Of a stretch of 64,000 bases of DNA, positions 1 through 64,000 are shown piece by piece (position 1 is the first letter of the stretch; the number at the start of each line of letters is the position of its first letter). The DNA is from Heliomicrobium modesticaldum Ice1 (lineage in GTDB: Bacteria > Bacillota > Desulfitobacteriia > Heliobacteriales > Heliobacteriaceae): positions 1,125,001-1,189,000 of the forward strand of contig NC_010337.2 of assembly GCF_000019165.1 (NCBI RefSeq), read 5' to 3'. The position numbers were made by a program, and so were the translations under genes. Under the pieces are notes generated by a model. The model saw only the letters and a program-made list of their open reading frames with translations. It was not told where the DNA came from and ran no database searches.

Positions 1-326
1 CGCCGCGACCGTCGCCGGTGACCCTTTGGCGGCGCTGTCGCGGGATGTCGAGGTCGAACCGGCGGATACATCCTGGCAGCAGCCTGGCTCGTCAAGAGCA
101 GGGCGAACCAGGAAAAGTCCGCGTGGACTAAAAAGCACGCAAGAGAAGCAACTGTTTGATTTTGAGGGACCTAAACACTGGGTTTAGAGGAAAAATGTAC
201 AGGTTGATCAGGATTGACCGGTATGATAGACTCTGAATTCCGGTGAGCGGACAGACGACGGTACGCCGCAGCGAGCGGCGATGGCCGGAAATGTTCGTGA
301 CGGTCGTTCCTCACAATTAAAGATGA
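1..326 (+). other. rRNA operon spacer upstream of 5S
   Basis: No gene is seen here. The 16S 3' end with its anti-Shine-Dalgarno sequence is absent, so if a 16S gene precedes, it lies outside the window. Positions 3-42 form a long hairpin (arms CCGCGAC / GTCGCGG with an inner GC-rich stem). A second small hairpin is at 171-188 (CTAAAC / GTTTAG) and a third near 264-279 (CGCCGC / GCGGCG). The 10-mer TTTTGAGGGA near 160 recurs after the 23S gene near 3768, as expected for rRNA processing or spacer sequence. It is best read as internal transcribed spacer. Confidence 0.6.
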
Positions 327-443
327 TCCGGTGACAATGGCGGAGAGGTCACACCCGTTCCCATCCCGAACACGGCAGTTAAGCTCTCCAGCGCCGATGG
401 TACTTGGGACGGTGGTCCCCGGGAGAGTAGGACGTTGCCGGAT
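327..443 (+). rRNA. rrf: 5S ribosomal RNA
   Basis: The conserved 5S core is present (GGAGAGGTCACACCCG, then CCCATCCCGAACACGGCAG and the GATGGTACTTGGGA loop region). The ends pair (TCCGGTGAC near 327 with GTTGCCGGA near 442). It lies upstream of tRNA-Ala and the 23S gene rather than after the 23S. Confidence 0.93.
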
Positions 444-507
444 CAGCCGGGAAACCGGCAGGCCCGACAGTCTGCGCAGCGATGCCCGGACAGCAGCGGG
501 TCAACAT

Positions 508-583
<76 letters not shown>

Positions 584-623
584 TACCAATAAATCTTTCC
601 TGCCGCCTTTACGGTGGCGCCCT

Positions 624-642
624 TTGCTCCTTGAAAACTGCA
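624..642 (+). promoter_or_regulatory. boxA-like rRNA antitermination motif
   Basis: The sequence TGCTCCTTGAAAACTG before the 23S gene matches the boxA-like motif that Firmicutes carry in rRNA spacers, where NusB/NusE-dependent antitermination complexes load. Assignment is by motif and position only. Confidence 0.6.
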
Positions 643-820
643 CAGAGGATAGTAAAGCGCAAGCGGTTATGGTCGAAGCGATCGATGCCGCCGTTTTGCA
701 GACTTTTTTAGATGGTCATGCTTCTAAGGGCTCGTCTATACGAGACGTTTAGATAGCGTGATCCAGACAAGAGGTTTTGACGAGCGACGGATAAAACGCA
801 ACGACAATAATCGATTATAA

Positions 821-3733
<2,913 letters not shown>

Positions 3734-3779
3734 TCCTTGCTGCTTTACGACAGATACCCTCTGTGTAGTTTTGAGGGAG

Positions 3780-3820
3780 AAGCCCACTGCTTTATGGCGA
3801 AGCGGTGGGCTTTTTGCATT
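3780..3820 (+). terminator. rRNA operon terminator
   Basis: AAGCCCACTGCTT pairs with AAGCGGTGGGCTT across a short loop and is followed by TTTTT. No second 5S gene is visible between the 23S end and this hairpin. From here to 4050 I see no gene, only the weak promoter listed next. Confidence 0.88.
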
Positions 3821-3975
3821 TGTAGGGATCTTTCTTTCTACGACACAATCGGAGAATGATCAATTTCCAGATGCAGTCCTATTTCAGTGAACAGCCATGC
3901 CTTCGAATAGACAACCATGCCCTCTAGCTGGGCATTTAGGATTACACAAGGATTAAAAATATCACTTAAAAAGCG

Positions 3976-4004
3976 TTTCATTCTCTAACAAAATTCGATA
4001 CAAT
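3976..4004 (+). promoter_or_regulatory. possible sigma-A promoter for pxpBCA
   Basis: TTTCAT and TACAAT are separated by 17 bases, about 45 bases before the first plausible start of pxpB. The -35 match is poor, so this is a candidate only. Confidence 0.35.
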
Positions 4005-4050
4005 TTTTCCGAGGAGATCATATTTGTAATTTTGAGGACAATCTGACAGC

Positions 4051-4959
4051 ATGGGGATGAGCAAGCACATCATGGAGGATCAGACAAAAGAACAGAAGTG
4101 CCGACTGGTGCCGATGGGAGACAGTTGTTGGCTCATTCAGTTTGAACAAGAGATCTCCCCGGAAATCAACATCCAGGTGCATGCCATGGCGGCGGCGCTG
4201 GCGCAAGCGAAGCATCGTTGGATACGGGAGATCGTCCCCACTTATTGCACATTGGCCGTCTATTACGATCCGATGCAAATTGACGCTCACGACGTCGAAT
4301 GCTACCTATGGGCGGAACTGGCGCTGCTGAATGAAAAGGGCAGCACCATGTCTTTGACCTGGGATGTGCCTGTTCTCTACGGTGGGGAATGGGGGCCTGA
4401 TCTGACGTCATTGGCGCTGCGCAGCGGTCTGAAAACAGATGAGGTGATCGCCCTCCACGCGAACAGGACCTATCACCTGTATATGCTCGGGTTTGTGCCG
4501 GGTTTTTGCTACCTGGGGAAGGTGCCCGCCAAGATCGCTGCGCCACGCCACGCCAAACCGAGAAAGGCTGTGCCTGCCGGTTCGGTCGGCATCGCCGGCG
4601 AACAGACCGGCATGTACCCCATCGAGGCGCCGGGCGGTTGGCAGATCATCGGCCGCACGCCGGTAAAACTCTATGATCCGCGCAGGGAAACGCCGGTGCT
4701 TATGCGCCCCGGCGACCGTGTTCGCTTTCGCCCCATCGATCTCGCCACCTACCAATTTTTACACCAAAAGAGCAAATCGGGCTGGCAGCTGACGCCGGTG
4801 GAGGGGACGAGCAACAGTGACAGTACAGGTCATCAAGGGCGGCTTATTAACTACCGTCCAAGATATGGGGCGTCATGGCCATCAGGCATCCGGGATGCCC
4901 GTCGCCGGAGCCATGGACACCTTTTCCTTGCAAGCAGCCAACCTGCTGGTCGGCAATGA
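4051..4959 (+). CDS. pxpB: 5-oxoprolinase subunit PxpB (KipI family), with out-of-frame 3' extension
   Basis: PxpB, with PxpC and PxpA, forms the ATP-dependent prokaryotic 5-oxoprolinase, which opens 5-oxoproline to glutamate in the cytoplasm. The family core is clear: CRLVPMGDSCWLIQF near the N-terminus, and the conserved stretch with MLGFVPGFCYLG, PRKAVPAGSVGIAGEQTGMYP and PGGWQIIGRTP. The frame then runs about 143 nt into pxpC, adding some 48 basic residues unlike the family. A TGA in the next frame at 4817-4819 overlaps the pxpC start (GTGA), so a one-base change would restore a normal end. This is either a real extension or a frameshift, in the cell or in the data. Start at ATG 4051 is not certain; 4057 and 4072 are alternatives. 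Confidence 0.85.
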   Translation: MGMSKHIMEDQTKEQKCRLVPMGDSCWLIQFEQEISPEINIQVHAMAAALAQAKHRWIREIVPTYCTLAVYYDPMQIDAHDVECYLWAELALLNEKGSTMSLTWDVPVLYGGEWGPDLTSLALRSGLKTDEVIALHANRTYHLYMLGFVPGFCYLGKVPAKIAAPRHAKPRKAVPAGSVGIAGEQTGMYPIEAPGGWQIIGRTPVKLYDPRRETPVLMRPGDRVRFRPIDLATYQFLHQKSKSGWQLTPVEGTSNSDSTGHQGRLINYRPRYGASWPSGIRDARRRSHGHLFLASSQPAGRQ

Positions 4960-5782
4960 TCCGGGTGCGGCGGCCTTGGAGATTACACTGGTCGGGCCGC
5001 AACTGCGTTTTTTATCAACGGCGGTCATCGCCGTCACCGGCGGCGATTTATCTCCAGCAGTGGATGGCAATCCCCTGCCCATGTGGGAAAACGTGCTGAT
5101 AGAAGCGGGCAGTCTATTGACCTTCGGTGCACCGCGCAGCGGCTGCCGGGCCTATCTGGCTGTGGCCGGCGGATGGGCTGTCGAACCGGTAATGGGCAGT
5201 CGTTCCACCTACGTGAAGGGTCAGATCGGTGGCTATCAGGGCCGGGCGCTGAAGGCTGGCGATACGCTTTTGCACTACCGAGGAAAGGATTTTAACCAAA
5301 TCGGGTATCGCATTATGCAGGCAGAGTGGGTTCCCCGCTACAAGACAGATGTCTCCGTTCGGGCGATCGTGGGTCCCCAGGCTGATTTTTTTTCGTCCGT
5401 CATGCGGGAACGCTTTTTCTCAGCAGATTTCTGCATCTCCCCTCTATCGGATCGGATGGGCTATCGCTTGGAAGGTCCGTCGATTCAATCGGTTATGGAA
5501 AAAGAGATGATCTCCGACGCCACCGCTTTGGGAGCGGTGCAGGTTCCACCTGACGGTCAGCCCATCCTGTTGATGGCCGATCGGCAGACCACCGGCGGCT
5601 ATCCCAAGATCGCTACCGTCATCACCGCCGACATCCCCTTGCTGGCCCAAGCGCAGGCCGGTCACCAAGTTCGTTTTGTCCCTTGTACCCTTGGCGAGGC
5701 GCGGGCTGCGCTGCGTCAGCAGGCAGAAGTCCTTCGTTCACGCATCATTGCGCGACGATTGTCGCCGCCGGAGGTATCATAA
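4817..5782 (+). CDS. pxpC: 5-oxoprolinase subunit PxpC (biotin-dependent carboxylase-like fold)
   Basis: 321 residues from a GTG start. The N-terminus VIKGGLLTTVQDMGRHGHQ followed by PVAGAMDTFSLQAANLLVGN is the family signature. Later conserved parts include ERFF, SDRMGYRLEGP and DRQTTGGYPKIATV. It is the partner of PxpB in 5-oxoproline opening (family knowledge); older annotations call it an allophanate hydrolase-like or KipA-like protein. It is the second gene of pxpBCA and overlaps the pxpB frame. Confidence 0.9.
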   Translation: MTVQVIKGGLLTTVQDMGRHGHQASGMPVAGAMDTFSLQAANLLVGNDPGAAALEITLVGPQLRFLSTAVIAVTGGDLSPAVDGNPLPMWENVLIEAGSLLTFGAPRSGCRAYLAVAGGWAVEPVMGSRSTYVKGQIGGYQGRALKAGDTLLHYRGKDFNQIGYRIMQAEWVPRYKTDVSVRAIVGPQADFFSSVMRERFFSADFCISPLSDRMGYRLEGPSIQSVMEKEMISDATALGAVQVPPDGQPILLMADRQTTGGYPKIATVITADIPLLAQAQAGHQVRFVPCTLGEARAALRQQAEVLRSRIIARRLSPPEVS

Positions 5783-5785
5783 ACG

Positions 5786-6550
5786 ATGCGGATTGACCTC
5801 AACTGTGATATCGGCGAAAGCTTTGGTGCCTACCGGATCGGCTGTGACGCTGAGATGATCGCCATCGCCTCATCTGTCAACATCGCTTGCGGCTTTCACG
5901 GCGGCGATCCCGATGTGATGGCGGTCACAGTGGAACGGGCCTTGCAGTCTGGCGTAGCCATCGGCGCCCATCCCGGCTTTCCCGACCTGGCCGGCTTCGG
6001 TCGCCGGGAGATGCGCCTCCGGCCGTCTGAGGTGACCAACCTGATCATCTATCAGATCGGGGCGTTGCAGGCATTCGTGCAGGCCGCCGGCGGAAGGCTT
6101 CACCATGTCAAACCGCACGGCGCCCTTTACAACATGGCTGCTGTCGATGACGAATTGGCGGCGGCGGTTGCGCTGGCCGTAAAAAGGGTCGATCCGCAAC
6201 TCGTTCTCTACGCCCTCGCCGGCTCCTGCCTCGTTGAAACAGCAAAAAGGCTGGGGCTGACGGTGGCGCAGGAGGCTTTTGTCGACCGGGCTTACCGATC
6301 TGACGGCACACTGGCGCCGCGCAACCTCGCTGGCGCGGTAATCACAGATCCGGAGACGGCTGGCACGCGGGCGGTGGCGATGGTGAAGACCGGCTGCATT
6401 CCATCGATGGATGGCGACCTGATCCGGATCGACGCGGACACGCTCTGCCTGCACGGCGACAACCCGGGCGCCGCCGCCATAGCCAAGGCGGTGCGGGCTT
6501 CTTTGGAAACAGCGGGGATCGCCGTGAAAGCAGGCTTTGAAAGGACCTGA
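5786..6550 (+). CDS. pxpA: 5-oxoprolinase subunit PxpA (LamB/YcsF family)
   Basis: 254 residues, starting 3 nt after the pxpC stop. LamB/YcsF hallmarks: DLNCDIGESFGAYRIG at the N-terminus, NIACGFHGGDPDVM, IGAHPGFPDLAGFGRREM, VKPHGALYN, EAFVDRAYRSDGTLAPR and CLHGDNPGA near the C-terminus. PxpA supplies the hydrolase part of the 5-oxoprolinase complex. All three subunits are present and adjacent, so the complex is probably functional if pxpB is intact. Confidence 0.93.
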   Translation: MRIDLNCDIGESFGAYRIGCDAEMIAIASSVNIACGFHGGDPDVMAVTVERALQSGVAIGAHPGFPDLAGFGRREMRLRPSEVTNLIIYQIGALQAFVQAAGGRLHHVKPHGALYNMAAVDDELAAAVALAVKRVDPQLVLYALAGSCLVETAKRLGLTVAQEAFVDRAYRSDGTLAPRNLAGAVITDPETAGTRAVAMVKTGCIPSMDGDLIRIDADTLCLHGDNPGAAAIAKAVRASLETAGIAVKAGFERT

Positions 6551-6700
6551 CCATGCAAGAATAGGGAATGCAATATATGGACACCAATAGGACGACTGCC
6601 TAAAGAAAAGTTGGGAGACGAAACAGATATATGAAAAGATGCGAAAAAGGAAGAGAAGAAGAGATATCCAGATCTTAATTGGTCTGTTTCAATCATTTTT

Positions 6701-6822
6701 CCTGTTTTCGATGAGTGACAGGATAAGAAAACAGGGCTATCTTTATATCATAACTTAGAGGACTCTTCTGCTAAGTGGCATAGAGGCCATTTTGGAGCGA
6801 ACGCTTCAAGATGGCTTTTTTT
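6701..6822 (+). promoter_or_regulatory. structured leader with terminator upstream of the HutP-like gene
   Basis: Within the gene-free 6551-6884 three inverted repeats follow one another: CCTGTTTTC / GAAAACAGG (6701-6709, 6727-6735), ACTTAG / CTAAGT (6753-6758, 6771-6776), and an intrinsic terminator (GCCAT..AGCG / GCT..ATGGC, 6786-6815, then T7). The last may end pxpBCA transcription or act as an attenuator ahead of the gene at 6885. I found no -24/-12 element here. The rest of 6551-6700 shows no gene. Confidence 0.55.
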
Positions 6823-6884
6823 GTTTTACCCTTCTCATTTTACCCTTCTTTTTCTAAGAACGCGAAAAGGGGGATTCGGGAGAG

Positions 6885-7322
6885 ATGAAGGCAACTGCCC
6901 AAGAGGGCAAACCCTCTTTAGAGCGCGCCGCCATGATGCTTGCCATGAGTGAGACGAGAGAAAAAGAATACCGCCTTCGCCAGTACTACGGAGAAGAGAT
7001 GGGACTGGCCTGCGTCGTCACCGAAGTGGGGGGCACCGTCAGCGCCTTGCAGAGCACCGGCAAAGTGACGAATTCCGTCATCGCCGCCGCCATCAACGCC
7101 AACGTCATCGAAGCAAAATCGGAGTTCGTCCACGCCGTGCTGCACGCCACCGTCGATGCGATGAAAGGGATTTTTCTCGAAACAGCCAACAACGCCAGCT
7201 TAGCCTTGAAAATCAGCATCATCTCCGACGGCAGATGGGTGGCCGTCGGGATCTTCGGAAAGTCATCCGTCCACTCTCTCACCGAACACAGCCGGGTTGG
7301 GTTGGGATACATGCACCTTTAG
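6885..7322 (+). CDS. HutP-like RNA-binding antiterminator, first gene before nif
   Basis: 145 residues. The sequence matches the HutP family: the HAVLHATVDAMKGI stretch corresponds to HALYHATMEALHGV of Bacillus subtilis HutP, and RWVAVGIFG...EHSRVGLGYMHL to its C-terminus. The metal-ligand histidines of HutP have counterparts at H83, H87 and H135. HutP binds NAG-rich RNA with L-histidine and Mg2+ and prevents formation of a terminator in the hut leader. No hut genes are nearby. Instead the gene is flanked by terminators (6786-6822 and 7483-7522) and followed by nifI1. I infer a regulator of nif transcription; the ligand may differ from histidine, since the surrounding residues diverge. It probably corresponds to the unassigned orf1 placed before nif in heliobacteria (recalled, unchecked). 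Confidence 0.78.
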   Translation: MKATAQEGKPSLERAAMMLAMSETREKEYRLRQYYGEEMGLACVVTEVGGTVSALQSTGKVTNSVIAAAINANVIEAKSEFVHAVLHATVDAMKGIFLETANNASLALKISIISDGRWVAVGIFGKSSVHSLTEHSRVGLGYMHL

Positions 7323-7482
7323 GTGAGGAACCTTTTTCAGTCATAAGGAGTCCAGCAGGTCAAGTAAGCGGAGAGAGTGTCATTCGCAGAGTGAGCTTTT
7401 CGCAGACATAGCGTAGCGCACAACTTCATAGGAAATCGGGCGCCACCCCTTCTGCGGGGTTGGAGTGTTTACAGCGGATGAG
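7323..7482 (+). promoter_or_regulatory. AG-rich leader, candidate HutP-type binding region
   Basis: The stretch 7338-7400 is dense in NAG triplets (CAG, AAG, GAG, CAG, CAG, AAG, AAG, GAG and more), and at least two pairs have the 4-nt spacing HutP prefers. A small hairpin (ACCCC / GGGGT) lies at 7445-7460. The region sits directly before the terminator at 7483. Binding is inference. Confidence 0.35.
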
Positions 7483-7522
7483 AGAGCCTTTGGTCAATAA
7501 AAACCAAGGGCTCTTTCTGTTT
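7483..7522 (+). terminator. intrinsic terminator between the HutP-like gene and nifI1
   Basis: AGAGCCTTTGGT (7483-7494) pairs with ACCAAGGGCTCT (7503-7514) with one G-U pair, followed by the T-rich TTCTGTTTC. It must be read through, or bypassed by an unseen promoter between 7523 and 7635, for nif to be expressed. A further weak hairpin, ACGGTTT / AAACCGT, is at 7565-7597, and the anti-SD-complementary 11-mer AAGGAGGTGAT is at 7552-7562. Confidence 0.75.
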
Positions 7523-7635
7523 CTCCGGCGGGGGTTTTTTCCTGACCACATAAGGAGGTGATGCTACGGTTTCCATCTTCGAGGGTTTCCCAAACCGTCA
7601 CTGTCCCCCAATAAAAAAGAGGAGGCGTTGATTCC

Positions 7636-7953
7636 ATGAAAATGATCCGTGCCATCGTCCGGCCGGAAAAAGCCGAAGTCGTCGCGGAGGCCCTGGCCCA
7701 GGCGGGTTTGACCTCTCTCACGAAAATGCACGTCTTTGGTCGCGGCAAAACCAAAGGGATGCGCATCGGCGACGTCGTCTATGACGAATTCCCCAAAACG
7801 ATGCTCCTGATGGTCGTCGATGATGAGAATGTCGAGAAAGCCGTCGATGTGATCATCGAAGCCGGGAAAACCGGTTCCATGGGTGACGGCAAGATCTTCG
7901 TCACCCCGGTGGAAGAGGCCTACACCGTACGTACGGGGGCAAGGGGGTTGTAA
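7636..7953 (+). CDS. nifI1: nitrogenase PII-like regulator NifI1
   Basis: 105 residues of the PII (GlnB) family: MKMIRAIVRPEKAEVVAEAL at the N-terminus and GKTGSMGDGKIFVTPVEEA at the C-terminus. NifI1 and NifI2 form a heteromer that inhibits dinitrogenase by binding NifDK when nitrogen is plentiful, relieved by 2-oxoglutarate (known from methanogens). A strong RBS (AAGAGGAGG) is 8-10 nt upstream of the ATG. The position directly before nifI2-nifH fits the anaerobe-type nif operon. Confidence 0.93.
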   Translation: MKMIRAIVRPEKAEVVAEALAQAGLTSLTKMHVFGRGKTKGMRIGDVVYDEFPKTMLLMVVDDENVEKAVDVIIEAGKTGSMGDGKIFVTPVEEAYTVRTGARGL

Positions 7954-7958
7954 TTGTT

Positions 7959-8345
7959 ATGAAAGAAATCGTCGCCTTCATCCGGCGCCACCAGCTACCG
8001 GCCACGAAAAAGGCCCTGGAAGAGGCCGGCTTCCCGGCCCTCACCATCCAAAGCGTGGAAGGCCGGGGACGACAAAAGGGCATCGGCGGTTGGGCCGCCG
8101 AGATCGATCCGGAACTGAACAGCTTTGCCTCTGCGGCCCTGCAGCGCATGGAGCCGGAGATCAAATGGATTCCCAAGCGCATGCTGACCATCATCGTCCA
8201 GGATGATCAGGTCTCGGCAGCGGTGGACGCCATCGTGGTGGCCAACAAAACCGGTCATATCGGTGACGGTAAAATCTTCGTCTGCCCCCTGCAGGAAGTG
8301 GTCCGCCTGCGGACCCAAGAGCGGGGCTGCGACGCCGTCATCTAA
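7959..8345 (+). CDS. nifI2: nitrogenase PII-like regulator NifI2
   Basis: 128 residues, starting 5 nt after nifI1. PII family with the longer central loop typical of NifI2 (IGGWAAEIDPELNSFASAAL) and the conserved NKTGHIGDGKIFVCPLQEVVRLRT. It partners NifI1 in switching off nitrogenase by direct protein contact. Because both NifI proteins are present, post-translational ammonia switch-off here may be by NifI binding; no draT or draG is seen in the window. Confidence 0.93.
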   Translation: MKEIVAFIRRHQLPATKKALEEAGFPALTIQSVEGRGRQKGIGGWAAEIDPELNSFASAALQRMEPEIKWIPKRMLTIIVQDDQVSAAVDAIVVANKTGHIGDGKIFVCPLQEVVRLRTQERGCDAVI

Positions 8346-9233
<888 letters not shown>

Positions 9234-9404
9234 GACCACATCAACGCAACGAATTTCTCGACCATCTACATCGCCTTCGCAGAATACGCAGAAAGCTACT
9301 TTTTTATAAACCCTGACATCTCTTCTCGATGACCGGCAATGTCCTCCGAATGCTACTTACGCGACGAAAACACCCAATTTTAGAAAGGAAAGAGGTGTAG
9401 CTTC

Positions 9405-10865
9405 ATGGCTGAACAGCAGGATCTGAAGGGATATGCCAGCAGAGCGATGGTCGACGAGGTCCTCTCTGCCTATCCCGAAAAAGTTCAGAAGATGCGCGCC
9501 AAGCACATCACCGTCAAGGAAGAGGGCTGCGCCTCCTGCTCGATTCGATCCAACGCCAAGACAGTCCCCGGCCTGATGACCGCCCGCGGTTGCGCCTTCG
9601 CCGGCGCCAAAGGCGTCGTCTTCGGACCGGTGAAAGATATGGTGCACATCTCCCACGGACCGGTTGGCTGCGGCTACTACTCCTGGGGCAACCGCCGGAA
9701 CCTGGCGGAAGGCACCCTGGGTGTCGATAACTTCGTTCCCTTCCAGTTCACCTCCGACTTCACCGAAGGCGACATCGTCTACGGCGGCGACAAGAAGCTG
9801 GAGCAACTCTGTCGGGAAGTCAAAGCACTCTTCCCGACTGTTAAAGGCATCTCCGTCATGTCCGAATGCCCCGTCGGCCTCATCGGCGACGATATCGAGA
9901 GCGTCTCCAAGCGGATGAGCAAGGAACTGGGCATCCCCATCGTCCCGGTCCGCTGCGAAGGCTTCCGTGGCATCAGCCAGTCCCTCGGCCACCACATCGC
10001 CAACGACGCGATACGCGACCACCTGCTGGCCAAAAAGGAACGTCCCGATCCCGGCCCCTATGACGTCTCCCTCATCGGCGACTACAACATCGGCGGCGAC
10101 GCCTGGGCATCCATCAAGATTCTCGAAGAGATGGGCCTGAAGGTGCGCAACATCTGGACCGGCGACGCCACCGTCGAGATGCTGCAAACGGCCCATCAGG
10201 TGAAGCTGAACCTCATCCACTGCTACCGCAGCATGAACTACATCTGCAAACACATGGAAGAGGAATACGGGATCCCCTGGGTGGAGTTCAACTTCTTCGG
10301 CCCCACTAAGATCAAAGAATCGATCCGCAAAATCGCCGCTTTCTTCGACGAGACCATCCAAGAGAAAGCGGAAGCGGTCATCGCCAAGTACGATCCCCTC
10401 ATGCAAGCCGTCATCGACAAGTACCGCCCGCGTCTGGAAGGCAAAAAGGTCATGCTCTACGTCGGCGGCCTCCGTCCCCGTCATGTCATCGGCGCCTACG
10501 AAGACCTGGGCATGGAAGTTGTCGGCACCGGTTACGAGTTTGCCCACAAAGACGACTATGACCGCACCTTCCCCATGATGGGCGACAACACCGTCATCTA
10601 TGACGACGTGACCGCTTTCGAGTTTGAAGAGTTCGTCAACCGCATGCGGCCCGACCTGATCGGCTCCGGGATCAAGGAAAAGTACGTCTTTGAAAAGATG
10701 GGCTACCCCTTCCGCCAGATGCACTCTTGGGATTATTCCGGTCCCTACCACGCCTATGACGGTTTCCCCATCTTCGCCCGTGACATGGATATCGCCCTGA
10801 GCAGCCCCACTTGGGGACTGGCCAAGGTGCCCTGGCAAAAAGACGCGAAGGAGGTGCGCAAATGA
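9405..10865 (+). CDS. nifD: nitrogenase molybdenum-iron protein alpha chain NifD
   Basis: 486 residues. P-cluster cysteines are Cys63, Cys89 and Cys155. The FeMo-cofactor ligands are Cys273 ([10 protein letters not shown]) and His440 ([13 protein letters not shown]). The Q-S-L-G-H-H stretch near residues 192-196 matches the substrate-site glutamine and histidine. Retained ligands and the context of nifE, nifN, nifB and nifV indicate the molybdenum enzyme. RBS AAAGAGG precedes ATG; the stop overlaps the nifK start (ATGA). Confidence 0.98.
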
Positions 10866-12304
10866 GTGAGAACACCTGCGCCTACAGGCAATCCAAAGAA
10901 GAGGTGGCCGAATGGCTGAATTCGCCCGAATACCGGGAGATGAACTTCAACCGCAAAGCCCTGTCCATCAACCCCTCCAAAGCCTGCCAGCCCCTCGGCG
11001 CCCTCCTTTGCGCCCTTGGCATCGAGGGCTGCCTCCCCTTCGTCCACGGTTCGCAAGGCTGCGCCGCCTACTTCCGCAACACCCTGAACCGTCACCTGCG
11101 CGAGCCTGTTCCCACCGTCTCCGACTCGATGACCGAAGACTCGGCCGTCTTCGGCGGTCAAGCCAACCTGATCGAAGGTCTGAAAAACGCCTACCAGGTC
11201 TATAAGCCCCAGATGATCGCTGTCTTCACCTCCTGCATGGCCGAGGTTATCGGCGACGACCTGAACGCCTTTATCGCCAACGCCCGCAACGCCGGCTCGG
11301 TGCCCCGGGACTTCCCCATCGCCTTCGCCCAGACGCCCTCCTTCGTGGGCTCTCACATCACCGGTTGGGACAATATGTTCAAAGCCCTGCTCCAGTCCTT
11401 GGCCGACCCGCGCCATGGCAGATGGACCAACGGCCGCCTCTATGTGGTCCCTGGCTTTGACGCCTACCCCGGCAACCTGCGCGAATACAAGCGCCTCGTA
11501 TCGGCCATGGGCATCCCCATGACGATGCTGCCTGACGCCACCGAAGCGATGGATTCGCCCCACACCGGTGAGTACCGGATCTACCCCGGCGGCACGCCTA
11601 TGGCGGAACTGGCGGACGCCCTGAACGCCTCCGGCTTCATCTTCATGCAGCGCTACTCCACCGTCGGCAGCTACAAGTTCGTCAAAAACGTCCAGAAGAT
11701 CAACACGGAAGTGGTCACCATGCCCATCGGTATCAACAACACCGACAAGTTCCTCATGGCCCTGCAAGAGATGACCGGCAAGCCGATCCCGGCAGAATTG
11801 GAAAAAGAGCGCGGCCGTGCCGTCGACTCGGCCATCGACGCCCATCCGTACATCCACGGCAAGCGTTTCGCCCTGTTCGGCGACCCCGACCTGCTCCTGG
11901 GCCTCACCGGCTTCCTGCTCGAAATGGGCGGCATCCCGGCCCACATCGTTTGTACCAACGGCACCGAGCAGTTCCGCAAGGACATCCAAGCGGTGCTCGA
12001 CGCCAGCCCCTTCGGCAAGGACTGCGGCGTCCATGTCGGCCGCGACCTCTGGCATATGCGCTCGCTGCTGATGACGGAGCCTGTCGACATGCTGATCGGC
12101 GACTCCCACGGCAAGTTCAACGCCAAGGACGCCAACATCCCCTTGGTCCGCATCGGCTTCCCGATCATGGACCGCGTCAACCTGCACCGGAGCCCCATCG
12201 TCGGCTACCAAGGCGCCATCAACCTGGTCACCATGATCGCCAACACCTTCATAGACCAAGTCGACTGCACCTGCCCGGACCGTCTCTTCGAACTGATGCG
12301 CTGA
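10862..12304 (+). CDS. nifK: nitrogenase molybdenum-iron protein beta chain NifK
   Basis: 480 residues from the ATG that overlaps the nifD stop, preceded by GGAGGTG. P-cluster cysteines are at 42 (KACQPLGA), 67 (GSQGCAAY) and 125 ([12 protein letters not shown]). The numbering is shifted by about 28 from Azotobacter NifK, that is, a short N-terminus as in clostridial types. An in-frame start 51 nt upstream lies inside nifD and is not needed. NifK pairs with NifD in an alpha2beta2 tetramer. Confidence 0.97.
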
Positions 12305-12339
12305 TCCGGTGAACGCCGCAGGTGAAGGGGTGGTAGAAG

Positions 12340-12367
12340 CTCCGGTGGCGGGAAGCCGCCACCGGAG
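12340..12367 (+). other. perfect hairpin between nifK and nifE
   Basis: A 12-bp stem, CTCCGGTGGCGG / CCGCCACCGGAG, encloses a GAAG tetraloop, with no following T tract. In the 236-nt nifK-nifE gap a second, weaker inverted repeat (AAAGAAC / GTTCTTT) lies near 12482-12507. Without a T run the hairpin looks like an mRNA stabiliser or processing site, possibly raising structural nifHDK over nifEN levels (inference). Confidence 0.6.
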
Positions 12368-12540
12368 TCGCTCCCTTCGACGCCCCATCTGCCATGGCAA
12401 TGGGGCCGAGAAAAAAGCGACGATTTTTCAGTGCAACGTGTGCCTCCTCACAGAAGCCTGCACAAAAGAGCCACCTAGAGAAAAGAACCAGCGAAAAACA
12501 GTTCTTTGACTGAGAAAAAGTGGAATAGGGGGTGTCGCCG

Positions 12541-13899
12541 GTGTTCGTCAATCTGTCCAAGTTAAACCTGCGCGAGGAATGTCCTCTCAGCGACAAGGGC
12601 GCGCCCAAGCTCTGCCTGAAAGCGCTGCCCGGGGAAGGCGCCGAGCGCTCCTGCGCCTTCGACGGCGCCCGGGTCGTGCTCATGCCGATCACCGACGCCG
12701 CCCACGTCGTCCACGGTCCCATCGCCTGCGCAGGCAATTCCTGGGATAACCGGGGCGCTCGCTCTTCGGGAGCGCAGCTCTACCGCCGGGGGTTGACAAC
12801 CGACCTGATGGAGATGGACGTCGTCTACGGCGGAGAGAAAAAGCTCATCCAGGCCATCGTCGAAGTCGCCGCGAAGCACCGGCCGAAGGCAGTCTTTGTC
12901 TATGCCACCTGCCTGTCAGCTCTGATCGGTGACGACCTGGAATTTGCCTGCCGGCAAGCACAGGCGCAGGTCCCCGTTCCCGTCATCCCCGTCAACGCCC
13001 CCGGTTTCCTCGGTGATAAGAACATCGGCAACCGGGTCTCCGGCGAAGTCCTCTTCCAGCAAGTCATCGGCACGGCCGAGCCGGAGGGGAGCCACCCCTT
13101 CGCCATCAACTTCATCGGCGAGTACAACATCGCCGGCGACCTCTGGGGCGTCCTGCCCTCCCTTGAAGCCATCGGCGTCAAACTGCAATCCTGCATCAGC
13201 GGCGACGCCCGCTTCGACGACCTGCGCACCGCCCACCGGGCCAAGCTGAACATCCTCGTCTGCTCGAAGAGCCTGACCAACCTGGTCAAACAAATGGAAA
13301 AGAAATACGGCATCCCCTACATTGAAGGCTCCTTCTATGGGATCCATGACACGAGCAAGACCTTGCGAGCCATCGCCGAAGCCTTCGGCGACGCCGACCT
13401 GATCGCCCGGACAGAAGATCACATTCGGCAGAAAGAGGCTGAGACGCGGGCCCTCATCGCGCCCTACAGACAAGGACTCGAAGGCAAGCGGGCTGTCCTC
13501 TTCACCGGCGGCGTCAAGACCTGGTCCATGGTCACCACCTTGAAGGAACTGGGCATCGAGGTCCTCGCCGGCGGCACCCAGAACTCGACCCCGGAAGACT
13601 TCCTGCGCATGAAGGCCCTCATGGATCCGGAAGCCCACATCATCGAAGACACCAGCGCCGCCGGGTTTTTGACCCTGATCAAAGAAAAAGCGCCCGACCT
13701 GATCGTGGCGGGCGGCAAGACGAAATACCTGGCCCACAAGACGCGGACCCCTTTTCTCGACATCAACCACGGACGCAACCTGCCCTACGCCGGCTATAAC
13801 GGCATGATCACCTTCGCCAAGGCCGTCGCCCGCACCGTCTTCAGCCCCGTCTGGGAAAAAATGCAAAAACCCTTTCCGGCAGGAGGTGACGTGCCATGA
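12541..13899 (+). CDS. nifE: FeMo-cofactor scaffold NifE
   Basis: About 452 residues, NifD-related. Readable family parts: CAFDGARVVLMPITDAAHVVHGPIACAG near the N-terminus, SNTR-like GDDLEFAC, and NFIGEYNIAGD. NifE and NifN form the scaffold on which the NifB cofactor precursor matures. The first GTG at 12532 touches the purine-rich AGGGGG; GTG 12541 has better RBS spacing, so I prefer it. The stop overlaps the nifN start (ATGA). Confidence 0.95.
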   Translation: MFVNLSKLNLREECPLSDKGAPKLCLKALPGEGAERSCAFDGARVVLMPITDAAHVVHGPIACAGNSWDNRGARSSGAQLYRRGLTTDLMEMDVVYGGEKKLIQAIVEVAAKHRPKAVFVYATCLSALIGDDLEFACRQAQAQVPVPVIPVNAPGFLGDKNIGNRVSGEVLFQQVIGTAEPEGSHPFAINFIGEYNIAGDLWGVLPSLEAIGVKLQSCISGDARFDDLRTAHRAKLNILVCSKSLTNLVKQMEKKYGIPYIEGSFYGIHDTSKTLRAIAEAFGDADLIARTEDHIRQKEAETRALIAPYRQGLEGKRAVLFTGGVKTWSMVTTLKELGIEVLAGGTQNSTPEDFLRMKALMDPEAHIIEDTSAAGFLTLIKEKAPDLIVAGGKTKYLAHKTRTPFLDINHGRNLPYAGYNGMITFAKAVARTVFSPVWEKMQKPFPAGGDVP

Positions 13900-15278
13900 T
13901 GCAGCCGCGATCCAGTGTCAATGCCGACCTTGCGATGGATAACGTGGTCGCAAAGGCCGCCAACGCCACTGAGGATGTAAAAGCTGGCAGTGCCAGCGCT
14001 GCCCCGGCCGTCACCCCGCGAAGCTACACCGGCAATCCCCAGAAAAACAGCCCCGCCCTCGGCGCTACCCTCGCCTACATGGGCGTCGACGGACTGTTAG
14101 CCCTCTTGCACGGCTCCCAGGGATGCTCCACTTTCATCCGGCTCCAGTTGTCGCGCCACTTTAAAGAACCGGTACCGCTTAACTCGACAGCCCTTTTAGA
14201 GGAAACGGCTATTTTTGGCGGCTGGGAACATCTCAAAAAGGGCATCGCCAAAGCGGCCGACAAGTTTAAGCCGCGCATCATCGGCGTCATGAGCTCCGGC
14301 CTGACGGAAACCTTCGGCGATGACATGGGAAGCGCCTGGTCCACCCTGCGGCAGGAACGGCCCGACTTGAGCGGCCTGCCAGTGGTTCTGGCCAAGACAC
14401 CTGATTATATCGGTTCGTTGCAAGAAGGCTATCAGCGCACCGCCTTGGCCCTCGTAGAAACGCTGGCTAAGGATTCTGCGCCGCAGGAAGCGAAGACAAT
14501 CGCCCTCTTACCTGGCGCCCATCTCACCCCGGCTGACGTGGAAGAACTGAAAGACATGGTGAGCCTCTTTGGACTGACACCGCTTGTTCTGCCGGATATC
14601 TCTACATCCTTGGACGGTCACTCCGAGATCGACCCGGCGCCGGTCGTACAGGGCGGCATCACCTTAGAGGAGATCCGCCGTATCCCCGGCTCTGTGGCCG
14701 CCTTCTCCTTCGGCCCCAGCATGGCCGTCGTCGGCGAGGCGCTCCAGCGGATGCACGGCGTGCCCCATTTGGCCGTCCACTCCTTGACAGGGTTGGACGC
14801 CGTCGACCTCTTCGTCCTCACACTGTGCCAAATCTCGGGACGGCCCATCCCGGAGCGGCTGCTCCGGCAACGGAGCCGCCTGTTGGATACACTGGCCGAC
14901 TACCACGACCAGATCGGCCAGAAAAAAATCGCCCTGGCCCTCGAATCGGACCTCCTGCTGAGCTTAGCCGGCTGCCTCGCCGAATTCGGCGCCGTCATCC
15001 AGACCGCCTTGGCCGCCTCGGCTCCTGAACCGAGCGCGGTCCCTCCCGGCATCCCCGTCGCCGTCGGCGATCTGGAACACCTGGAGGAGATGGCCGCCGG
15101 CAGCCACCTGATCATCGCCAACTCCAATGCCCGCCAGGCGGCTCTGCCGCTGAAAATCCCCCATCTGCGCGCCGGCCTTCCCGTCTTCGACCGGGCTGGC
15201 ATGCCTCAAACGGTCTGGATCGGCTACCGGGGAACCCAGCGATTCCTCATCGACTGCCTGAACGCCATGGCTGTGTAA
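13896..15278 (+). CDS. nifN: FeMo-cofactor scaffold NifN
   Basis: 460 residues. NifK-related, with NPQKNSPALGATLAYMGVDGLLALLHGSQGCSTF and the VVLAKTPDYIGSLQEGY stretch. It pairs with NifE. The first ~45 residues are an Ala/Val-rich low-complexity extension before the conserved core. The ATGA overlap with nifE and the AGGAGGTGA upstream support the early start, so the extension is probably translated. NifN ends 12 nt before nifX. Confidence 0.95.
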   Translation: MMQPRSSVNADLAMDNVVAKAANATEDVKAGSASAAPAVTPRSYTGNPQKNSPALGATLAYMGVDGLLALLHGSQGCSTFIRLQLSRHFKEPVPLNSTALLEETAIFGGWEHLKKGIAKAADKFKPRIIGVMSSGLTETFGDDMGSAWSTLRQERPDLSGLPVVLAKTPDYIGSLQEGYQRTALALVETLAKDSAPQEAKTIALLPGAHLTPADVEELKDMVSLFGLTPLVLPDISTSLDGHSEIDPAPVVQGGITLEEIRRIPGSVAAFSFGPSMAVVGEALQRMHGVPHLAVHSLTGLDAVDLFVLTLCQISGRPIPERLLRQRSRLLDTLADYHDQIGQKKIALALESDLLLSLAGCLAEFGAVIQTALAASAPEPSAVPPGIPVAVGDLEHLEEMAAGSHLIIANSNARQAALPLKIPHLRAGLPVFDRAGMPQTVWIGYRGTQRFLIDCLNAMAV

Positions 15279-15290
15279 GGAGGGCCTCCT

Positions 15291-15680
15291 ATGCTCGTTG
15301 CTTTTGCCACTGGAAGCCAGACCTGCATCGATGCCCACTTCGGGCTCGCTCCCGCCTTCGCCATCTACGATGTCACCGCTGAAGCGATTGTGTCAAAGGG
15401 AATGGTCTACTGCCCGCAAGAGTTCGCCTCGGAGGCGGACAAAGAGGACAAGGTTGAAACCCGCATGCAGATCCTGCACGGCTGTACCGTCGCCTACTGC
15501 ACCAGCATCGGCGGCCCGGCAGCGGCCCGCCTGGTTCAGAGCGGGATCCACCCGCTGAAAGTGCCCGAAGGAACGGTCATCGAAGACGAACTGAAGCGCC
15601 TGCAGACCTTGCTGGCCGGTTCCCCGCCGCCGTGGCTGCGCAAACGGCTTCAACAAGAGAAGAGGCTGAAGGAGGACTAA
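15291..15680 (+). CDS. nifX: NifX, FeMo-cofactor precursor carrier
   Basis: 129 residues of the dinitrogenase iron-molybdenum cofactor-binding family: LVAFATGSQTCIDAHFGLAPAFAIYDV at the N-terminus, and the C-G-P motif region SIGGPAAARLVQSGIHPLK. NifX carries NifB-cofactor or a later precursor between NifB and NifEN (family knowledge). The last ~20 residues are charged and helical. RBS AAGGAGG precedes ATG. Confidence 0.93.
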   Translation: MLVAFATGSQTCIDAHFGLAPAFAIYDVTAEAIVSKGMVYCPQEFASEADKEDKVETRMQILHGCTVAYCTSIGGPAAARLVQSGIHPLKVPEGTVIEDELKRLQTLLAGSPPPWLRKRLQQEKRLKED

Positions 15681-15683
15681 CAG

Positions 15684-15956
15684 ATGGCTACCTTCATCGG
15701 ATTGACCTACGGCGGTCAGGAATGGACCCCCAAATTCGTCGAAGCGATCGACCCCATGAAATGCATGGGCTGCGGCCGCTGCATCAAGGTGTGCGCCCAA
15801 GGCGCCCTCGGTATCACTACCTTCACGGACGAAGACGACATGCAGCGCATGATCGCCATCATCGCTGACAAGAACCGCTGCATCGGCTGCCAGGCCTGCG
15901 GCAGGACCTGCGCCAAGCGCTGCTTCACCTTCGCGCCAAAAGAGATCGAAGGCTGA
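15684..15956 (+). CDS. fdxN: 2[4Fe-4S] ferredoxin of the nif cluster
   Basis: 90 residues with two ferredoxin motifs, Cys27-30-33-37 and Cys66-69-72-76. It lies 3 nt after nifX and before nifB, the usual place of the nif-linked ferredoxin. Likely role: electron supply to NifB or nitrogenase. The symbol is by position; the protein is a bacterial-type ferredoxin with an extra N-terminal strand (IGLTYGGQEWTPKF). Confidence 0.88.
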   Translation: MATFIGLTYGGQEWTPKFVEAIDPMKCMGCGRCIKVCAQGALGITTFTDEDDMQRMIAIIADKNRCIGCQACGRTCAKRCFTFAPKEIEG

Positions 15957-16044
15957 AGCGAGGGGAGTCGCCTCTCATCGGTGGGAAAGGACAGGTTTCC
16001 CATCACCTGACGATAACAGGATGAATCGGAAAGAGGTGTGAAGC

Positions 16045-16878
16045 ATGGGCTGTCTCGGATCTTGCGCTGGAAACCCAAAAGAGTCGACCCTTCGCCACCC
16101 CTGTTTTTCACCTCAGGGTCACGGTAAAGCCGGGCGCATCCACCTGCCGGTGGCGCCGAGCTGCAACATCGGCTGTGGATACTGTGTGCGCAAGTTCGAC
16201 TGCGCCAACGAGTCCCGCCCCGGCGTCACCAGCCGGGTGATCACGCCGGAACAAGCCCTCTGGCGCGTCGAACAGGCGCTGGCCTCCGATATCGGCCCCT
16301 ACCTCAACGTGGTCGGCATCGCCGGCCCCGGAGAACCGCTGGCCAACGAAAACACCTTCAAGACCTTCCGCCTGATTCAGGAGCATTATCCGCACTTGAT
16401 CAGTTGTGTCAGCTCCAACGGTCTGTTGCTCGCCGATCGCCTCGACGATCTGGTGAAGCTCAACGTCTCTCACATCACGGTGACGATGAACACAGTCGAC
16501 CCGGCCATCGGCGCGCGTATCTACCGCCATGTGCGCTATCAGGGACAAAGGCTGACCGGGGAGGCGGGCGCCGCCTTGCTCATCGAGCGGCAACTGGACG
16601 GCATCGAAAGGGCGGCCGCCGCCGGACGGACCGTCAAAGTCAATACGGTCGTCATCCCGGGCCTGAACGATGACAAGGTTGCAACGCTTGCCCGGGAAGT
16701 GAAGCGCCGCGGGGCCAGGCTGCTCAATCTCATGCCCCTGATCAACCAGGGTGATTTCGCCGATTGGGTGCCGCCGACGCCGGCCCTGTTGCAGAAGCTG
16801 CAACAAATAGCGTCCGCCATCCTGCCCCAACTGACCCACTGCCGCCAGTGCCGCGCCGACGCCATCGGATGGATATAA
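16045..16878 (+). CDS. nifB: FeMo-cofactor biosynthesis radical SAM protein NifB
   Basis: 277 residues. The radical SAM motif CxxxCxxC is Cys40, Cys44, Cys47 (SCNIGCGYC); Cys20 and later cysteines near the C-terminus (CRQCRADAIGW) are cluster ligands typical of NifB. The NifX-like C-terminal domain found in many proteobacterial NifB proteins is missing, as in archaea and several Firmicutes. It makes the 8Fe-9S-C NifB-cofactor. RBS AAAGAGGTG is upstream of ATG. Confidence 0.95.
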   Translation: MGCLGSCAGNPKESTLRHPCFSPQGHGKAGRIHLPVAPSCNIGCGYCVRKFDCANESRPGVTSRVITPEQALWRVEQALASDIGPYLNVVGIAGPGEPLANENTFKTFRLIQEHYPHLISCVSSNGLLLADRLDDLVKLNVSHITVTMNTVDPAIGARIYRHVRYQGQRLTGEAGAALLIERQLDGIERAAAAGRTVKVNTVVIPGLNDDKVATLAREVKRRGARLLNLMPLINQGDFADWVPPTPALLQKLQQIASAILPQLTHCRQCRADAIGWI

Positions 16879-16896
16879 GGGTAAGGGGGCGTTGTC

Positions 16897-18039
16897 ATGC
16901 GCCAACGGGTTTGGTTGATGGATACGACGCTGCGCGACGGCGAGCAAACGCCGGGCGTGGCTTTTTGCCCACAGGAAAAAGCACTGCTGGCTCGGCGCCT
17001 CGCCGAAGCGGGCGTCCACGAAATTGAAACGGGCGTGCCCGCCATGGGAGAAGATGAACAGGAGACCATCGCCCGCATCGTCAAGTTGAACCTGCCGACG
17101 CGGGTGACCACCTGGAACCGGGCTGTCATCTCCGATCTGGAAGCGAGCCTCAACTGCGGCGTCCGCAGTGTTGCCATCTGCCTTCCCTCTTCGGATCAGC
17201 AGATCACCCAGAAACTGCGCCAAAGCCGCCAGTGGGTCCTCGACCAGATGGGCGCCTGTGTCCGCCGGGCCAAGGCGGAAGGGCTTTATGTGGTGATCGG
17301 CCTAGAAGACGCCAGCCGGGCCGATCCCCAGTTTTTGATCCAACTGGGCCTGGAAGCGGAGCGCCTCAAAGTGAACCGGCTGCGCATCTCCGACACGCTG
17401 GGCATCCTCGACCCCATCCGCACCTTCAACCTCTTTGACCGCCTGACGTCATCGCTCTCCATTCCGTTGGAGATCCATGCTCACAATGACCTGGGTATGG
17501 CCACGGCCAACACGGTGTCGGCCATCCAGGCAGGCGCCAAAGCGGCCAGCGTCACCGTCTGCGGGCTCGGTGAGCGGGCCGGCAACGCCCCCCTGGAAGA
17601 GGTGGCTCTCGCCCTGCGCCAGTGCTGCGCTGCCGATACGCGCATCAACCTGGCGCTGTTGCCGGCGCTCTGCCGGCTCGTCAGTTGGTCCACACGTCGG
17701 CCCATCCCCTTCTCCAAGCCTGTTGTGGGCCGCGACGCCTTCACGCACGCCTCATCCATTCATGTAGATGGACTGAATAAAGACCGTTCCAATTATGAAG
17801 CCTATCCGCCCGAGTATGTGGGTCGCCGCCACCGCATCGCCTTTGGCAAATACAGCGGGCGAAAACTTTTGGCTGAACTGCTCAAGGCCCAGGGACATGA
17901 CCTGGACCAGGAGGAGATGACCCAATTGCTCTTGAACGTGCGCCAACTCAGCCAAGTCTTGAAGCGCCCCCTGCGCCAGCACGACATCGTCGACCTCATC
18001 TTTGGTGAGACGTCTGCACAAAGGGACATGCGTGCCTGA
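16897..18039 (+). CDS. nifV: homocitrate synthase NifV
   Basis: 380 residues of the DRE-TIM metallolyase family: MDTTLRDGEQTPGVAF at the start (divalent metal and substrate site) and LEIHAHNDLGMATANT with the metal-binding His pair. It condenses acetyl-CoA with 2-oxoglutarate to homocitrate, the organic ligand of FeMo-cofactor. As the last nif gene it starts 18 nt after nifB. Confidence 0.95.
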   Translation: MRQRVWLMDTTLRDGEQTPGVAFCPQEKALLARRLAEAGVHEIETGVPAMGEDEQETIARIVKLNLPTRVTTWNRAVISDLEASLNCGVRSVAICLPSSDQQITQKLRQSRQWVLDQMGACVRRAKAEGLYVVIGLEDASRADPQFLIQLGLEAERLKVNRLRISDTLGILDPIRTFNLFDRLTSSLSIPLEIHAHNDLGMATANTVSAIQAGAKAASVTVCGLGERAGNAPLEEVALALRQCCAADTRINLALLPALCRLVSWSTRRPIPFSKPVVGRDAFTHASSIHVDGLNKDRSNYEAYPPEYVGRRHRIAFGKYSGRKLLAELLKAQGHDLDQEEMTQLLLNVRQLSQVLKRPLRQHDIVDLIFGETSAQRDMRA

Positions 18040-18118
18040 GAAACCGCCTGTCGACCTGTCACCTCCTGACCGACCATGGAATACATTGCCATTGAAAAAA
18101 CCAAAGTGGCAAGGAGAG

Positions 18119-18607
18119 ATGGTCATGGACAGCGCCTATACCCTTTCCCCCGCCTATCGTCCCATGATGTGCGACAGGCTTTGCGGTATGATCGGCCAAG
18201 AGGTGACCGCCGAGGTCCGCCATCCCGAGGGCGTGCGGACCTACAGGGGCCGTCTCGTCTCTGTGGGGGACGATTATATCGAATTGGAGATGGAGGATTC
18301 CCGACCGACGGCGCAAAGAAACGACGCGGTCACAGAAGTCATGGCAGGCGGAGAAGCCTATCCCTCTGAAGAAACGATGACGGCGGAAGCGGTCATGGCA
18401 CCGGAAGAGATGACGGCTGTAGAAACGATGGCGGGAGATACCGTGCAAGCGGAACAGTTTTTCTACCCGCCCTACCGCTACCCCTATCGCTTTCCCTATC
18501 GTCGGCCCTTCTACGGGCCGGGATTTGGACCGGGACCATTTTACCGCACCTTCATCCCTCTTTTCCTCTTGACGTCCTTGTTGGCCCGTACCGGCTATTA
18601 CTACTGA
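18119..18607 (+). CDS. hypothetical Tyr/Pro/Arg-rich protein
   Basis: 162 residues from an ATG preceded by AAGGAGA. I do not recognise it. The first ~60 residues look like a small beta-barrel (CGMIGQEVTAEVRHPEG, RGRLVSVGDDYIELEME). An acidic Met/Glu/Ala-rich linker follows, then a Tyr/Pro/Arg/Phe/Gly-rich segment (about 125-150) and a hydrophobic end (IPLFLLTSLLARTGYYY). Such aromatic tails occur in spore-coat-like and surface proteins of Firmicutes. It follows nifV by 79 nt and may be transcribed with nif; the shared direction is the only evidence. Confidence 0.6.
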   Translation: MVMDSAYTLSPAYRPMMCDRLCGMIGQEVTAEVRHPEGVRTYRGRLVSVGDDYIELEMEDSRPTAQRNDAVTEVMAGGEAYPSEETMTAEAVMAPEEMTAVETMAGDTVQAEQFFYPPYRYPYRFPYRRPFYGPGFGPGPFYRTFIPLFLLTSLLARTGYYY

Positions 18608-18713
18608 TGCATGGAATGTCAGCCGTTCCCCGCCGGCGTCAGTGATGCGTCGCGACCGGCTGATTGCCATAGGTAACCCTCACCCCAACCTCATCGGTCT
18701 TGATCACAGGCCA

Positions 18714-18750
18714 CGTCCGGAACGGATCGTTCCAGGGCGTTTTTTTTTTT
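18714..18750 (+). terminator. terminator after nif region
   Basis: CGTCCGGAACG / CGTTCCAGGGCG form a stem with a GAT loop, followed by eleven T. It closes the nif and hypothetical gene transcripts. From here to 19011 I see no gene. Confidence 0.8.
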
Positions 18751-19011
18751 GGATCCCCGGGGGGAGCTGCGGACACAACCGATTGCACGGAACCCCCTCA
18801 AAACAGGGCAACGGACGTCCCAGTCATGCAGTCCAAACAGACCGGGCCTTTCGGCTGTAAGGGCAAAACGTTCAGAAAGTCAACCGTCTACGAAATGATC
18901 AGAATGCAACTATGCTGTTGGAGGCGAGCGGTGTTGCTTTCCAATAAGGCGCATAAGGCTCGAGAGGGAGATTTGCCCTTTTTAGGCGCTGGAGATTTCC
19001 CTGGCCTGTCC

Positions 19012-19072
19012 TTGTCCGCACCTGATGGATCATGTAAAATACAGGGGTAGTCACTGAGCGACTACCTTTTTT
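19012..19072 (+). promoter_or_regulatory. pdxST promoter with hairpin-T6 at the transcript start
   Basis: TTGTCC (19012-19017) and TAAAAT (19035-19040) are 17 bases apart. The predicted start near 19046 coincides with GGTAGTC / GACTACC (19046-19066) and six T. Either the hairpin is the terminator of an upstream transcript, or new transcripts begin with it as an attenuator or 5' stabiliser. Confidence 0.55.
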
Positions 19073-19158
19073 ACATCGTTTTGGGAAGAATATTCGGGGC
19101 GACCCCCGGCGCGGGAGGCCAAAAGGGTGCCCAATCACGCGCAGGAGGGGATTTACGA

Positions 19159-20046
19159 ATGACGACAGAAACAGGAACCTGGACAGTGAAAAAAGGCCTG
19201 GCCGAGATGCTCAAGGGCGGCGTGATCATGGATGTCACCACGCCGGAGCAGGCCAAGATCGCCGAGGAAGCCGGCGCCTGCGCCGTCATGGCGCTGGAGC
19301 GCGTGCCGGCTGATATCCGCGCCGCTGGCGGGGTGGCCCGCATGGCTGACCCGACGGTGATCCTGCGGATCATGGACGCTGTCACCATCCCGGTCATGGC
19401 CAAAGCCCGCATCGGCCACTTTGTCGAGGCTCAGGTGCTGGAGTCGCTGGGCATCGACTACATCGATGAGTCGGAAGTGCTGACGCCGGCCGATGATCTG
19501 TTTCATATCAACAAAAACGACTTCAAGGTGCCCTTCGTCTGTGGCGCCCGCAACCTGGGAGAGGCACTGCGGCGCATCGGCGAAGGCGCGGCCATGATCC
19601 GGACGAAAGGCGAGCCCGGCACCGGCAACGTGGTGGAAGCCGTGCGTCATGCCCGTCAGGTCATGAGCGAGATCCGCAAACTGACGACCCTGCCCAAGGA
19701 AGAGCGCATGTCCTTCGCCAAGGAGATCGGCGCCCCCTACGAACTCGTCTGCTTGGTGGCCGAGACAGGCCGCCTGCCCGTGGTCAACTTTGCCGCCGGC
19801 GGCATCGCCACCCCGGCTGACGCCGCCTTGATGATGCAGCTGGGCGTCGATGGCGTCTTCGTCGGCTCAGGCATCTTCAAATCGGGCGACCCTATCCGCC
19901 GGGCCAAGGCCATCGTGGCCGCCACGACCCATTACAACGACCCGAAGGTCATCGCCGAGGTGTCCAAAGACCTGGGCGAGCCGATGGTGGGCATCGAGAT
20001 CCCGACCATCCCGGCGGAACAGCGCATGCAAGAGCGCGGTTGGTAG
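19159..20046 (+). CDS. pdxS: pyridoxal 5'-phosphate synthase subunit PdxS
   Basis: 295 residues from ATG preceded by AGGAGGGG. The TIM-barrel synthase builds PLP from ribose 5-phosphate, glyceraldehyde 3-phosphate and ammonia delivered by PdxT. Nearly invariant parts are readable: [66 protein letters not shown] and [16 protein letters not shown]. Length is the family norm. Confidence 0.97.
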
Positions 20047-20054
20047 TCGGGGTC

Positions 20055-20804
20055 ATGACCGAAGGCACGAACAAAAAGGGAGTTCCCATCAATAAAGCAG
20101 CCGATACAGAAAAAAAAGCGCTCACCATCGGCGTCCTGGCGATGCAAGGCGCCTTTCGCGAGCATGAGCAGATGTTGCGCTCCCTCGGCTGTGTCGTCGT
20201 GCAGGTGCGAAAGCCCGAGCAACTGTCCCGGTTGGACGGGCTGATTCTGCCTGGCGGCGAGAGCACCACCATCGGCAAGCTGATGGCCGATTTCGGCCTC
20301 GATGGGGCGATCCGGGAGCGGGCCGCTGCGGGGATGCCCCTCTGGGGCACCTGCGCTGGCTTGATCCTGCTGGCCCAGCGGATCGAGCGGTCAGCGCAGA
20401 AGCGCCTCGGCCTCATGGACATCACCGCCGTGCGCAACGCCTTCGGCCGCCAGGTCGACTCCTTCGAGATCGCCCTCGATATCCCGGTCCTTGACGGGCT
20501 CGATGCCCTCAGTACGGATGGCGTTGACGAGACGGCTATTGCTGATAAGACCGTCGATGCGAAGGAGACTGTCGATGCGAATCGGACCGGCGGCCACATC
20601 CGCAGGGGGGCCTTTCCTGCCGTTTTCATCCGCGCGCCCTACATCGCCGAGGCGGGGCCGGATGTGCAGATCTTGGCTCGCCACGAAGGCAAAGCTGTGC
20701 TGGCCCGCCAGGGACACCTCTTGGCTGCGGCCTTCCACCCCGAATTGACGACAGACGACCGGATGCACCGCTATTTTCTCAAGATGGTGGCGGAACGGGC
20801 GTGA
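20055..20804 (+). CDS. pdxT: pyridoxal 5'-phosphate synthase glutaminase PdxT, with insertion
   Basis: 249 residues (usual about 190). Glutaminase features: LAMQGAFREHEQML, LPGGEST, the nucleophile Cys100 in GTCAG, and His228/Glu230 in AAFHPE. It hydrolyses glutamine and passes ammonia to PdxS. Two additions are unusual: ~23 extra N-terminal residues, and an insertion at about residues 147-183 containing a near-repeat (KTVDAKE / ETVDANR) encoded by an imperfect tandem DNA duplication. The catalytic triad is intact, so activity is likely. ATG 20055 is used; TTG 20040 overlapping the pdxS stop is possible. Confidence 0.93.
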   Translation: MTEGTNKKGVPINKAADTEKKALTIGVLAMQGAFREHEQMLRSLGCVVVQVRKPEQLSRLDGLILPGGESTTIGKLMADFGLDGAIRERAAAGMPLWGTCAGLILLAQRIERSAQKRLGLMDITAVRNAFGRQVDSFEIALDIPVLDGLDALSTDGVDETAIADKTVDAKETVDANRTGGHIRRGAFPAVFIRAPYIAEAGPDVQILARHEGKAVLARQGHLLAAAFHPELTTDDRMHRYFLKMVAERA

Positions 20805-20929
20805 TCAGGGACGCGATGGATCGGCCGTCGCATTTCCCTTGCAAAGGCGCTGCCGCGCAGCTATCGTGACTCGTGAGAAGGTCACAGGCTTCTTGTTTTC
20901 CTGGGTTTTTGTCATCGAAAGGAGAAGCA

Positions 20930-21832
20930 ATGGCTATTGCAATCGCCAACGGTGTTCGCCTGAGCTATGAGGTCTATGGCCCCGAAGAAGCGCCGGCGTT
21001 GCTCTTCACCCATGGAGCCGGCTGGGATCACCGACAGTGGCTGCCCCAGGTGGAGCCCTTCAGCCGTCACTACCGCGTCATCCTCTGGGATGTCCGGTTT
21101 CACGGTCGCTCAGGCTGCTGTGACCTTGCCGACCTGGACGACTTCAGCCGCGACCAGATGGCCCTTTTGGACCACCTCGGCGTCGAGCAGGCTGTCCTCG
21201 TCGGCTGCTCCATGGGGGGGCACATCTCCCTGCGGACGGCCATCTTGTATCCTGAACGGGTGGCGGCTCTCGTCCTGATGGGCACGCCGGTGACGAGCGC
21301 CTACAACTGGCGAAACCGCTTAGCCATCACCCTGCAGGAAGGTTCGCTGAAAAAGTTTTTCAGCGAGTTGATCGACATCTCCCTGCAGGGCTTCTCCTTC
21401 TTCTTTTACGGACTCACTCTGCGTTTCGCCACCATGGAAAAGATTGCAAGCATGCATGCCAAAGGGCTCAGCCTCTTTCACCCCGACTTAGAGGAGTACT
21501 TCTACGGCGTGACGGTGCAGCACCCCAAAGAGCGCTGGAACCTGATCTGGGAGATCGCCTGCCGCATGGAGACGCTGGCCGACCTCTCCAAGGTTGCTTG
21601 TCCGACCCTGGTCATCGAAGGCGACGCCGACTGGATGATGCGTCGCCAACACCGATTCATCTGCGAGGCCATCCCCCAGGCCTGCCACCGGCTGATCCCT
21701 GACGCCGGCCATGCCACCAACCTGGACAACCCCGAAGCGGTCAATGATTGTATTGCCGATTTTTTGCGGCAGACCCTGTTGCGAGATTGCGCCCAAAAGC
21801 AGCGGCGGCAGCTTGCGGGCGCCGGCTGCTAG
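20930..21832 (+). CDS. alpha/beta hydrolase
   Basis: 300 residues from ATG with AAAGGAG upstream. Alpha/beta hydrolase fold: the oxyanion region LLFTHGAGWDHRQW, the nucleophile elbow VGCSMGGHI, the acid in VIEGDADWMM, and the catalytic His in DAGHATNLDNPE. The substrate cannot be told from sequence; relatives include esterases and 3-oxoadipate enol-lactonase-like enzymes. It stands alone between pdxT and the serine T-box. Confidence 0.85.
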   Translation: MAIAIANGVRLSYEVYGPEEAPALLFTHGAGWDHRQWLPQVEPFSRHYRVILWDVRFHGRSGCCDLADLDDFSRDQMALLDHLGVEQAVLVGCSMGGHISLRTAILYPERVAALVLMGTPVTSAYNWRNRLAITLQEGSLKKFFSELIDISLQGFSFFFYGLTLRFATMEKIASMHAKGLSLFHPDLEEYFYGVTVQHPKERWNLIWEIACRMETLADLSKVACPTLVIEGDADWMMRRQHRFICEAIPQACHRLIPDAGHATNLDNPEAVNDCIADFLRQTLLRDCAQKQRRQLAGAGC

Positions 21833-21884
21833 CCAATCGTCACCGGCTGCCGAGAATTGCCCTAATTTTTTAACATAAAAAGTC

Positions 21885-21913
21885 TTGTCAATCATCCACG
21901 CCTGTGCTACACT
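21885..21913 (+). promoter_or_regulatory. sigma-A promoter of the serine operon
   Basis: TTGTCA and TACACT are 17 bases apart, placing transcription start near 21920, a little before the first T-box stem. Confidence 0.65.
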
Positions 21914-21919
21914 CCATGG

Positions 21920-22174
21920 TAACGTCCTCACCTTGGAAGAAGCGATGACGGGGAACAGTAATCGGAGAAAAGGCACAGAAAGTTGGCGGTTGATGCGAGC
22001 CAACCCGAGGATCCGGTGAATTTCCACCCCTGAGCTGGCGGCGATGAGCCGGCCCGGTCATGTCCGTTATGCATGTCGAGCGGGCCTTTCCTGACGGAAA
22101 GGTCAAGCAGGGTGGCAACACGGGTCACAGCCTCTCGTCCCTGACACAACAGTCATGGAGCGAGGGGTTTTTTA
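21920..22174 (+). promoter_or_regulatory. T-box leader, predicted tRNA-Ser-responsive
   Basis: A T-box leader senses uncharged tRNA and lets transcription continue. Stem I spans about 21944-22035 with the AGTAA internal-loop motif near 21956 and GAA at 22018-22020. The conserved T-box sequence AGGGTGGCAAC is at 22109-22119. The competing terminator CCTCTCGTCC..GGAGCGAGGGG with T6 ends near 22173. The likely specifier is UCC (22023-22025, followed by A). UUC one base earlier is an alternative, but the bulge UGGC pairs with a GCCA end, and the tRNA-Ser genes in this window have that discriminator G, whereas tRNA-Phe normally has A. Downstream genes are serine genes. Confidence 0.9.
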
Positions 22175-22244
22175 TATTTTATCCTCTGCATACACGATCA
22201 GGGCGCCACAAAGGGCGCAAGGTACCAAAGGAGGCGCACTCTTT

Positions 22245-23408
22245 TTGTTTGAAAAAGAATATCTGATGCTTCCCGGACCGACGCCTGTTCCGCCTCGGCT
22301 CCTGCGGGCGCTGTCGGAACCGCTGATCAACCACCGGGGGCCGAGTTTCAAGCGCCTCATCGACGAAGTCACCGAAGGCATCAGGTATGCCTACCAGACA
22401 AAAAACGACGTCCTCATCCTGCCTTCTTCCGGGACGGGCGGCATGGAGGCGGCCATCGTCAACTTCCTGTCCCCCGGCGACAAGGTCCTCGCCCTTTCCA
22501 TCGGCGCCTTCGGCGATCGCTTCGCCACCATCGCCCAGACCTACGGATGCATCGTCGACAAGGTGGACTTCGAATGGGGCACCGCTGTCGACCTGAACGT
22601 GGTCAAGGCGAAACTGGCCGCCGATGTGAACAAGGAATATAAAGCCATCCTGGTCACCCACAACGAAACGTCCACCGGCGTCTGCAACGACCTCAAAGGC
22701 CTCAGCGAGATCCGTGGCGACCACCCCGCCTTGATCCTCGTTGACTCCGTTTCCGGCCTTGGCGTCATGGAAGTGAAGACCGACGAGTGGGGCCTCGACG
22801 TTATCGTCACGGCCGCCCAAAAAGGCTTCATGATCCCGCCGGGCGTCGCCTTCGTCTCCGTCAGCCCTCGGGCTTGGGCGGCTTATGAGAAATCGACAGC
22901 CCCCAAGTTCTACTGGGACCTCGGCTCCGCCAAGAAGTTTCTCGAAAAAGGCCAGACCCCGGTCACCCCGGCCATCCCGCAACTGACAGGCCTTCGAGAA
23001 GCGCTCCAGCTCTTTCGGGAAAAAGGCAGGGAGGCTGTCTTCGCCAAGCAGCGCTACCTGCGGGACATCACCCGCGCCGGCGTGAAAGCCCTCGGGCTGA
23101 AACTGCTGGCTGATGACGCCGTCGCCTCCGCCGCCGTCACCGCCGTCTGGGCGCCCGAAGGCATCGAGGCCAAGGCCATCAACAAGAGGATGCGCGAAGC
23201 ACACAATGTGGTCCTTGCCGGCGGTCAGAAGAAGCTGGAGAACAAGATCTTCCGCATCGGCCACCTCGGGTATGGGCAGCACCTCGACGTCCTGGCCACC
23301 GTCGCCGCCCTGGAGATGACCCTCAAAGAACTCGGCTACCCTGTTGAACTGGGCGCCGGCGTCAAGGCAGCACAAGAAGTCATTATGTCAAGAAAGGGGC
23401 TACTCTAA
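22245..23408 (+). CDS. class V aminotransferase (serine-pyruvate/alanine-glyoxylate or phosphoserine type)
   Basis: 387 residues from TTG with AAAGGAGG about 10 nt upstream. The N-terminus FEKEYLMLPGPTPVPPRLLRA is typical of PucG/AGT-like enzymes. The PLP-lysine lies in VTAAQKGFMIPPG. Length agrees with the family. Being first in a T-box-Ser operon with serA and serS, it probably supplies the transamination step of the phosphorylated serine pathway, as such enzymes do in archaea and many Firmicutes lacking canonical SerC. Overlap with photorespiratory-type activity cannot be excluded. Confidence 0.88.
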   Translation: MFEKEYLMLPGPTPVPPRLLRALSEPLINHRGPSFKRLIDEVTEGIRYAYQTKNDVLILPSSGTGGMEAAIVNFLSPGDKVLALSIGAFGDRFATIAQTYGCIVDKVDFEWGTAVDLNVVKAKLAADVNKEYKAILVTHNETSTGVCNDLKGLSEIRGDHPALILVDSVSGLGVMEVKTDEWGLDVIVTAAQKGFMIPPGVAFVSVSPRAWAAYEKSTAPKFYWDLGSAKKFLEKGQTPVTPAIPQLTGLREALQLFREKGREAVFAKQRYLRDITRAGVKALGLKLLADDAVASAAVTAVWAPEGIEAKAINKRMREAHNVVLAGGQKKLENKIFRIGHLGYGQHLDVLATVAALEMTLKELGYPVELGAGVKAAQEVIMSRKGLL

Positions 23409-23411
23409 ACC

Positions 23412-24992
23412 ATGCGCGTGCTTGTATGTGACCCGATTTCGCAAAAAGGGATTGATGTCCTCACCTCGGCCGGCGATGTCGCCGTCGACGTGAAACTGAA
23501 ACTGACAGAAGATCAAATCGTCGAGATCATCGCCGAATACGATGCTGTCGTCGTCCGTTCAGAAACAAAAATCACCAAGCGGATCATCGAAGCGGCCGAC
23601 CGGTTGAAAGCCATCGGCCGGGCCGGCGTCGGCGTCGACAACATCGACGTGGAAGCGGCCACCCGGAAGGGCATCGTCGTCGTCAACGCCCCCGAAGGCA
23701 ACACCATCGCCGCTGCCGAACTGACAGTGGCCCACATCCTCGCCATCGCCCGCAACGTCGGTTCTGCCAACCTGTCCTTGAAAGGCGGCAAATGGGACCG
23801 CAGCAAGTACACCGGCATTGAATTAAAAGGCAAAACACTGGGCATCCTGGGACTGGGCAAAATTGGATCGGAAGTGGCCAAGCGCGCCCGCGCCTTCGAC
23901 ATGACTGTCATCGCCTACGACCCCTACGCCTCCGTGGAAAAGGCGAAGAGCCTCGGCGTCACCGTCACCGACCTGGAGACGGTCTTCCGCCAGTCTGACT
24001 TTATCACTGTTCACATGCCTAAGACGAAAGACACCTACCGCATGATCAGCGCCGCCCAGTTTGCCATCATGAAAGAAGGCGTCCGCATCGTCAACTGCGC
24101 CCGCGGCGGCATCATCGACGAGCAAGCCCTTTACGACGCCATTCAGTCGGGCAAAGTAGCCGCCGCCGGCCTCGACGTCTTTGAAAAAGAGCCCTGCACC
24201 GACAGCCCCCTCTTTGCCCTCGACCAGGTCACCGCCACGCCCCACCTGGGCGCTTCCACCAAGGAAGCCCAGGTCAACGTGGCCATCGACGTGGCCTACG
24301 ACATCCTGCGGGTGCTCCGCGGCGAAGCCGTCAGCGCTGCCGTCAACATCCCCGCCGTTAAACAAGAGATGATGACCATCTTCAAACCCTATCTCAATCT
24401 GGTGGAGAAGATGGGCAGCTACCTTGGCCAGACCATCGGCAACCGCATCGAGAAGGTGGCCATCACCTTCAAGGGCGATGTGGCCAAATACGATGTCACC
24501 CCCTTGACGACGACGCTGCTCAAAAACCTGCTCAAATACGCCCTTGAAGAGTCCGTCAACTACGTCAATGCCCCCCATGTAGCCAAAGCGCGCGGCATCC
24601 AGGTCATTGAAGCGAAGACATCCGACGCGCAGGACTACGCTGTCCAGATCTGTGTCGTCGTTGAGACCGACCAGGGCAAGCGCCAGGTCAGCGGCACGCT
24701 GCTGAGGAACAAGCCCCGCTTTGTCAGCATCGACGGATATGACATGGATATGGCTCCCGAAGGCCACATGCTTGTCGTCCCTCATACGGACAAACCGCGG
24801 ATCATCGGCCAACTGGGCACCATCATCGGCGAACATAACGTCAACATCGCCGGCATGCACCTGGGCCGCAAAGACTTCGGCGGCAACGCCGTCGCCATCC
24901 TCACCATCGACGGCCCCGTGCCCGCCGCGGTTTTGACCGACCTGGCCAAGATCGACGGCGTGGCTGACGTGAAATATGTCAACCTCGGTTAA
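23412..24992 (+). CDS. serA: D-3-phosphoglycerate dehydrogenase
   Basis: 526 residues, the long SerA form: substrate-binding and Rossmann domains (LGILGLGKIGSEVAKRA), catalytic His in TPHLGASTKEAQ, the intervening ASB domain, and a C-terminal ACT domain (VPHTDKPRIIGQLGTIIGEHNVNIAGMHLGR) that in relatives binds L-serine for feedback inhibition. It oxidises 3-phosphoglycerate with NAD+. It starts 3 nt after the aminotransferase. Confidence 0.96.
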   Translation: MRVLVCDPISQKGIDVLTSAGDVAVDVKLKLTEDQIVEIIAEYDAVVVRSETKITKRIIEAADRLKAIGRAGVGVDNIDVEAATRKGIVVVNAPEGNTIAAAELTVAHILAIARNVGSANLSLKGGKWDRSKYTGIELKGKTLGILGLGKIGSEVAKRARAFDMTVIAYDPYASVEKAKSLGVTVTDLETVFRQSDFITVHMPKTKDTYRMISAAQFAIMKEGVRIVNCARGGIIDEQALYDAIQSGKVAAAGLDVFEKEPCTDSPLFALDQVTATPHLGASTKEAQVNVAIDVAYDILRVLRGEAVSAAVNIPAVKQEMMTIFKPYLNLVEKMGSYLGQTIGNRIEKVAITFKGDVAKYDVTPLTTTLLKNLLKYALEESVNYVNAPHVAKARGIQVIEAKTSDAQDYAVQICVVVETDQGKRQVSGTLLRNKPRFVSIDGYDMDMAPEGHMLVVPHTDKPRIIGQLGTIIGEHNVNIAGMHLGRKDFGGNAVAILTIDGPVPAAVLTDLAKIDGVADVKYVNLG

Positions 24993-26318
<1,326 letters not shown>

Positions 26319-26340
26319 TTGTCCGCACCTCACCTACTTT

Positions 26341-26376
26341 GAAAGAGTTTCCTATCTTAGGAGACTCTTTCTTTTT
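26341..26376 (+). terminator. terminator after serS
   Basis: GAAAGAGT and ACTCTTTC with inner TTCCTA/TAGGAG form a hairpin, followed by TTTTT. It ends the serine operon. Confidence 0.82.
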
Positions 26377-26531
26377 GCTTGCAGCAGGATTTGAACGTTT
26401 AGCGCCGAAGAAAGATCATCTATCTGCTTGCCTGAATGCATGTTTTTGGAATTCCATTATATATGAAAAAACGATGAAATAGACAGGCCTTAGGGACTTT
26501 TTCTGTTTTGTTGAAACGGAGGGGGCTTACT

Positions 26532-29531
26532 TTGCATACGCTGGCGTCCCTTGCGAGCAGGGAATTGGTTACGTTGCAGGGGGAAGCGTTGTTGGTCGAC
26601 GCCGTGACGCTGATGAGTGATAAAAACATCAGCAGTGTGTTGGTGACGCGCGGTTCCGCCGTCGTCGGGATCATCACGGAACGGGATCTGGTGCGGCTGG
26701 TTGCCACCGGCATCGATCCGCTGAAAACGGCGGTCGAGGCGGTCATGACCAGTCACCTTGTCCATCTGCCTGAAACAGTGCCGATCGATGAAGCCCTGTA
26801 TGTGATGGAAAAAGAAAAAGTCCGTCACCTGCTAGTCACCGGCGTTGATGCCGACGTCGCCGTCAGCGAGCCCTGCGCCGAACGCTACCGCAAGCACCAA
26901 CTCCGCGCCGACGACAAGGGTATCCTCTCGGCCAAGGGCATCATCACCTATACCGATGTGGTCCGCAAGTTGGAAGAGGAGTTTTTCAAAAAGCCGCTGA
27001 CCGTCTCCGACTGCATGTCCACGACGCTGCACCGCACTGACGCCAGTACGGACATCAAAGTCGCTTTCGCCATCATGAATGCGCAGCGCCTCAGCTCCCT
27101 GCTCATCGACCGGCATGGCAAGACGGTCGGCATCCTGACCGAACGGGATGTGGTGCGCTTCATGCGCAGCGGCCGCAGCCTTGACAGCAGCATCACCGAG
27201 GTCATGAGCCCCTCGCCGATGACCGTCTCCCAGGAGGTGTCCCTCTTCGAGGCGGCCCGCATCATGGAGCAGCATCGCATCCGCCGGCTGCTGGTGCGCG
27301 ACCCTGAGGGGCGCATCTGCGGCATGGTCAGCCACTCCGACATCGTCCGGGCGGTGCGCAAGAACTACCGCAGCGTCTTGCAGGGAGAGGCGGCGCGCAG
27401 CCGCAAAGCCCTCAGCCTGATCGGCGAAGGTGTGGCTGAGCTGGATGGCAAAACCTTCCGCGTGCTCTGGATCAACCCGGCGGGCGCCGAGATGCTGGGG
27501 TTGAACAACAGCTCCGAAGCCCTCGGCTGGGAGTTTACCGGCTTTTTGGACGCCAAAGCGGCGGACCTGATCCACCGCGATTTCATCCAGCGCACCTCCC
27601 GCGACGCCCTCCTTTGCACGACGGCCTTGCCGCGACCGGGGGAGCGCTACCTCTGGCTTTCCTATGAGATGACCTGTGACTTCCGGGGTGAGCCCTGCAT
27701 CCGCGCCGTCTTTCGGGACGTTACCTACCTGGCTGCCGCCCAGGAGACCTTGCAGGAGGAAAAGGCGCGCCTGCAGATGAGCTTTCAGGCGTCCCGAGAA
27801 GGGATCCTCATCCTTTCCGAAGAGGGGCACCTGATCGAGATGAACTGGCGCGCTCGGGAACTGCTTCGCCTGCCGGACCGCTCCGATATGACGCTGACGG
27901 TCCGGGAGTGGAGCAGAGAGGTCCGCCTCCTCGATGAGTCGGGAGACTTGATCCTCCTGAGCGAAGATCGGATTCGGGGCTTTATGGAAACGGGACAAGC
28001 CATCTACGACCAACTGCTGCGCCTTTCCTTCAACAGCGACGGCAAAAGTCTCTGGCTGATGGTCTCGGCGTCACCGATCCCCACGCGGCGCTGCATGGTC
28101 GTGACCCTCTATGACGTGACGGCCAGCAAGCAGAAGGAGCTGGAGATCCAGCGCTCCGAAAAGAAATACCGGACGCTCATTCACAACCTGACCGAAGCGG
28201 TCCTCCTCTTGTCACCTGCCGGCGACGTGATCGACCTCAACCCGGCGGCGAGGGAGATCCTGCAGGTGACGGAGAATCAGCCCTTGCCCCATCCCCTGGC
28301 AGAGTTCTACTGCACCTTTGTCGACCGGGAGGGGCGGCCGATCCCGACAGAGGAGATCGCCCGCTGGGAGGGTTCGCGGCGCAAGGCGCCCTTTAAAGAC
28401 CGGGAGATCGGCATCCTAACGGGCGAACGGATCTACTGGGGCGTCCTCACCCAGACGCCTACCTTCAGCGATGATGGCACCGTCGAATCGATGATCGTCA
28501 CCTTCAACGACTTGACCGAGTATATGGAAAGCAAACGCCAGGAGGAACTGCTCCTGAGCTGCTCCATCGACTTTGCCCGGGCCACGACGGAGGAGGAGGT
28601 CTACGCCATCCTGGCCCACTACCTGCGCCGCCTCGGCCGCGCCAACGGCAAGATCGACGCCATCCTGCTGCGCTGCGTGACGACCCCGGTCCAGCATCCG
28701 ACCTTGATTCAATGGGCTGACGACGGGTTTTTCTTCACCGGCGAGTTTCACCCTGAGCGATGCAAAGCCTACGCCTCCGGCGTCGACCTGGTGGTGAAAG
28801 ACGCCCGGATCGAGTACGGCTGCCCCTGCCATGAGGTCAACGCCGACCAAGGGAGCTACTTCTGCACCAACCTCAGCGTCGGCGGCCAGGTCGTGGGTGT
28901 GCTCCACCTCTACAGCGGCGCCACCGGATTTTTCAATGACCAGACGGCGCGGGTGGTGCGCAGCCTCCTGGCGCTGGCCGCGCCGACGATCAGCAACATG
29001 CGGCTCATCGACCACAACCGCCGCCTCTCACTGATCGATCCGCTGACCGGCCTGCATAACCGGCGCTACCTGGAACAAACCCTGGAAAACCTCCTTGTCC
29101 GATCGCGCGAGACGGAACGGCCCTTCTGCCTGATCATGGCCGACATCGATCAGTTCAAGGGGTTCAACGACACTTTCGGCCATGACGCCGGCGACAAGGC
29201 CTTGCGGATGGTGGCTGCCAACGTGCGCAACTGCCTGCGCGAAGAGGATATCGCCGTCCGCTTCGGCGGCGAAGAGATCACCGTCATCCTCATGGGCGTC
29301 TCCAAAGAACTGGCCGTCACCATCGCCGACCGCATCCGCAAACGGATCGAACAGACCCCCATCGAGATCGGTGACGGCCAACTTCAGTACATCACCCTCA
29401 GCATGGGCGTCTCGGCCTTCCCGGAAGACGGCAAGACCCTGGAGAAATTGATCCAGCGGGCCGACTTGGCCCTCTATGAAGCGAAGCGCCTCGGCAAGAA
29501 CCGGGTGGCGGCTTTTGAGAAGGCGCAGTGA
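26532..29531 (+). CDS. CBS-PAS-GAF-GGDEF multidomain signalling protein (predicted diguanylate cyclase)
   Basis: 999 residues from TTG with GGAGGGGG upstream (an earlier in-frame TTG at 26508 lacks an RBS). Domains in order: four CBS repeats (about 1-285, normally adenosine-nucleotide sensors), PAS (about 290-400), PAS (410-520), PAS (535-640), GAF (655-815, with a Cys-rich patch CPCHEV), and a C-terminal GGDEF domain. The active-site motif is GGEEI (912-916), with the product-inhibition motif REED at 903-906, so c-di-GMP synthesis with feedback is likely. No membrane segment is obvious: a soluble sensor that may couple nucleotide charge and small ligands to c-di-GMP. A palindrome AAGCCTGTAC/GTACAGGCTT follows at 29554-29575. 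Confidence 0.9.
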   Translation: MHTLASLASRELVTLQGEALLVDAVTLMSDKNISSVLVTRGSAVVGIITERDLVRLVATGIDPLKTAVEAVMTSHLVHLPETVPIDEALYVMEKEKVRHLLVTGVDADVAVSEPCAERYRKHQLRADDKGILSAKGIITYTDVVRKLEEEFFKKPLTVSDCMSTTLHRTDASTDIKVAFAIMNAQRLSSLLIDRHGKTVGILTERDVVRFMRSGRSLDSSITEVMSPSPMTVSQEVSLFEAARIMEQHRIRRLLVRDPEGRICGMVSHSDIVRAVRKNYRSVLQGEAARSRKALSLIGEGVAELDGKTFRVLWINPAGAEMLGLNNSSEALGWEFTGFLDAKAADLIHRDFIQRTSRDALLCTTALPRPGERYLWLSYEMTCDFRGEPCIRAVFRDVTYLAAAQETLQEEKARLQMSFQASREGILILSEEGHLIEMNWRARELLRLPDRSDMTLTVREWSREVRLLDESGDLILLSEDRIRGFMETGQAIYDQLLRLSFNSDGKSLWLMVSASPIPTRRCMVVTLYDVTASKQKELEIQRSEKKYRTLIHNLTEAVLLLSPAGDVIDLNPAAREILQVTENQPLPHPLAEFYCTFVDREGRPIPTEEIARWEGSRRKAPFKDREIGILTGERIYWGVLTQTPTFSDDGTVESMIVTFNDLTEYMESKRQEELLLSCSIDFARATTEEEVYAILAHYLRRLGRANGKIDAILLRCVTTPVQHPTLIQWADDGFFFTGEFHPERCKAYASGVDLVVKDARIEYGCPCHEVNADQGSYFCTNLSVGGQVVGVLHLYSGATGFFNDQTARVVRSLLALAAPTISNMRLIDHNRRLSLIDPLTGLHNRRYLEQTLENLLVRSRETERPFCLIMADIDQFKGFNDTFGHDAGDKALRMVAANVRNCLREEDIAVRFGGEEITVILMGVSKELAVTIADRIRKRIEQTPIEIGDGQLQYITLSMGVSAFPEDGKTLEKLIQRADLALYEAKRLGKNRVAAFEKAQ

Positions 29532-29723
29532 CGGGGATGACCTGTCTTACCGAAAAGCCTGTACAGGTACAGGCTTGGCAAAAGGCAAAGGCACCGCAAA
29601 AGGCAAAAGCGCGTTGTGAAAACCCTGTAAAAAGCGCTAAAGAGGAAAACAGGCGACGCCCGTGGAAATGGGGAGAGGCGCCGCAAACGGCGCAGCGACA
29701 AAAAGGGAAGAGGGTGGAGCGGT

Positions 29724-30224
29724 ATGCAGACGGTCGTTCCGAAAGAGGAAGATAATCTCAATCTCTCGGTGGAAGAAAGGCTCACAGCCATGGGCCTCGA
29801 ACTCCCGGAGCTCATCCCGCCGGTGGCGGCCTATGTGCCTGCTGTCCGGACGGGCAACCTCGTCTTTACAGCCGGCCAACTGCCCTTCGTCAAAGGCCTT
29901 CTCCTCTACACCGGCAAGGTTGGCGCCGACCTGACAGCGGAAGAAGCGCGCCGGGCCGCCCGCCTCTGCGCCCTGAACTGCTTGACGGCCGTCAAATCGG
30001 TCACCGGCAGCCTCGACCGGATCGTCCGCATCGTCAAAGTCACCGGCTTCGTCAACGGCGCTCCTGGCTTCACCGGCCAGCCCGCCGTCCTCAACGGCGC
30101 CTCCGAGATCTTCGTCCAGATCTTCGGCGCCGCCGGCGAGCATGCTCGTTCGGCTGTCGGCGTGGCGGAATTGCCGCTGAACGCGCCAGTCGAGGTGGAG
30201 ATCATCGTTGAGGTGGAGGCGTAA
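29724..30224 (+). CDS. RidA family (YjgF/YER057c/UK114) protein
   Basis: 166 residues. The RidA core is readable from residue 40 on: RTGNLVFTAGQLPFV, GKVGADLTAEEARRAARLCALNCLTAVK, and a C-terminal VEVEIIVEVEA. The usual length is ~130; here there is a ~30-residue N-terminal extension, as in the longer RidA-like subgroup. RidA proper deaminates reactive enamine/imine intermediates from PLP enzymes, but the conserved catalytic Arg near the C-terminus is not clearly placed here, so the activity is uncertain. Confidence 0.85.
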   Translation: MQTVVPKEEDNLNLSVEERLTAMGLELPELIPPVAAYVPAVRTGNLVFTAGQLPFVKGLLLYTGKVGADLTAEEARRAARLCALNCLTAVKSVTGSLDRIVRIVKVTGFVNGAPGFTGQPAVLNGASEIFVQIFGAAGEHARSAVGVAELPLNAPVEVEIIVEVEA

Positions 30225-30323
30225 GGGATGAATTTTGCAAGGTGTCTTCCCATTGCTTTTTCCGGGTGACTGTGGTAACATATTTACGACTTTCTGCCGG
30301 GGCTTTGACGCTCTGGTGAATGC

Positions 30324-30413
30324 GGAGGGATGGCCGAGCGGTTGAAGGCGGCGGTCTTGAAAACCGTTGTAGGGGTGACTCTACCGTGGGTTCGAATCCC
30401 ACTCCCTCCGCCA
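30324..30413 (+). tRNA. tRNA-Ser(TGA)
   Basis: The acceptor arms GGAGGGA/TCCCTCC pair, the anticodon loop holds TGA (CTTGAAA), and a long variable arm (GTAGGGG..CTCTAC) marks class II tRNA-Ser. Discriminator G and CCA are encoded. Confidence 0.95.
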
Positions 30414-30437
30414 AATAAGCAAATCCTTATGAGCATG

Positions 30438-30468
30438 ACTGTAGTCTAGGTTACGACTACAGTTTTTT
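30438..30468. terminator. bidirectional terminator
   Basis: ACTGTAGTC/GACTACAGT with T6 on the + strand (after tRNA-Ser). It lies at the end of the minus-strand gene 30470-31627, so it may serve both directions. Confidence 0.78.
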
Positions 30469-30469
30469 A

Positions 30470-31627
30470 TTATAGCAAAGAGATAAAGGGCCGCATCACC
30501 TGCGCTGCCGTGCCTAACACATCCCTTGGGGTGTCAAAGAGCCAGTTCCCAACAGAGCCATCTAGAAACCAGAGCAGCCGATCAAAGCCCCGGTTGGAGA
30601 CGTGCTCCATGGCTCGGCGGATGACAAGGGATTCTTCGTAACAGGTTAGATACTGGGCTGCTTTTTCTGCGTAGTCTCCCATCCCCAGGAGGTCATAGGC
30701 CGCATGGACGCCTGTCAAGATGGCGTAGTACTGGCCGAAGCCGAGGAAGGGCATGACGGCGCCAAAACAGTTGCCTACAAAATAGGTGTTGCCGATGCGG
30801 GGATAGTAGCAGCGGCCGATGGGATAGCCGGAGATGTCCCAGGTATGGTGAATGTCGTGGGGCTCGCCGATGTCGCGGGCATAGCGGGCGAGGAAGCGGC
30901 TCCAGAAGACATCTATCGGCCGGGGAGATTTATCGGTCAGGCCATTGGAGGCTTCTGCTTGCAGGTGAGCGGGCGGATTTCCCGGAAGATCTGCCGGCTG
31001 GTTTACCGGCGGCTCGGGATAGGCGATGGCGCAGCAGGCTTCCTCTTCTGAATAGGGGATGAGGTAGGCGTATCCCTTTGGGGCGATCCGGTTGTCGAGC
31101 CAGGCGCAGACGATCTGCGGGTCAAAGCGGCCCCGGATGGTGGCGCCTTTCATGGCGACCCGAAAATCGATGCGGAAATTCTTCAGCCTCGCTGCATATT
31201 CGCTGTCGCCGGTAGCCAGCACAACATGGGTGAACTCTTGCAGCAGGTCTTGGTAGGTGTGTTTCGAATGGAATCGAATAGGAGCACGGACTTGGCGGGC
31301 CAGTTGGGCCTCCCAGGATTGGTGATGGCGTCCCCGGGTGGCGGAAAAGCCAATATGCCCTTGGAAGTCGCAACGGCGGTTCTCCGAAAAGACGACCAGT
31401 TTGGCTAGATTGGCCACTGGCTGCAGGTAGATGCCATGCTCTTTCGAGAAAAAGCGCAACATATCCATGACAGGGCGATGGAGGATCTCCATGTCAATTT
31501 CACCGGTGACGAAGCGATCGCCCACTTGACTGCGATCTTCGAAAATGGTCGGCTCGATCCCGTATCGCTCCAGCACAATGGCGCAACTCAACCCGGATAG
31601 GCCGGCCCCCATGATGGCAACGTTCAT
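30470..31627 (-). CDS. FAD-dependent oxidoreductase, geranylgeranyl reductase-like
   Basis: 385 residues. The N-terminal FAD-binding GxGxxG is in VAIMGAGLSGLSCAIVLERYG, followed by an acidic residue ending the second strand (TIFEDR). The second FAD motif region is TYFVGNCFGAVMPFLGFGQYYAI. The architecture resembles the geranylgeranyl reductase/FixC-like family, which reduces isoprenoid double bonds, but the substrate is not determined. The insertion after AYPEPP is Pro-rich. Minus strand, downstream of the chemoreceptor and separated from it by a strong hairpin. ATG is preceded by GGTGAGGAA. Confidence 0.72.
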   Translation of the reverse strand: MNVAIMGAGLSGLSCAIVLERYGIEPTIFEDRSQVGDRFVTGEIDMEILHRPVMDMLRFFSKEHGIYLQPVANLAKLVVFSENRRCDFQGHIGFSATRGRHHQSWEAQLARQVRAPIRFHSKHTYQDLLQEFTHVVLATGDSEYAARLKNFRIDFRVAMKGATIRGRFDPQIVCAWLDNRIAPKGYAYLIPYSEEEACCAIAYPEPPVNQPADLPGNPPAHLQAEASNGLTDKSPRPIDVFWSRFLARYARDIGEPHDIHHTWDISGYPIGRCYYPRIGNTYFVGNCFGAVMPFLGFGQYYAILTGVHAAYDLLGMGDYAEKAAQYLTCYEESLVIRRAMEHVSNRGFDRLLWFLDGSVGNWLFDTPRDVLGTAAQVMRPFISLL

Positions 31628-31699
31628 TTCCTCACCCGTTTTTTACTATGACCGCAAAGAGAGACGGCTATCCAATCTGCGGTTACCTCGAAAAGGGGC

Positions 31700-31735
31700 A
31701 ACGCCCTGATCCTCCAGATGGAGGATCAGGGCGTT
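31700..31735 (-). terminator. terminator after the chemoreceptor gene
   Basis: A perfect 16-bp stem, AACGCCCTGATCCTCC against its complement, with a 4-nt loop. On the minus strand it is followed by a short CCCCTTTT tail. It separates 33543-31756 from 31627-30470. Confidence 0.7.
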
Positions 31736-31755
31736 GGTTGTTTTTTCGGGAAAAG

Positions 31756-33543
31756 TTAGATATTAAATCCATTTACCAAGTCATTCAACTTCTTCAGATT
31801 CTCATTCGTCTCGTCCGACTTCTCCTTGATCGCCCCGACCTGATGCTGCATGTCAGCAGTTTGGACGGCCACCTGGGAGATGCCGTCGGCGCTCTCATTG
31901 ACGGCGGCGGTCATCTGCTGGATGGACTTGGCGATCGATTCCATCGTCTCATCCAAACGGTCACAGGTGCCCTTGAACTCTTCCATGAAGGTCTCAAAGC
32001 GTCTGGCGTCGGCGCTGTACTGTTCGGCGGCGTCGCGGAGTTTCGTTGTGCTGGTGATGACGCCCTCGTCCATGAAGTCGACGGCTTTGCCGGAGGTATC
32101 GGCCAGGAGGGCGACGGAGGCGCGAGCTGCCGTGACGATCTGTTGGATGTCCTCGACGGTCCGAGCCGATTCTTCGGCCAGTTTGCGGATCTCGCCGGCG
32201 ACGACGGCGAAGCCTCGGCCGACCTCGCCGGCGTGGGCAGCTTCGATGGCGGCGTTTAAGGCGAGCAGGTTCGTCTGTTCAGTGATGTGCAAAATGGCCT
32301 TGGCCAGCTCATCGATCTTCTCCACCTCCCGTGAGCCTTCGATGGCAGTCGTCAGTTGGCGCTTCATATCGGCGAAGACGGTCTGAGCCTGCTGGGCCGA
32401 GGCCAGGGCCTCTTCGCGGAGGCGGTTGGCCCGCTGGTCGATGGTGCGCGAAAGGGTAAGGCCCTCAGTCGCGTTTTGGTTCATCGAACGGGTTTGTTCG
32501 TGCACGGTTTCAATGGTGGCGTTGATCTGCTGGATCGTCGCCGCCGACTCCTCCATGGCGGCGCTGATCTCCTGGGTGATCGCCGTGGTCTCCATCGACT
32601 GGCGCGCCAGCTGATGGCAGGACTGGTCCACGTCATGGGCGTTTTGGGTGATCCGGCCTGACGATTCGATGACCTGTTGAAGGAACTGCCGTACTTGCGC
32701 CGTTAGGCCGTTCAGCGCTTGGGCCAGATCGCCGATCTCATCCTTGGCCTCGACATGGACATTGCGGATGGTGATTTTTCCGTCGGCATCTTTTTCGATG
32801 CCGGCCATCATCGCCCTCAGCGGGTTGGCGATGCGCTGGCTGAGGAAGACGGCGACGGTGCCGGAGACGAGCAGGGAGAGGAGGGAGAAAAAGGCTTCGA
32901 AGATGATCTCGCCCTTGGTCGTGTCCCATTGCTTCTGGCGGACCGCTTCGACGGCAGTCTCGATCTCGTCGACGTAGTTGCCGGTGCTGATGACCCAGCC
33001 CCATTCCTTGAAGAGCTTAGAGTAGGCGCGTTTGGGCGTCAGCCTGCCCGAACCTACGTCTTGCGGCTTCTCCCAGAGGTAATCGGTGTAGCCGTTGTTC
33101 TTGCCCTGGGCGGCGGCGACCACTTCCTGGACGATGTAGACGCCTTTGGGGTCCTGGCTGTTTTTGCGGTTAGACCCTTCCTGATAGGTCAGCATGGGGT
33201 GGGCGACGAGGGTATAGTCGACGGCATCGATCCAGAAGTAGCCGTCCTGTTTCTCGCCGTAACGGAGGCTTTTGATCATGTCGGTAGCCAGTTTTTTTGC
33301 CTGGACTTCGGTGAGTTCGCCCGTCTGTTGTTTGTTGTAGGCGTAGAGCAGTATGCCCATGGCCTGGTCGACCTGGCTTTTGATCAGGCTGTCATACTGG
33401 GCGTAGAGCTGGGCGCGCTTGTTGGCCACTTCCATCTGGGCGTTCTTGTAGATCCCCATGAGGCTGGTGCCGCCGAGGATAGCCGTCATCATGAAGGTGG
33501 TCAGCATGATGGCCACCATGATCTTATGCTTGATTTGTCTCAC
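31756..33543 (-). CDS. methyl-accepting chemotaxis protein with Cache sensor domain
   Basis: 595 residues from GTG with AGGAGG 8 nt upstream. Membrane segment 1 at about 8-30, an extracytoplasmic single-Cache domain ([30 protein letters not shown]), membrane segment 2 at about 215-235, HAMP, and the signalling domain with the hairpin tip [24 protein letters not shown]. It senses an external small molecule, probably an organic acid as in related Cache receptors, and signals to CheA/CheW, which are not in this window. It implies motility. Confidence 0.93.
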
Positions 33544-33836
33544 TGCGCATGCCTCCTATATCGTTGCTGTCTTTTCCTTGTGGACGCTTTTACGTCCCCT
33601 GCTTGGTCGCCTTTTTCTGTAAATATTTTTCTGTGAGGCTACCTTTTCTTCAGGAGAGCTGAAAAGTCCTTTGCAAATTTTTGTAAAAAAAGCGGGAGAT
33701 ACAATTTTGCAATTTTTTTAATATTTAGATTTTTTATACAAGGGCAATCTACCGAAAAGGATTTGTTCAGAAAAAAGCGAATGAGAAAGCAATAACATAG
33801 ACTAACGCCGTCGGCTCGAGGGAGGATGAACATCCT

Positions 33837-36140
33837 TTGTCAACGCAGTGGATCGACGAGATAAAAGCGATCATCCGTCATGAGAAAGGGCTTCATGCCC
33901 GCGTGGCAGCCATGATCGTGCAAAAGGCAAGCGAACTTAAGAGGCGGTACCGGGTCTCCCTCTTTTTGCGTCACCGGGACCGCAAGCCGGTGCCGGCCAC
34001 CACGCTGCTGCAACTGGTCTCTCTCGCTGTCCAGCCCGGTGAGGCCGTCTGGGTGTCGGCGAGGCCTGCAGAAGACACCGGTGAGACGCCCTTTCCGGCT
34101 GATGCAGATGCACCTTGCGCCGAAAGGCCGGGCAACGAGCCGCCGCAGGCCGCCATCGCCGTTGAGGAACTGGTGCGCTTCCTCGAAAGCGACTTCGCCC
34201 TTTCTGACGAACAGGTCCAGCGCCAGGTAGACAACCTCCTCCAGGACAGCGCCCTGACAGCGGGACAGGTCTTTGCCAGCATGGCTGACGGCCTGATCGT
34301 CACTGACGCCCACGATGTGGTCACCGTCTTCAATCCGGCCGCCGAGCGGATCATGGGCATGCGGGCCAGCGATGTGATTGGAAGGAAGGCGAAGGCGGTC
34401 ATCGCCGGATCGAGGATGCACATCGTCGCCGAGACAGGGCAGCCGGAACTGGGGCGGCGGCAGATGATCGGCGACGCGGTCATCCTCACCAATCGGACGC
34501 CCATCGTCGTCGACGGGCAGGTCAAAGGCGCCGTCGCCGTCTTTGAGGATATCTCGGCGCTGGAGAAGGTGACGCACGAACTGCACGAGGTGAAGGAACT
34601 GAAAGAGCGGCTGCAGCTGGTCCTCGAATCGGTGCAGGATGGCATTTGCGTCGTCGACCGGGAAGGTTGCGTCACCTATGTGAACCCCGCCTATGCCCGC
34701 ATCGTCAACGGCCGCCGGGAGGACCTGATCGGCCGGGATGTGCGGAACCTGTCGCCGCGGGGGGCGCGGCGGCAGGCTTTGGAGACGGGCAAGCCGGTAT
34801 TGGGCCATCTGGCGCAAAAGGACGGCGATGTGACCGTTATCGCCGACGCCTATCCCATCATCGTCGATGGGGAGGTGACCGGGGTGGTCTCCATTGTCAA
34901 GACCCTCACCGATGTGCAGACACTGGCCGAGAAGCTGAACCGCATGGCCGCCCGCGCCGAGTATTTGGAGCAGGAACTGCGGCGGGCGAAAAAACCGGGC
35001 GGCGCTTTCGCGCGCTTCATCGGCCAGAGCGGCAAGGTGCGCGACGCCTTGGCGATGGCGGAAAAGGCGGCCGAGGGACCGGCGACGGTGCTCATCCGCG
35101 GTGAGAGCGGCACCGGCAAGGAGCTGGTGGCCGAAGGCATCCATGAATCGGGGCCGCGATCTAAGGGACCCTTTATTCGCGTCAACTGTGCCGCCATCCC
35201 TGAGACCTTGTTGGAGAGCGAGCTCTTCGGCCATGAAAAGGGCGCCTTCACCGGCGCTATCAAACGCAAGCTGGGCAAGTTCGAGCTGGCCCACAAGGGC
35301 ACCCTCTTCCTCGACGAAATCGGCGAGTTGGACAAGGGCATGCAGGCCAAGCTGCTTCGCGTGCTTCAGGAAAAAGAGATCAGCCGCATCGGCGGCGAAG
35401 AGACGTTCACAGTCGACGTGAAGATCATCGCCGCCACCAATCAGGACCTCGAAAGGCTGGTGGCCGAAGGCCGTTTTCGGGAAGACCTTTACTACCGGTT
35501 GAATGTCATTCCGATCTTGCTGCCGCCGCTCCGTGAACGCAAAGAAGACATCCCTCTATTGGTGGAACATTTCCTCCAGCAGACCGGGCGGGAACAGGGC
35601 AAGGCGCTGCGAGGCATCCACAGCGACGCACTGGAGGCGTTGATGCATTACAGCTGGCCGGGCAACGTGCGCGAGCTGGCCAACCTGATCGAGCGGGTCG
35701 TCACCTTGAGCGACGGCCCTTGGATCACCGACAGTGATCTGCCCACCTACCTCCGGGAGCGGGCGGCCGAGGAAAATCATGAAGGGAGGCCTCTTGAAGA
35801 GCGACCTGCTGGCGGGAGATACGGCGCAGGGGAACGCGGATATAACGGAAGAGAGCACAAGATTGGCAGGTCGGTCGGGGGAATCAGCGGCTCCCTTTTC
35901 AGGGAGAATAGGTGGGAGGAACAGGGTGACGCGCCGCTGTTGACCTGGGAAGCATACGAACAGCAGATCATCACCTTGGCTCTGCGCCGGCACGGCAGCT
36001 TCAACGCCGCCGCCAAAGCCCTGGGACTGACTCATAAAACCGTGGCGGCGAAAGCCCGCAAGTACGGCATCGACAAGAACGAAGCCGGTGCAGGCCCTGG
36101 GAAAAAAGGAGCGGCCTTGGGAAAAAGTATCAACGAATGA
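33837..36140 (+). CDS. sigma-54-dependent activator with N-terminal HPr-like domain
   Basis: 767 residues from TTG (GGAGG 11 nt upstream). Domains: an HPr-like domain (about 8-95) with the phosphorylatable-His motif KGLHARV (His20); two PAS domains (about 145-250 and 270-370); an AAA+ domain with Walker A GESGTGKE, the sigma-54 contact motif GAFTGA and LFLDEIGEL; a linker of low complexity; and a Fis-type HTH near the C-terminus ([27 protein letters not shown]). The gene lies immediately before a -24/-12 promoter and a PTS-dependent dihydroxyacetone kinase operon. I infer that the phosphorylation state of EI/HPr/DhaM is read through its HPr domain to control dha expression. Confidence 0.93.
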
Positions 36141-36167
36141 GCCGACGGCTTGATACTTTTTTCCAAG
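36116..36167 (+). repeat. 18-bp inverted repeat across the activator stop codon
   Basis: CTTGGGAAAAAGTATCAA (36116-36133) and TTGATACTTTTTTCCAAG (36150-36167) pair with one mismatch. The TGA stop lies in the 16-nt loop. It may be a terminator (T6 in the distal arm) or, given the adjacent sigma-54 promoter, an enhancer-binding site about 150 bp upstream of it. Confidence 0.6.
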
Positions 36168-36294
36168 CAAACATCTGTTGAGACGGGCCCTACGCTCTTC
36201 TCAAGCCCTCGCCAAAGGCTGTACCTTCGCCTGTGCGCCGCCTTCGGGCGTATTTCAGCCCCCTTTGGCATTCACCGGTTAAAACTCCACCGCA

Positions 36295-36311
36295 TTGGCA
36301 TGGTTCTTGCA
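36295..36311 (+). promoter_or_regulatory. sigma-54 (-24/-12) promoter for the dha-PTS operon
   Basis: TTGGCATGGTTCTTGCA matches TGGCAC-N5-TTGCW closely: GG at 36297-36298 and GC at 36309-36310, the required 12-bp phase. It lies ~100 bp before dhaK, immediately downstream of a sigma-54 activator gene. Gap 36141-36413 holds no gene. Confidence 0.82.
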
Positions 36312-36413
36312 ATAACAAGTAGCAGGTTGTATCGGGCGGAGATTTTTCTCAAAGGGACAAACAAAATCTCATGCGCCCTAACGACAAAAAATTATTTGCG
36401 GAGGCGGATGACA

Positions 36414-37412
36414 ATGAAAAAGGTCATCAATCAGGCGGAACAAGTCGTCGAAGAAATGCTGCAAGGTATCGTCCTCGCCCATCCCCAGTATGTGAAGCGG
36501 GTGGAAGGTTTCGACGTCATTGTCCGCGCCGATGCGCCTGTGGCCGGCAAGGTCGCCCTCGTCAGCGGCGGCGGCAGCGGTCATGAACCCTCCCACGGCG
36601 GGTTCGTCGGCCGGGGCATGTTGGACGGCGCAGTGGCCGGTGCCGTCTTCACCTCGCCCACGCCGGATCAGGTCTATGAAGCCGTCAAGGCAGTCGACAG
36701 CGGCAAGGGCGTCCTGCTGGTGATCAAGAACTACACCGGCGACGTGATGAACTTTGAAATGGCGGCAGAGATGGCCGAAGCTGACAACATCCAGGTGGCC
36801 AAGGTGGTCGTCAATGATGACGTGGCCGTGGAAAACAGCACCTGGACTACCGGCCGCCGCGGCATCGCCGGCACCGTTTTTGTTCATAAGATCGCCGGCG
36901 CCAAGGCTGAAAAGGGCGCCAGCCTGGAAGAGGTCAAAGCTGTCGCCGAAAAGGTGATCGCCAATGTGCGCTCCATGGGCATGGCTCTTTCGCCCTGCAC
37001 CGTGCCGGCTGCCGGCAAGCCGAGCTTCACCCTGGCTGAAGACGAAGTGGAGATCGGCATGGGCATCCATGGCGAACCGGGCACTCATCGCGAAAGGATC
37101 GGCAGCGCCGATGAAACGGTCACCCACCTGCTCGACAAAATCCTGGCCGATATCGACGTCGCCGCCGGTGACGAGGTAGCCGTCCTGATCAACGGCCTCG
37201 GCGCCACCCCCTTGATGGAACTTTATGTGGTCAACCGCAGGGTGGCCGAGCTCCTCGGCGAAAAAGGCATCCAGATCGCCAAGACCTACGTGGGTAACTA
37301 TATGACCTCGCTGGAAATGGCAGGGTTCTCTATCTCCCTGCTGAAGCTCGACGCCGAGTTGAAGGAGCTGCTGCTGGCACCGGCGGATACGCCTGCTTTC
37401 GTCCAGTTCTAG
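36414..37412 (+). CDS. dhaK: dihydroxyacetone kinase subunit DhaK
   Basis: 332 residues from the second of two close ATGs, GGAGG 9 nt upstream. DhaK binds dihydroxyacetone covalently; the hemiaminal-forming histidine corresponds to His219 in [25 protein letters not shown] is the family signature. In this PTS-type enzyme the phosphoryl group comes from DhaL-bound ADP recharged by DhaM, not from free ATP. Long upstream frame to 36150 has no support. Confidence 0.96.
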
Positions 37413-37560
37413 TAGATGAAAGCTGCCTGATTTTTCGGCTGGCGCAACCCGGCCTAATGCCTGCACACATCGGCAGCCCGACGGGCGATCATGGCTGCCA
37501 TCCTCCTGGATCGAGCAAGATTTTTAGCCGGCTCTGCGCCGGCGGTCAGAGGTGACGCTG

Positions 37561-38190
37561 TTGAATAATCCAGCCATCGCATTGATCGGGGCGGTGGCCG
37601 ATGCCATCGTCCAAAACAAGGATTTCCTGACCTCTCTCGACGCGGCCATCGGCGACGCCGATCACGGCATCAACCTGTCCCGCGGCGTCGAAGCGGTGCG
37701 GGCGAAGGCGGCCGCCTCGCCGAACGCCGATATCGGTGCATTGCTGAAGATGGTCGGCATGACCCTCATCTCCACCGTCGGCGGCGCTTCCGGCCCCCTT
37801 TACGGCACCGCCTTCCTGCGCGCCGCCGCGCCCGCCCAGGGGAAAAGGGCGTTAGACGGTGAGACGGTCAAAGAGATGCTGGCCGCCGCCATTCAGGGGA
37901 TCAAGGACCGGGGCAAGGCTACCCGGGGAGAAAAAACCATGCTTGACGCGCTGGAGCCGGCCTTTGAGGCTTTTGTCCAGGGCCTGGAGGCGCAAAAGCC
38001 CCTCGTTGAATGTCTGGAGGCGGCCACTGCGGCAGCCCGCCAGGGCGTCGAGTTCACCAAAACCATCGTTGCCACCAAGGGCCGGGCCAGCTACCTCGGC
38101 GAACGCAGCAAGGGCCACCAGGATCCGGGGGCCACGTCTGCTGCGATCATGCTGGCGGCCATCACCGATTTTTGCCGCAAGGCGCCATAA
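37561..38190 (+). CDS. dhaL: dihydroxyacetone kinase subunit DhaL
   Basis: About 209 residues from TTG with GAGGTGA 5 nt upstream (GTG 37552 is the alternative). The nucleotide/Mg site aspartates lie in LDAAIGDADHGINLSRG, and GGASGPLYGTAFL and GRASYLGERSKGHQDPGATSA are family hallmarks. DhaL carries ADP as a fixed cofactor that is phosphorylated by DhaM and donates to DhaK. Confidence 0.95.
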   Translation: MNNPAIALIGAVADAIVQNKDFLTSLDAAIGDADHGINLSRGVEAVRAKAAASPNADIGALLKMVGMTLISTVGGASGPLYGTAFLRAAAPAQGKRALDGETVKEMLAAAIQGIKDRGKATRGEKTMLDALEPAFEAFVQGLEAQKPLVECLEAATAAARQGVEFTKTIVATKGRASYLGERSKGHQDPGATSAAIMLAAITDFCRKAP

Positions 38191-38203
38191 GGGGGGTAAG
38201 CCA

Positions 38204-38599
38204 ATGGTCGGCATCGTCATCGTCTCCCATAGCGCCAAAGTGGCCGAGGGCATCTGCGATCTGGCCCGGCAGATGGCCAAGGCGGATCAAAAAATCCTGC
38301 CTGCCGGCGGCATGGCCGACGGTTCCATCGGCACTGACGCCTTCAAAGTGAGTGAAGCCATCCAAGCCGCCTGGAGCGACGACGGGGTGCTTGTCCTCGT
38401 CGATCTGGGCAGCGCCCTCCTCAGCACCGATACGGCGATGGAATTTCTCGATGAAGGAATCCGCGAGCGGGTCCGCGTCGCCGACGCCCCCATCCTGGAA
38501 GGGGCCATCGGCGCCGCCGTTGAGGCGTCCGTGGGCAGCTCCTTAGAGCAAGTGCTGGCGACGGCGGAAGGCGCCAGGGAGATGCGCAAAATCATCTAG
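38204..38599 (+). CDS. dhaM: dihydroxyacetone kinase phosphotransfer subunit DhaM (EIIA-Man-like)
   Basis: 131 residues, a single mannose-type EIIA domain with active His9 (VSHS) and LVDLGSALLSTDTAME. It lacks the fused HPr and EI-like parts found in E. coli DhaM; here those are separate genes just downstream. It takes phosphate from HPr and passes it to DhaL-ADP. Confidence 0.95.
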   Translation: MVGIVIVSHSAKVAEGICDLARQMAKADQKILPAGGMADGSIGTDAFKVSEAIQAAWSDDGVLVLVDLGSALLSTDTAMEFLDEGIRERVRVADAPILEGAIGAAVEASVGSSLEQVLATAEGAREMRKII

Positions 38600-38717
38600 T
38601 TTCACAAGAAACACTTTTTTCCAATAAAACATTTTTCTGAAATATTTAGTTCCCAAAATAGGTCGGGGGGCGGCAGAACCGCCCCTGCCGACTTTCCAGC
38701 CCGAGGAGGTGATTCCG

Positions 38718-38984
38718 TTGACAGAGATTCAACTGGTCTTGACGAATCCCACAGGTCTGCATGCGCGGCCGGCCTCCCAGTTTGTGCAGACGGCAGCTCG
38801 TTTTAAGAGCAAAGTCCAGATCGTGGCCGGCGACAAGAGGGCCGATGGTAAGAGCATTTTGAATGTCATGACCTTGGGATTGAAGAAGGGTGCCGCTTTC
38901 ACGGTGTCCGCTGACGGCGAGGATGAAGCCGAATGCCTGGCCGCCTTGCAGGCGCTGGTCGAGGGCAACTTTGGCGAAGGGTAG
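38718..38984 (+). CDS. ptsH: phosphocarrier protein HPr
   Basis: 88 residues from TTG with GGAGG 8 nt upstream. His15 (GLHARPAS) takes phosphate from EI, and Ser46 (DGKSILNVM) is the HPr-kinase site typical of Firmicutes, so it could also serve catabolite regulation. It sits between dhaM and the EI gene; whether it is the only HPr of the cell cannot be seen. A weak stem GTTTC/GAAAC with T6 lies after dhaM (38600-38622). Confidence 0.94.
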   Translation: MTEIQLVLTNPTGLHARPASQFVQTAARFKSKVQIVAGDKRADGKSILNVMTLGLKKGAAFTVSADGEDEAECLAALQALVEGNFGEG

Positions 38985-38993
38985 GGAGCGGCG

Positions 38994-40721
38994 GTGACAA
39001 CTTTTTTTGGCAGGGGCGTCGTGTCCGGTGTCGCCCTGGGCCGGATCAAACGACCGGCTCAGGACCTGACGGCCTATCTGGATCGATACCGCCCCGGTTC
39101 CGTGGAAGAAGAGACGTCCAGGCTGGAGCAGGCGCTCGCCGGTGCGAAGGAACAGTTGCAGGCGCTCCTATCCGGGCCGGCTGTCGATGACACCTTGTCG
39201 GCTATCATGGAAGCCCATGTGATGATGCTCGACGACCCTGGACTCGTAGCGTCTATAATGGAAAAAATCCGAGAGGGCGACAGCGCTCCCCGGTCTGTCC
39301 TGGCTGCCTGCGAGGCTTATGCTGCCCAGTTTGCAGCCCTTGACGACCCTTACCTGCGCGAGCGGTCCGCCGACATCCGGGACATTGGACGGCGGGTGGC
39401 CGGACTGCTGCTGGGGGTGGACGGCGAGGGGGAAAAGGCGCGGGGCATGGCAGACAGTGGGGTTGTCCTATGCGCCAGCGACATGGAGCCCTCTGCCGTG
39501 GCCGCCTACCCGCCGGGACAACTGCAAGCCCTGCTTTTGGGCCAGGGGAGCACCACCTCTCACGCCGTGATCATCGCCAAAGCCCAAGGTATCGTGACCG
39601 TTGTTGGTCTTGGAGAGGCCGTCGACCAAATCCCCGACGGCGCCGAGGTCATCGTCGACGGCGCTTCCGGCGAGGTGCGATTATCTCCCGATGAGAAGGA
39701 ACGCAACGCTGTTCTGGTGCGGATCGCAGCGCAGGCGGAGCGACGGCGGAAGGATCTGGCCGAGGCGACCCTGCCTGCCGTTACACGCGATGGTGTGAAG
39801 GTCCAGTTGGCGGCCAATATCGGTTCGCCTGGCGAATGGGAGAAGGCGCGGGCGCTGGGGGCCGAAGGGGTGGGCCTGTTTCGCAGCGAATTTTTGTTCA
39901 TGGAACGGGACGCTCTCCCGAGTGAAGAGGAGCAGTTCGCCGCTTACCGCCAGGCGGCGGAAGGCTGTGGCGGACACCTCTGTGTGATCCGCACCCTCGA
40001 CATCGGTGGCGATAAACCTTTGGCCCATCTGGCCATCGGTCACGAAGACAACCCCTTTCTGGGTTGGCGGGCGATCCGCATCAGCCTGGAACGAACCGAT
40101 CTGTTCCGCACTCAGTTGAAGGCCATTCTCCGGGCCGGTTGCTATGGCAAGGTGGCCCTTATGCTGCCCATGGTGATCAGCGTCGGCGAGATCCGCCAGG
40201 CCCGAGCCATCCTCACCGAGGCAGCCGAGGAGTTGGCGCGGGAGGGGCGGGAATTTGCCGCCAATGTCCCCGTCGGCATCATGGTCGAGACGCCGGCGGC
40301 GGCTGCCACCGCATCGCTGCTGGCGCCGGCCTGTGACTTTTTCAGCATCGGCACGAACGACCTCGTCCAATACACCCTGGCTGTCGACCGGGGCAACCCT
40401 AAAGTGGCCCCCTTGTACAACCACTTTCATCCGGCTGTCCTCCGGCTCATCGACGCCACCATCCAGGCGGCGCGGCAGCAGGGGATCTGGGTGGGCATGT
40501 GCGGCGAGATGGCAGGCGATCCCTTGGCGGCGCCCCTCTTGGTCGGCATGGGCATCGACGAGTTGAGCATGAGCGCCCCCTCGATCCCGCAGGTCAAGGC
40601 GGTCATCCGCAGTCTTTCCGTCAGCGAGGCGCAAAAGGTGCGGAAAGCGGTGCTGGCTATGGAGGACGCTGCGGCAATCCGGGCTTACCTGGAGAAATGG
40701 CGCCAGTCTGCTGCGCGCTAA
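38994..40721 (+). CDS. ptsI: PTS enzyme I (phosphoenolpyruvate-protein phosphotransferase)
   Basis: 575 residues from GTG, 9 nt after HPr. The phosphorylated histidine is His190 in GSTTSHAVIIAKAQG. The PEP-binding barrel shows IRTLDIGGDKPL, GLFRSEFLFMERD, SIGTNDLVQYTLAVDRGN and the Cys of WVGMCGEMAGD. It starts the chain PEP-EI-HPr-DhaM-DhaL-DhaK. No sugar permease (EIIBC) is in the cluster, so the system appears dedicated to dihydroxyacetone and signalling. Confidence 0.96.
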   Translation: MTTFFGRGVVSGVALGRIKRPAQDLTAYLDRYRPGSVEEETSRLEQALAGAKEQLQALLSGPAVDDTLSAIMEAHVMMLDDPGLVASIMEKIREGDSAPRSVLAACEAYAAQFAALDDPYLRERSADIRDIGRRVAGLLLGVDGEGEKARGMADSGVVLCASDMEPSAVAAYPPGQLQALLLGQGSTTSHAVIIAKAQGIVTVVGLGEAVDQIPDGAEVIVDGASGEVRLSPDEKERNAVLVRIAAQAERRRKDLAEATLPAVTRDGVKVQLAANIGSPGEWEKARALGAEGVGLFRSEFLFMERDALPSEEEQFAAYRQAAEGCGGHLCVIRTLDIGGDKPLAHLAIGHEDNPFLGWRAIRISLERTDLFRTQLKAILRAGCYGKVALMLPMVISVGEIRQARAILTEAAEELAREGREFAANVPVGIMVETPAAAATASLLAPACDFFSIGTNDLVQYTLAVDRGNPKVAPLYNHFHPAVLRLIDATIQAARQQGIWVGMCGEMAGDPLAAPLLVGMGIDELSMSAPSIPQVKAVIRSLSVSEAQKVRKAVLAMEDAAAIRAYLEKWRQSAAR

Positions 40722-40745
40722 CAATGTCACTGACGATGACAGAAG

Positions 40746-40798
40746 GACTGTTCACCTGACGGGGATTTCCCCGGCGGTGACGGTCTTTTTTTTTTTTA
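40746..40798 (+). terminator. terminator of the dha-PTS operon
   Basis: CACCTGACGGGGA / TCCCCGGCGGTG form a hairpin followed by about eleven T. Confidence 0.85.
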
Positions 40799-40823
40799 TC
40801 ACACAAAGAGTCCATCATCGGAA

Positions 40824-40861
40824 TTGACTTTTCTGACCACTAGTGATAATATGTCAGTAGT
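40824..40861 (+). promoter_or_regulatory. promoter and candidate operator of the padR operon
   Basis: TTGACT (40824-40829) and TAATAT (40847-40852) are 17 bases apart. An inverted motif ACTAGTGA..CAGTAGT (40839-40861) covers the spacer and -10 region, where a repressor would block RNA polymerase. A similar element occurs at 43366-43387. Confidence 0.6.
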
Positions 40862-40984
40862 TACAGGGAAACACTATGTTGTCGGCCATCCAGCAAGGCT
40901 TATATGGCCATCGCCCGCGAGATCGTGAGCGCCTGCGGGCAACCGGCGAAAGGTGCGACAGCGCAGTTGTAAGGAGGGACGCAT

Positions 40985-41599
40985 ATGTTTATAGGTAGTC
41001 AAGGCCACGGTTCCGGCCCAGGCCCGGCTCCGGGCCTGGGAGAGGGAAGCGGACGAGGTCAAGGTCCCGGTCCCGGTCGCGGTCCCGGTCGCGGTCGCGG
41101 GCGCTGCCGTTGCGGCGGGATGGGCGGCGGACGCTCCGATTCGCTGGTCTTTCCCGGCGTGCTGCTGAGCCTGCGCCAGCGGCCGGCGCACGGGTACGAA
41201 TTGATGGAAAAACTGGAGCAAATGCACTTTGTGTCCGCCCTGCCGGATCCGGCGGTGATTTACCGTTATCTGCGGCGGCTGGAAGAGGAGGGGATGGTCG
41301 AATCCCGGCTGGAGCCTGGACAAGGCGGTCCGGCGCGGAAGGTTTACTCCTTGACGGCCGAAGGAGAGAGCTACCTGCAGGCCTGGGTGATCCGGATCGG
41401 CAAGCAAAAAAACGATCTGGAGGCTTTTCTTCAAGCCGCCGAAAGAGCGGCGGGAGCGCCCGGGTCTGCCGGTGGCGAAAGTGCCGCTCCATCTGCCGGT
41501 GAGTCTGCTGCGAAAGGGACCAGCGAATCTGGCGGCGGTGATGCCGATCGCCGTTCAACGGGTCAAGCAGACGGCGGGAGTGCCGGTGACAGCCAATGA
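40985..41599 (+). CDS. PadR family transcriptional regulator with Gly/Pro/Arg-rich N-terminus
   Basis: 204 residues, RBS AAGGAGGG. The central winged helix (about 52-145) is PadR-like: LRQRPAHGYELMEKLEQ and VIYRYLRRLEEEGMVES. It is preceded by ~45 residues of GPG/GRG repeats ending in CRCGG (encoded by tandem 6-nt repeats around 41057-41105) and followed by a Gly/Ser/Ala-rich tail. Both ends are likely disordered. PadR proteins are usually repressors of adjacent genes. Its stop overlaps the next gene (ATGA), so it probably regulates its own operon. Confidence 0.88.
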   Translation: MFIGSQGHGSGPGPAPGLGEGSGRGQGPGPGRGPGRGRGRCRCGGMGGGRSDSLVFPGVLLSLRQRPAHGYELMEKLEQMHFVSALPDPAVIYRYLRRLEEEGMVESRLEPGQGGPARKVYSLTAEGESYLQAWVIRIGKQKNDLEAFLQAAERAAGAPGSAGGESAAPSAGESAAKGTSESGGGDADRRSTGQADGGSAGDSQ

Positions 41600-42456
41600 A
41601 ACCGATCATCGCCATCGCATCAGGAAAAGGCGGAACCGGCAAGACGACGGTGGCTGTGAACCTGGCTGCCGTAGCGGATGAACCGGTCCTGCTGGCCGAC
41701 TGTGACGTGGAAGAGCCCAACTGTCATCTCTTCATTCACCCGGAAAAAAAAGTGACCACTCCCTTCAGTGTGCTGATGCCAGCCTTCAACCTGGAAAAAT
41801 GCGTCGGCTGCGGCCGTTGCCGCGACGTCTGTCGCTTTCAGGCGCTGATCATGGTCAAAGGCAAGCCAATGCTGTTTCCGGAAAACTGCCACGCCTGCGG
41901 GGGCTGCAGCCGCCATTGCCCGTCTCGGGCCATCACCGAGGTAGAGCGACCTGTCGGAACGATTCATCAGGGAGACGCCGGAACGGTTCGACTGGTCTAC
42001 GGCATCCTGGACATCGGCGAGGCCAAAAGTCCGCCCCTCATCCGAGCGGTGCGCCGCCGCCTGAACGACAGGACGACAACTGGCGAACGAACAGTGATCA
42101 TCGACGCGCCGCCCGGCACCTCCTGCCCGGTTGTCAGCGCCATCGATGGCGTCGACTACCTCGTTCTCGTCACAGAGTCGACGCCCTTCGGGCTCCACGA
42201 TCTGCAACTGGCCGTTGCGATGGCCCGGACGATGGGCCTTTCCTTCGGCGTGATCATCAACCGGGCCGGTCTCGGCGACAGCCGAGTTCACGATTACTGC
42301 CAGCGGGAAGGGATCACCCTGTTGATGGAATTGCCCTTTGACCGTGAGGTGGCCCAGGTGTACGCCGACGGGAAACTGCCGGCGCGGGAACTGCCGGCCA
42401 TACGGGAGGCCTTTCAAGGGCTTTGGCAGCGGCTGCGCGAGGAGGTGACGCCATGA
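41596..42456 (+). CDS. MinD/ParA-type ATPase with inserted 2[4Fe-4S] ferredoxin domain (first)
   Basis: 286 residues. Deviant Walker A ASGKGGTGKTT at the N-terminus, two ferredoxin motifs (CVGCGRCRDVC and CHACGGCSRHC, about residues 73-115), then the rest of the ATPase (IIDAPPGTSCPV, VTESTPFGLHDL). The family occurs in pairs in anaerobes next to NifX-fold and Orange-Protein (ORP) genes, where it is linked to metal-cluster assembly and, in Desulfovibrio, to division. The exact job here is unknown. Confidence 0.9.
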   Translation: MKPIIAIASGKGGTGKTTVAVNLAAVADEPVLLADCDVEEPNCHLFIHPEKKVTTPFSVLMPAFNLEKCVGCGRCRDVCRFQALIMVKGKPMLFPENCHACGGCSRHCPSRAITEVERPVGTIHQGDAGTVRLVYGILDIGEAKSPPLIRAVRRRLNDRTTTGERTVIIDAPPGTSCPVVSAIDGVDYLVLVTESTPFGLHDLQLAVAMARTMGLSFGVIINRAGLGDSRVHDYCQREGITLLMELPFDREVAQVYADGKLPARELPAIREAFQGLWQRLREEVTP

Positions 42457-43340
42457 AGCAGATCGCTGTCCTATCAGGCAAGGGAGGCACCGGCAAGACA
42501 TCCCTCGTGGCCGCCTTCGCCGCCCTGGCGGAACGGTCTGTCTTCGCCGACTGTGACGTTGATGCCGCCGACCTGCACCTGCTCCTGCAACCGGAGATCG
42601 AGGAGAAAGAGCCCTTTGAAAGCGGGCGAAGCCTCACCTGGAACAAGGATGGCTGCATCTTTTGCGGCCGTTGCTTGAAAGTTTGCCGCTTTGACGCCAT
42701 CAAGTTCGACCGGTCCGGACCGAAGCAGGTCATCTCGCCTTTCGCTTGTGAAGGCTGTGGTTGCTGTGTCGATGTCTGCCCTGGGGAAGCCTTCACTCTG
42801 ACGCCGAAACAGGCGGGAGAACTCTATGTGTCCACAACCCGTTTCGGCCCCTTTGTCCACGCCCAACTGGGCGTCGCCGAAGAGGCCAGCGGCCAACTGG
42901 TCACCAAGGTGCGCAAGCGCGCCCGAGAGATCGCCGAACAGCAGGGGATGTCCTACGTGCTGATCGACGGCTGTCCCGGCACAGGCTGCCCTGTCATCGC
43001 CTCAATCACCGGAACCGACCTCGTCGTCTTGGTGACCGAGCCGACCGTATCGGGCCTTCATGACCTGCGCCGCGTCGCCCAGGTGGTCCGCCACTTCCGC
43101 CGTCCCTGCGGCGTCGTGGTCAACAAGGCGGACTTAAACCGGGACATGACTGCCCGTATCAAAGACGAGTGCCGCGATGAAGCGATCCCCTTTTTCGGCG
43201 AGATCCCTTTTGACGATCAGGTGGTGGCCGCCCAGTTGGCTGGTCGATCGATCGTAGAGCAGGGTCCGTCGCCTGCGGGGGAGGCCATCCGGGCGATCTG
43301 GGCGACCATCTCCAAAACGGTGTCGGACAGCGCCACCTAG
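42453..43340 (+). CDS. MinD/ParA-type ATPase with inserted 2[4Fe-4S] ferredoxin domain (second)
   Basis: 295 residues, ATGA overlap with the first and AGGAGGTGA upstream. Walker A LSGKGGTGKTS, cluster motifs CIFCGRCLKVC and CEGCGCCVDVC, then LIDGCPGTGCPV and VTEPTVSGLHDL. It is a paralogue of the preceding protein; the pair probably forms a heterodimer. Confidence 0.9.
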   Translation: MKQIAVLSGKGGTGKTSLVAAFAALAERSVFADCDVDAADLHLLLQPEIEEKEPFESGRSLTWNKDGCIFCGRCLKVCRFDAIKFDRSGPKQVISPFACEGCGCCVDVCPGEAFTLTPKQAGELYVSTTRFGPFVHAQLGVAEEASGQLVTKVRKRAREIAEQQGMSYVLIDGCPGTGCPVIASITGTDLVVLVTEPTVSGLHDLRRVAQVVRHFRRPCGVVVNKADLNRDMTARIKDECRDEAIPFFGEIPFDDQVVAAQLAGRSIVEQGPSPAGEAIRAIWATISKTVSDSAT

Positions 43341-43365
43341 CGGTTCGCCGGCAAGTGGTTGCCCA

Positions 43366-43387
43366 ACTAGTGACATTAGGCAACTAG
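43366..43387 (+). promoter_or_regulatory. second copy of the candidate PadR operator
   Basis: ACTAGTGACATTAGGCAACTAG resembles 40839-40861 (identical ACTAGTGA, then A-TTA/TAATA and a closing CTAG/GTAG). A flanking inverted repeat TTGCC/GGCAA spans 43360-43383. No clean -10 was found next to it. Confidence 0.4.
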
Positions 43388-43452
43388 AGACAGCCTGCAT
43401 ACAGATGAATGAGGAGCGGTACAGCCGTGACCAAAAAGAAGGAGGAATCGTG

Positions 43453-43782
43453 ATGCCTCGAATGGATGGAACCGGCCCCTTGGGAAAGGGATCTATGACT
43501 GGACGGGGGCGCGGTCGTTGTATCTTGCCTGTCGGTGAAGTGCCAGTCTACCAAGACGGCGCTCTGGGCGGCCAAGGCGGTGCTCGGAGCGCCTCAGGCG
43601 GACAGGGCGGCCTTCGGCGGATCGCCAACGCTTTCTGCCGCTTTGGCGGTCTTGGGAGAGGACGGGGCAACGGCTGTCCGGCCAACGGCGGTCTGAGCAA
43701 CCGCGGCATGGGCAACGGCGGCGGCGGCTTCGGGCGCCGGGGCGGCGGACGCGGCGCGAATGGGAGAAATGTCGGTTTCTAA
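43453..43782 (+). CDS. small Gly/Arg-rich protein (DUF5320-like)
   Basis: 109 residues, AAGGAGGAA upstream. The N-terminus MPRMDGTGPLGKGSMTGRGRGRC is characteristic of small Gly/Arg-rich proteins (DUF5320) that accompany NifX-fold/MinD clusters in anaerobes. The rest is Gly/Asn/Arg-rich with few cysteines and no fold I recognise. Function unknown; metal-cluster or RNA contact is conceivable. Confidence 0.8.
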   Translation: MPRMDGTGPLGKGSMTGRGRGRCILPVGEVPVYQDGALGGQGGARSASGGQGGLRRIANAFCRFGGLGRGRGNGCPANGGLSNRGMGNGGGGFGRRGGGRGANGRNVGF

Positions 43783-43825
43783 GGAGGAGCAGACCATTGG
43801 ATAAAGCACAAAGGGGGTGACTGCA

Positions 43826-44188
43826 TTGAAAGTGCTGATCACGAGCACCGGTCCCTCTCTGGACGACCAAGTCGATGAGCGCTTCGGCCGAGCGCGCTGG
43901 CTGCTTCTGGTGGACACGGACAGCCGAACGTTGCTGGAGGCCCTGGATAATCACAGACAGGTAAACGCCATGCAGGGATCGGGGATCAAAGTGGCGGAAA
44001 TCGCCGGTGAAAAAGGGGCAGAATGGGTACTGACCGGGTTTGTCGGACCCAAAGCCTTCGCCGCTCTCCAGGCCATGGACATCCGCATCGGCCAGGGTGT
44101 CAAGGGCACCGCGCGCCAGGTGGTGGAATCGTTCCTGCGCGGCGACTTTACGGCGGCCGAAGCGCCCAACGCCGAAAGCCACTGGTAA
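43826..44188 (+). CDS. NifX-fold protein (dinitrogenase iron-molybdenum cofactor-binding family), first
   Basis: 120 residues from TTG with AAGGGGGTGA upstream. LITSTGPSLDDQVDERFGRARWLLLVDTDS is the N-terminal signature; GVKGTARQVVESFLRGDF is the C-terminus. Related proteins bind molybdenum or iron-sulfur clusters (for example the Mo-Cu cluster of ORP). It lies away from nif and next to two cluster-binding ATPases, so it is probably part of a separate metal-cluster system. Confidence 0.88.
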   Translation: MKVLITSTGPSLDDQVDERFGRARWLLLVDTDSRTLLEALDNHRQVNAMQGSGIKVAEIAGEKGAEWVLTGFVGPKAFAALQAMDIRIGQGVKGTARQVVESFLRGDFTAAEAPNAESHW

Positions 44189-44220
44189 AGCAAATGAAAT
44201 AACAGAAAGGGATGCTGAAC

Positions 44221-44592
44221 ATGTCCAACGTGCGTCTTGCCATTCCCTCCGTCCGCCCCGGCGGGCTGTCTGCTGAGTGCTCCGGCCATTTTGGCCGCTG
44301 CGACTGCTTCACCATCGTTGAGATCAACGACGGTAAACGGGTCAAGGATACCGTCATCGACAACCCGCCCCACTATGAGGGCGGTTGCCTGCGACCGGTG
44401 AACCTGCTTTCGGAGCATCAGGTGAATGCCTTGGTCGTGCAGGGCATCGGCGCCTGGCCCCTCTCCGGATTCCGTCAGGCCGGCATCGAAGTCTATCAGG
44501 CCAACGAGCCGACGGTGCAAAAAGTGGTGGACGCCTTTTGCGCCGGAAAAATCTCGCCCATCGACGACCGGCAGGTCTGTCAGCATCATTAA
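44221..44592 (+). CDS. NifX-fold protein, second
   Basis: 123 residues, AAAGGGATG upstream. LAIPSVRPGGLSAECSGHFGRCDCFTIVEI is the N-terminal signature, with several cysteines (C-SGHFGRC-DC); HYEGGCLRPVNLL and VVQGIGAWPLSGF follow. It is more Cys-rich than its neighbour and so may bind a cluster itself. Confidence 0.88.
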   Translation: MSNVRLAIPSVRPGGLSAECSGHFGRCDCFTIVEINDGKRVKDTVIDNPPHYEGGCLRPVNLLSEHQVNALVVQGIGAWPLSGFRQAGIEVYQANEPTVQKVVDAFCAGKISPIDDRQVCQHH

Positions 44593-44652
44593 TCGGAAGA
44601 GCGTCGTTAATCGGAAATGCGTCGTTGAGTCGTTGATCAGAAAAGCGTCGTC
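44591..44652 (+). repeat. three imperfect short repeats
   Basis: Three near-copies of ATCGGAAGAGCGTCGTTA-like sequence follow the last gene of the padR operon, before the terminator. They may be slippage products. Confidence 0.55.
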
Positions 44653-44662
44653 AATAAAAAAG

Positions 44663-44697
44663 AAAAGCCTGGCGCAATGCCGGGTTTTTCTTTTTTT
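44663..44697 (+). terminator. terminator of the padR/MinD/NifX-fold operon
   Basis: AAAAGCCTGGC / GCCGGGTTTTT with loop GCAAT, then a T-rich run. 44698-44977 then holds no gene that I can support. Confidence 0.85.
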
Positions 44698-44977
44698 AAA
44701 AATTTATCCTTTTACTCAAAACTTGTCGTTCGAAAAAAGTCCTGTTGCGGAACAAAGTCTGGTGTCGAGGCCTATGTAACAAGGAGATCACTCGTCAACA
44801 GGAGAATGTAGCATTAGCGAAGGACAACGTGCCGATCAGCGCTTTCGGCGGAGGCGCGATAGGCTCGAAAAAATTTTTTCGTGGAAACCGATCGCAGTTC
44901 CTATGCGTCAATGGACGGGGAGTTGAATCTACTGACAACGTTTTTACCGAATGAAGATATCAAAGGAGGTTTTTTTT

Positions 44978-46828
44978 GTGATATACCTGAAAAAGGGATG
45001 CCAAAGAAAGGGAGGGCGGCGTCCCGCCCAGGCGGCCCTGGCCGGTCTTGTCCTTGCGAGCATGTTGGCAGGCGCCTTTCCCGCAACCGCCTTGGCCGCA
45101 GCTTCCTCGCAGACGGCGACAGTGGGCGAGGAGGCGAATAAGATTGAGAAGGCTTCTCCCCAAGTGGAAGCCCGCATCCAGAAGACCATCGACCTGCTCC
45201 GGTCACTCTACCCGGAGTTTGGCTCCTTGAATCTTCAGATGAAGTTCCGTGAGAAGAACACCCGCATGATGCACGGGCAGCGCCTGGAACGGGAAGAGTG
45301 GATCCTGTTCTTCGATGATCGGCAGTCGAAAGACAAGAAGTCGGAAGACTGGATCTACAACCAGGTACATATGAATTTTGATGAAACAGGCGCCCTGATC
45401 TCGTACAGTTGGCAAAACCCCAACTGGGCGGGAACAGACATGCCGGACAAGGCGATGGCATCAAAAAAGGCAAAGGAATTTCTGCAGAAGCTCATCGGCG
45501 CCGACCTTGACCGTTACGCGTCGGGGAGCGCCAGCAGCACCGGGACCCATGGCGCCGCTTCAGATGGCGGGAAAAAAGTCACCTGGACACACCGCAGCGT
45601 TCAGTTTGAGGGGCTCGTCAACGGCATCCCCCTGATGAACAGCAGCGACAATTGGACCGTCGATGTGGACGGAAAGGGCCGGATCGTCGGGGTGCACCAC
45701 TGGAACAAGGAACGGCCTGATCCCGCCTTGTACCCTGATCCGGCCAAAGCGATCACCTTGGAAGCGGCGAAAAGGCGCTTGGCCGAGCAGACGCGGATGG
45801 TGCTGTCCTACCAGCCGCAAGAATTTCTGAATCAGCATCCGGGCGGCTTTGCTGACATGCCCTTGCCGGGGAGAAAGCCGATGGTCCTGGTCTACATGCC
45901 GGACAGCATGGGCTACATCGACGCCTTCACAGGAAATCTCTCTGAAGGATTCAACGCTGCTGCCGATGGATTCAAGAAGATGGAGGCGACCATCCGCATC
46001 ACCGGCCAAGGGAAGGAGCGCTATGTCCGCAGTCCGGAAGAAGGTCGGCGGTTTATCGAAAAAGATCTCGGTTTCGACATGACGGGAATGACCTTTTTCG
46101 ATGCCCTTAAGGGAGAGGAAGAAGAGCCCGCCGCGCCCACGATCAAGCGGTATCATTGGGACGAACAAGCCCGCATGGATAGCCTGATCGCGAAAATCCG
46201 GCCCGACAAGTTCCGCCCCCGCTACGCCTCTTTGACAACAGAATCGGATACAGGGCGGGTCTGCGGCTTTTCCATCGGTCGCGTCTACGTCGACAGCGAA
46301 CGGCAGGTGCAGGAAGCAAAGCAGTATGGGGCGATCCCCGCCGAAGAGGCGAAAAAAAAGGCCGTCAGCTTCCTCCAGTCCTTCCTGCCGGCACGGACCA
46401 TTGAAATGAAACTGTTAGAGCCGAAAGATGGGCAGCCGACGTACCCCGATTGGGTTGACCTGTCCAAGCTGCCTCAGGACTTCCATGAAAGTCCTGTCTA
46501 CGATTTTATCTTTATCCCTATCCATGACGGCGTTCCCGTTGAAGGGCTCCACTGGCACGTGTCCGTCGACAAAGCGACGGGCACGGTATGGTCCTTTACC
46601 TATTTTCCCGTTGACTTTGACAAACTGCCGTCTAAGCGCGGCCTCCTTTCCCCGGAGGCGGCCAAGGAGAGGTACCTTAAAAACCTCGACATGAAAGAGG
46701 TCTATCTGTGGCCGGAGTTTTTCAACCAGCGTGCGCCCAAGCCCCAACTGGTCTATATGCCCGCATATGAGACCGCCGGCGTCATCGACGCCAAAACAGG
46801 GAAGCCGATTCCTTTCGTCAAGGAGTAA
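44978..46828 (+). CDS. secreted protein with PepSY/YcdB-like repeats
   Basis: 616 residues from GTG with AAAGGAGG 8 nt upstream (an ATG at 44951 precedes this RBS). Signal peptide: basic n-region, hydrophobic core AALAGLVLASMLAGA, cleavage near ATALAA. Two halves share a pattern of strands with a Glu/Ala-rich 'AK..A..FL' helix (ASKKAKEFLQKLIG, AEEAKKKAVSFLQSFL), resembling the YcdB/YcdC (PepSY-like) family of Firmicutes. Probable role outside the membrane, perhaps inhibiting peptidases; substrate unknown. Confidence 0.7.
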   Translation: MIYLKKGCQRKGGRRPAQAALAGLVLASMLAGAFPATALAAASSQTATVGEEANKIEKASPQVEARIQKTIDLLRSLYPEFGSLNLQMKFREKNTRMMHGQRLEREEWILFFDDRQSKDKKSEDWIYNQVHMNFDETGALISYSWQNPNWAGTDMPDKAMASKKAKEFLQKLIGADLDRYASGSASSTGTHGAASDGGKKVTWTHRSVQFEGLVNGIPLMNSSDNWTVDVDGKGRIVGVHHWNKERPDPALYPDPAKAITLEAAKRRLAEQTRMVLSYQPQEFLNQHPGGFADMPLPGRKPMVLVYMPDSMGYIDAFTGNLSEGFNAAADGFKKMEATIRITGQGKERYVRSPEEGRRFIEKDLGFDMTGMTFFDALKGEEEEPAAPTIKRYHWDEQARMDSLIAKIRPDKFRPRYASLTTESDTGRVCGFSIGRVYVDSERQVQEAKQYGAIPAEEAKKKAVSFLQSFLPARTIEMKLLEPKDGQPTYPDWVDLSKLPQDFHESPVYDFIFIPIHDGVPVEGLHWHVSVDKATGTVWSFTYFPVDFDKLPSKRGLLSPEAAKERYLKNLDMKEVYLWPEFFNQRAPKPQLVYMPAYETAGVIDAKTGKPIPFVKE

Positions 46829-46957
46829 CAGGCAGAGCGGGGAACAGAGTCGGGAAGACAGCCCCTGCGGACAGAAATTGCCACACCCTACACCTTGACG
46901 CATCACACGTATTTTGTTATACTGTTTCCTGTGGCGCGAGAGAGCGCCCGGAAATAT

Positions 46958-47034
46958 GCGCCCGTAGCTCAGCTGGATAGAGTAATTGACTACGAATCAA
47001 GAGGTCGGAGGTTCGAATCCTCCCGGGCGCGCCA
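46958..47034 (+). tRNA. tRNA-Arg(ACG)
   Basis: The acceptor GCGCCCG/CGGGCGC and anticodon stem TTGAC/.TCAA support the call; anticodon ACG (loop CTACGAA). The A34 must be edited to inosine to read CGN codons, the job of TadA encoded 320 nt downstream. CCA is encoded. Confidence 0.94.
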
Positions 47035-47119
47035 TTTCTTTCTTTTTTTTTTATGAAAAGCCCTTCTCGTCATCGTTTGCGACCCGATGGGTCATGAAGG
47101 TTTTATTTTGGCGGAAAAT

Positions 47120-47196
47120 GCCTCCGTAGCTCAGTGGATAGAGCGAGGGCGTCCTAAGCCCTGTCGTCGGGAGTTCGATTCTCTCCGGGGGCACCA
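47120..47196 (+). tRNA. tRNA-Arg(CCT)
   Basis: Acceptor GCCTCCG/CGGGGGC, anticodon stem AGGGC/GCCCT with loop GTCCTAA (CCT), T arm with TTCGATT. It reads AGG codons. CCA is encoded. Confidence 0.93.
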
Positions 47197-47353
47197 GGAA
47201 GGCACCGTCCTTTTCCCCGAACAGTGTGCCGGGAAAGGCGTTTTATTCGTGGGCAATGAAGCGATGGATGCATTGCAGTGACCGGTTGCCTGACAACGAC
47301 CGGTTCATCGATCTCATCGGCCGATTTCATCAATTGAAGAGCAGGGGACCGCA

Positions 47354-47812
47354 GTGGCACTCGCTGACGACAAGTTCATGGGGTTGGCCCTGGAGGAAGG
47401 TCGACAGGCCTATGCCAAGGGTGAGGTGCCGATCGGCTGTGTCATCGTCAAAGACGGCGAGGTCATCGGCCGGGGACACAACCTCCGCGAGACGGAAAAG
47501 AACCCCGTTGCCCATGCCGAAGTCCTGGCCATCCAGGATGCGGCCAACCGAATCGGTGGCTGGCGGTTGGCGGGAGCGACTTTGTACGTGACCGTGGAAC
47601 CTTGTCCCATGTGTGCTGGCGCCATCGTGCTGGCTCGGATACCCCGCGTTGTCTTCGCCGTCATGGACCCGAAAGGCGGGGCGGCCGGAACCTGCTTCAA
47701 CATCCTCGAAAGCCCTTGGACGAATCACCGCGTGTCGGTCATCTCCGGTGTGCGCGAGGGAGAGGCCAGAGAACTGATGCAGTCCTTTTTTCAGCGGCTG
47801 CGCAGGAAGTAG
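47354..47812 (+). CDS. tadA: tRNA-specific adenosine deaminase TadA
   Basis: 152 residues from GTG. Zinc-deaminase motif: HAEVLAIQDA and PCPMCAGAIVLARI (His/Cys/Cys zinc ligands with the Glu proton shuttle). TadA converts A34 of tRNA-Arg(ACG) to inosine. Its presumed substrate tRNA lies just upstream. The function is essential in most bacteria with ACG arginine tRNA. Confidence 0.96.
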   Translation: MALADDKFMGLALEEGRQAYAKGEVPIGCVIVKDGEVIGRGHNLRETEKNPVAHAEVLAIQDAANRIGGWRLAGATLYVTVEPCPMCAGAIVLARIPRVVFAVMDPKGGAAGTCFNILESPWTNHRVSVISGVREGEARELMQSFFQRLRRK

Positions 47813-47874
47813 CCTTGTTGGTACATCGACCCTTCGCCAACGGAGGCTCTGAGTCATGAAAACCGCATCAACAC

Positions 47875-47966
47875 GGAGAGGTGGCTGAGTTGGTCGAAGG
47901 CGCCCGACTCGAAATCGGGTAGGCGTTAACAGCGTCTCGTGGGTTCGAATCCCACCCTCTCCGCCA
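47875..47966 (+). tRNA. tRNA-Ser(CGA)
   Basis: Class II tRNA: acceptor GGAGAGG/CCTCTCC, anticodon CGA (ACTCGAAAT), long variable arm GTAGGCGTTAACAGCGTCTC, discriminator G and encoded CCA. Confidence 0.95.
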
Positions 47967-48056
47967 TTACAACTGACTTCACAAGGCTTTTGCCTTCGGC
48001 TTATTAAAAAAAGACCAATTTTGGTTATTTGTTAACGAACATAAGCGGTGATGTGC

Positions 48057-48107
48057 AAACCACGTTTTTCTATTGTTAGTCCAATGCAGTAGAAAAACGT
48101 GGTTTTT
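48057..48107 (+). terminator. strong hairpin terminator
   Basis: AAACCACGTTTTTCTA pairs perfectly with TAGAAAAACGTGGTTT over a 17-nt loop, followed by further T. It lies in a gene-free, AT-rich 47967-48514. A repeat-rich patch (CGTGCGTCACTGTGCGCCACTGTG type) is at 48365-48425. Confidence 0.7.
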
Positions 48108-48514
48108 GCGTTTGGCGACAAGGAAGAAAGGTGCCGGGACGATTCGGCAGGGGCATTCCGTGATGTGGTCGATATTAATCATTTAGTATTCGCATAAATT
48201 TTTTAACTTTTTTTGCGAATGACTTTTTTGCTTTACTTACATTCAGGCTTTTTCCCAACACCTTGTTCACACCATTGCTTCGATAGGCAATCCCACCCTA
48301 TCCGGTCTCGGGGGCGAGAATAGAAAGTCATCCATGGAAGAAGACCAAGCGGTAGCGGCCAAAGCGCACGTTGGCGCACCGTCCGTCACCGTGCGTCACT
48401 GTGCGCCACTGTGATGCATAGTGCCGCACAACTTCAAATAGAATAGGGACGCACTATAAAAACATGGTAAAATATAGAACAAACTGCGCGTTCACGATGC
48501 TATGGGGAGGGGAA

Positions 48515-49330
48515 ATGATGGACTTTCAAGAGATTGATCGGTTGAAGCAAATAGTGGACAAGTACAGGCCATTATGCCGAGAGTTGATGGAGGCTCTGTC
48601 AAGGAAGTTCCGCGAGGAGTGGACCTATCATACCAATGCGCTCGAAGGAAACACGATGACATTGCAAGAAACGGTGTTCTTTCTCCGCGAAGGATTGACG
48701 GTGGAAGGGCGCACGTTGAAAGAGCATATGGAAATGCTCAATCACGTGGAGGCTATTGACTTTATGCAAGAAGCGTTGTCCTCTCGTGACCTATCGGAAC
48801 GAATGGTGAAAGACTTTCATGCGATACTGTTCAGTGATATGAAATACGCTAAGGGAGAGATACCTGTTCCCCCCGGATTGTATAAAACACGCGACAATTA
48901 TGTTGTCACTCTGTCTGGGGAAATTCACCACTACTGCCCGCACTATCTTGTTCCGGAAAAAATGGAGGAGTTGTTTCGCTGGTACGAAGACGCCAAGAAG
49001 TCGCTACATCCCCTAGAGATATCTGCACTGATGCATCAGAAGTTGGTGGCGATCCATCCTTTCCCTGATGGAAATGGTCGAACCGCTAGGCTCGTCATGA
49101 ACTTTCTTCTTTTGCAGAAAGGATATCCGCCGGCGATCATTCCCAAGGAGCGACGACGTGAGTATTATGTGGCCCTTGAAGAAGGTGATCAGGGGAACAC
49201 TGAACGGTTTATCCGCCTCGTTGCCGAAGAAGTGAAGCGCAGCCTGTTGGTGATGCACACGGAAATCGCCAAAGTTGTTCAGCAACAACAGCCAATAACC
49301 GGTGATAAGAAAAAAACGGACAGGGTATGA
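48515..49330 (+). CDS. Fic family protein with N-terminal inhibitory motif
   Basis: 271 residues from ATG (GGAGGGG upstream). The Fic motif HPFPDGNGRTAR is at 181-192, with His181 as the catalytic base, and predicts AMP or other nucleotidyl transfer to a protein hydroxyl. The inhibitory (S/T)xxxE(G/N) motif TNALEG is at 40-45, so this is a self-restrained class II Fic. No separate antitoxin gene is adjacent, consistent with the built-in motif. The gene is less GC-rich than its neighbours and stands between terminator and intergenic DNA, so it may be acquired. The target is unknown. Confidence 0.9.
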   Translation: MMDFQEIDRLKQIVDKYRPLCRELMEALSRKFREEWTYHTNALEGNTMTLQETVFFLREGLTVEGRTLKEHMEMLNHVEAIDFMQEALSSRDLSERMVKDFHAILFSDMKYAKGEIPVPPGLYKTRDNYVVTLSGEIHHYCPHYLVPEKMEELFRWYEDAKKSLHPLEISALMHQKLVAIHPFPDGNGRTARLVMNFLLLQKGYPPAIIPKERRREYYVALEEGDQGNTERFIRLVAEEVKRSLLVMHTEIAKVVQQQQPITGDKKKTDRV

Positions 49331-49505
49331 TGTTCTCCAGCTCGGCAACGGCGCCTTTTTGCATCGCCAAGCCGAGCCGTAAAGCAAGCCTTTCATAACG
49401 GGGTTGGATACTGACGAGGCCGGGTAGAGGAGTAAAACCTTGTTAATGGAAGATAATATTTCTGGTATGATGAGAAGCAGGTACAAAGAAAAGAGGGTGT
49501 GCGCA

Positions 49506-49889
49506 ATGGAAGACCTGATTTCGTCCATGCTGAAGCAAAAAGTCTGGGTGGTGGCCGGTTCTTTCCGCAGCGAGGAAAAGTGGGCCTATAAGATCTACCG
49601 CAAGTTAAAACAAAAGGGGTACACCGTCTACGCCCTGAACAAAGCAGTTAAGGAGGTGGACGGCGACCCGACGTATCCCGAACTGAAAGACCTGCCCCAA
49701 GTCCCACAGGTGATCAACCTGGTCACTCCGCCGGAGGTGAGCCGGAAGTTGGTCGATGAAAGCAAGGCCGTCGGCATCGATTATGTATGGTTCCAACCGG
49801 GAGCGGAGAGCGCCGAGGCCATCGAGGCAGCGGAAAAAGCCGGGCTGAAGGTATTGCACAACGCCTGTGTCTATGCGCTGCACAACTGA
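49506..49889 (+). CDS. CoA-binding domain protein (YccU-like)
   Basis: 127 residues. Single Rossmann CoA-binding domain: VWVVAGSFRSEEKWAYKIYRKLKQKGYTVYALNK, INLVTPPEVSRKLVDE and WFQPGAESAEAIEAA, with a final HNACVYALH. These proteins bind CoA through the fold of succinyl-CoA synthetase alpha; no catalytic domain is attached. An ATG at 49446 in frame would add 20 residues but lacks support. Confidence 0.86.
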   Translation: MEDLISSMLKQKVWVVAGSFRSEEKWAYKIYRKLKQKGYTVYALNKAVKEVDGDPTYPELKDLPQVPQVINLVTPPEVSRKLVDESKAVGIDYVWFQPGAESAEAIEAAEKAGLKVLHNACVYALHN

Positions 49890-49901
49890 TTCGACAAGAG
49901 C

Positions 49902-49952
49902 AAAAAGTCCAAAAGGCGAATCCCCCTCGGGGATGCCTTTTGGGCTTTTTTC
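49902..49952 (+). terminator. terminator after the CoA-binding protein gene
   Basis: AGTCCAAAAGGC..ATCCCC / GGGGAT..GCCTTTTGGGCT with T6: a long, strong hairpin. Confidence 0.88.
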
Positions 49953-49975
49953 ATCGCGCAAAACCGAATCGGCCT

Positions 49976-50067
49976 GTGAAGAAGCTGCGCAGCATGCATC
50001 CTTGCAGGTTCTTGTGGCTGATCAGTTTTTCAATCTGCGAGGTGAAGAAGCTACTCAGCATGCATCG
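49976..50067. repeat. direct repeat at the 3' end of the rhodanese-fusion gene
   Basis: GTGAAGAAGCTGCGCAGCATGCATC (49976-50000) recurs as the near-copy at 50042-50066. The second copy covers the last codons of the minus-strand gene. Confidence 0.6.
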
Positions 50068-51893
50068 TCGCCTTTGCCGTTGCCATTACCGCTGCCGCCG
50101 CAGTCGCAGCCGCCTCGCGCCGGCATCTGCTGACCGCTCTTAAGCCCTGGCGCGGCGACCTTCTCTTTGGTGTAGTCGCAACCACAGCCGTCTAGCGCCG
50201 GCATCTGCTGACTGCTCGCGGTTTCTCCCACCTGATAGCGTGCGATCTCATAGGACATATAGCCCCCGGACAGGTTCCTCGCCTTGAATCCCCGTTGCTT
50301 CAAAATCCGCTCGGCCAGGTACCCGCGGAAGCCGACTCTGCAGTACAGCCAGTACTCCTTGCTGGGATCCAGTTCGCCGAGCCGGTCCCGCAACGCGTCG
50401 ACGGGGATATGGATCGCGCCGGGGATGTGGCCGTTTTCGTATTCAAGTTCGCTGCGCACATCGAGCAGCACGGCCTTTTCCCGGTCCATCCCATCAATAT
50501 CGCTGCTGGTGAAGAGGTCTGCCCGACCGGCAAGCACGTTTTCGGCGAGAAAGCCGGCCATGTTGACAGGGTCTTTGGCCGATGAATAGGGCGGCGCATA
50601 GGCGAGTTCCAGCTCCTTCAGGTCATCGACGGTTCCGCCCATACGGATGACCGTGGCGATGACGTCGATGCGCTTGTCGACGCCGTCATAGCCAAAAGCC
50701 TGAGCGCCGAGCACCTTGCCCGTTTCAGCGAAGAGCACCTTCAGCGCGATCGGTGTGGCGCCGGGGTAATAGGAGGCGTGGGAGTTGGGATGGACGTGAA
50801 CGACTCGGTAGGCCATGCCGAGGCGGCGGAGGTTGCGCTCGTTGTTGCCCGTCATCGCCCCGGTGAGGCCGAAGATCTTGATGATGGATGTCCCTTGGGA
50901 TCCTCGGAAGCGGCTGTCGATGCCGCAGATGTTGTCGGCGGCGACGCGACCTTGTTTGTTGGCGGGGCCGGCCAAAGGGATGGTCGTCTCGCCGCCGTTG
51001 ACGAAGTCGACGACTTGGATGGCGTCGCCGACGGCGTAGACGCTGTCCAGGTTGGTCTGCATGCGATCATTGACGATGATGTGGCCGCGGGGGCCGAACT
51101 GGAGGCCCGAGCCCTTCAGAAAGTCTACATCAGGTTTGACGCCGATGGCCAAGATGACCATGCCGGCTTTCAGGCGGGTGCCGCTGAGCAGGGTGACCTC
51201 GATCTCGTCGCCGCCGGGAATCTCCGCAAACTCCCGCACCCCGTCGCCAAGGATCATCCGCACGCCGTGATCGGACAGTTCCTTCTCGGCCAGGGTGACC
51301 ATGTCATCGTCAAAGGGCGGCAGGATATGAGGCGCCGCTTCCACCAGGGTGACAGGGATGCCGCGTTCGATCAGGTTCTCTGCCATCTCGACGCCGATGA
51401 AACCACCGCCGATGACGACGGCCGCTGTTCTCTCTTTTTTTCGGGCTATGTTGTCGACGACGGCCTTGATCCGGTCGGCGTCGGGGATGTTGCGAACGGT
51501 AAAGATCTTGTCGCTCCCGACGCCGGCGATGGGCGGGACAAAGGGTTTCGCTCCCGGCGAGAGGACGAGCACGTCGTAGGATTCTTCGTAAACACCTCGG
51601 TCGGCGCTTTTGACGGTCACGCTCTTCTTTGCGCTGTCGATAGACACCACCTCGCTGTGCAGGCGGGCGTCGATGTTGAACCGGTCGAGCATCATCTGCG
51701 GCGTCTGCAGGATCAGGTTGGAACGCTCGACGATGGTTTCGCCGATGTAGTACGGCAGGCCGCAGTTGGCGAAGGAAATGTAGCCGTCTCGTTCGAAGAT
51801 AATGATTTCTGCCTGCTCGTCGAGCCTGCGCAAGCGGGCTGCCGCGGATGCCCCGCCTGCGACGCCGCCGACGATGACGACTTTTTTGCTCAC
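50055..51893 (-). CDS. CoA-disulfide reductase-like flavoprotein fused to rhodanese domain
   Basis: 612 residues from GTG, AAGGAGCGG upstream. FAD site GGVAGGASAAARLRR, redox Cys44 in SFANCGLPYY (the single-cysteine CoADR/NADH-oxidase type), NAD-binding VIGGGFIGVEMAENL, then a C-terminal rhodanese domain with VLLDVRSELEYENGHIPGA and active Cys in YCRVGFRG. Likely substrates are CoA-polysulfide or CoA-disulfide. The last ~50 residues hold two copies of a QQMPA..GC(G/D)C unit, giving CxC pairs and a Gly/Asn-rich end. I do not know this tail; it could bind metal or persulfide sulfur. Confidence 0.92.
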   Translation of the reverse strand: MSKKVVIVGGVAGGASAAARLRRLDEQAEIIIFERDGYISFANCGLPYYIGETIVERSNLILQTPQMMLDRFNIDARLHSEVVSIDSAKKSVTVKSADRGVYEESYDVLVLSPGAKPFVPPIAGVGSDKIFTVRNIPDADRIKAVVDNIARKKERTAAVVIGGGFIGVEMAENLIERGIPVTLVEAAPHILPPFDDDMVTLAEKELSDHGVRMILGDGVREFAEIPGGDEIEVTLLSGTRLKAGMVILAIGVKPDVDFLKGSGLQFGPRGHIIVNDRMQTNLDSVYAVGDAIQVVDFVNGGETTIPLAGPANKQGRVAADNICGIDSRFRGSQGTSIIKIFGLTGAMTGNNERNLRRLGMAYRVVHVHPNSHASYYPGATPIALKVLFAETGKVLGAQAFGYDGVDKRIDVIATVIRMGGTVDDLKELELAYAPPYSSAKDPVNMAGFLAENVLAGRADLFTSSDIDGMDREKAVLLDVRSELEYENGHIPGAIHIPVDALRDRLGELDPSKEYWLYCRVGFRGYLAERILKQRGFKARNLSGGYMSYEIARYQVGETASSQQMPALDGCGCDYTKEKVAAPGLKSGQQMPARGGCDCGGSGNGNGKGDDAC

Positions 51894-52067
51894 AGATACC
51901 GCTCCTTGTCTGTTTTTTTATTCAGATTGCGCAAAAAAGGCAGGATAGGTTCGGTCATTGGTGATGCCTAACTACAGTCAAAAAAGTGATGGTTCTTACA
52001 ATCTATTGTAGGCGGATGCGCTATAGCGGTAAAGAGTCGACTGATTCTTTTTCACTGCATCTCCATT

Positions 52068-52160
52068 CCCCGCATTATCCGTGAAACTGGTCGCCGAATG
52101 CGGGGCCGCTTTCGCCGGCGGTGCTCTCTGGCGGCAAAGCGCCATGTTTGTTTAATTTTT
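52068..52160 (+). promoter_or_regulatory. structured leader region upstream of pshX
   Basis: CCCCGCATT (52068-52076) pairs with GAATGCGGGG (52096-52105), and TGGCG / CGCCA forms a second stem near 52129-52144 followed by a T-rich run. The latter may terminate upstream transcription. The gap 51894-52285 has no other gene. Confidence 0.4.
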
Positions 52161-52285
52161 TTTCAAAAAAGGAATAACCAAAATGGCGTCGAATACGTTA
52201 AACTATATATAGCCGAGTTCTGGTCGCAAGGGAGACTGTCGGCCAGTGCTCAGGGAAAATGTGGAAAAAAGGAGGTGTACGCCCA

Positions 52286-52381
52286 ATGGAAATGTACAGC
52301 CCCACTTTTAATGTCGCCCACATCCTGGCCTTTTTCTTCCTGTTCCTCCACATTCCTTTCTACTTCGTCCTGAAAGACTAG
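52286..52381 (+). CDS. pshX: 31-residue single-helix membrane peptide, probable PshX
   Basis: 31 codons from ATG with an excellent RBS (AAAAGGAGGTG). One hydrophobic helix spans about residues 10-28 (VAHILAFFFLFLHIPFYFVL), with His12 and His22 in the helix, and the peptide ends KD. PshX, the small subunit seen in the heliobacterial reaction centre structure, is a 31-residue one-helix peptide that holds antenna bacteriochlorophyll g. Length, topology and histidines fit, so I propose identity; this is from memory and unaligned. A strong terminator follows at 52453. It is independent of the larger frames here, which do not encode it. Confidence 0.75.
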   Translation: MEMYSPTFNVAHILAFFFLFLHIPFYFVLKD

Positions 52382-52452
52382 TATCCCTATGCACTAATCC
52401 TCTTTGGCCGTTCGGCAAAGCGATTCTTTCGTAGTGACGACATAACTACAGT

Positions 52453-52486
52453 AAATCAGGGGGGTGACTCCCTGATTTGTTTTTTC
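52453..52486 (+). terminator. terminator after pshX
   Basis: AAATCAGGG / CCCTGATTT with T6 after a G. It makes pshX a monocistronic unit. The remaining 52490-52766 is AT-rich and shows no gene. Confidence 0.88.
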
Positions 52487-52766
52487 TTTTTGCTCTTGCC
52501 GGGGCAACACATGGGCGAAGATAATATGATTTCCCTGCAAAAATTTTATTCAAAAAATTCAAAGAGGCTCCTCCTGATTTTCCACTTGCCTGGCGCAATG
52601 ATAGCTTATTCGTTTCGGGGTTACTTTCTGCAGGGGAATTATAATATGATAGATAATAGGGAAGACTATTTCGGTCAAATTTTCAGGGTTGGGTAACAGG
52701 AAACACTGCCGGTACTTCCTAATAAGCAGGGAGTCTTCTCTGATCTCAAGTTAAGAGGGAGCGGCG

Positions 52767-53924
52767 ATGAGAATTAAAAACATTATCGTACTGGGTATGT
52801 ACCCCTATCCTTGGCACGAGAAGACGATCAGCGACACCATGCGGTCTATGACGAGGGCATTTAAGGGAAAGAAAAGGATCTTTATCAATCCAAGTGTGGG
52901 ATTTCAACGGGCCGTACGAGAAAACTACTCCTTTGCCATGGATTGGGCTTGTCGCGACGATAGTGGCGTCATCGTTTGCACTCCGCCGCTTGAAACAATC
53001 CCCTCCTCCTTCGGTCTGGGAAGCATGAAAAATTCTTGGGTGAATAAACGGCTAGCCTCCCTCATGGCAAGTCTTTTGGGGGACGATTGGCGGGAAGACA
53101 GTCTTTTGTACCTCTCATCGGGTGGGATCGGGCAATCCTATCAGACGATGATGGCATTAAAACCAAAGAGGATGGCTTTTGATATACTTGACGACAACCT
53201 TGGTTTTCCCGGGATCCGCCCTGATGAAAAAGCAGTGCTGGAAGACCGTTTTAGAGAACTCGTTAATAAAGCGAATGTTGTCACTGCCGTCTCACCGTAT
53301 CTGGTAGAGAAGTTTTCTGCGAAGTTTCAGAATGACATTCATTTGCTCCCAAACGGTTTGGATGTGGAGAGATTCTCCTATCGTCCAGAGTACGCAAGGC
53401 CTATCGCTGAATTAAATGGGCTGGAAAGGCCTGTGATCGGTTTTATCGGCGCCCTGACGAGTTGGATAGACTTTGAACTTATCTTGAAGATGGCAGAACA
53501 CATAAAAACGGGCTCCATTGCGCTGGTAGGGCCAATTTACAGCACAGCTGTGTCGCAGTTGAAAGGACACCCGAGGATTCGATTTATTGATTCGATCCCT
53601 TATGAGCGGGTACCGCACTTTTTATACCAATTTGATATTCTCTTATTGCCGAGGAATTATGAACCCCATTCGCTCGCATCGGATCCGTTGAAGCTGTATG
53701 AGTATATGGCCACCGGCAAGCCGGTCCTTTCAACAGCGTTGCCAAGCGCGATGCGGTTTCAGGATGTCATCTATGTAGGAAAAACCCATCAAGATATATT
53801 GGATTTGCTTGGAAAAATTCCTGCTCATTGGAGCAGCGAGCAGTCCCTGGCGGAAATTCAACGGGTGGCATCGATGGATTGGCATCAGAGGGCCGAAAGA
53901 TTGCTCCGCTGGATTGAAGATTAG
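52767..53924 (+). CDS. glycosyltransferase, family 4-like (TuaH-like)
   Basis: 385 residues from ATG with GGGAGCGG. The C-terminal Rossmann half carries the donor-binding region SDPLKLYEYMATGKPVLST, and the middle has VIGFIGALTSWIDFELI, typical of GT-B glycosyltransferases of the GT4/TuaH type. It probably builds cell-surface polysaccharide; donor and acceptor unknown. The gene has visibly lower GC and different codon choice from its neighbours, is alone, and may be transferred. Confidence 0.85.
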   Translation: MRIKNIIVLGMYPYPWHEKTISDTMRSMTRAFKGKKRIFINPSVGFQRAVRENYSFAMDWACRDDSGVIVCTPPLETIPSSFGLGSMKNSWVNKRLASLMASLLGDDWREDSLLYLSSGGIGQSYQTMMALKPKRMAFDILDDNLGFPGIRPDEKAVLEDRFRELVNKANVVTAVSPYLVEKFSAKFQNDIHLLPNGLDVERFSYRPEYARPIAELNGLERPVIGFIGALTSWIDFELILKMAEHIKTGSIALVGPIYSTAVSQLKGHPRIRFIDSIPYERVPHFLYQFDILLLPRNYEPHSLASDPLKLYEYMATGKPVLSTALPSAMRFQDVIYVGKTHQDILDLLGKIPAHWSSEQSLAEIQRVASMDWHQRAERLLRWIED

Positions 53925-53953
53925 AGCGGCAGATCACAAGAGAAGATCGGCAA

Positions 53954-53988
53954 GACCCCATCAGCGTCTCCTGCTGGCGGGGTTTTAT
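53954..53988 (+). terminator. terminator after the glycosyltransferase gene
   Basis: GACCCCATCAGC / GCTGGCGGGGT hairpin and TTTTATCTT. Confidence 0.75.
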
Positions 53989-54072
53989 CTTGGTCTTGCC
54001 AAAGCATCAAAAAAGTGTCCATAATGAAGACAAGGACTCGTTCGGGTGCGGAACTGTGATTGGAAAGGTGCG

Positions 54073-55866
54073 ATGACCGTGTCAGGTTTTCGGGGGACGG
54101 CCTTTCGCTTCTGGTTCGCCTTGACAACCCTGAGCCTCGCCGGAATTTTGGTAATGGCCGGTCATTTCATGCGGACGGAACGCGCACAGTTGGAAGAGGC
54201 GCTGCGCAATGAGGCGCTGGCTGGGGCAACCCTTCTGGCAAGCGCTGTCGGATCGGAATTGCAGAAAGGGGATGTCGAGCGGATCAATTCCCTGGCCTGG
54301 GCGCTTCTGAACCAGCCGAATATCCAGTATGTCCGTGTGCTTGACGCCAACGGCAGGGTCGTGACGCAACGGGAGAAAACCTTTTACGTGACCGATGTGC
54401 TGATTGAACAAGTTCCGGTGCTGGAACTTGATAAGACCCTTGGGACAGTAGAGATCGCAGTCCGGATGACAGACCTCCGCAAACAGCAGAAAAAGCGTTT
54501 TGACTATTCCGTCGCCGTGGCCTGTCTGGCTTCGCTTGCCGCTGTGGCCTTCTCCGCCTGGATCAGCCGCCGGCTCACCCTGCCGCTGGTTCGTCTCAGA
54601 GAAGCGGCGCGCCGTATGGCTGATGGCGATCGGTCAGTCCGTGTCCCGGAAGCGGGCTCGGAAGAGACGGTTGCGCTGGCCATCGCCTTTAACCAGATGG
54701 CCGCGGCCGTGGCCGATCACCAGGCGTTGCTGCAGGAAGAGATCCGCAAGGCCACAGCGAGCTTGGCGGAAAAGGTGGAGACGCTGGAGTCGCTGGACCG
54801 TATCTTTCGGAGCGCCTTGGCGCAGAATGCGCGACGGGACGAGGTGATCGGGACGATTATCGACCACATCCGGGTGCGTGTGCCGGCGGAAGCGATCTCT
54901 ATCGCCGTGTGGGAAGAGGAGAAGAAGATAGCTGAGTGTTACATCTGGGAGTCTCAGGGAGCGGGGATCCTGTCTCTTTCGATTCCCCTCGATCAGACGC
55001 GCTTGTTGGCAGTGGCGGCGGCGGGACAGCCGCGGATCTGCGCAGATCTGCGCCGGGAGGCGATGGGCTTGCAAGAGGAGGAGCTCCTCGCCTTGGGGTA
55101 CCATTCGACGGTGTATGTTCCTCTGATGGCCGGGGAAAGAGCCTTGGGCGCCATTATTGTCAGCAGCCGGGAACCCGGTTTTTACACCGATGAGATGGTG
55201 GGACGGCTGACCGAAATGGCCCAGGCCGTTTCCATATCCCTCAATAACGCCAATGCCTACACATCGCTGAACAACGCCTTTTGGCAGATGATTAAGACGC
55301 TCTCCCGGGCGATCGACATGCGCGACGCCTATACGGGCGGCCATTCCGAACAGGTGATGCTCCTGTCGCGGGCGATTGCCCGTCTGGCGGGCCTTCCCGA
55401 CGGAGAGATCGAAACGATCGGCATCGCCGGACTGCTCCATGATGTGGGCAAGATAGGTATTCGGGAGAGCATCCTGCAGAAGCCGGGGCCTTTGAGCGCC
55501 GATGAGGCTGCCGAGATGAAAAGCCACCCGGCCATGGGTGCCGAACTGCTGCGGCCCATCAGGATGTTCCGAAAGGTGGCTGATATCGTTCATCACCACC
55601 ATGAACGCTTTGATGGCAAAGGCTATCCCCTCGGACTTCGCGGTGAGGAGATTCCGATAGCCAGCCGGGTGATCGCTATCGCCGACGCGATTGACGCCAT
55701 GGCCAGCGACCGCCCTTACCGCAAGGGGTTGCCGCCCAGTGTCATTCAGGAAGAATTGCGCAGGCACGCCGGCACCCAGTTCGATCCCCATCTGGCGACG
55801 ATTGTCGTCGAGCATTTTGACGAATTGATGGCACTGGTACTTCGGACCGCCGATGCGACGGTGTAG
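54073..55866 (+). CDS. HD-GYP domain phosphodiesterase with HAMP and GAF
   Basis: 597 residues (GTG 54079 also possible). One membrane helix near the N-terminus (FWFALTTLSLAGILVMAGHF) and a second at about 150-170 enclose a short outer segment; then HAMP, a GAF domain (about 250-400) and a C-terminal HD-GYP: LLHDVGKIG with the HD pair and FDGKGYPLGLRGEEIP with the GYP motif. It predicts c-di-GMP hydrolysis, opposing the GGDEF protein at 26532-29531 in principle. Convergent with the histidine kinase gene. Confidence 0.93.
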   Translation: MTVSGFRGTAFRFWFALTTLSLAGILVMAGHFMRTERAQLEEALRNEALAGATLLASAVGSELQKGDVERINSLAWALLNQPNIQYVRVLDANGRVVTQREKTFYVTDVLIEQVPVLELDKTLGTVEIAVRMTDLRKQQKKRFDYSVAVACLASLAAVAFSAWISRRLTLPLVRLREAARRMADGDRSVRVPEAGSEETVALAIAFNQMAAAVADHQALLQEEIRKATASLAEKVETLESLDRIFRSALAQNARRDEVIGTIIDHIRVRVPAEAISIAVWEEEKKIAECYIWESQGAGILSLSIPLDQTRLLAVAAAGQPRICADLRREAMGLQEEELLALGYHSTVYVPLMAGERALGAIIVSSREPGFYTDEMVGRLTEMAQAVSISLNNANAYTSLNNAFWQMIKTLSRAIDMRDAYTGGHSEQVMLLSRAIARLAGLPDGEIETIGIAGLLHDVGKIGIRESILQKPGPLSADEAAEMKSHPAMGAELLRPIRMFRKVADIVHHHHERFDGKGYPLGLRGEEIPIASRVIAIADAIDAMASDRPYRKGLPPSVIQEELRRHAGTQFDPHLATIVVEHFDELMALVLRTADATV

Positions 55867-55905
55867 AAAAAAGCAGCGGGCTATGTGATGCGCCTGCTGC
55901 TTCTG
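55867..55905. terminator. bidirectional terminator between convergent genes
   Basis: AAGCAGCGGGC / GCCTGCTGCTT hairpin with A-rich and T-rich flanks. It serves the HD-GYP gene (+) and the kinase gene (-). Confidence 0.72.
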
Positions 55906-55985
55906 TTTCTTACGCTTTTTCTCTGTCCTTTTTTCGCTTGAGAAGCAGCGGTGCCGGTTCAGGGCAAACGACAATGGATGCTTTT

Positions 55986-57974
55986 TCACCGGCTCTTCGT
56001 TGCAGTCGGCGGCAAAGCAGCGCCTGTTTCCCGGCGGTGCCGTCCATCCGGTTCCGGCGCTTGCTCCGAGCTTCCCGCCGATTCGGGGAGACGGTTCTCT
56101 ACAGATACGGCGGGGGGCAAGTGAGGTGGCGGAAGGGCGACCATGCAAGCAGTGAAAGTGAAGGTGCTGCCTTTTCCCGGTTCGCTGTCGACCCAGATCT
56201 GTCCGCCCATCAGTTCGACGAGGCGTTTGCAGATGGCGAGGCCGAGGCCGGTTCCTCCGAATCGCCGTGTCAATGAGGCGTCGACCTGGGTAAAGCTGTC
56301 GAAGATTCGGTCTTGCCACTCCGGTGGGATGCCAAGGCCTGTATCGATGACGGAAAAACGCAGGTGGACCGGTTGGCCGGGAAAATGGGGCGGGTTAGGA
56401 TCTGCTGTTGCGCCGGATGGCGATACCACCGGGTCAGCGACTTCGATGTGGAGGGAGACGGCGCCTGTTTCGGTGAACTTGATGGCGTTACCGAGGAGGT
56501 TGAAGAGCACCTGACGGAGGGCGCCGACGTCGCCCAACAGAAGGCGAGGGATATCATCGGGCAGTCGCACCGTCAGTTCAAGGCCCTTTTCTTGGGCGCG
56601 GGTGGAGAAGAGGGCGATTGTATCGTTGACCAGGTTGTCCAGGTAGAATTCGACGGGCTGCAACACCTGTTTGCCTGACTCGATCTTGGACAAGTCGAGG
56701 ATGTCATTGATCAGCGCCAGGAGATTGTTGCCGGCATCGCGGAAGATGTGGACGAATTTTTTTTGCTCTTCATTGAGCGGTGTTTCCCAGAGCAGGTCGG
56801 CTATGCCGATGATGGCGTTCATCGGGGTGCGGATCTCATGGCTCATATTAGCCAGAAAGGCGCTCTTGGCGCGGTTGGCCACATCGGCTTCTTCTTTAGC
56901 CAGCTGTAGGGCTGTCTGCATCTGCCGGCGCTCTTGCAGTTCCTTTTCCAAGGCCAGGGTTTTGCGCCGTATCTCTGCTTCCATTTCACTCGCATGTATG
57001 ATGATTTTGCCGGTCAGGAGGCGCAGTAGAAGGGTGATCGCCAGGACGCCCAAGACGATCAATCCGAGGATAACGCCAGCGAGCAGGCTGGTCTGAACCC
57101 GGATGGGAGCGTAAAACTTGTCGGAGCTCATCATGACCAGGAGCACCCAGCAAGTGTCCGGGATCGGACCGTAAGCGATGATGTGGTGGGGAGCCAGAAC
57201 GAAATGAGGGTTGTAAAGGCCGCTTTGTCCCTCGGACGCTTTCAGGAGTGTAGCCCCGACGGGGTCTTTTGTGTCAATAGGGAAGGTGGAAGGGGTGGAC
57301 GCCTCGTGAAGGTTGAACAGCCACTCGCCTTGCTCTCCCTGGACGCGTGCGAGCAAGACTCCTCCCGTATCGCCGAGCCCTGTCTTGTCTTCCAGGATAT
57401 GGCGCAACCCGTCTGTTCGGAAGATGACCGTATCGTAGCCGAGCACGTCGCCGGTCGCGGTGGTGATGGGGGCGCTGACGAGGAGGACGGGCGTGCCCTC
57501 GATCAACGCGGGGCCGTGGATGGCCTCTCTGCCGCTGTTGTCTTCGGCGACACAGGGGCATTCCTGAGGCAATGCGGCGCCGACCTGGACCAGCGCTTGT
57601 TTGTCTCGGTCAAAGCGGGTGATGCCGATGACGCCGGCCTCCGGGTTCAGGGCTTCTTTCAGCCGTTCAGCCGTATACAGGGCCAGTTCCTGGCGACTGA
57701 TCTCGCCGTGGTAGTAGGCGGAGAGGCTTTTTTTGATTTGACTGCGGCTAGTCACCTGAAGGGTGACATCGCGGCACTTCGACAGAAACTGTTCCAGCAC
57801 CATGGTCCGGGAGCGGAGCGCCGCGATCAGTTGCTGCTCGGCATCACTTTGCAAGTGGTTATAGTAGGGGATGATGCTGACCAGGGCGATCAAGATCCCG
57901 ATAGCAAGGATCCCCAGGGTCGAATAGCCGATGATGGTTTTTTTCCACTGTTCCGGGTTGTCCAGTCTGACCAT
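55986..57974 (-). CDS. sensor histidine kinase with extracytoplasmic Cache-like domain
   Basis: 662 residues, RBS GGAGGA. Membrane helices at about 14-36 and 300-322 flank a large outer sensor (about 40-295) with Cache-like features. HisKA has the phospho-His in MSHEIRTPMNAIIG; HATPase shows LFNLLGNAIKFT, DTGLGIPPEW and GGTGLGLAICKRLVELMGG. No receiver domain follows; a Pro/Ala-rich tail of ~55 residues ends the protein where hybrid kinases usually continue. A cognate regulator is not adjacent, so the partner is unknown. Confidence 0.92.
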   Translation of the reverse strand: MVRLDNPEQWKKTIIGYSTLGILAIGILIALVSIIPYYNHLQSDAEQQLIAALRSRTMVLEQFLSKCRDVTLQVTSRSQIKKSLSAYYHGEISRQELALYTAERLKEALNPEAGVIGITRFDRDKQALVQVGAALPQECPCVAEDNSGREAIHGPALIEGTPVLLVSAPITTATGDVLGYDTVIFRTDGLRHILEDKTGLGDTGGVLLARVQGEQGEWLFNLHEASTPSTFPIDTKDPVGATLLKASEGQSGLYNPHFVLAPHHIIAYGPIPDTCWVLLVMMSSDKFYAPIRVQTSLLAGVILGLIVLGVLAITLLLRLLTGKIIIHASEMEAEIRRKTLALEKELQERRQMQTALQLAKEEADVANRAKSAFLANMSHEIRTPMNAIIGIADLLWETPLNEEQKKFVHIFRDAGNNLLALINDILDLSKIESGKQVLQPVEFYLDNLVNDTIALFSTRAQEKGLELTVRLPDDIPRLLLGDVGALRQVLFNLLGNAIKFTETGAVSLHIEVADPVVSPSGATADPNPPHFPGQPVHLRFSVIDTGLGIPPEWQDRIFDSFTQVDASLTRRFGGTGLGLAICKRLVELMGGQIWVDSEPGKGSTFTFTACMVALPPPHLPPAVSVENRLPESAGSSEQAPEPDGRHRRETGAALPPTATKSR

Positions 57975-58246
57975 GGCATAAGTCCTCCCGGTCGATATCG
58001 CTGGACGACGAGTGAAGGGGGGAATGCGTGTATATAATGATAATACCAGTGAAACCAGGGGAAGGAAAGGAAATATGCAGGGAATGGACGCTTTGCTGAA
58101 GCTGGTCCGCTATGGGGTAGGCGGTTCTGGATATGGGGTTGATTGACATGAGACCTGTTTTAGGGTATCATGATATGGCTTGTAAAACGTAGCGTTTCGA
58201 AGGGTTTGCAGGTACGGGAGAGTCCCGGCTCTTGCGGCATGGGCCG

Positions 58247-58354
58247 CCCAACAGAAGCCCTGAGTTGGGTGACCGTTGGATCAGGAAGCCGCATTCACCA
58301 CTCAAACTGGGCTTGGCCCAACAGAAGCCCCGAGTTAAGCGACCGTTGGATCGG
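58247..58354 (+). repeat. two near-identical 38-bp direct repeats 70 bp apart
   Basis: CCCAACAGAAGCCC(T/C)GAGTT..GACCGTTGGATC occurs at 58247-58284 and 58317-58354 with about 5 mismatches. In the first copy CCCAAC / GTTGGG can pair. They lie between the kinase start and tRNA-Ser, in the gene-free 57975-58418. Function unknown. Confidence 0.65.
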
Positions 58355-58418
58355 TTCCCATCGGATTCCGCTTTACTTTTGTCCATTCTGTCGATATACT
58401 GATGCTATGTAGATTCAC

Positions 58419-58512
58419 GGAGAGATGGCCGAGTTGGTCGAAGGCGCACGATTGGAAATCGTGTAGGCGGGCAAAACCTGTCTCGAGGGTTCGAATCCCT
58501 CTCTCTCCGCCA
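58419..58512 (+). tRNA. tRNA-Ser(GGA)
   Basis: Class II tRNA: acceptor GGAGAGA/TCTCTCC, anticodon GGA (ATTGGAAAT), long variable arm, discriminator G, encoded CCA. The tRNA-Ser/SRP RNA/dnaX order matches Bacillus subtilis. Confidence 0.95.
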
Positions 58513-58550
58513 GCAAGCCATCTCTGGGTTGCTTTTCTGTGTGAAGATTG

Positions 58551-58818
58551 GCCGTGCTACACGGGGCGTTAGCGGTGCCTTGTCACCCGCAATCCGCTGC
58601 AGCGGGGTGGATGCCCGAATTGAGGGCCTGACTTGTGGGGTCCGGCTTCTGCAAGTGACGTTGAAGATTGGGTCCTGCGCAACGGAAACCTATGAACCCC
58701 GCCAGGTCCGGGAGGAAGCAACGGTAAGTAGGCCCTTTCGGGTGCCGCAGGGGAGCCTGGTCTGAGTTAACTACAGGGGTAACGCCCGGAAGCCAGTGTT
58801 CGAAGTCGGGTGCACGGC
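58551..58818 (+). ncRNA. ffs: signal recognition particle RNA (large, Gram-positive type)
   Basis: About 268 nt, ends pairing GCCGTGC/GCACGGC. The domain IV signature GCCAGGTCCGGGAGGAAGCA is present near 58699-58719. The Alu-type half typical of Bacillus scRNA accounts for the length. It guides FtsY/Ffh-dependent membrane insertion of proteins. Confidence 0.92.
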
Positions 58819-58849
58819 CATAATAATATTTTGCAGTCCTATCGGTAAG

Positions 58850-58876
58850 AAAAGATGGTGTAAGCCATCTTTTTTC
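58850..58876 (+). terminator. terminator of SRP RNA gene
   Basis: AAAGATGG / CCATCTTT with T6. Confidence 0.88.
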
Positions 58877-58939
58877 TGTATGTAAACGCAATGCCAGCTG
58901 GATCGCTTCGGCCGATCGGCGGAGATGTGGGAGGATATC

Positions 58940-60760
58940 ATGGCCTATCTGGCGCTTTACCGAGAGTGGCGACCCCAGAGCTTTCAGGAACTGGTCGGCC
59001 AGGAGCATGTGAGCCGGACCTTGCAGAATGCCATCGCCTACCAGCGGATCGCCCATGCCTACCTCTTTTGCGGCCCTCGGGGGACAGGAAAGACGACGAC
59101 GGCCAAGATCCTGGCCAAGGCGCTCAATTGCAGCGGCCATGGCCCGGTGAGACCCTGCAACGACTGCCTTAACTGCCGCGCCATCAACACGGGCGCCTCC
59201 CACGACGTGCTGGAAATCGACGCGGCGTCCAACCGGGGCGTCGATGAGATCCGCGAGTTGCGCGAACAGGTCAAGTACGCGCCCCAAGAGGGGAACTACA
59301 AGGTCTACATCATCGACGAAGTCCACATGCTGACGACGGAGGCCTTCAACGCCCTCTTGAAGACGCTGGAGGAGCCGCCGGCCAATGTGATCTTTGTGCT
59401 GGCTACGACAGAGGTGCACAAGATCCCGGCCACCATCCTCTCCCGCTGTCAGCGCTTTGACTTTCGCCGCCTCGGTGTCAACGAGATCGTCGACCGTCTG
59501 GAGCGGATCTGCCGCCATCACGAGATCGCGGCCTCCCGCGAGACGCTGTCCTTTATCGCCCGCAAGGCCGAAGGGGGTATGCGGGACGCCCTGGGGATTC
59601 TCGATCAGTGCGTCTCTTACGCCGGGAACGAGATCGACAGCGGTGATGTGACGGCCATCTTGGGCGCTGTCGCCGATGAGATACTCTATGACATGACCCA
59701 GGGTTTGGCGGAAGATCGGCTCTCCGATGTGCTGATGCAGCTGAATGATCTGATCAACCGGGGCAAAGAGGTGCGGCCGCTGACGCGGGATCTGCTCGGG
59801 CACTACCGGGACCGGTTGATCCTGCGGACGGTGCCGGGCGCCGCCGATCTGGTGGACATGCCCGACGACATCGCCGCAAAGGTCAAAGAAACAGGCCACG
59901 TCTACAGCGTATCCGACCTGCAGGCCTGCATCGCCCTGTTGAGCCAGGCCGAAAATGACATGAAATGGACAACCCATCCGCGCATCCTGCTGGAGGTGGC
60001 CTTTGTCCGCATCGCCTGCCGAGAGTGGGGGAAAGGCGCCGGCAACGCGCCGGCGTCACCGACTTCGGGCGGGGCCGGCGGCGCTGCTGACATGGAGATG
60101 CGCGCCCTCCGTCGGCGGGTGGAAAGCCTCGAGGCCAAGGTGCGGGAGATGCAGCAGGCAGTTGAGAATCAAGGCGCGGCTTCCGGGGAAAAGCGCCCTA
60201 GCCTAGATTCGGAGGCGCTTCGGCGCCCACAGCCTGCGATGCCCTCAGCAACCATCTCCAAGCTGGATGAGGAGACGAAAGCGGCAGCCCGGCTTGCCGA
60301 AGGGCCGATCCATATTGACCAGGTCAACGCCTGCTGGCCCAATGTGCTCGCTGCCGCGCTGGAGCGCATTTCCCCGTTGAAACGCTCCATCCTGCGTGGA
60401 CAGACGCGTTTGGCTGGCGTTGAACTGAACCGGGTCGTCCTGGTCCATAACAACACCCTCTATGACCAGCCCAACGATCCGAAATTGAGCGATGTGGTGA
60501 ACGCTCTCAAGGAGGAGTTTTCCAAGGCCCTGGGCAGGCCGGTGTCGATTCAACTCTGCCATGAAAGCCAGTGGAAGCCCGGAGGGGAACGGCAGCAGCG
60601 GCAAAGAGGGGGGGCTCCTCCGGCGCCGGCGAAGGCGGCGGGAACAGGCGGCGCGACCCCACCCTGGGCTGACCCGGCCTATATCCGTGACAAGGTTTTT
60701 CAAGATCCCAACCTGCCGGTGGAATTTGACGACGACGACAGGTTGGATGGGCTGGAATAG
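58940..60760 (+). CDS. dnaX: DNA polymerase III subunit gamma/tau
   Basis: 606 residues from ATG with GGGAGGA (an upstream ATG at 58925 lacks an RBS). AAA+ clamp-loader ATPase: P-loop GPRGTGKT at 45-52, zinc-ligand cysteines 64, 73, 76 and 79, and DEVHMLTTEAFNALLKTLEEPP. The C-terminal region is Ala/Gln/Gly-rich, with a tau-like domain. I recognised no programmed frameshift site. It loads the sliding clamp. Confidence 0.97.
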   Translation: MAYLALYREWRPQSFQELVGQEHVSRTLQNAIAYQRIAHAYLFCGPRGTGKTTTAKILAKALNCSGHGPVRPCNDCLNCRAINTGASHDVLEIDAASNRGVDEIRELREQVKYAPQEGNYKVYIIDEVHMLTTEAFNALLKTLEEPPANVIFVLATTEVHKIPATILSRCQRFDFRRLGVNEIVDRLERICRHHEIAASRETLSFIARKAEGGMRDALGILDQCVSYAGNEIDSGDVTAILGAVADEILYDMTQGLAEDRLSDVLMQLNDLINRGKEVRPLTRDLLGHYRDRLILRTVPGAADLVDMPDDIAAKVKETGHVYSVSDLQACIALLSQAENDMKWTTHPRILLEVAFVRIACREWGKGAGNAPASPTSGGAGGAADMEMRALRRRVESLEAKVREMQQAVENQGAASGEKRPSLDSEALRRPQPAMPSATISKLDEETKAAARLAEGPIHIDQVNACWPNVLAAALERISPLKRSILRGQTRLAGVELNRVVLVHNNTLYDQPNDPKLSDVVNALKEEFSKALGRPVSIQLCHESQWKPGGERQQRQRGGAPPAPAKAAGTGGATPPWADPAYIRDKVFQDPNLPVEFDDDDRLDGLE

Positions 60761-60835
60761 CGCTGTCCTGGGTGCTTTAAAGGCTTGTCTGAGGCGCTTT
60801 GACGCTTTTGATGGAAGATTCGATAGGAAAAAGCC

Positions 60836-60866
60836 GGGAGACGATGATCGTCTCCCAGTTTTTTCC
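60836..60866. terminator. terminator after dnaX
   Basis: GGGAGACGATGATCGTCTCCC hairpin with T6 on the + strand and a T-rich tail on the - strand, so it could stop both dnaX and the minus-strand small genes. Confidence 0.8.
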
Positions 60867-60887
60867 ATGAAACCGGACGGAGTGGGG

Positions 60888-61010
60888 TTACCGGAACTGC
60901 AACCAGCGGCGGTTGCGCATAGTCCAGCGGATTCCCAGACGGGCGAGGTTGTACATGATATACCCCCGGAACCCCATGGGAATCAGGCGAGCCAACAGGC
61001 GTCGCTGCAT
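60888..61010 (-). CDS. 40-residue basic peptide
   Basis: MQRRLLARLIPMGFRGYIMY followed by 20 more residues, very rich in Arg (10) and Trp/Met/Leu, with no recognised family. A G-rich GGGGGTGGTG precedes the ATG. It starts 28 nt after the stop of the next minus-strand gene, as if co-transcribed. It may be a small nucleic-acid- or membrane-binding peptide; expression is unproven. Confidence 0.45.
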   Translation of the reverse strand: MQRRLLARLIPMGFRGYIMYNLARLGIRWTMRNRRWLQFR

Positions 61011-61038
61011 CACACCACCCCCGCCTTAGCATGCCCCG

Positions 61039-61203
61039 TCAGGAAGGGGTTCTTTCTTCGCCCTTCTCACCGACGATCATCTCTGTGCGGACGCGCGCTG
61101 TATTCGGCGTTTCCTCAAAATCGTCGGGATTGAGACCTTCTTTGAGTTCCAGTTCCGGATTCTTCGCGTCGGGGACGTTTTTGACGCCTTCACGACTGCT
61201 CAT
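61039..61203 (-). CDS. 54-residue acidic hydrophilic protein
   Basis: Starts MSSREGVKNVPDAKNPELEL with GGAGGTG 9 nt upstream (an in-frame ATG at 61269 would add 22 charged residues). Predicted to be disordered: Glu/Asp/Pro/Asn-rich, no cysteine, no hydrophobic stretch. Family unknown. Possibly an operon with the 40-residue peptide. Confidence 0.55.
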   Translation of the reverse strand: MSSREGVKNVPDAKNPELELKEGLNPDDFEETPNTARVRTEMIVGEKGEERTPS

Positions 61204-61385
61204 CTGTACATCACCTCCATTGTCGTCATCGTTTTTCACAAGGTCTTTGTCGTTGCGCCCATATTTCAATGTGCGCGAAAGGGTCTGAAAATACGCTTTG
61301 CCTGTGACGGCGGAGAGCCTGGCTGACAGGCTTCAATGTGCATGAGACGGCGCAAGGACGCCTGGAAAATTACTGGGGAAAAACA

Positions 61386-61414
61386 TTGACAGAACGGAAT
61401 GAATCCACTATACT
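61386..61414 (+). promoter_or_regulatory. strong sigma-A promoter
   Basis: TTGACA and TATACT separated by exactly 17 bases. It reads into the 29-residue peptide gene at 61534, leaving a leader of about 110 nt. Confidence 0.85.
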
Positions 61415-61533
61415 TCACATAATCTTAAAATGCTTAACACAAATTTAACGCGAGCATAGCCTGTAGTACTGGATGTCAGCAGGATAAGCGTCGCCACAGT
61501 CAATCAAAATACCACAGGAAGGGGGGGAGACAG

Positions 61534-61623
61534 ATGACCTCGTGGATTAACACGGACCTTGTCCTCCTGGCCGTTGTCATCACGGGGCTGCTGTTCGCGT
61601 TGATGCAACCTGCGCCGAGATAA
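61534..61623 (+). CDS. 29-residue single-helix membrane peptide
   Basis: A short N-terminus (MTSWINTD), one hydrophobic helix LVLLAVVITGLLFALM, then QPAPR. GGGGGGGAGA lies just before ATG. It has its own promoter (61386-61414) and terminator (61660-61708). I do not recognise it; size and topology recall small subunits of membrane complexes such as photosynthetic, cytochrome bc/b6f or KdpF-type peptides. Confidence 0.65.
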   Translation: MTSWINTDLVLLAVVITGLLFALMQPAPR

Positions 61624-61659
61624 CAAGAGGAGGGGTATTTATTTTAGTACCCAGTCGGT

Positions 61660-61708
61660 AACACTGTCGCGGGACCGGGAGCGGTTTGCGCGGCAGTGTT
61701 ATTTTTTG
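61660..61708 (+). terminator. terminator after the 29-residue peptide
   Basis: AACACTG..CGCG / CGCG..CAGTGTT hairpin, then A and T7. Confidence 0.82.
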
Positions 61709-61781
61709 CGGTTCGGCGCTTTATATTGCTGTTGAATTGTGGTAAACTACTGACGCCAAACGCTGGGAGGGGGGATTACCG

Positions 61782-62105
61782 ATGTTCGGGAAAATGGGCG
61801 ACATGCAAAAGATGATGAAACAAGTGCAAAAGATGCAACAGGATATGGTCAAGCTCCAAGAGGAACTGGTCGAACGCACCGTCGATGCCACCGGGGGCGG
61901 CGGGGCGGTCAAGGTGGTCGCCAACGGGAAAAACGAGATCCTGTCCATCACCATCGCACCGGAAGCCGTCGATCCCGATGACGTAGAGATGCTCCAAGAT
62001 CTGATCCTGACGGTCGTCAACGAGGCGCTGCGCAAGGCCCGGGAGATGGTCAGTCAGGAGATGTCCAAGGTCACAGGCGGTCTGAAGATTCCCGGTATGT
62101 TCTAA
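61782..62105 (+). CDS. ebfC: nucleoid-associated protein EbfC/YbaB
   Basis: 107 residues, [55 protein letters not shown].. and a final GLKIPGMF are family hallmarks. A DNA-binding dimer of the 'tweezer' type, standard partner gene of dnaX and recR. The C-terminus is intact. Confidence 0.95.
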
Positions 62106-62108
62106 TCG

Positions 62109-62708
62109 ATGCGCTACTATGCGGAACCGGTCGGACGGCTGATTGAGGAACTGTCCAAATTGCCGGGGGTGGGACCGAAAACGGCCCAGCGGCTCGCCTT
62201 TCATCTGCTCCATGTACCGCGGAATGAAGCCGTTGCCCTCGCCAAGGCCATCGTGGAGGCCCATGACAAGACCCTCTACTGCTCCGTCTGCACGAACCTG
62301 ACTGACCGCGACCCGTGCCGGATCTGCAGCGACGCGAACCGGGACCGAGCTGTCATCTGTGTCGTCGAGGAGCCTCGTGACGTGGTAGCCGTAGAAAAGA
62401 CGCGGGAGTACCGCGGTCATTACCATGTGCTCCACGGTGCCCTGTCACCCATCGAGGGCGTCGGTCCCGAGCAGCTGCGGATCAGCCAACTGATGGCCCG
62501 GCTGGCCGATCCGGAGCTAAAGGAAGTGATCGTCGCCACCAACCCCACTGTCGAGGGGGAAGCGACGGCGGCCTACCTGGCGCGGCTGATCAAGCCCATG
62601 GGCGTCAAGGTGACGCGCATCGCTCACGGCCTGCCGGTGGGCGGCGACCTGGAGTACGCCGATCAGGTGACGCTGCTGCGGGCGATGGAAGGCCGGCGCG
62701 AGTTGTAG
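62109..62708 (+). CDS. recR: recombination protein RecR
   Basis: 199 residues, starting 3 nt after ebfC. Helix-hairpin-helix [17 protein letters not shown] (18-34), zinc finger Cys58-61-70-73, Toprim segment [16 protein letters not shown] and [13 protein letters not shown]. It acts with RecF/RecO in loading RecA at gaps. Confidence 0.97.
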
Positions 62709-62715
62709 AATCGAC

Positions 62716-62761
62716 AACCGGCTTGAGGGCGGAACGAGCGCCCGCAGCCGGTTTTTGTTTT
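62716..62761 (+). terminator. terminator after recR
   Basis: AACCGGCT..GGGCG / CGCCC..AGCCGGTT hairpin followed by TTTGTTTTG. Confidence 0.83.
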
Positions 62762-62873
62762 GTCTCTTTTCCCCTTTTCGTTCTGAAATGGCGGGACAAG
62801 CGTAGATTGGGTAGTGGGAGCCCCCTGCTCCTTCGGGGCTCCGCCGCAATCTGGAGAAAGGGGAGGGAGAACC

Positions 62874-63146
62874 GTGAATCTCACGACAGAACAGGTGGTT
62901 CTGATCGGCGCCGGTGTGTTGCTGCTCATGGTGACCGGCCATCTCTTCTTACGTCCCATGCGATGGCTCTTTACGTTGGCCTTCAACTCGCTTCTGGGGG
63001 TGCTGTTGCTCGGGGGAACGAACCTGCTGGGCGCGCCTTTCGGCTTGACCTTGCCGCTAAACCCGGCTAGCGCGCTCATCGCCGGTTTCTTGGGCATCCC
63101 GGGCATGGTGCTCCTGATAATGTTGAAATATTTCATGATCTCGTGA
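62874..63146 (+). CDS. bofA: sigma-K factor processing inhibitor BofA
   Basis: 90 residues from GTG with GGGAGGGAGA. Two hydrophobic segments (VVLIGAGVLLLMVTGHLF and FNSLLGVLLLGGTNLLG) and the family end PLNPASALIAGFLGIPGMVLLIMLKYFM. In Bacillus it holds back SpoIVFB in forespore-mother-cell signalling. Its presence after recR keeps the Bacillus gene order and points to sporulation genes, even if the strain seldom forms spores. Confidence 0.9.
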   Translation: MNLTTEQVVLIGAGVLLLMVTGHLFLRPMRWLFTLAFNSLLGVLLLGGTNLLGAPFGLTLPLNPASALIAGFLGIPGMVLLIMLKYFMIS

Positions 63147-63150
63147 ACGC

Positions 63151-63179
63151 TTGCCATAAGGCAACCCTTTCGCTATAAT
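63151..63179 (+). promoter_or_regulatory. sigma-A promoter upstream of nifJ-like gene
   Basis: TTGCCA and TATAAT with a 17-base spacer. It leaves a leader of about 190 nt before the TTG start. Confidence 0.75.
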
Positions 63180-63282
63180 TTTTTTGGGGATCCCGACGGG
63201 CATCGGATAGATCCGGATTTTATTTGAAGAACCCTCTCTTTTTTGCGCAAAAAAAAGGAGGAAAAAGTCGGGTGTCGAATAA

Positions 63283-64000
<718 letters not shown>

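What the first reader, a model, noticed from the sequence alone, without database searches (positions are those of the whole stretch)
52286..52381. Unlisted 31-codon gene, probable pshX of the heliobacterial reaction centre
The peptide has one membrane helix with two histidines, a near-perfect RBS and a following terminator, and fits the known length of PshX. It is easily missed by gene finders and places the window in a phototroph although no other photosynthesis gene is present. It also shows pshX lies away from a photosynthesis cluster.
Basis: partly seen in the sequence, partly recalled or inferred. Interest (0 to 1): 0.8.

Follow-up and report, generated by a model that had tools for sequence, protein, structure and literature searches.

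The report
pshX, heliobacterial reaction-centre antenna gene
The 31-codon gene is real and is the already known pshX, which makes the small antenna subunit of the heliobacterial photosynthetic reaction centre; what seems unreported is that a sporulation-entry-type (SigH) promoter and a conserved RNA hairpin precede it in every phototrophic heliobacterium examined.

Summary
Window 52286-52381 (+) encodes MEMYSPTFNVAHILAFFFLFLHIPFYFVLKD. Residues 4-28 are 25/25 identical to the PshX chain of the solved heliobacterial reaction centre, PDB 5v8k. The genome is one 3,075,407-bp contig, almost certainly Heliomicrobium modesticaldum. The gene is not new: PshX was found in the crystal structure, and its position outside the photosynthesis gene cluster was published in 2020 (PMC7143216). 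Single copies occur in 8 of 9 held family genomes, the same 8 that hold pshA. Among 83 class genomes nothing else scores convincingly. His12 and His22 are invariant.

Beyond the finding: upstream lies a perfect SigH-type promoter (52168-52194), perfect in 7 of 8 heliobacteria and one mismatch in the eighth, always 87-92 nt before the start codon. The motif is rare (38 hits in the genome against 3 for its reversed control) and is not in front of pshA. The leader carries a covarying hairpin found nowhere else in these genomes. I infer that pshX is a one-gene transcript under SigH, controlled separately from pshA. This is untested at the bench.

The parts
52286..52381 (+). pshX coding sequence, 31 codons plus TAG; PshX reaction-centre subunit
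   Evidence: Translation; 25/25 identity to PDB 5v8k PshX chain, E 1.9e-11; 8 orthologues aligned
52270..52278 (+). Shine-Dalgarno sequence AAGGAGGTG
   Evidence: Sequence read; GGAGGTG kept in nearly all of the 8 heliobacteria
52168..52194 (+). SigH-type promoter AAAGGAATA-N11-GTCGAAT (AGGA, 17 nt, GAAT)
   Evidence: Pattern match, 2 in window against 0.05 expected; perfect in 7 of 8 heliobacteria, 1 mismatch in the 8th; 38 against 3 control hits genome-wide
52195..52285 (+). 5' leader of pshX with a conserved hairpin (main helix CUGGUCG/CGGCCAG, about 52219-52246)
   Evidence: Length 87-92 nt in all 8; 5 of 11 pairs with two-sided changes, 0/500 shuffles as high; covariance model finds it only before pshX
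52450..52481 (+). Intrinsic terminator of the pshX transcript
   Evidence: 14-pair stem followed by a T-run; similar hairpins after pshX in the relatives

Best explanation
This is pshX. It encodes the 31-residue, single-helix PshX subunit, two copies of which sit at the edge of the homodimeric PshA reaction centre; [quoted passage not shown] The gene is a one-gene transcript: an RNA polymerase carrying SigH starts at a promoter with its -35 and -10 elements at 52168-52194; a roughly 85-nt leader with a hairpin is made; PshX is translated from a strong ribosome-binding site; and transcription ends at 52450-52481. Gene identity is shown. The promoter, leader and terminator are conserved or predicted sequence features. 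Use of SigH and any effect of the hairpin are inferred. If right, PshX supply is set by the transition-phase factor SigH, separately from the pshA operon. The confidence given is for the gene identity; for SigH control I give about 0.75.
For: Identity to 5v8k PshX, 25/25. One copy in each phototrophic family genome; presence matches pshA in 9 of 9 genomes, and the one genome without either also has no bchL above cut-off. Both histidines invariant in 8 sequences. Function: PMC12436468, PMC10968294. SigH: motif perfect in 7 of 8 at a fixed distance from the ATG while its spacer has diverged between genera; 38 hits against 3 for the reversed pattern, with sites before genes whose products look like DnaG, MinC, MraZ, Maf and HU (named by reading the translations); minC is a SigH gene in C. 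difficile (PMC7438776); sigH is present above the family cut-off; the motif equals the SigH motif mapped by TSS sequencing in Sporomusa, AGGA-17/18-GAAT (PMC12456013); no sigma-A-type match before pshX on the + strand.
Against: No transcript start or SigH dependence has been measured. The leaders of genus g4 (G006, G007) and G005 differ in the lower part of the helix, single-sequence folding z-scores are modest (-3.1 to +0.5), and only about four to five lineages contribute to the covariation. The PDB chain covers residues 4-28 only.
Confidence: 0.97

Rival explanations
1. The gene is pshX, but the SigH-like motif is incidental and pshX is transcribed by housekeeping sigma A in step with the photosynthesis cluster.
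For: An AT-rich CTATATATAG block downstream of GAAT is kept in two of the genera and could serve as a sigma-A -10 element; dual promoters occur in relatives (PMC7438776).
Against: The AT block is not kept in the other two genera, whereas AGGA-N17-GAAT is. The promoter scan found no sigma-A-type site before pshX on its strand. The perfect motif is expected 0.05 times per window.
Confidence: 0.2
2. The ORF is another small single-helix membrane peptide, or a chance ORF, not PshX.
For: Short hydrophobic ORFs are common; a second in-frame start exists; no Pfam or NCBIfam family matches.
Against: 25/25 identity to the solved PshX chain, orthologues only in pshA-bearing genomes, codon-position pattern of selection.
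Confidence: 0.01

Closest known systems
PshX of the Heliomicrobium modesticaldum reaction centre (PDB 5v8k)
   Same: Identical over all 25 residues in the PDB chain; single membrane helix; 31 aa as published
   Different: Nothing seen; the first 3 and last 3 residues are not in the chain sequence held
PshX of Heliorestis convoluta (FTV88_2551; PMC7143216)
   Same: 31 aa, outside the photosynthesis cluster; 74% identity published and 74% found here for G007, whose 3,218,981 bp equals the published Hrs. convoluta genome
   Different: 8 of 31 residues differ; leader hairpin sequence differs
SigH-dependent promoters of Bacillota (B. subtilis, C. difficile, Sporomusa; PMC12456013, PMC7438776)
   Same: AGGA and GAAT elements 17 nt apart; regulon with division and replication genes
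   Different: A gene for a photosynthetic reaction-centre subunit is not a described SigH target in the papers I could search

Membership tests
PshX reaction-centre subunit | Sequence identity to the PshX chain of the solved reaction centre | tested here: met
   25/25, E 1.9e-11
PshX reaction-centre subunit | 31 residues with a single membrane helix | tested here: met
   31 aa; hydropathy maximum 2.1; length published in PMC7143216
PshX reaction-centre subunit | Occurs with pshA in the same genome | tested here: met
   8 of 8 pshA genomes have pshX, and the genome without pshA has none
PshX reaction-centre subunit | Candidate bacteriochlorophyll ligands kept (His12, His22) | tested here: met
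   Invariant in 8 sequences; that these are the actual ligands was not checked in the structure
PshX reaction-centre subunit | Present in purified reaction centres, binds two BChl g, low-energy antenna | not testable with these tools
   Reported for H. modesticaldum in PMC12436468
SigH-dependent promoter | RNAGGAWWW-N11-RNNGAAT, i.e. AGGA-17/18-GAAT | tested here: met
   Perfect at 52168-52194; 7 of 8 heliobacteria perfect, the 8th with 1 mismatch
SigH-dependent promoter | sigH encoded in the genome | tested here: met
   TIGR02859 384 bits, cut-off 294.8
SigH-dependent promoter | Mapped transcript start and loss of expression without SigH | not testable with these tools
   No expression data held

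The most novel reading that the evidence does not exclude
[quoted passage not shown] PshX per reaction centre, and so the low-energy antenna, could then vary with growth phase.
Probability: 0.6. Interest if true: 0.5.

Novelty: already known. Interest (0 to 1): 0.27.

Why it matters
The added promoter and leader evidence, if confirmed, would suggest why pshX stands apart from the photosynthesis cluster in heliobacteria: it may be kept under a different control from pshA. It would also give a simple test of whether reaction-centre composition changes with growth phase.

Tried and rejected
Second pshX copy: the only weak extra family hit at first (G006 C35:63061, E 0.365) is not a stand-alone ORF with a start codon and was dropped as chance. 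Distant PshX relatives: a profile search of 83 class genomes gave only the 8 known genes at E 4e-20 or better, then a drop to 0.005 and worse. Pfam and NCBIfam have no model for this peptide. SigH control of the whole photosynthesis cluster: the only perfect site in the cluster region precedes an HU-like gene and an S4-domain-like gene about 16 kb before pshA, so it does not support that idea. A shared promoter motif for pshX and pshA: none seen in the aligned pshA upstream regions of 7 genomes; the G005 pshA start was not located by my script. The primary PshX papers (Gisriel 2017; Orf 2022) are not held.

Full report
Observation. The ORF at 52286-52381 (+) is present and translates to MEMYSPTFNVAHILAFFFLFLHIPFYFVLKD. 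The sequence AAGGAGGTG precedes the ATG by about 7 nt and a terminator-like hairpin with a T-run follows at 52450-52481. A longer in-frame ORF from 52259 exists, but its extra codons are not conserved, and stop codons interrupt that frame in several relatives.

Identity. phmmer against all PDB chains returns one hit, the PshX chain of 5v8k, 25/25 identical, E 1.9e-11. The genome is one contig of 3,075,407 bp, of which the window is 1,125,001-1,189,000. A second heliobacterium, G004, has the identical peptide, so the peptide alone does not fix the species.

Family-wide evidence. Of nine family genomes, eight have one pshX each (68-100% identity) and the same eight have pshA. The ninth (G008, 87% complete) has neither, nor a bchL above cut-off. 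It is either a non-phototrophic relative or an incomplete genome. M1, E2, Y4, N9, A11, H12, L14, A15, H22, P24, F27, V28 and D31 are invariant. Changes fall mostly in third codon positions. A profile search over 83 class genomes finds nothing else.

Location. pshX starts 118.6 kb before pshA here, and 74-149 kb before it on the same strand in six other genomes where both could be placed on one contig. The nearest conserved landmark is dnaX: a dnaX-like gene lies within about 10 kb of pshX in all eight, at 58925-60757 in the window. Direct neighbours here are a CoA-disulfide-reductase-like protein with a rhodanese domain on the opposite strand upstream (50055-51893), and downstream a glycosyltransferase (52767-53921), an HD-domain GAF/HAMP protein (54046-55863) and a histidine kinase (55986-57974). 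That pshX lies outside the photosynthesis cluster is already published for both H. modesticaldum and Heliorestis convoluta (PMC7143216). G007 has exactly the published length of the Hrs. convoluta genome, and its 74% identity equals the published figure.

Function. Published work, not tested here: two PshX per PshA dimer, each a single helix binding two BChl g, stabilising the complex and acting as a low-energy antenna (PMC12436468; PMC10968294). The two invariant histidines are plausible ligands; I did not check this in the coordinates.

Promoter. Aligning the upstream regions showed a block kept in all genera: AAAGGAATA-N11-GTCGAAT at 52168-52194. It fits RNAGGAWWW-N11-RNNGAAT, the SigH consensus as I know it, and the AGGA-17/18-GAAT motif found by transcript-start mapping in Sporomusa (PMC12456013). 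Seven of eight genomes match perfectly and G005 has one mismatch; the GAAT-to-ATG distance is 87-92 nt in all. The N11 spacer differs between genera (ACCAAAATGGC, CTTGAAGACAC, ACCAAATCTAC, TAACCATTGAT), so the boxes are kept while the spacer is not. In the window the pattern occurs twice against 0.05 expected; in the whole genome 38 times against 3 for the reversed pattern. The genes after these sites look like a SigH regulon: translations resembling DnaG, MinC, MraZ, Maf, DprA and an HU protein (my reading of the sequences, not a family search). sigH itself is present, and papers on heliobacterial genomes list it. A paper search for heliobacteria with SigH gave no relevant report; subscription papers were not searchable.

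Contrast with pshA. No perfect site precedes pshA. The only perfect one in the photosynthesis cluster region precedes the HU-like gene about 16 kb upstream of pshA, and a looser scan of the cluster in five genomes found no conserved site before a bch or psh gene that I recognised. pshX and pshA therefore probably answer to different sigma factors.

Leader RNA. The region between GAAT and ATG folds into a hairpin. On the alignment of eight leaders, 87% of cells pair and 5 of 11 pairs have two-sided changes; no shuffle of 500 reached this count or the covariation score, and sliding the partners lowers every measure. A covariance model finds the leader once per phototrophic genome, always before pshX. 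Cautions: eight sequences from four genera, an alignment made without hand editing, modest single-sequence z-scores, and the model was built from these same sequences. The Shine-Dalgarno site lies outside the main hairpin, so protection of the 5' end or mRNA stability is a more likely role than a ribosome-blocking switch; this is inference.

Verdict. Correct observation, correct interpretation, known gene. The promoter and leader are additional, conserved, and as far as the library shows unreported.

Noticed in passing
52168-52194 (+); G000 C1, 38 sites: SigH-type promoter before pshX, part of a genome-wide set of 38 consensus sites (reversed control 3). A candidate SigH regulon of heliobacteria.
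   Followed up: partly
52195-52285 (+): Conserved, covarying hairpin in the pshX leader, found only before pshX in eight heliobacteria.
   Followed up: partly
G000 C1:1279961-1279987 (L074, L086:11962): SigH-type site before an HU-like gene at the edge of the photosynthesis cluster; a matching site is seen upstream of pshA at a similar place in the other seven heliobacteria (one mismatch in G005).
   Followed up: partly
51700-51868 (+): Rfam V_AS7 (Vibrio antisense RNA) match, 96 bits against a gathering score of 90, lying antisense inside the CoA-disulfide-reductase-like gene 50055-51893 (-). Probably reflects protein-coding conservation, not an RNA.
   Followed up: no
33756-33782 (+): Second perfect SigH-type site in the window, 54 nt before a sigma-54 activator with HPr and PAS domains that precedes dhaK.
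   Followed up: no
8379-18036 (+): Nitrogenase cluster with nifH, D, K, E, N and V.
   Followed up: partly
48464-49327 (+): Fic/DOC-domain protein about 3 kb before pshX; its partner genes were not examined.
   Followed up: no
G008 (family genome, 87% complete): Family member with no pshA, pshX or bchL above cut-off: possibly a non-phototrophic relative that would bear on gain or loss of phototrophy.
   Followed up: partly
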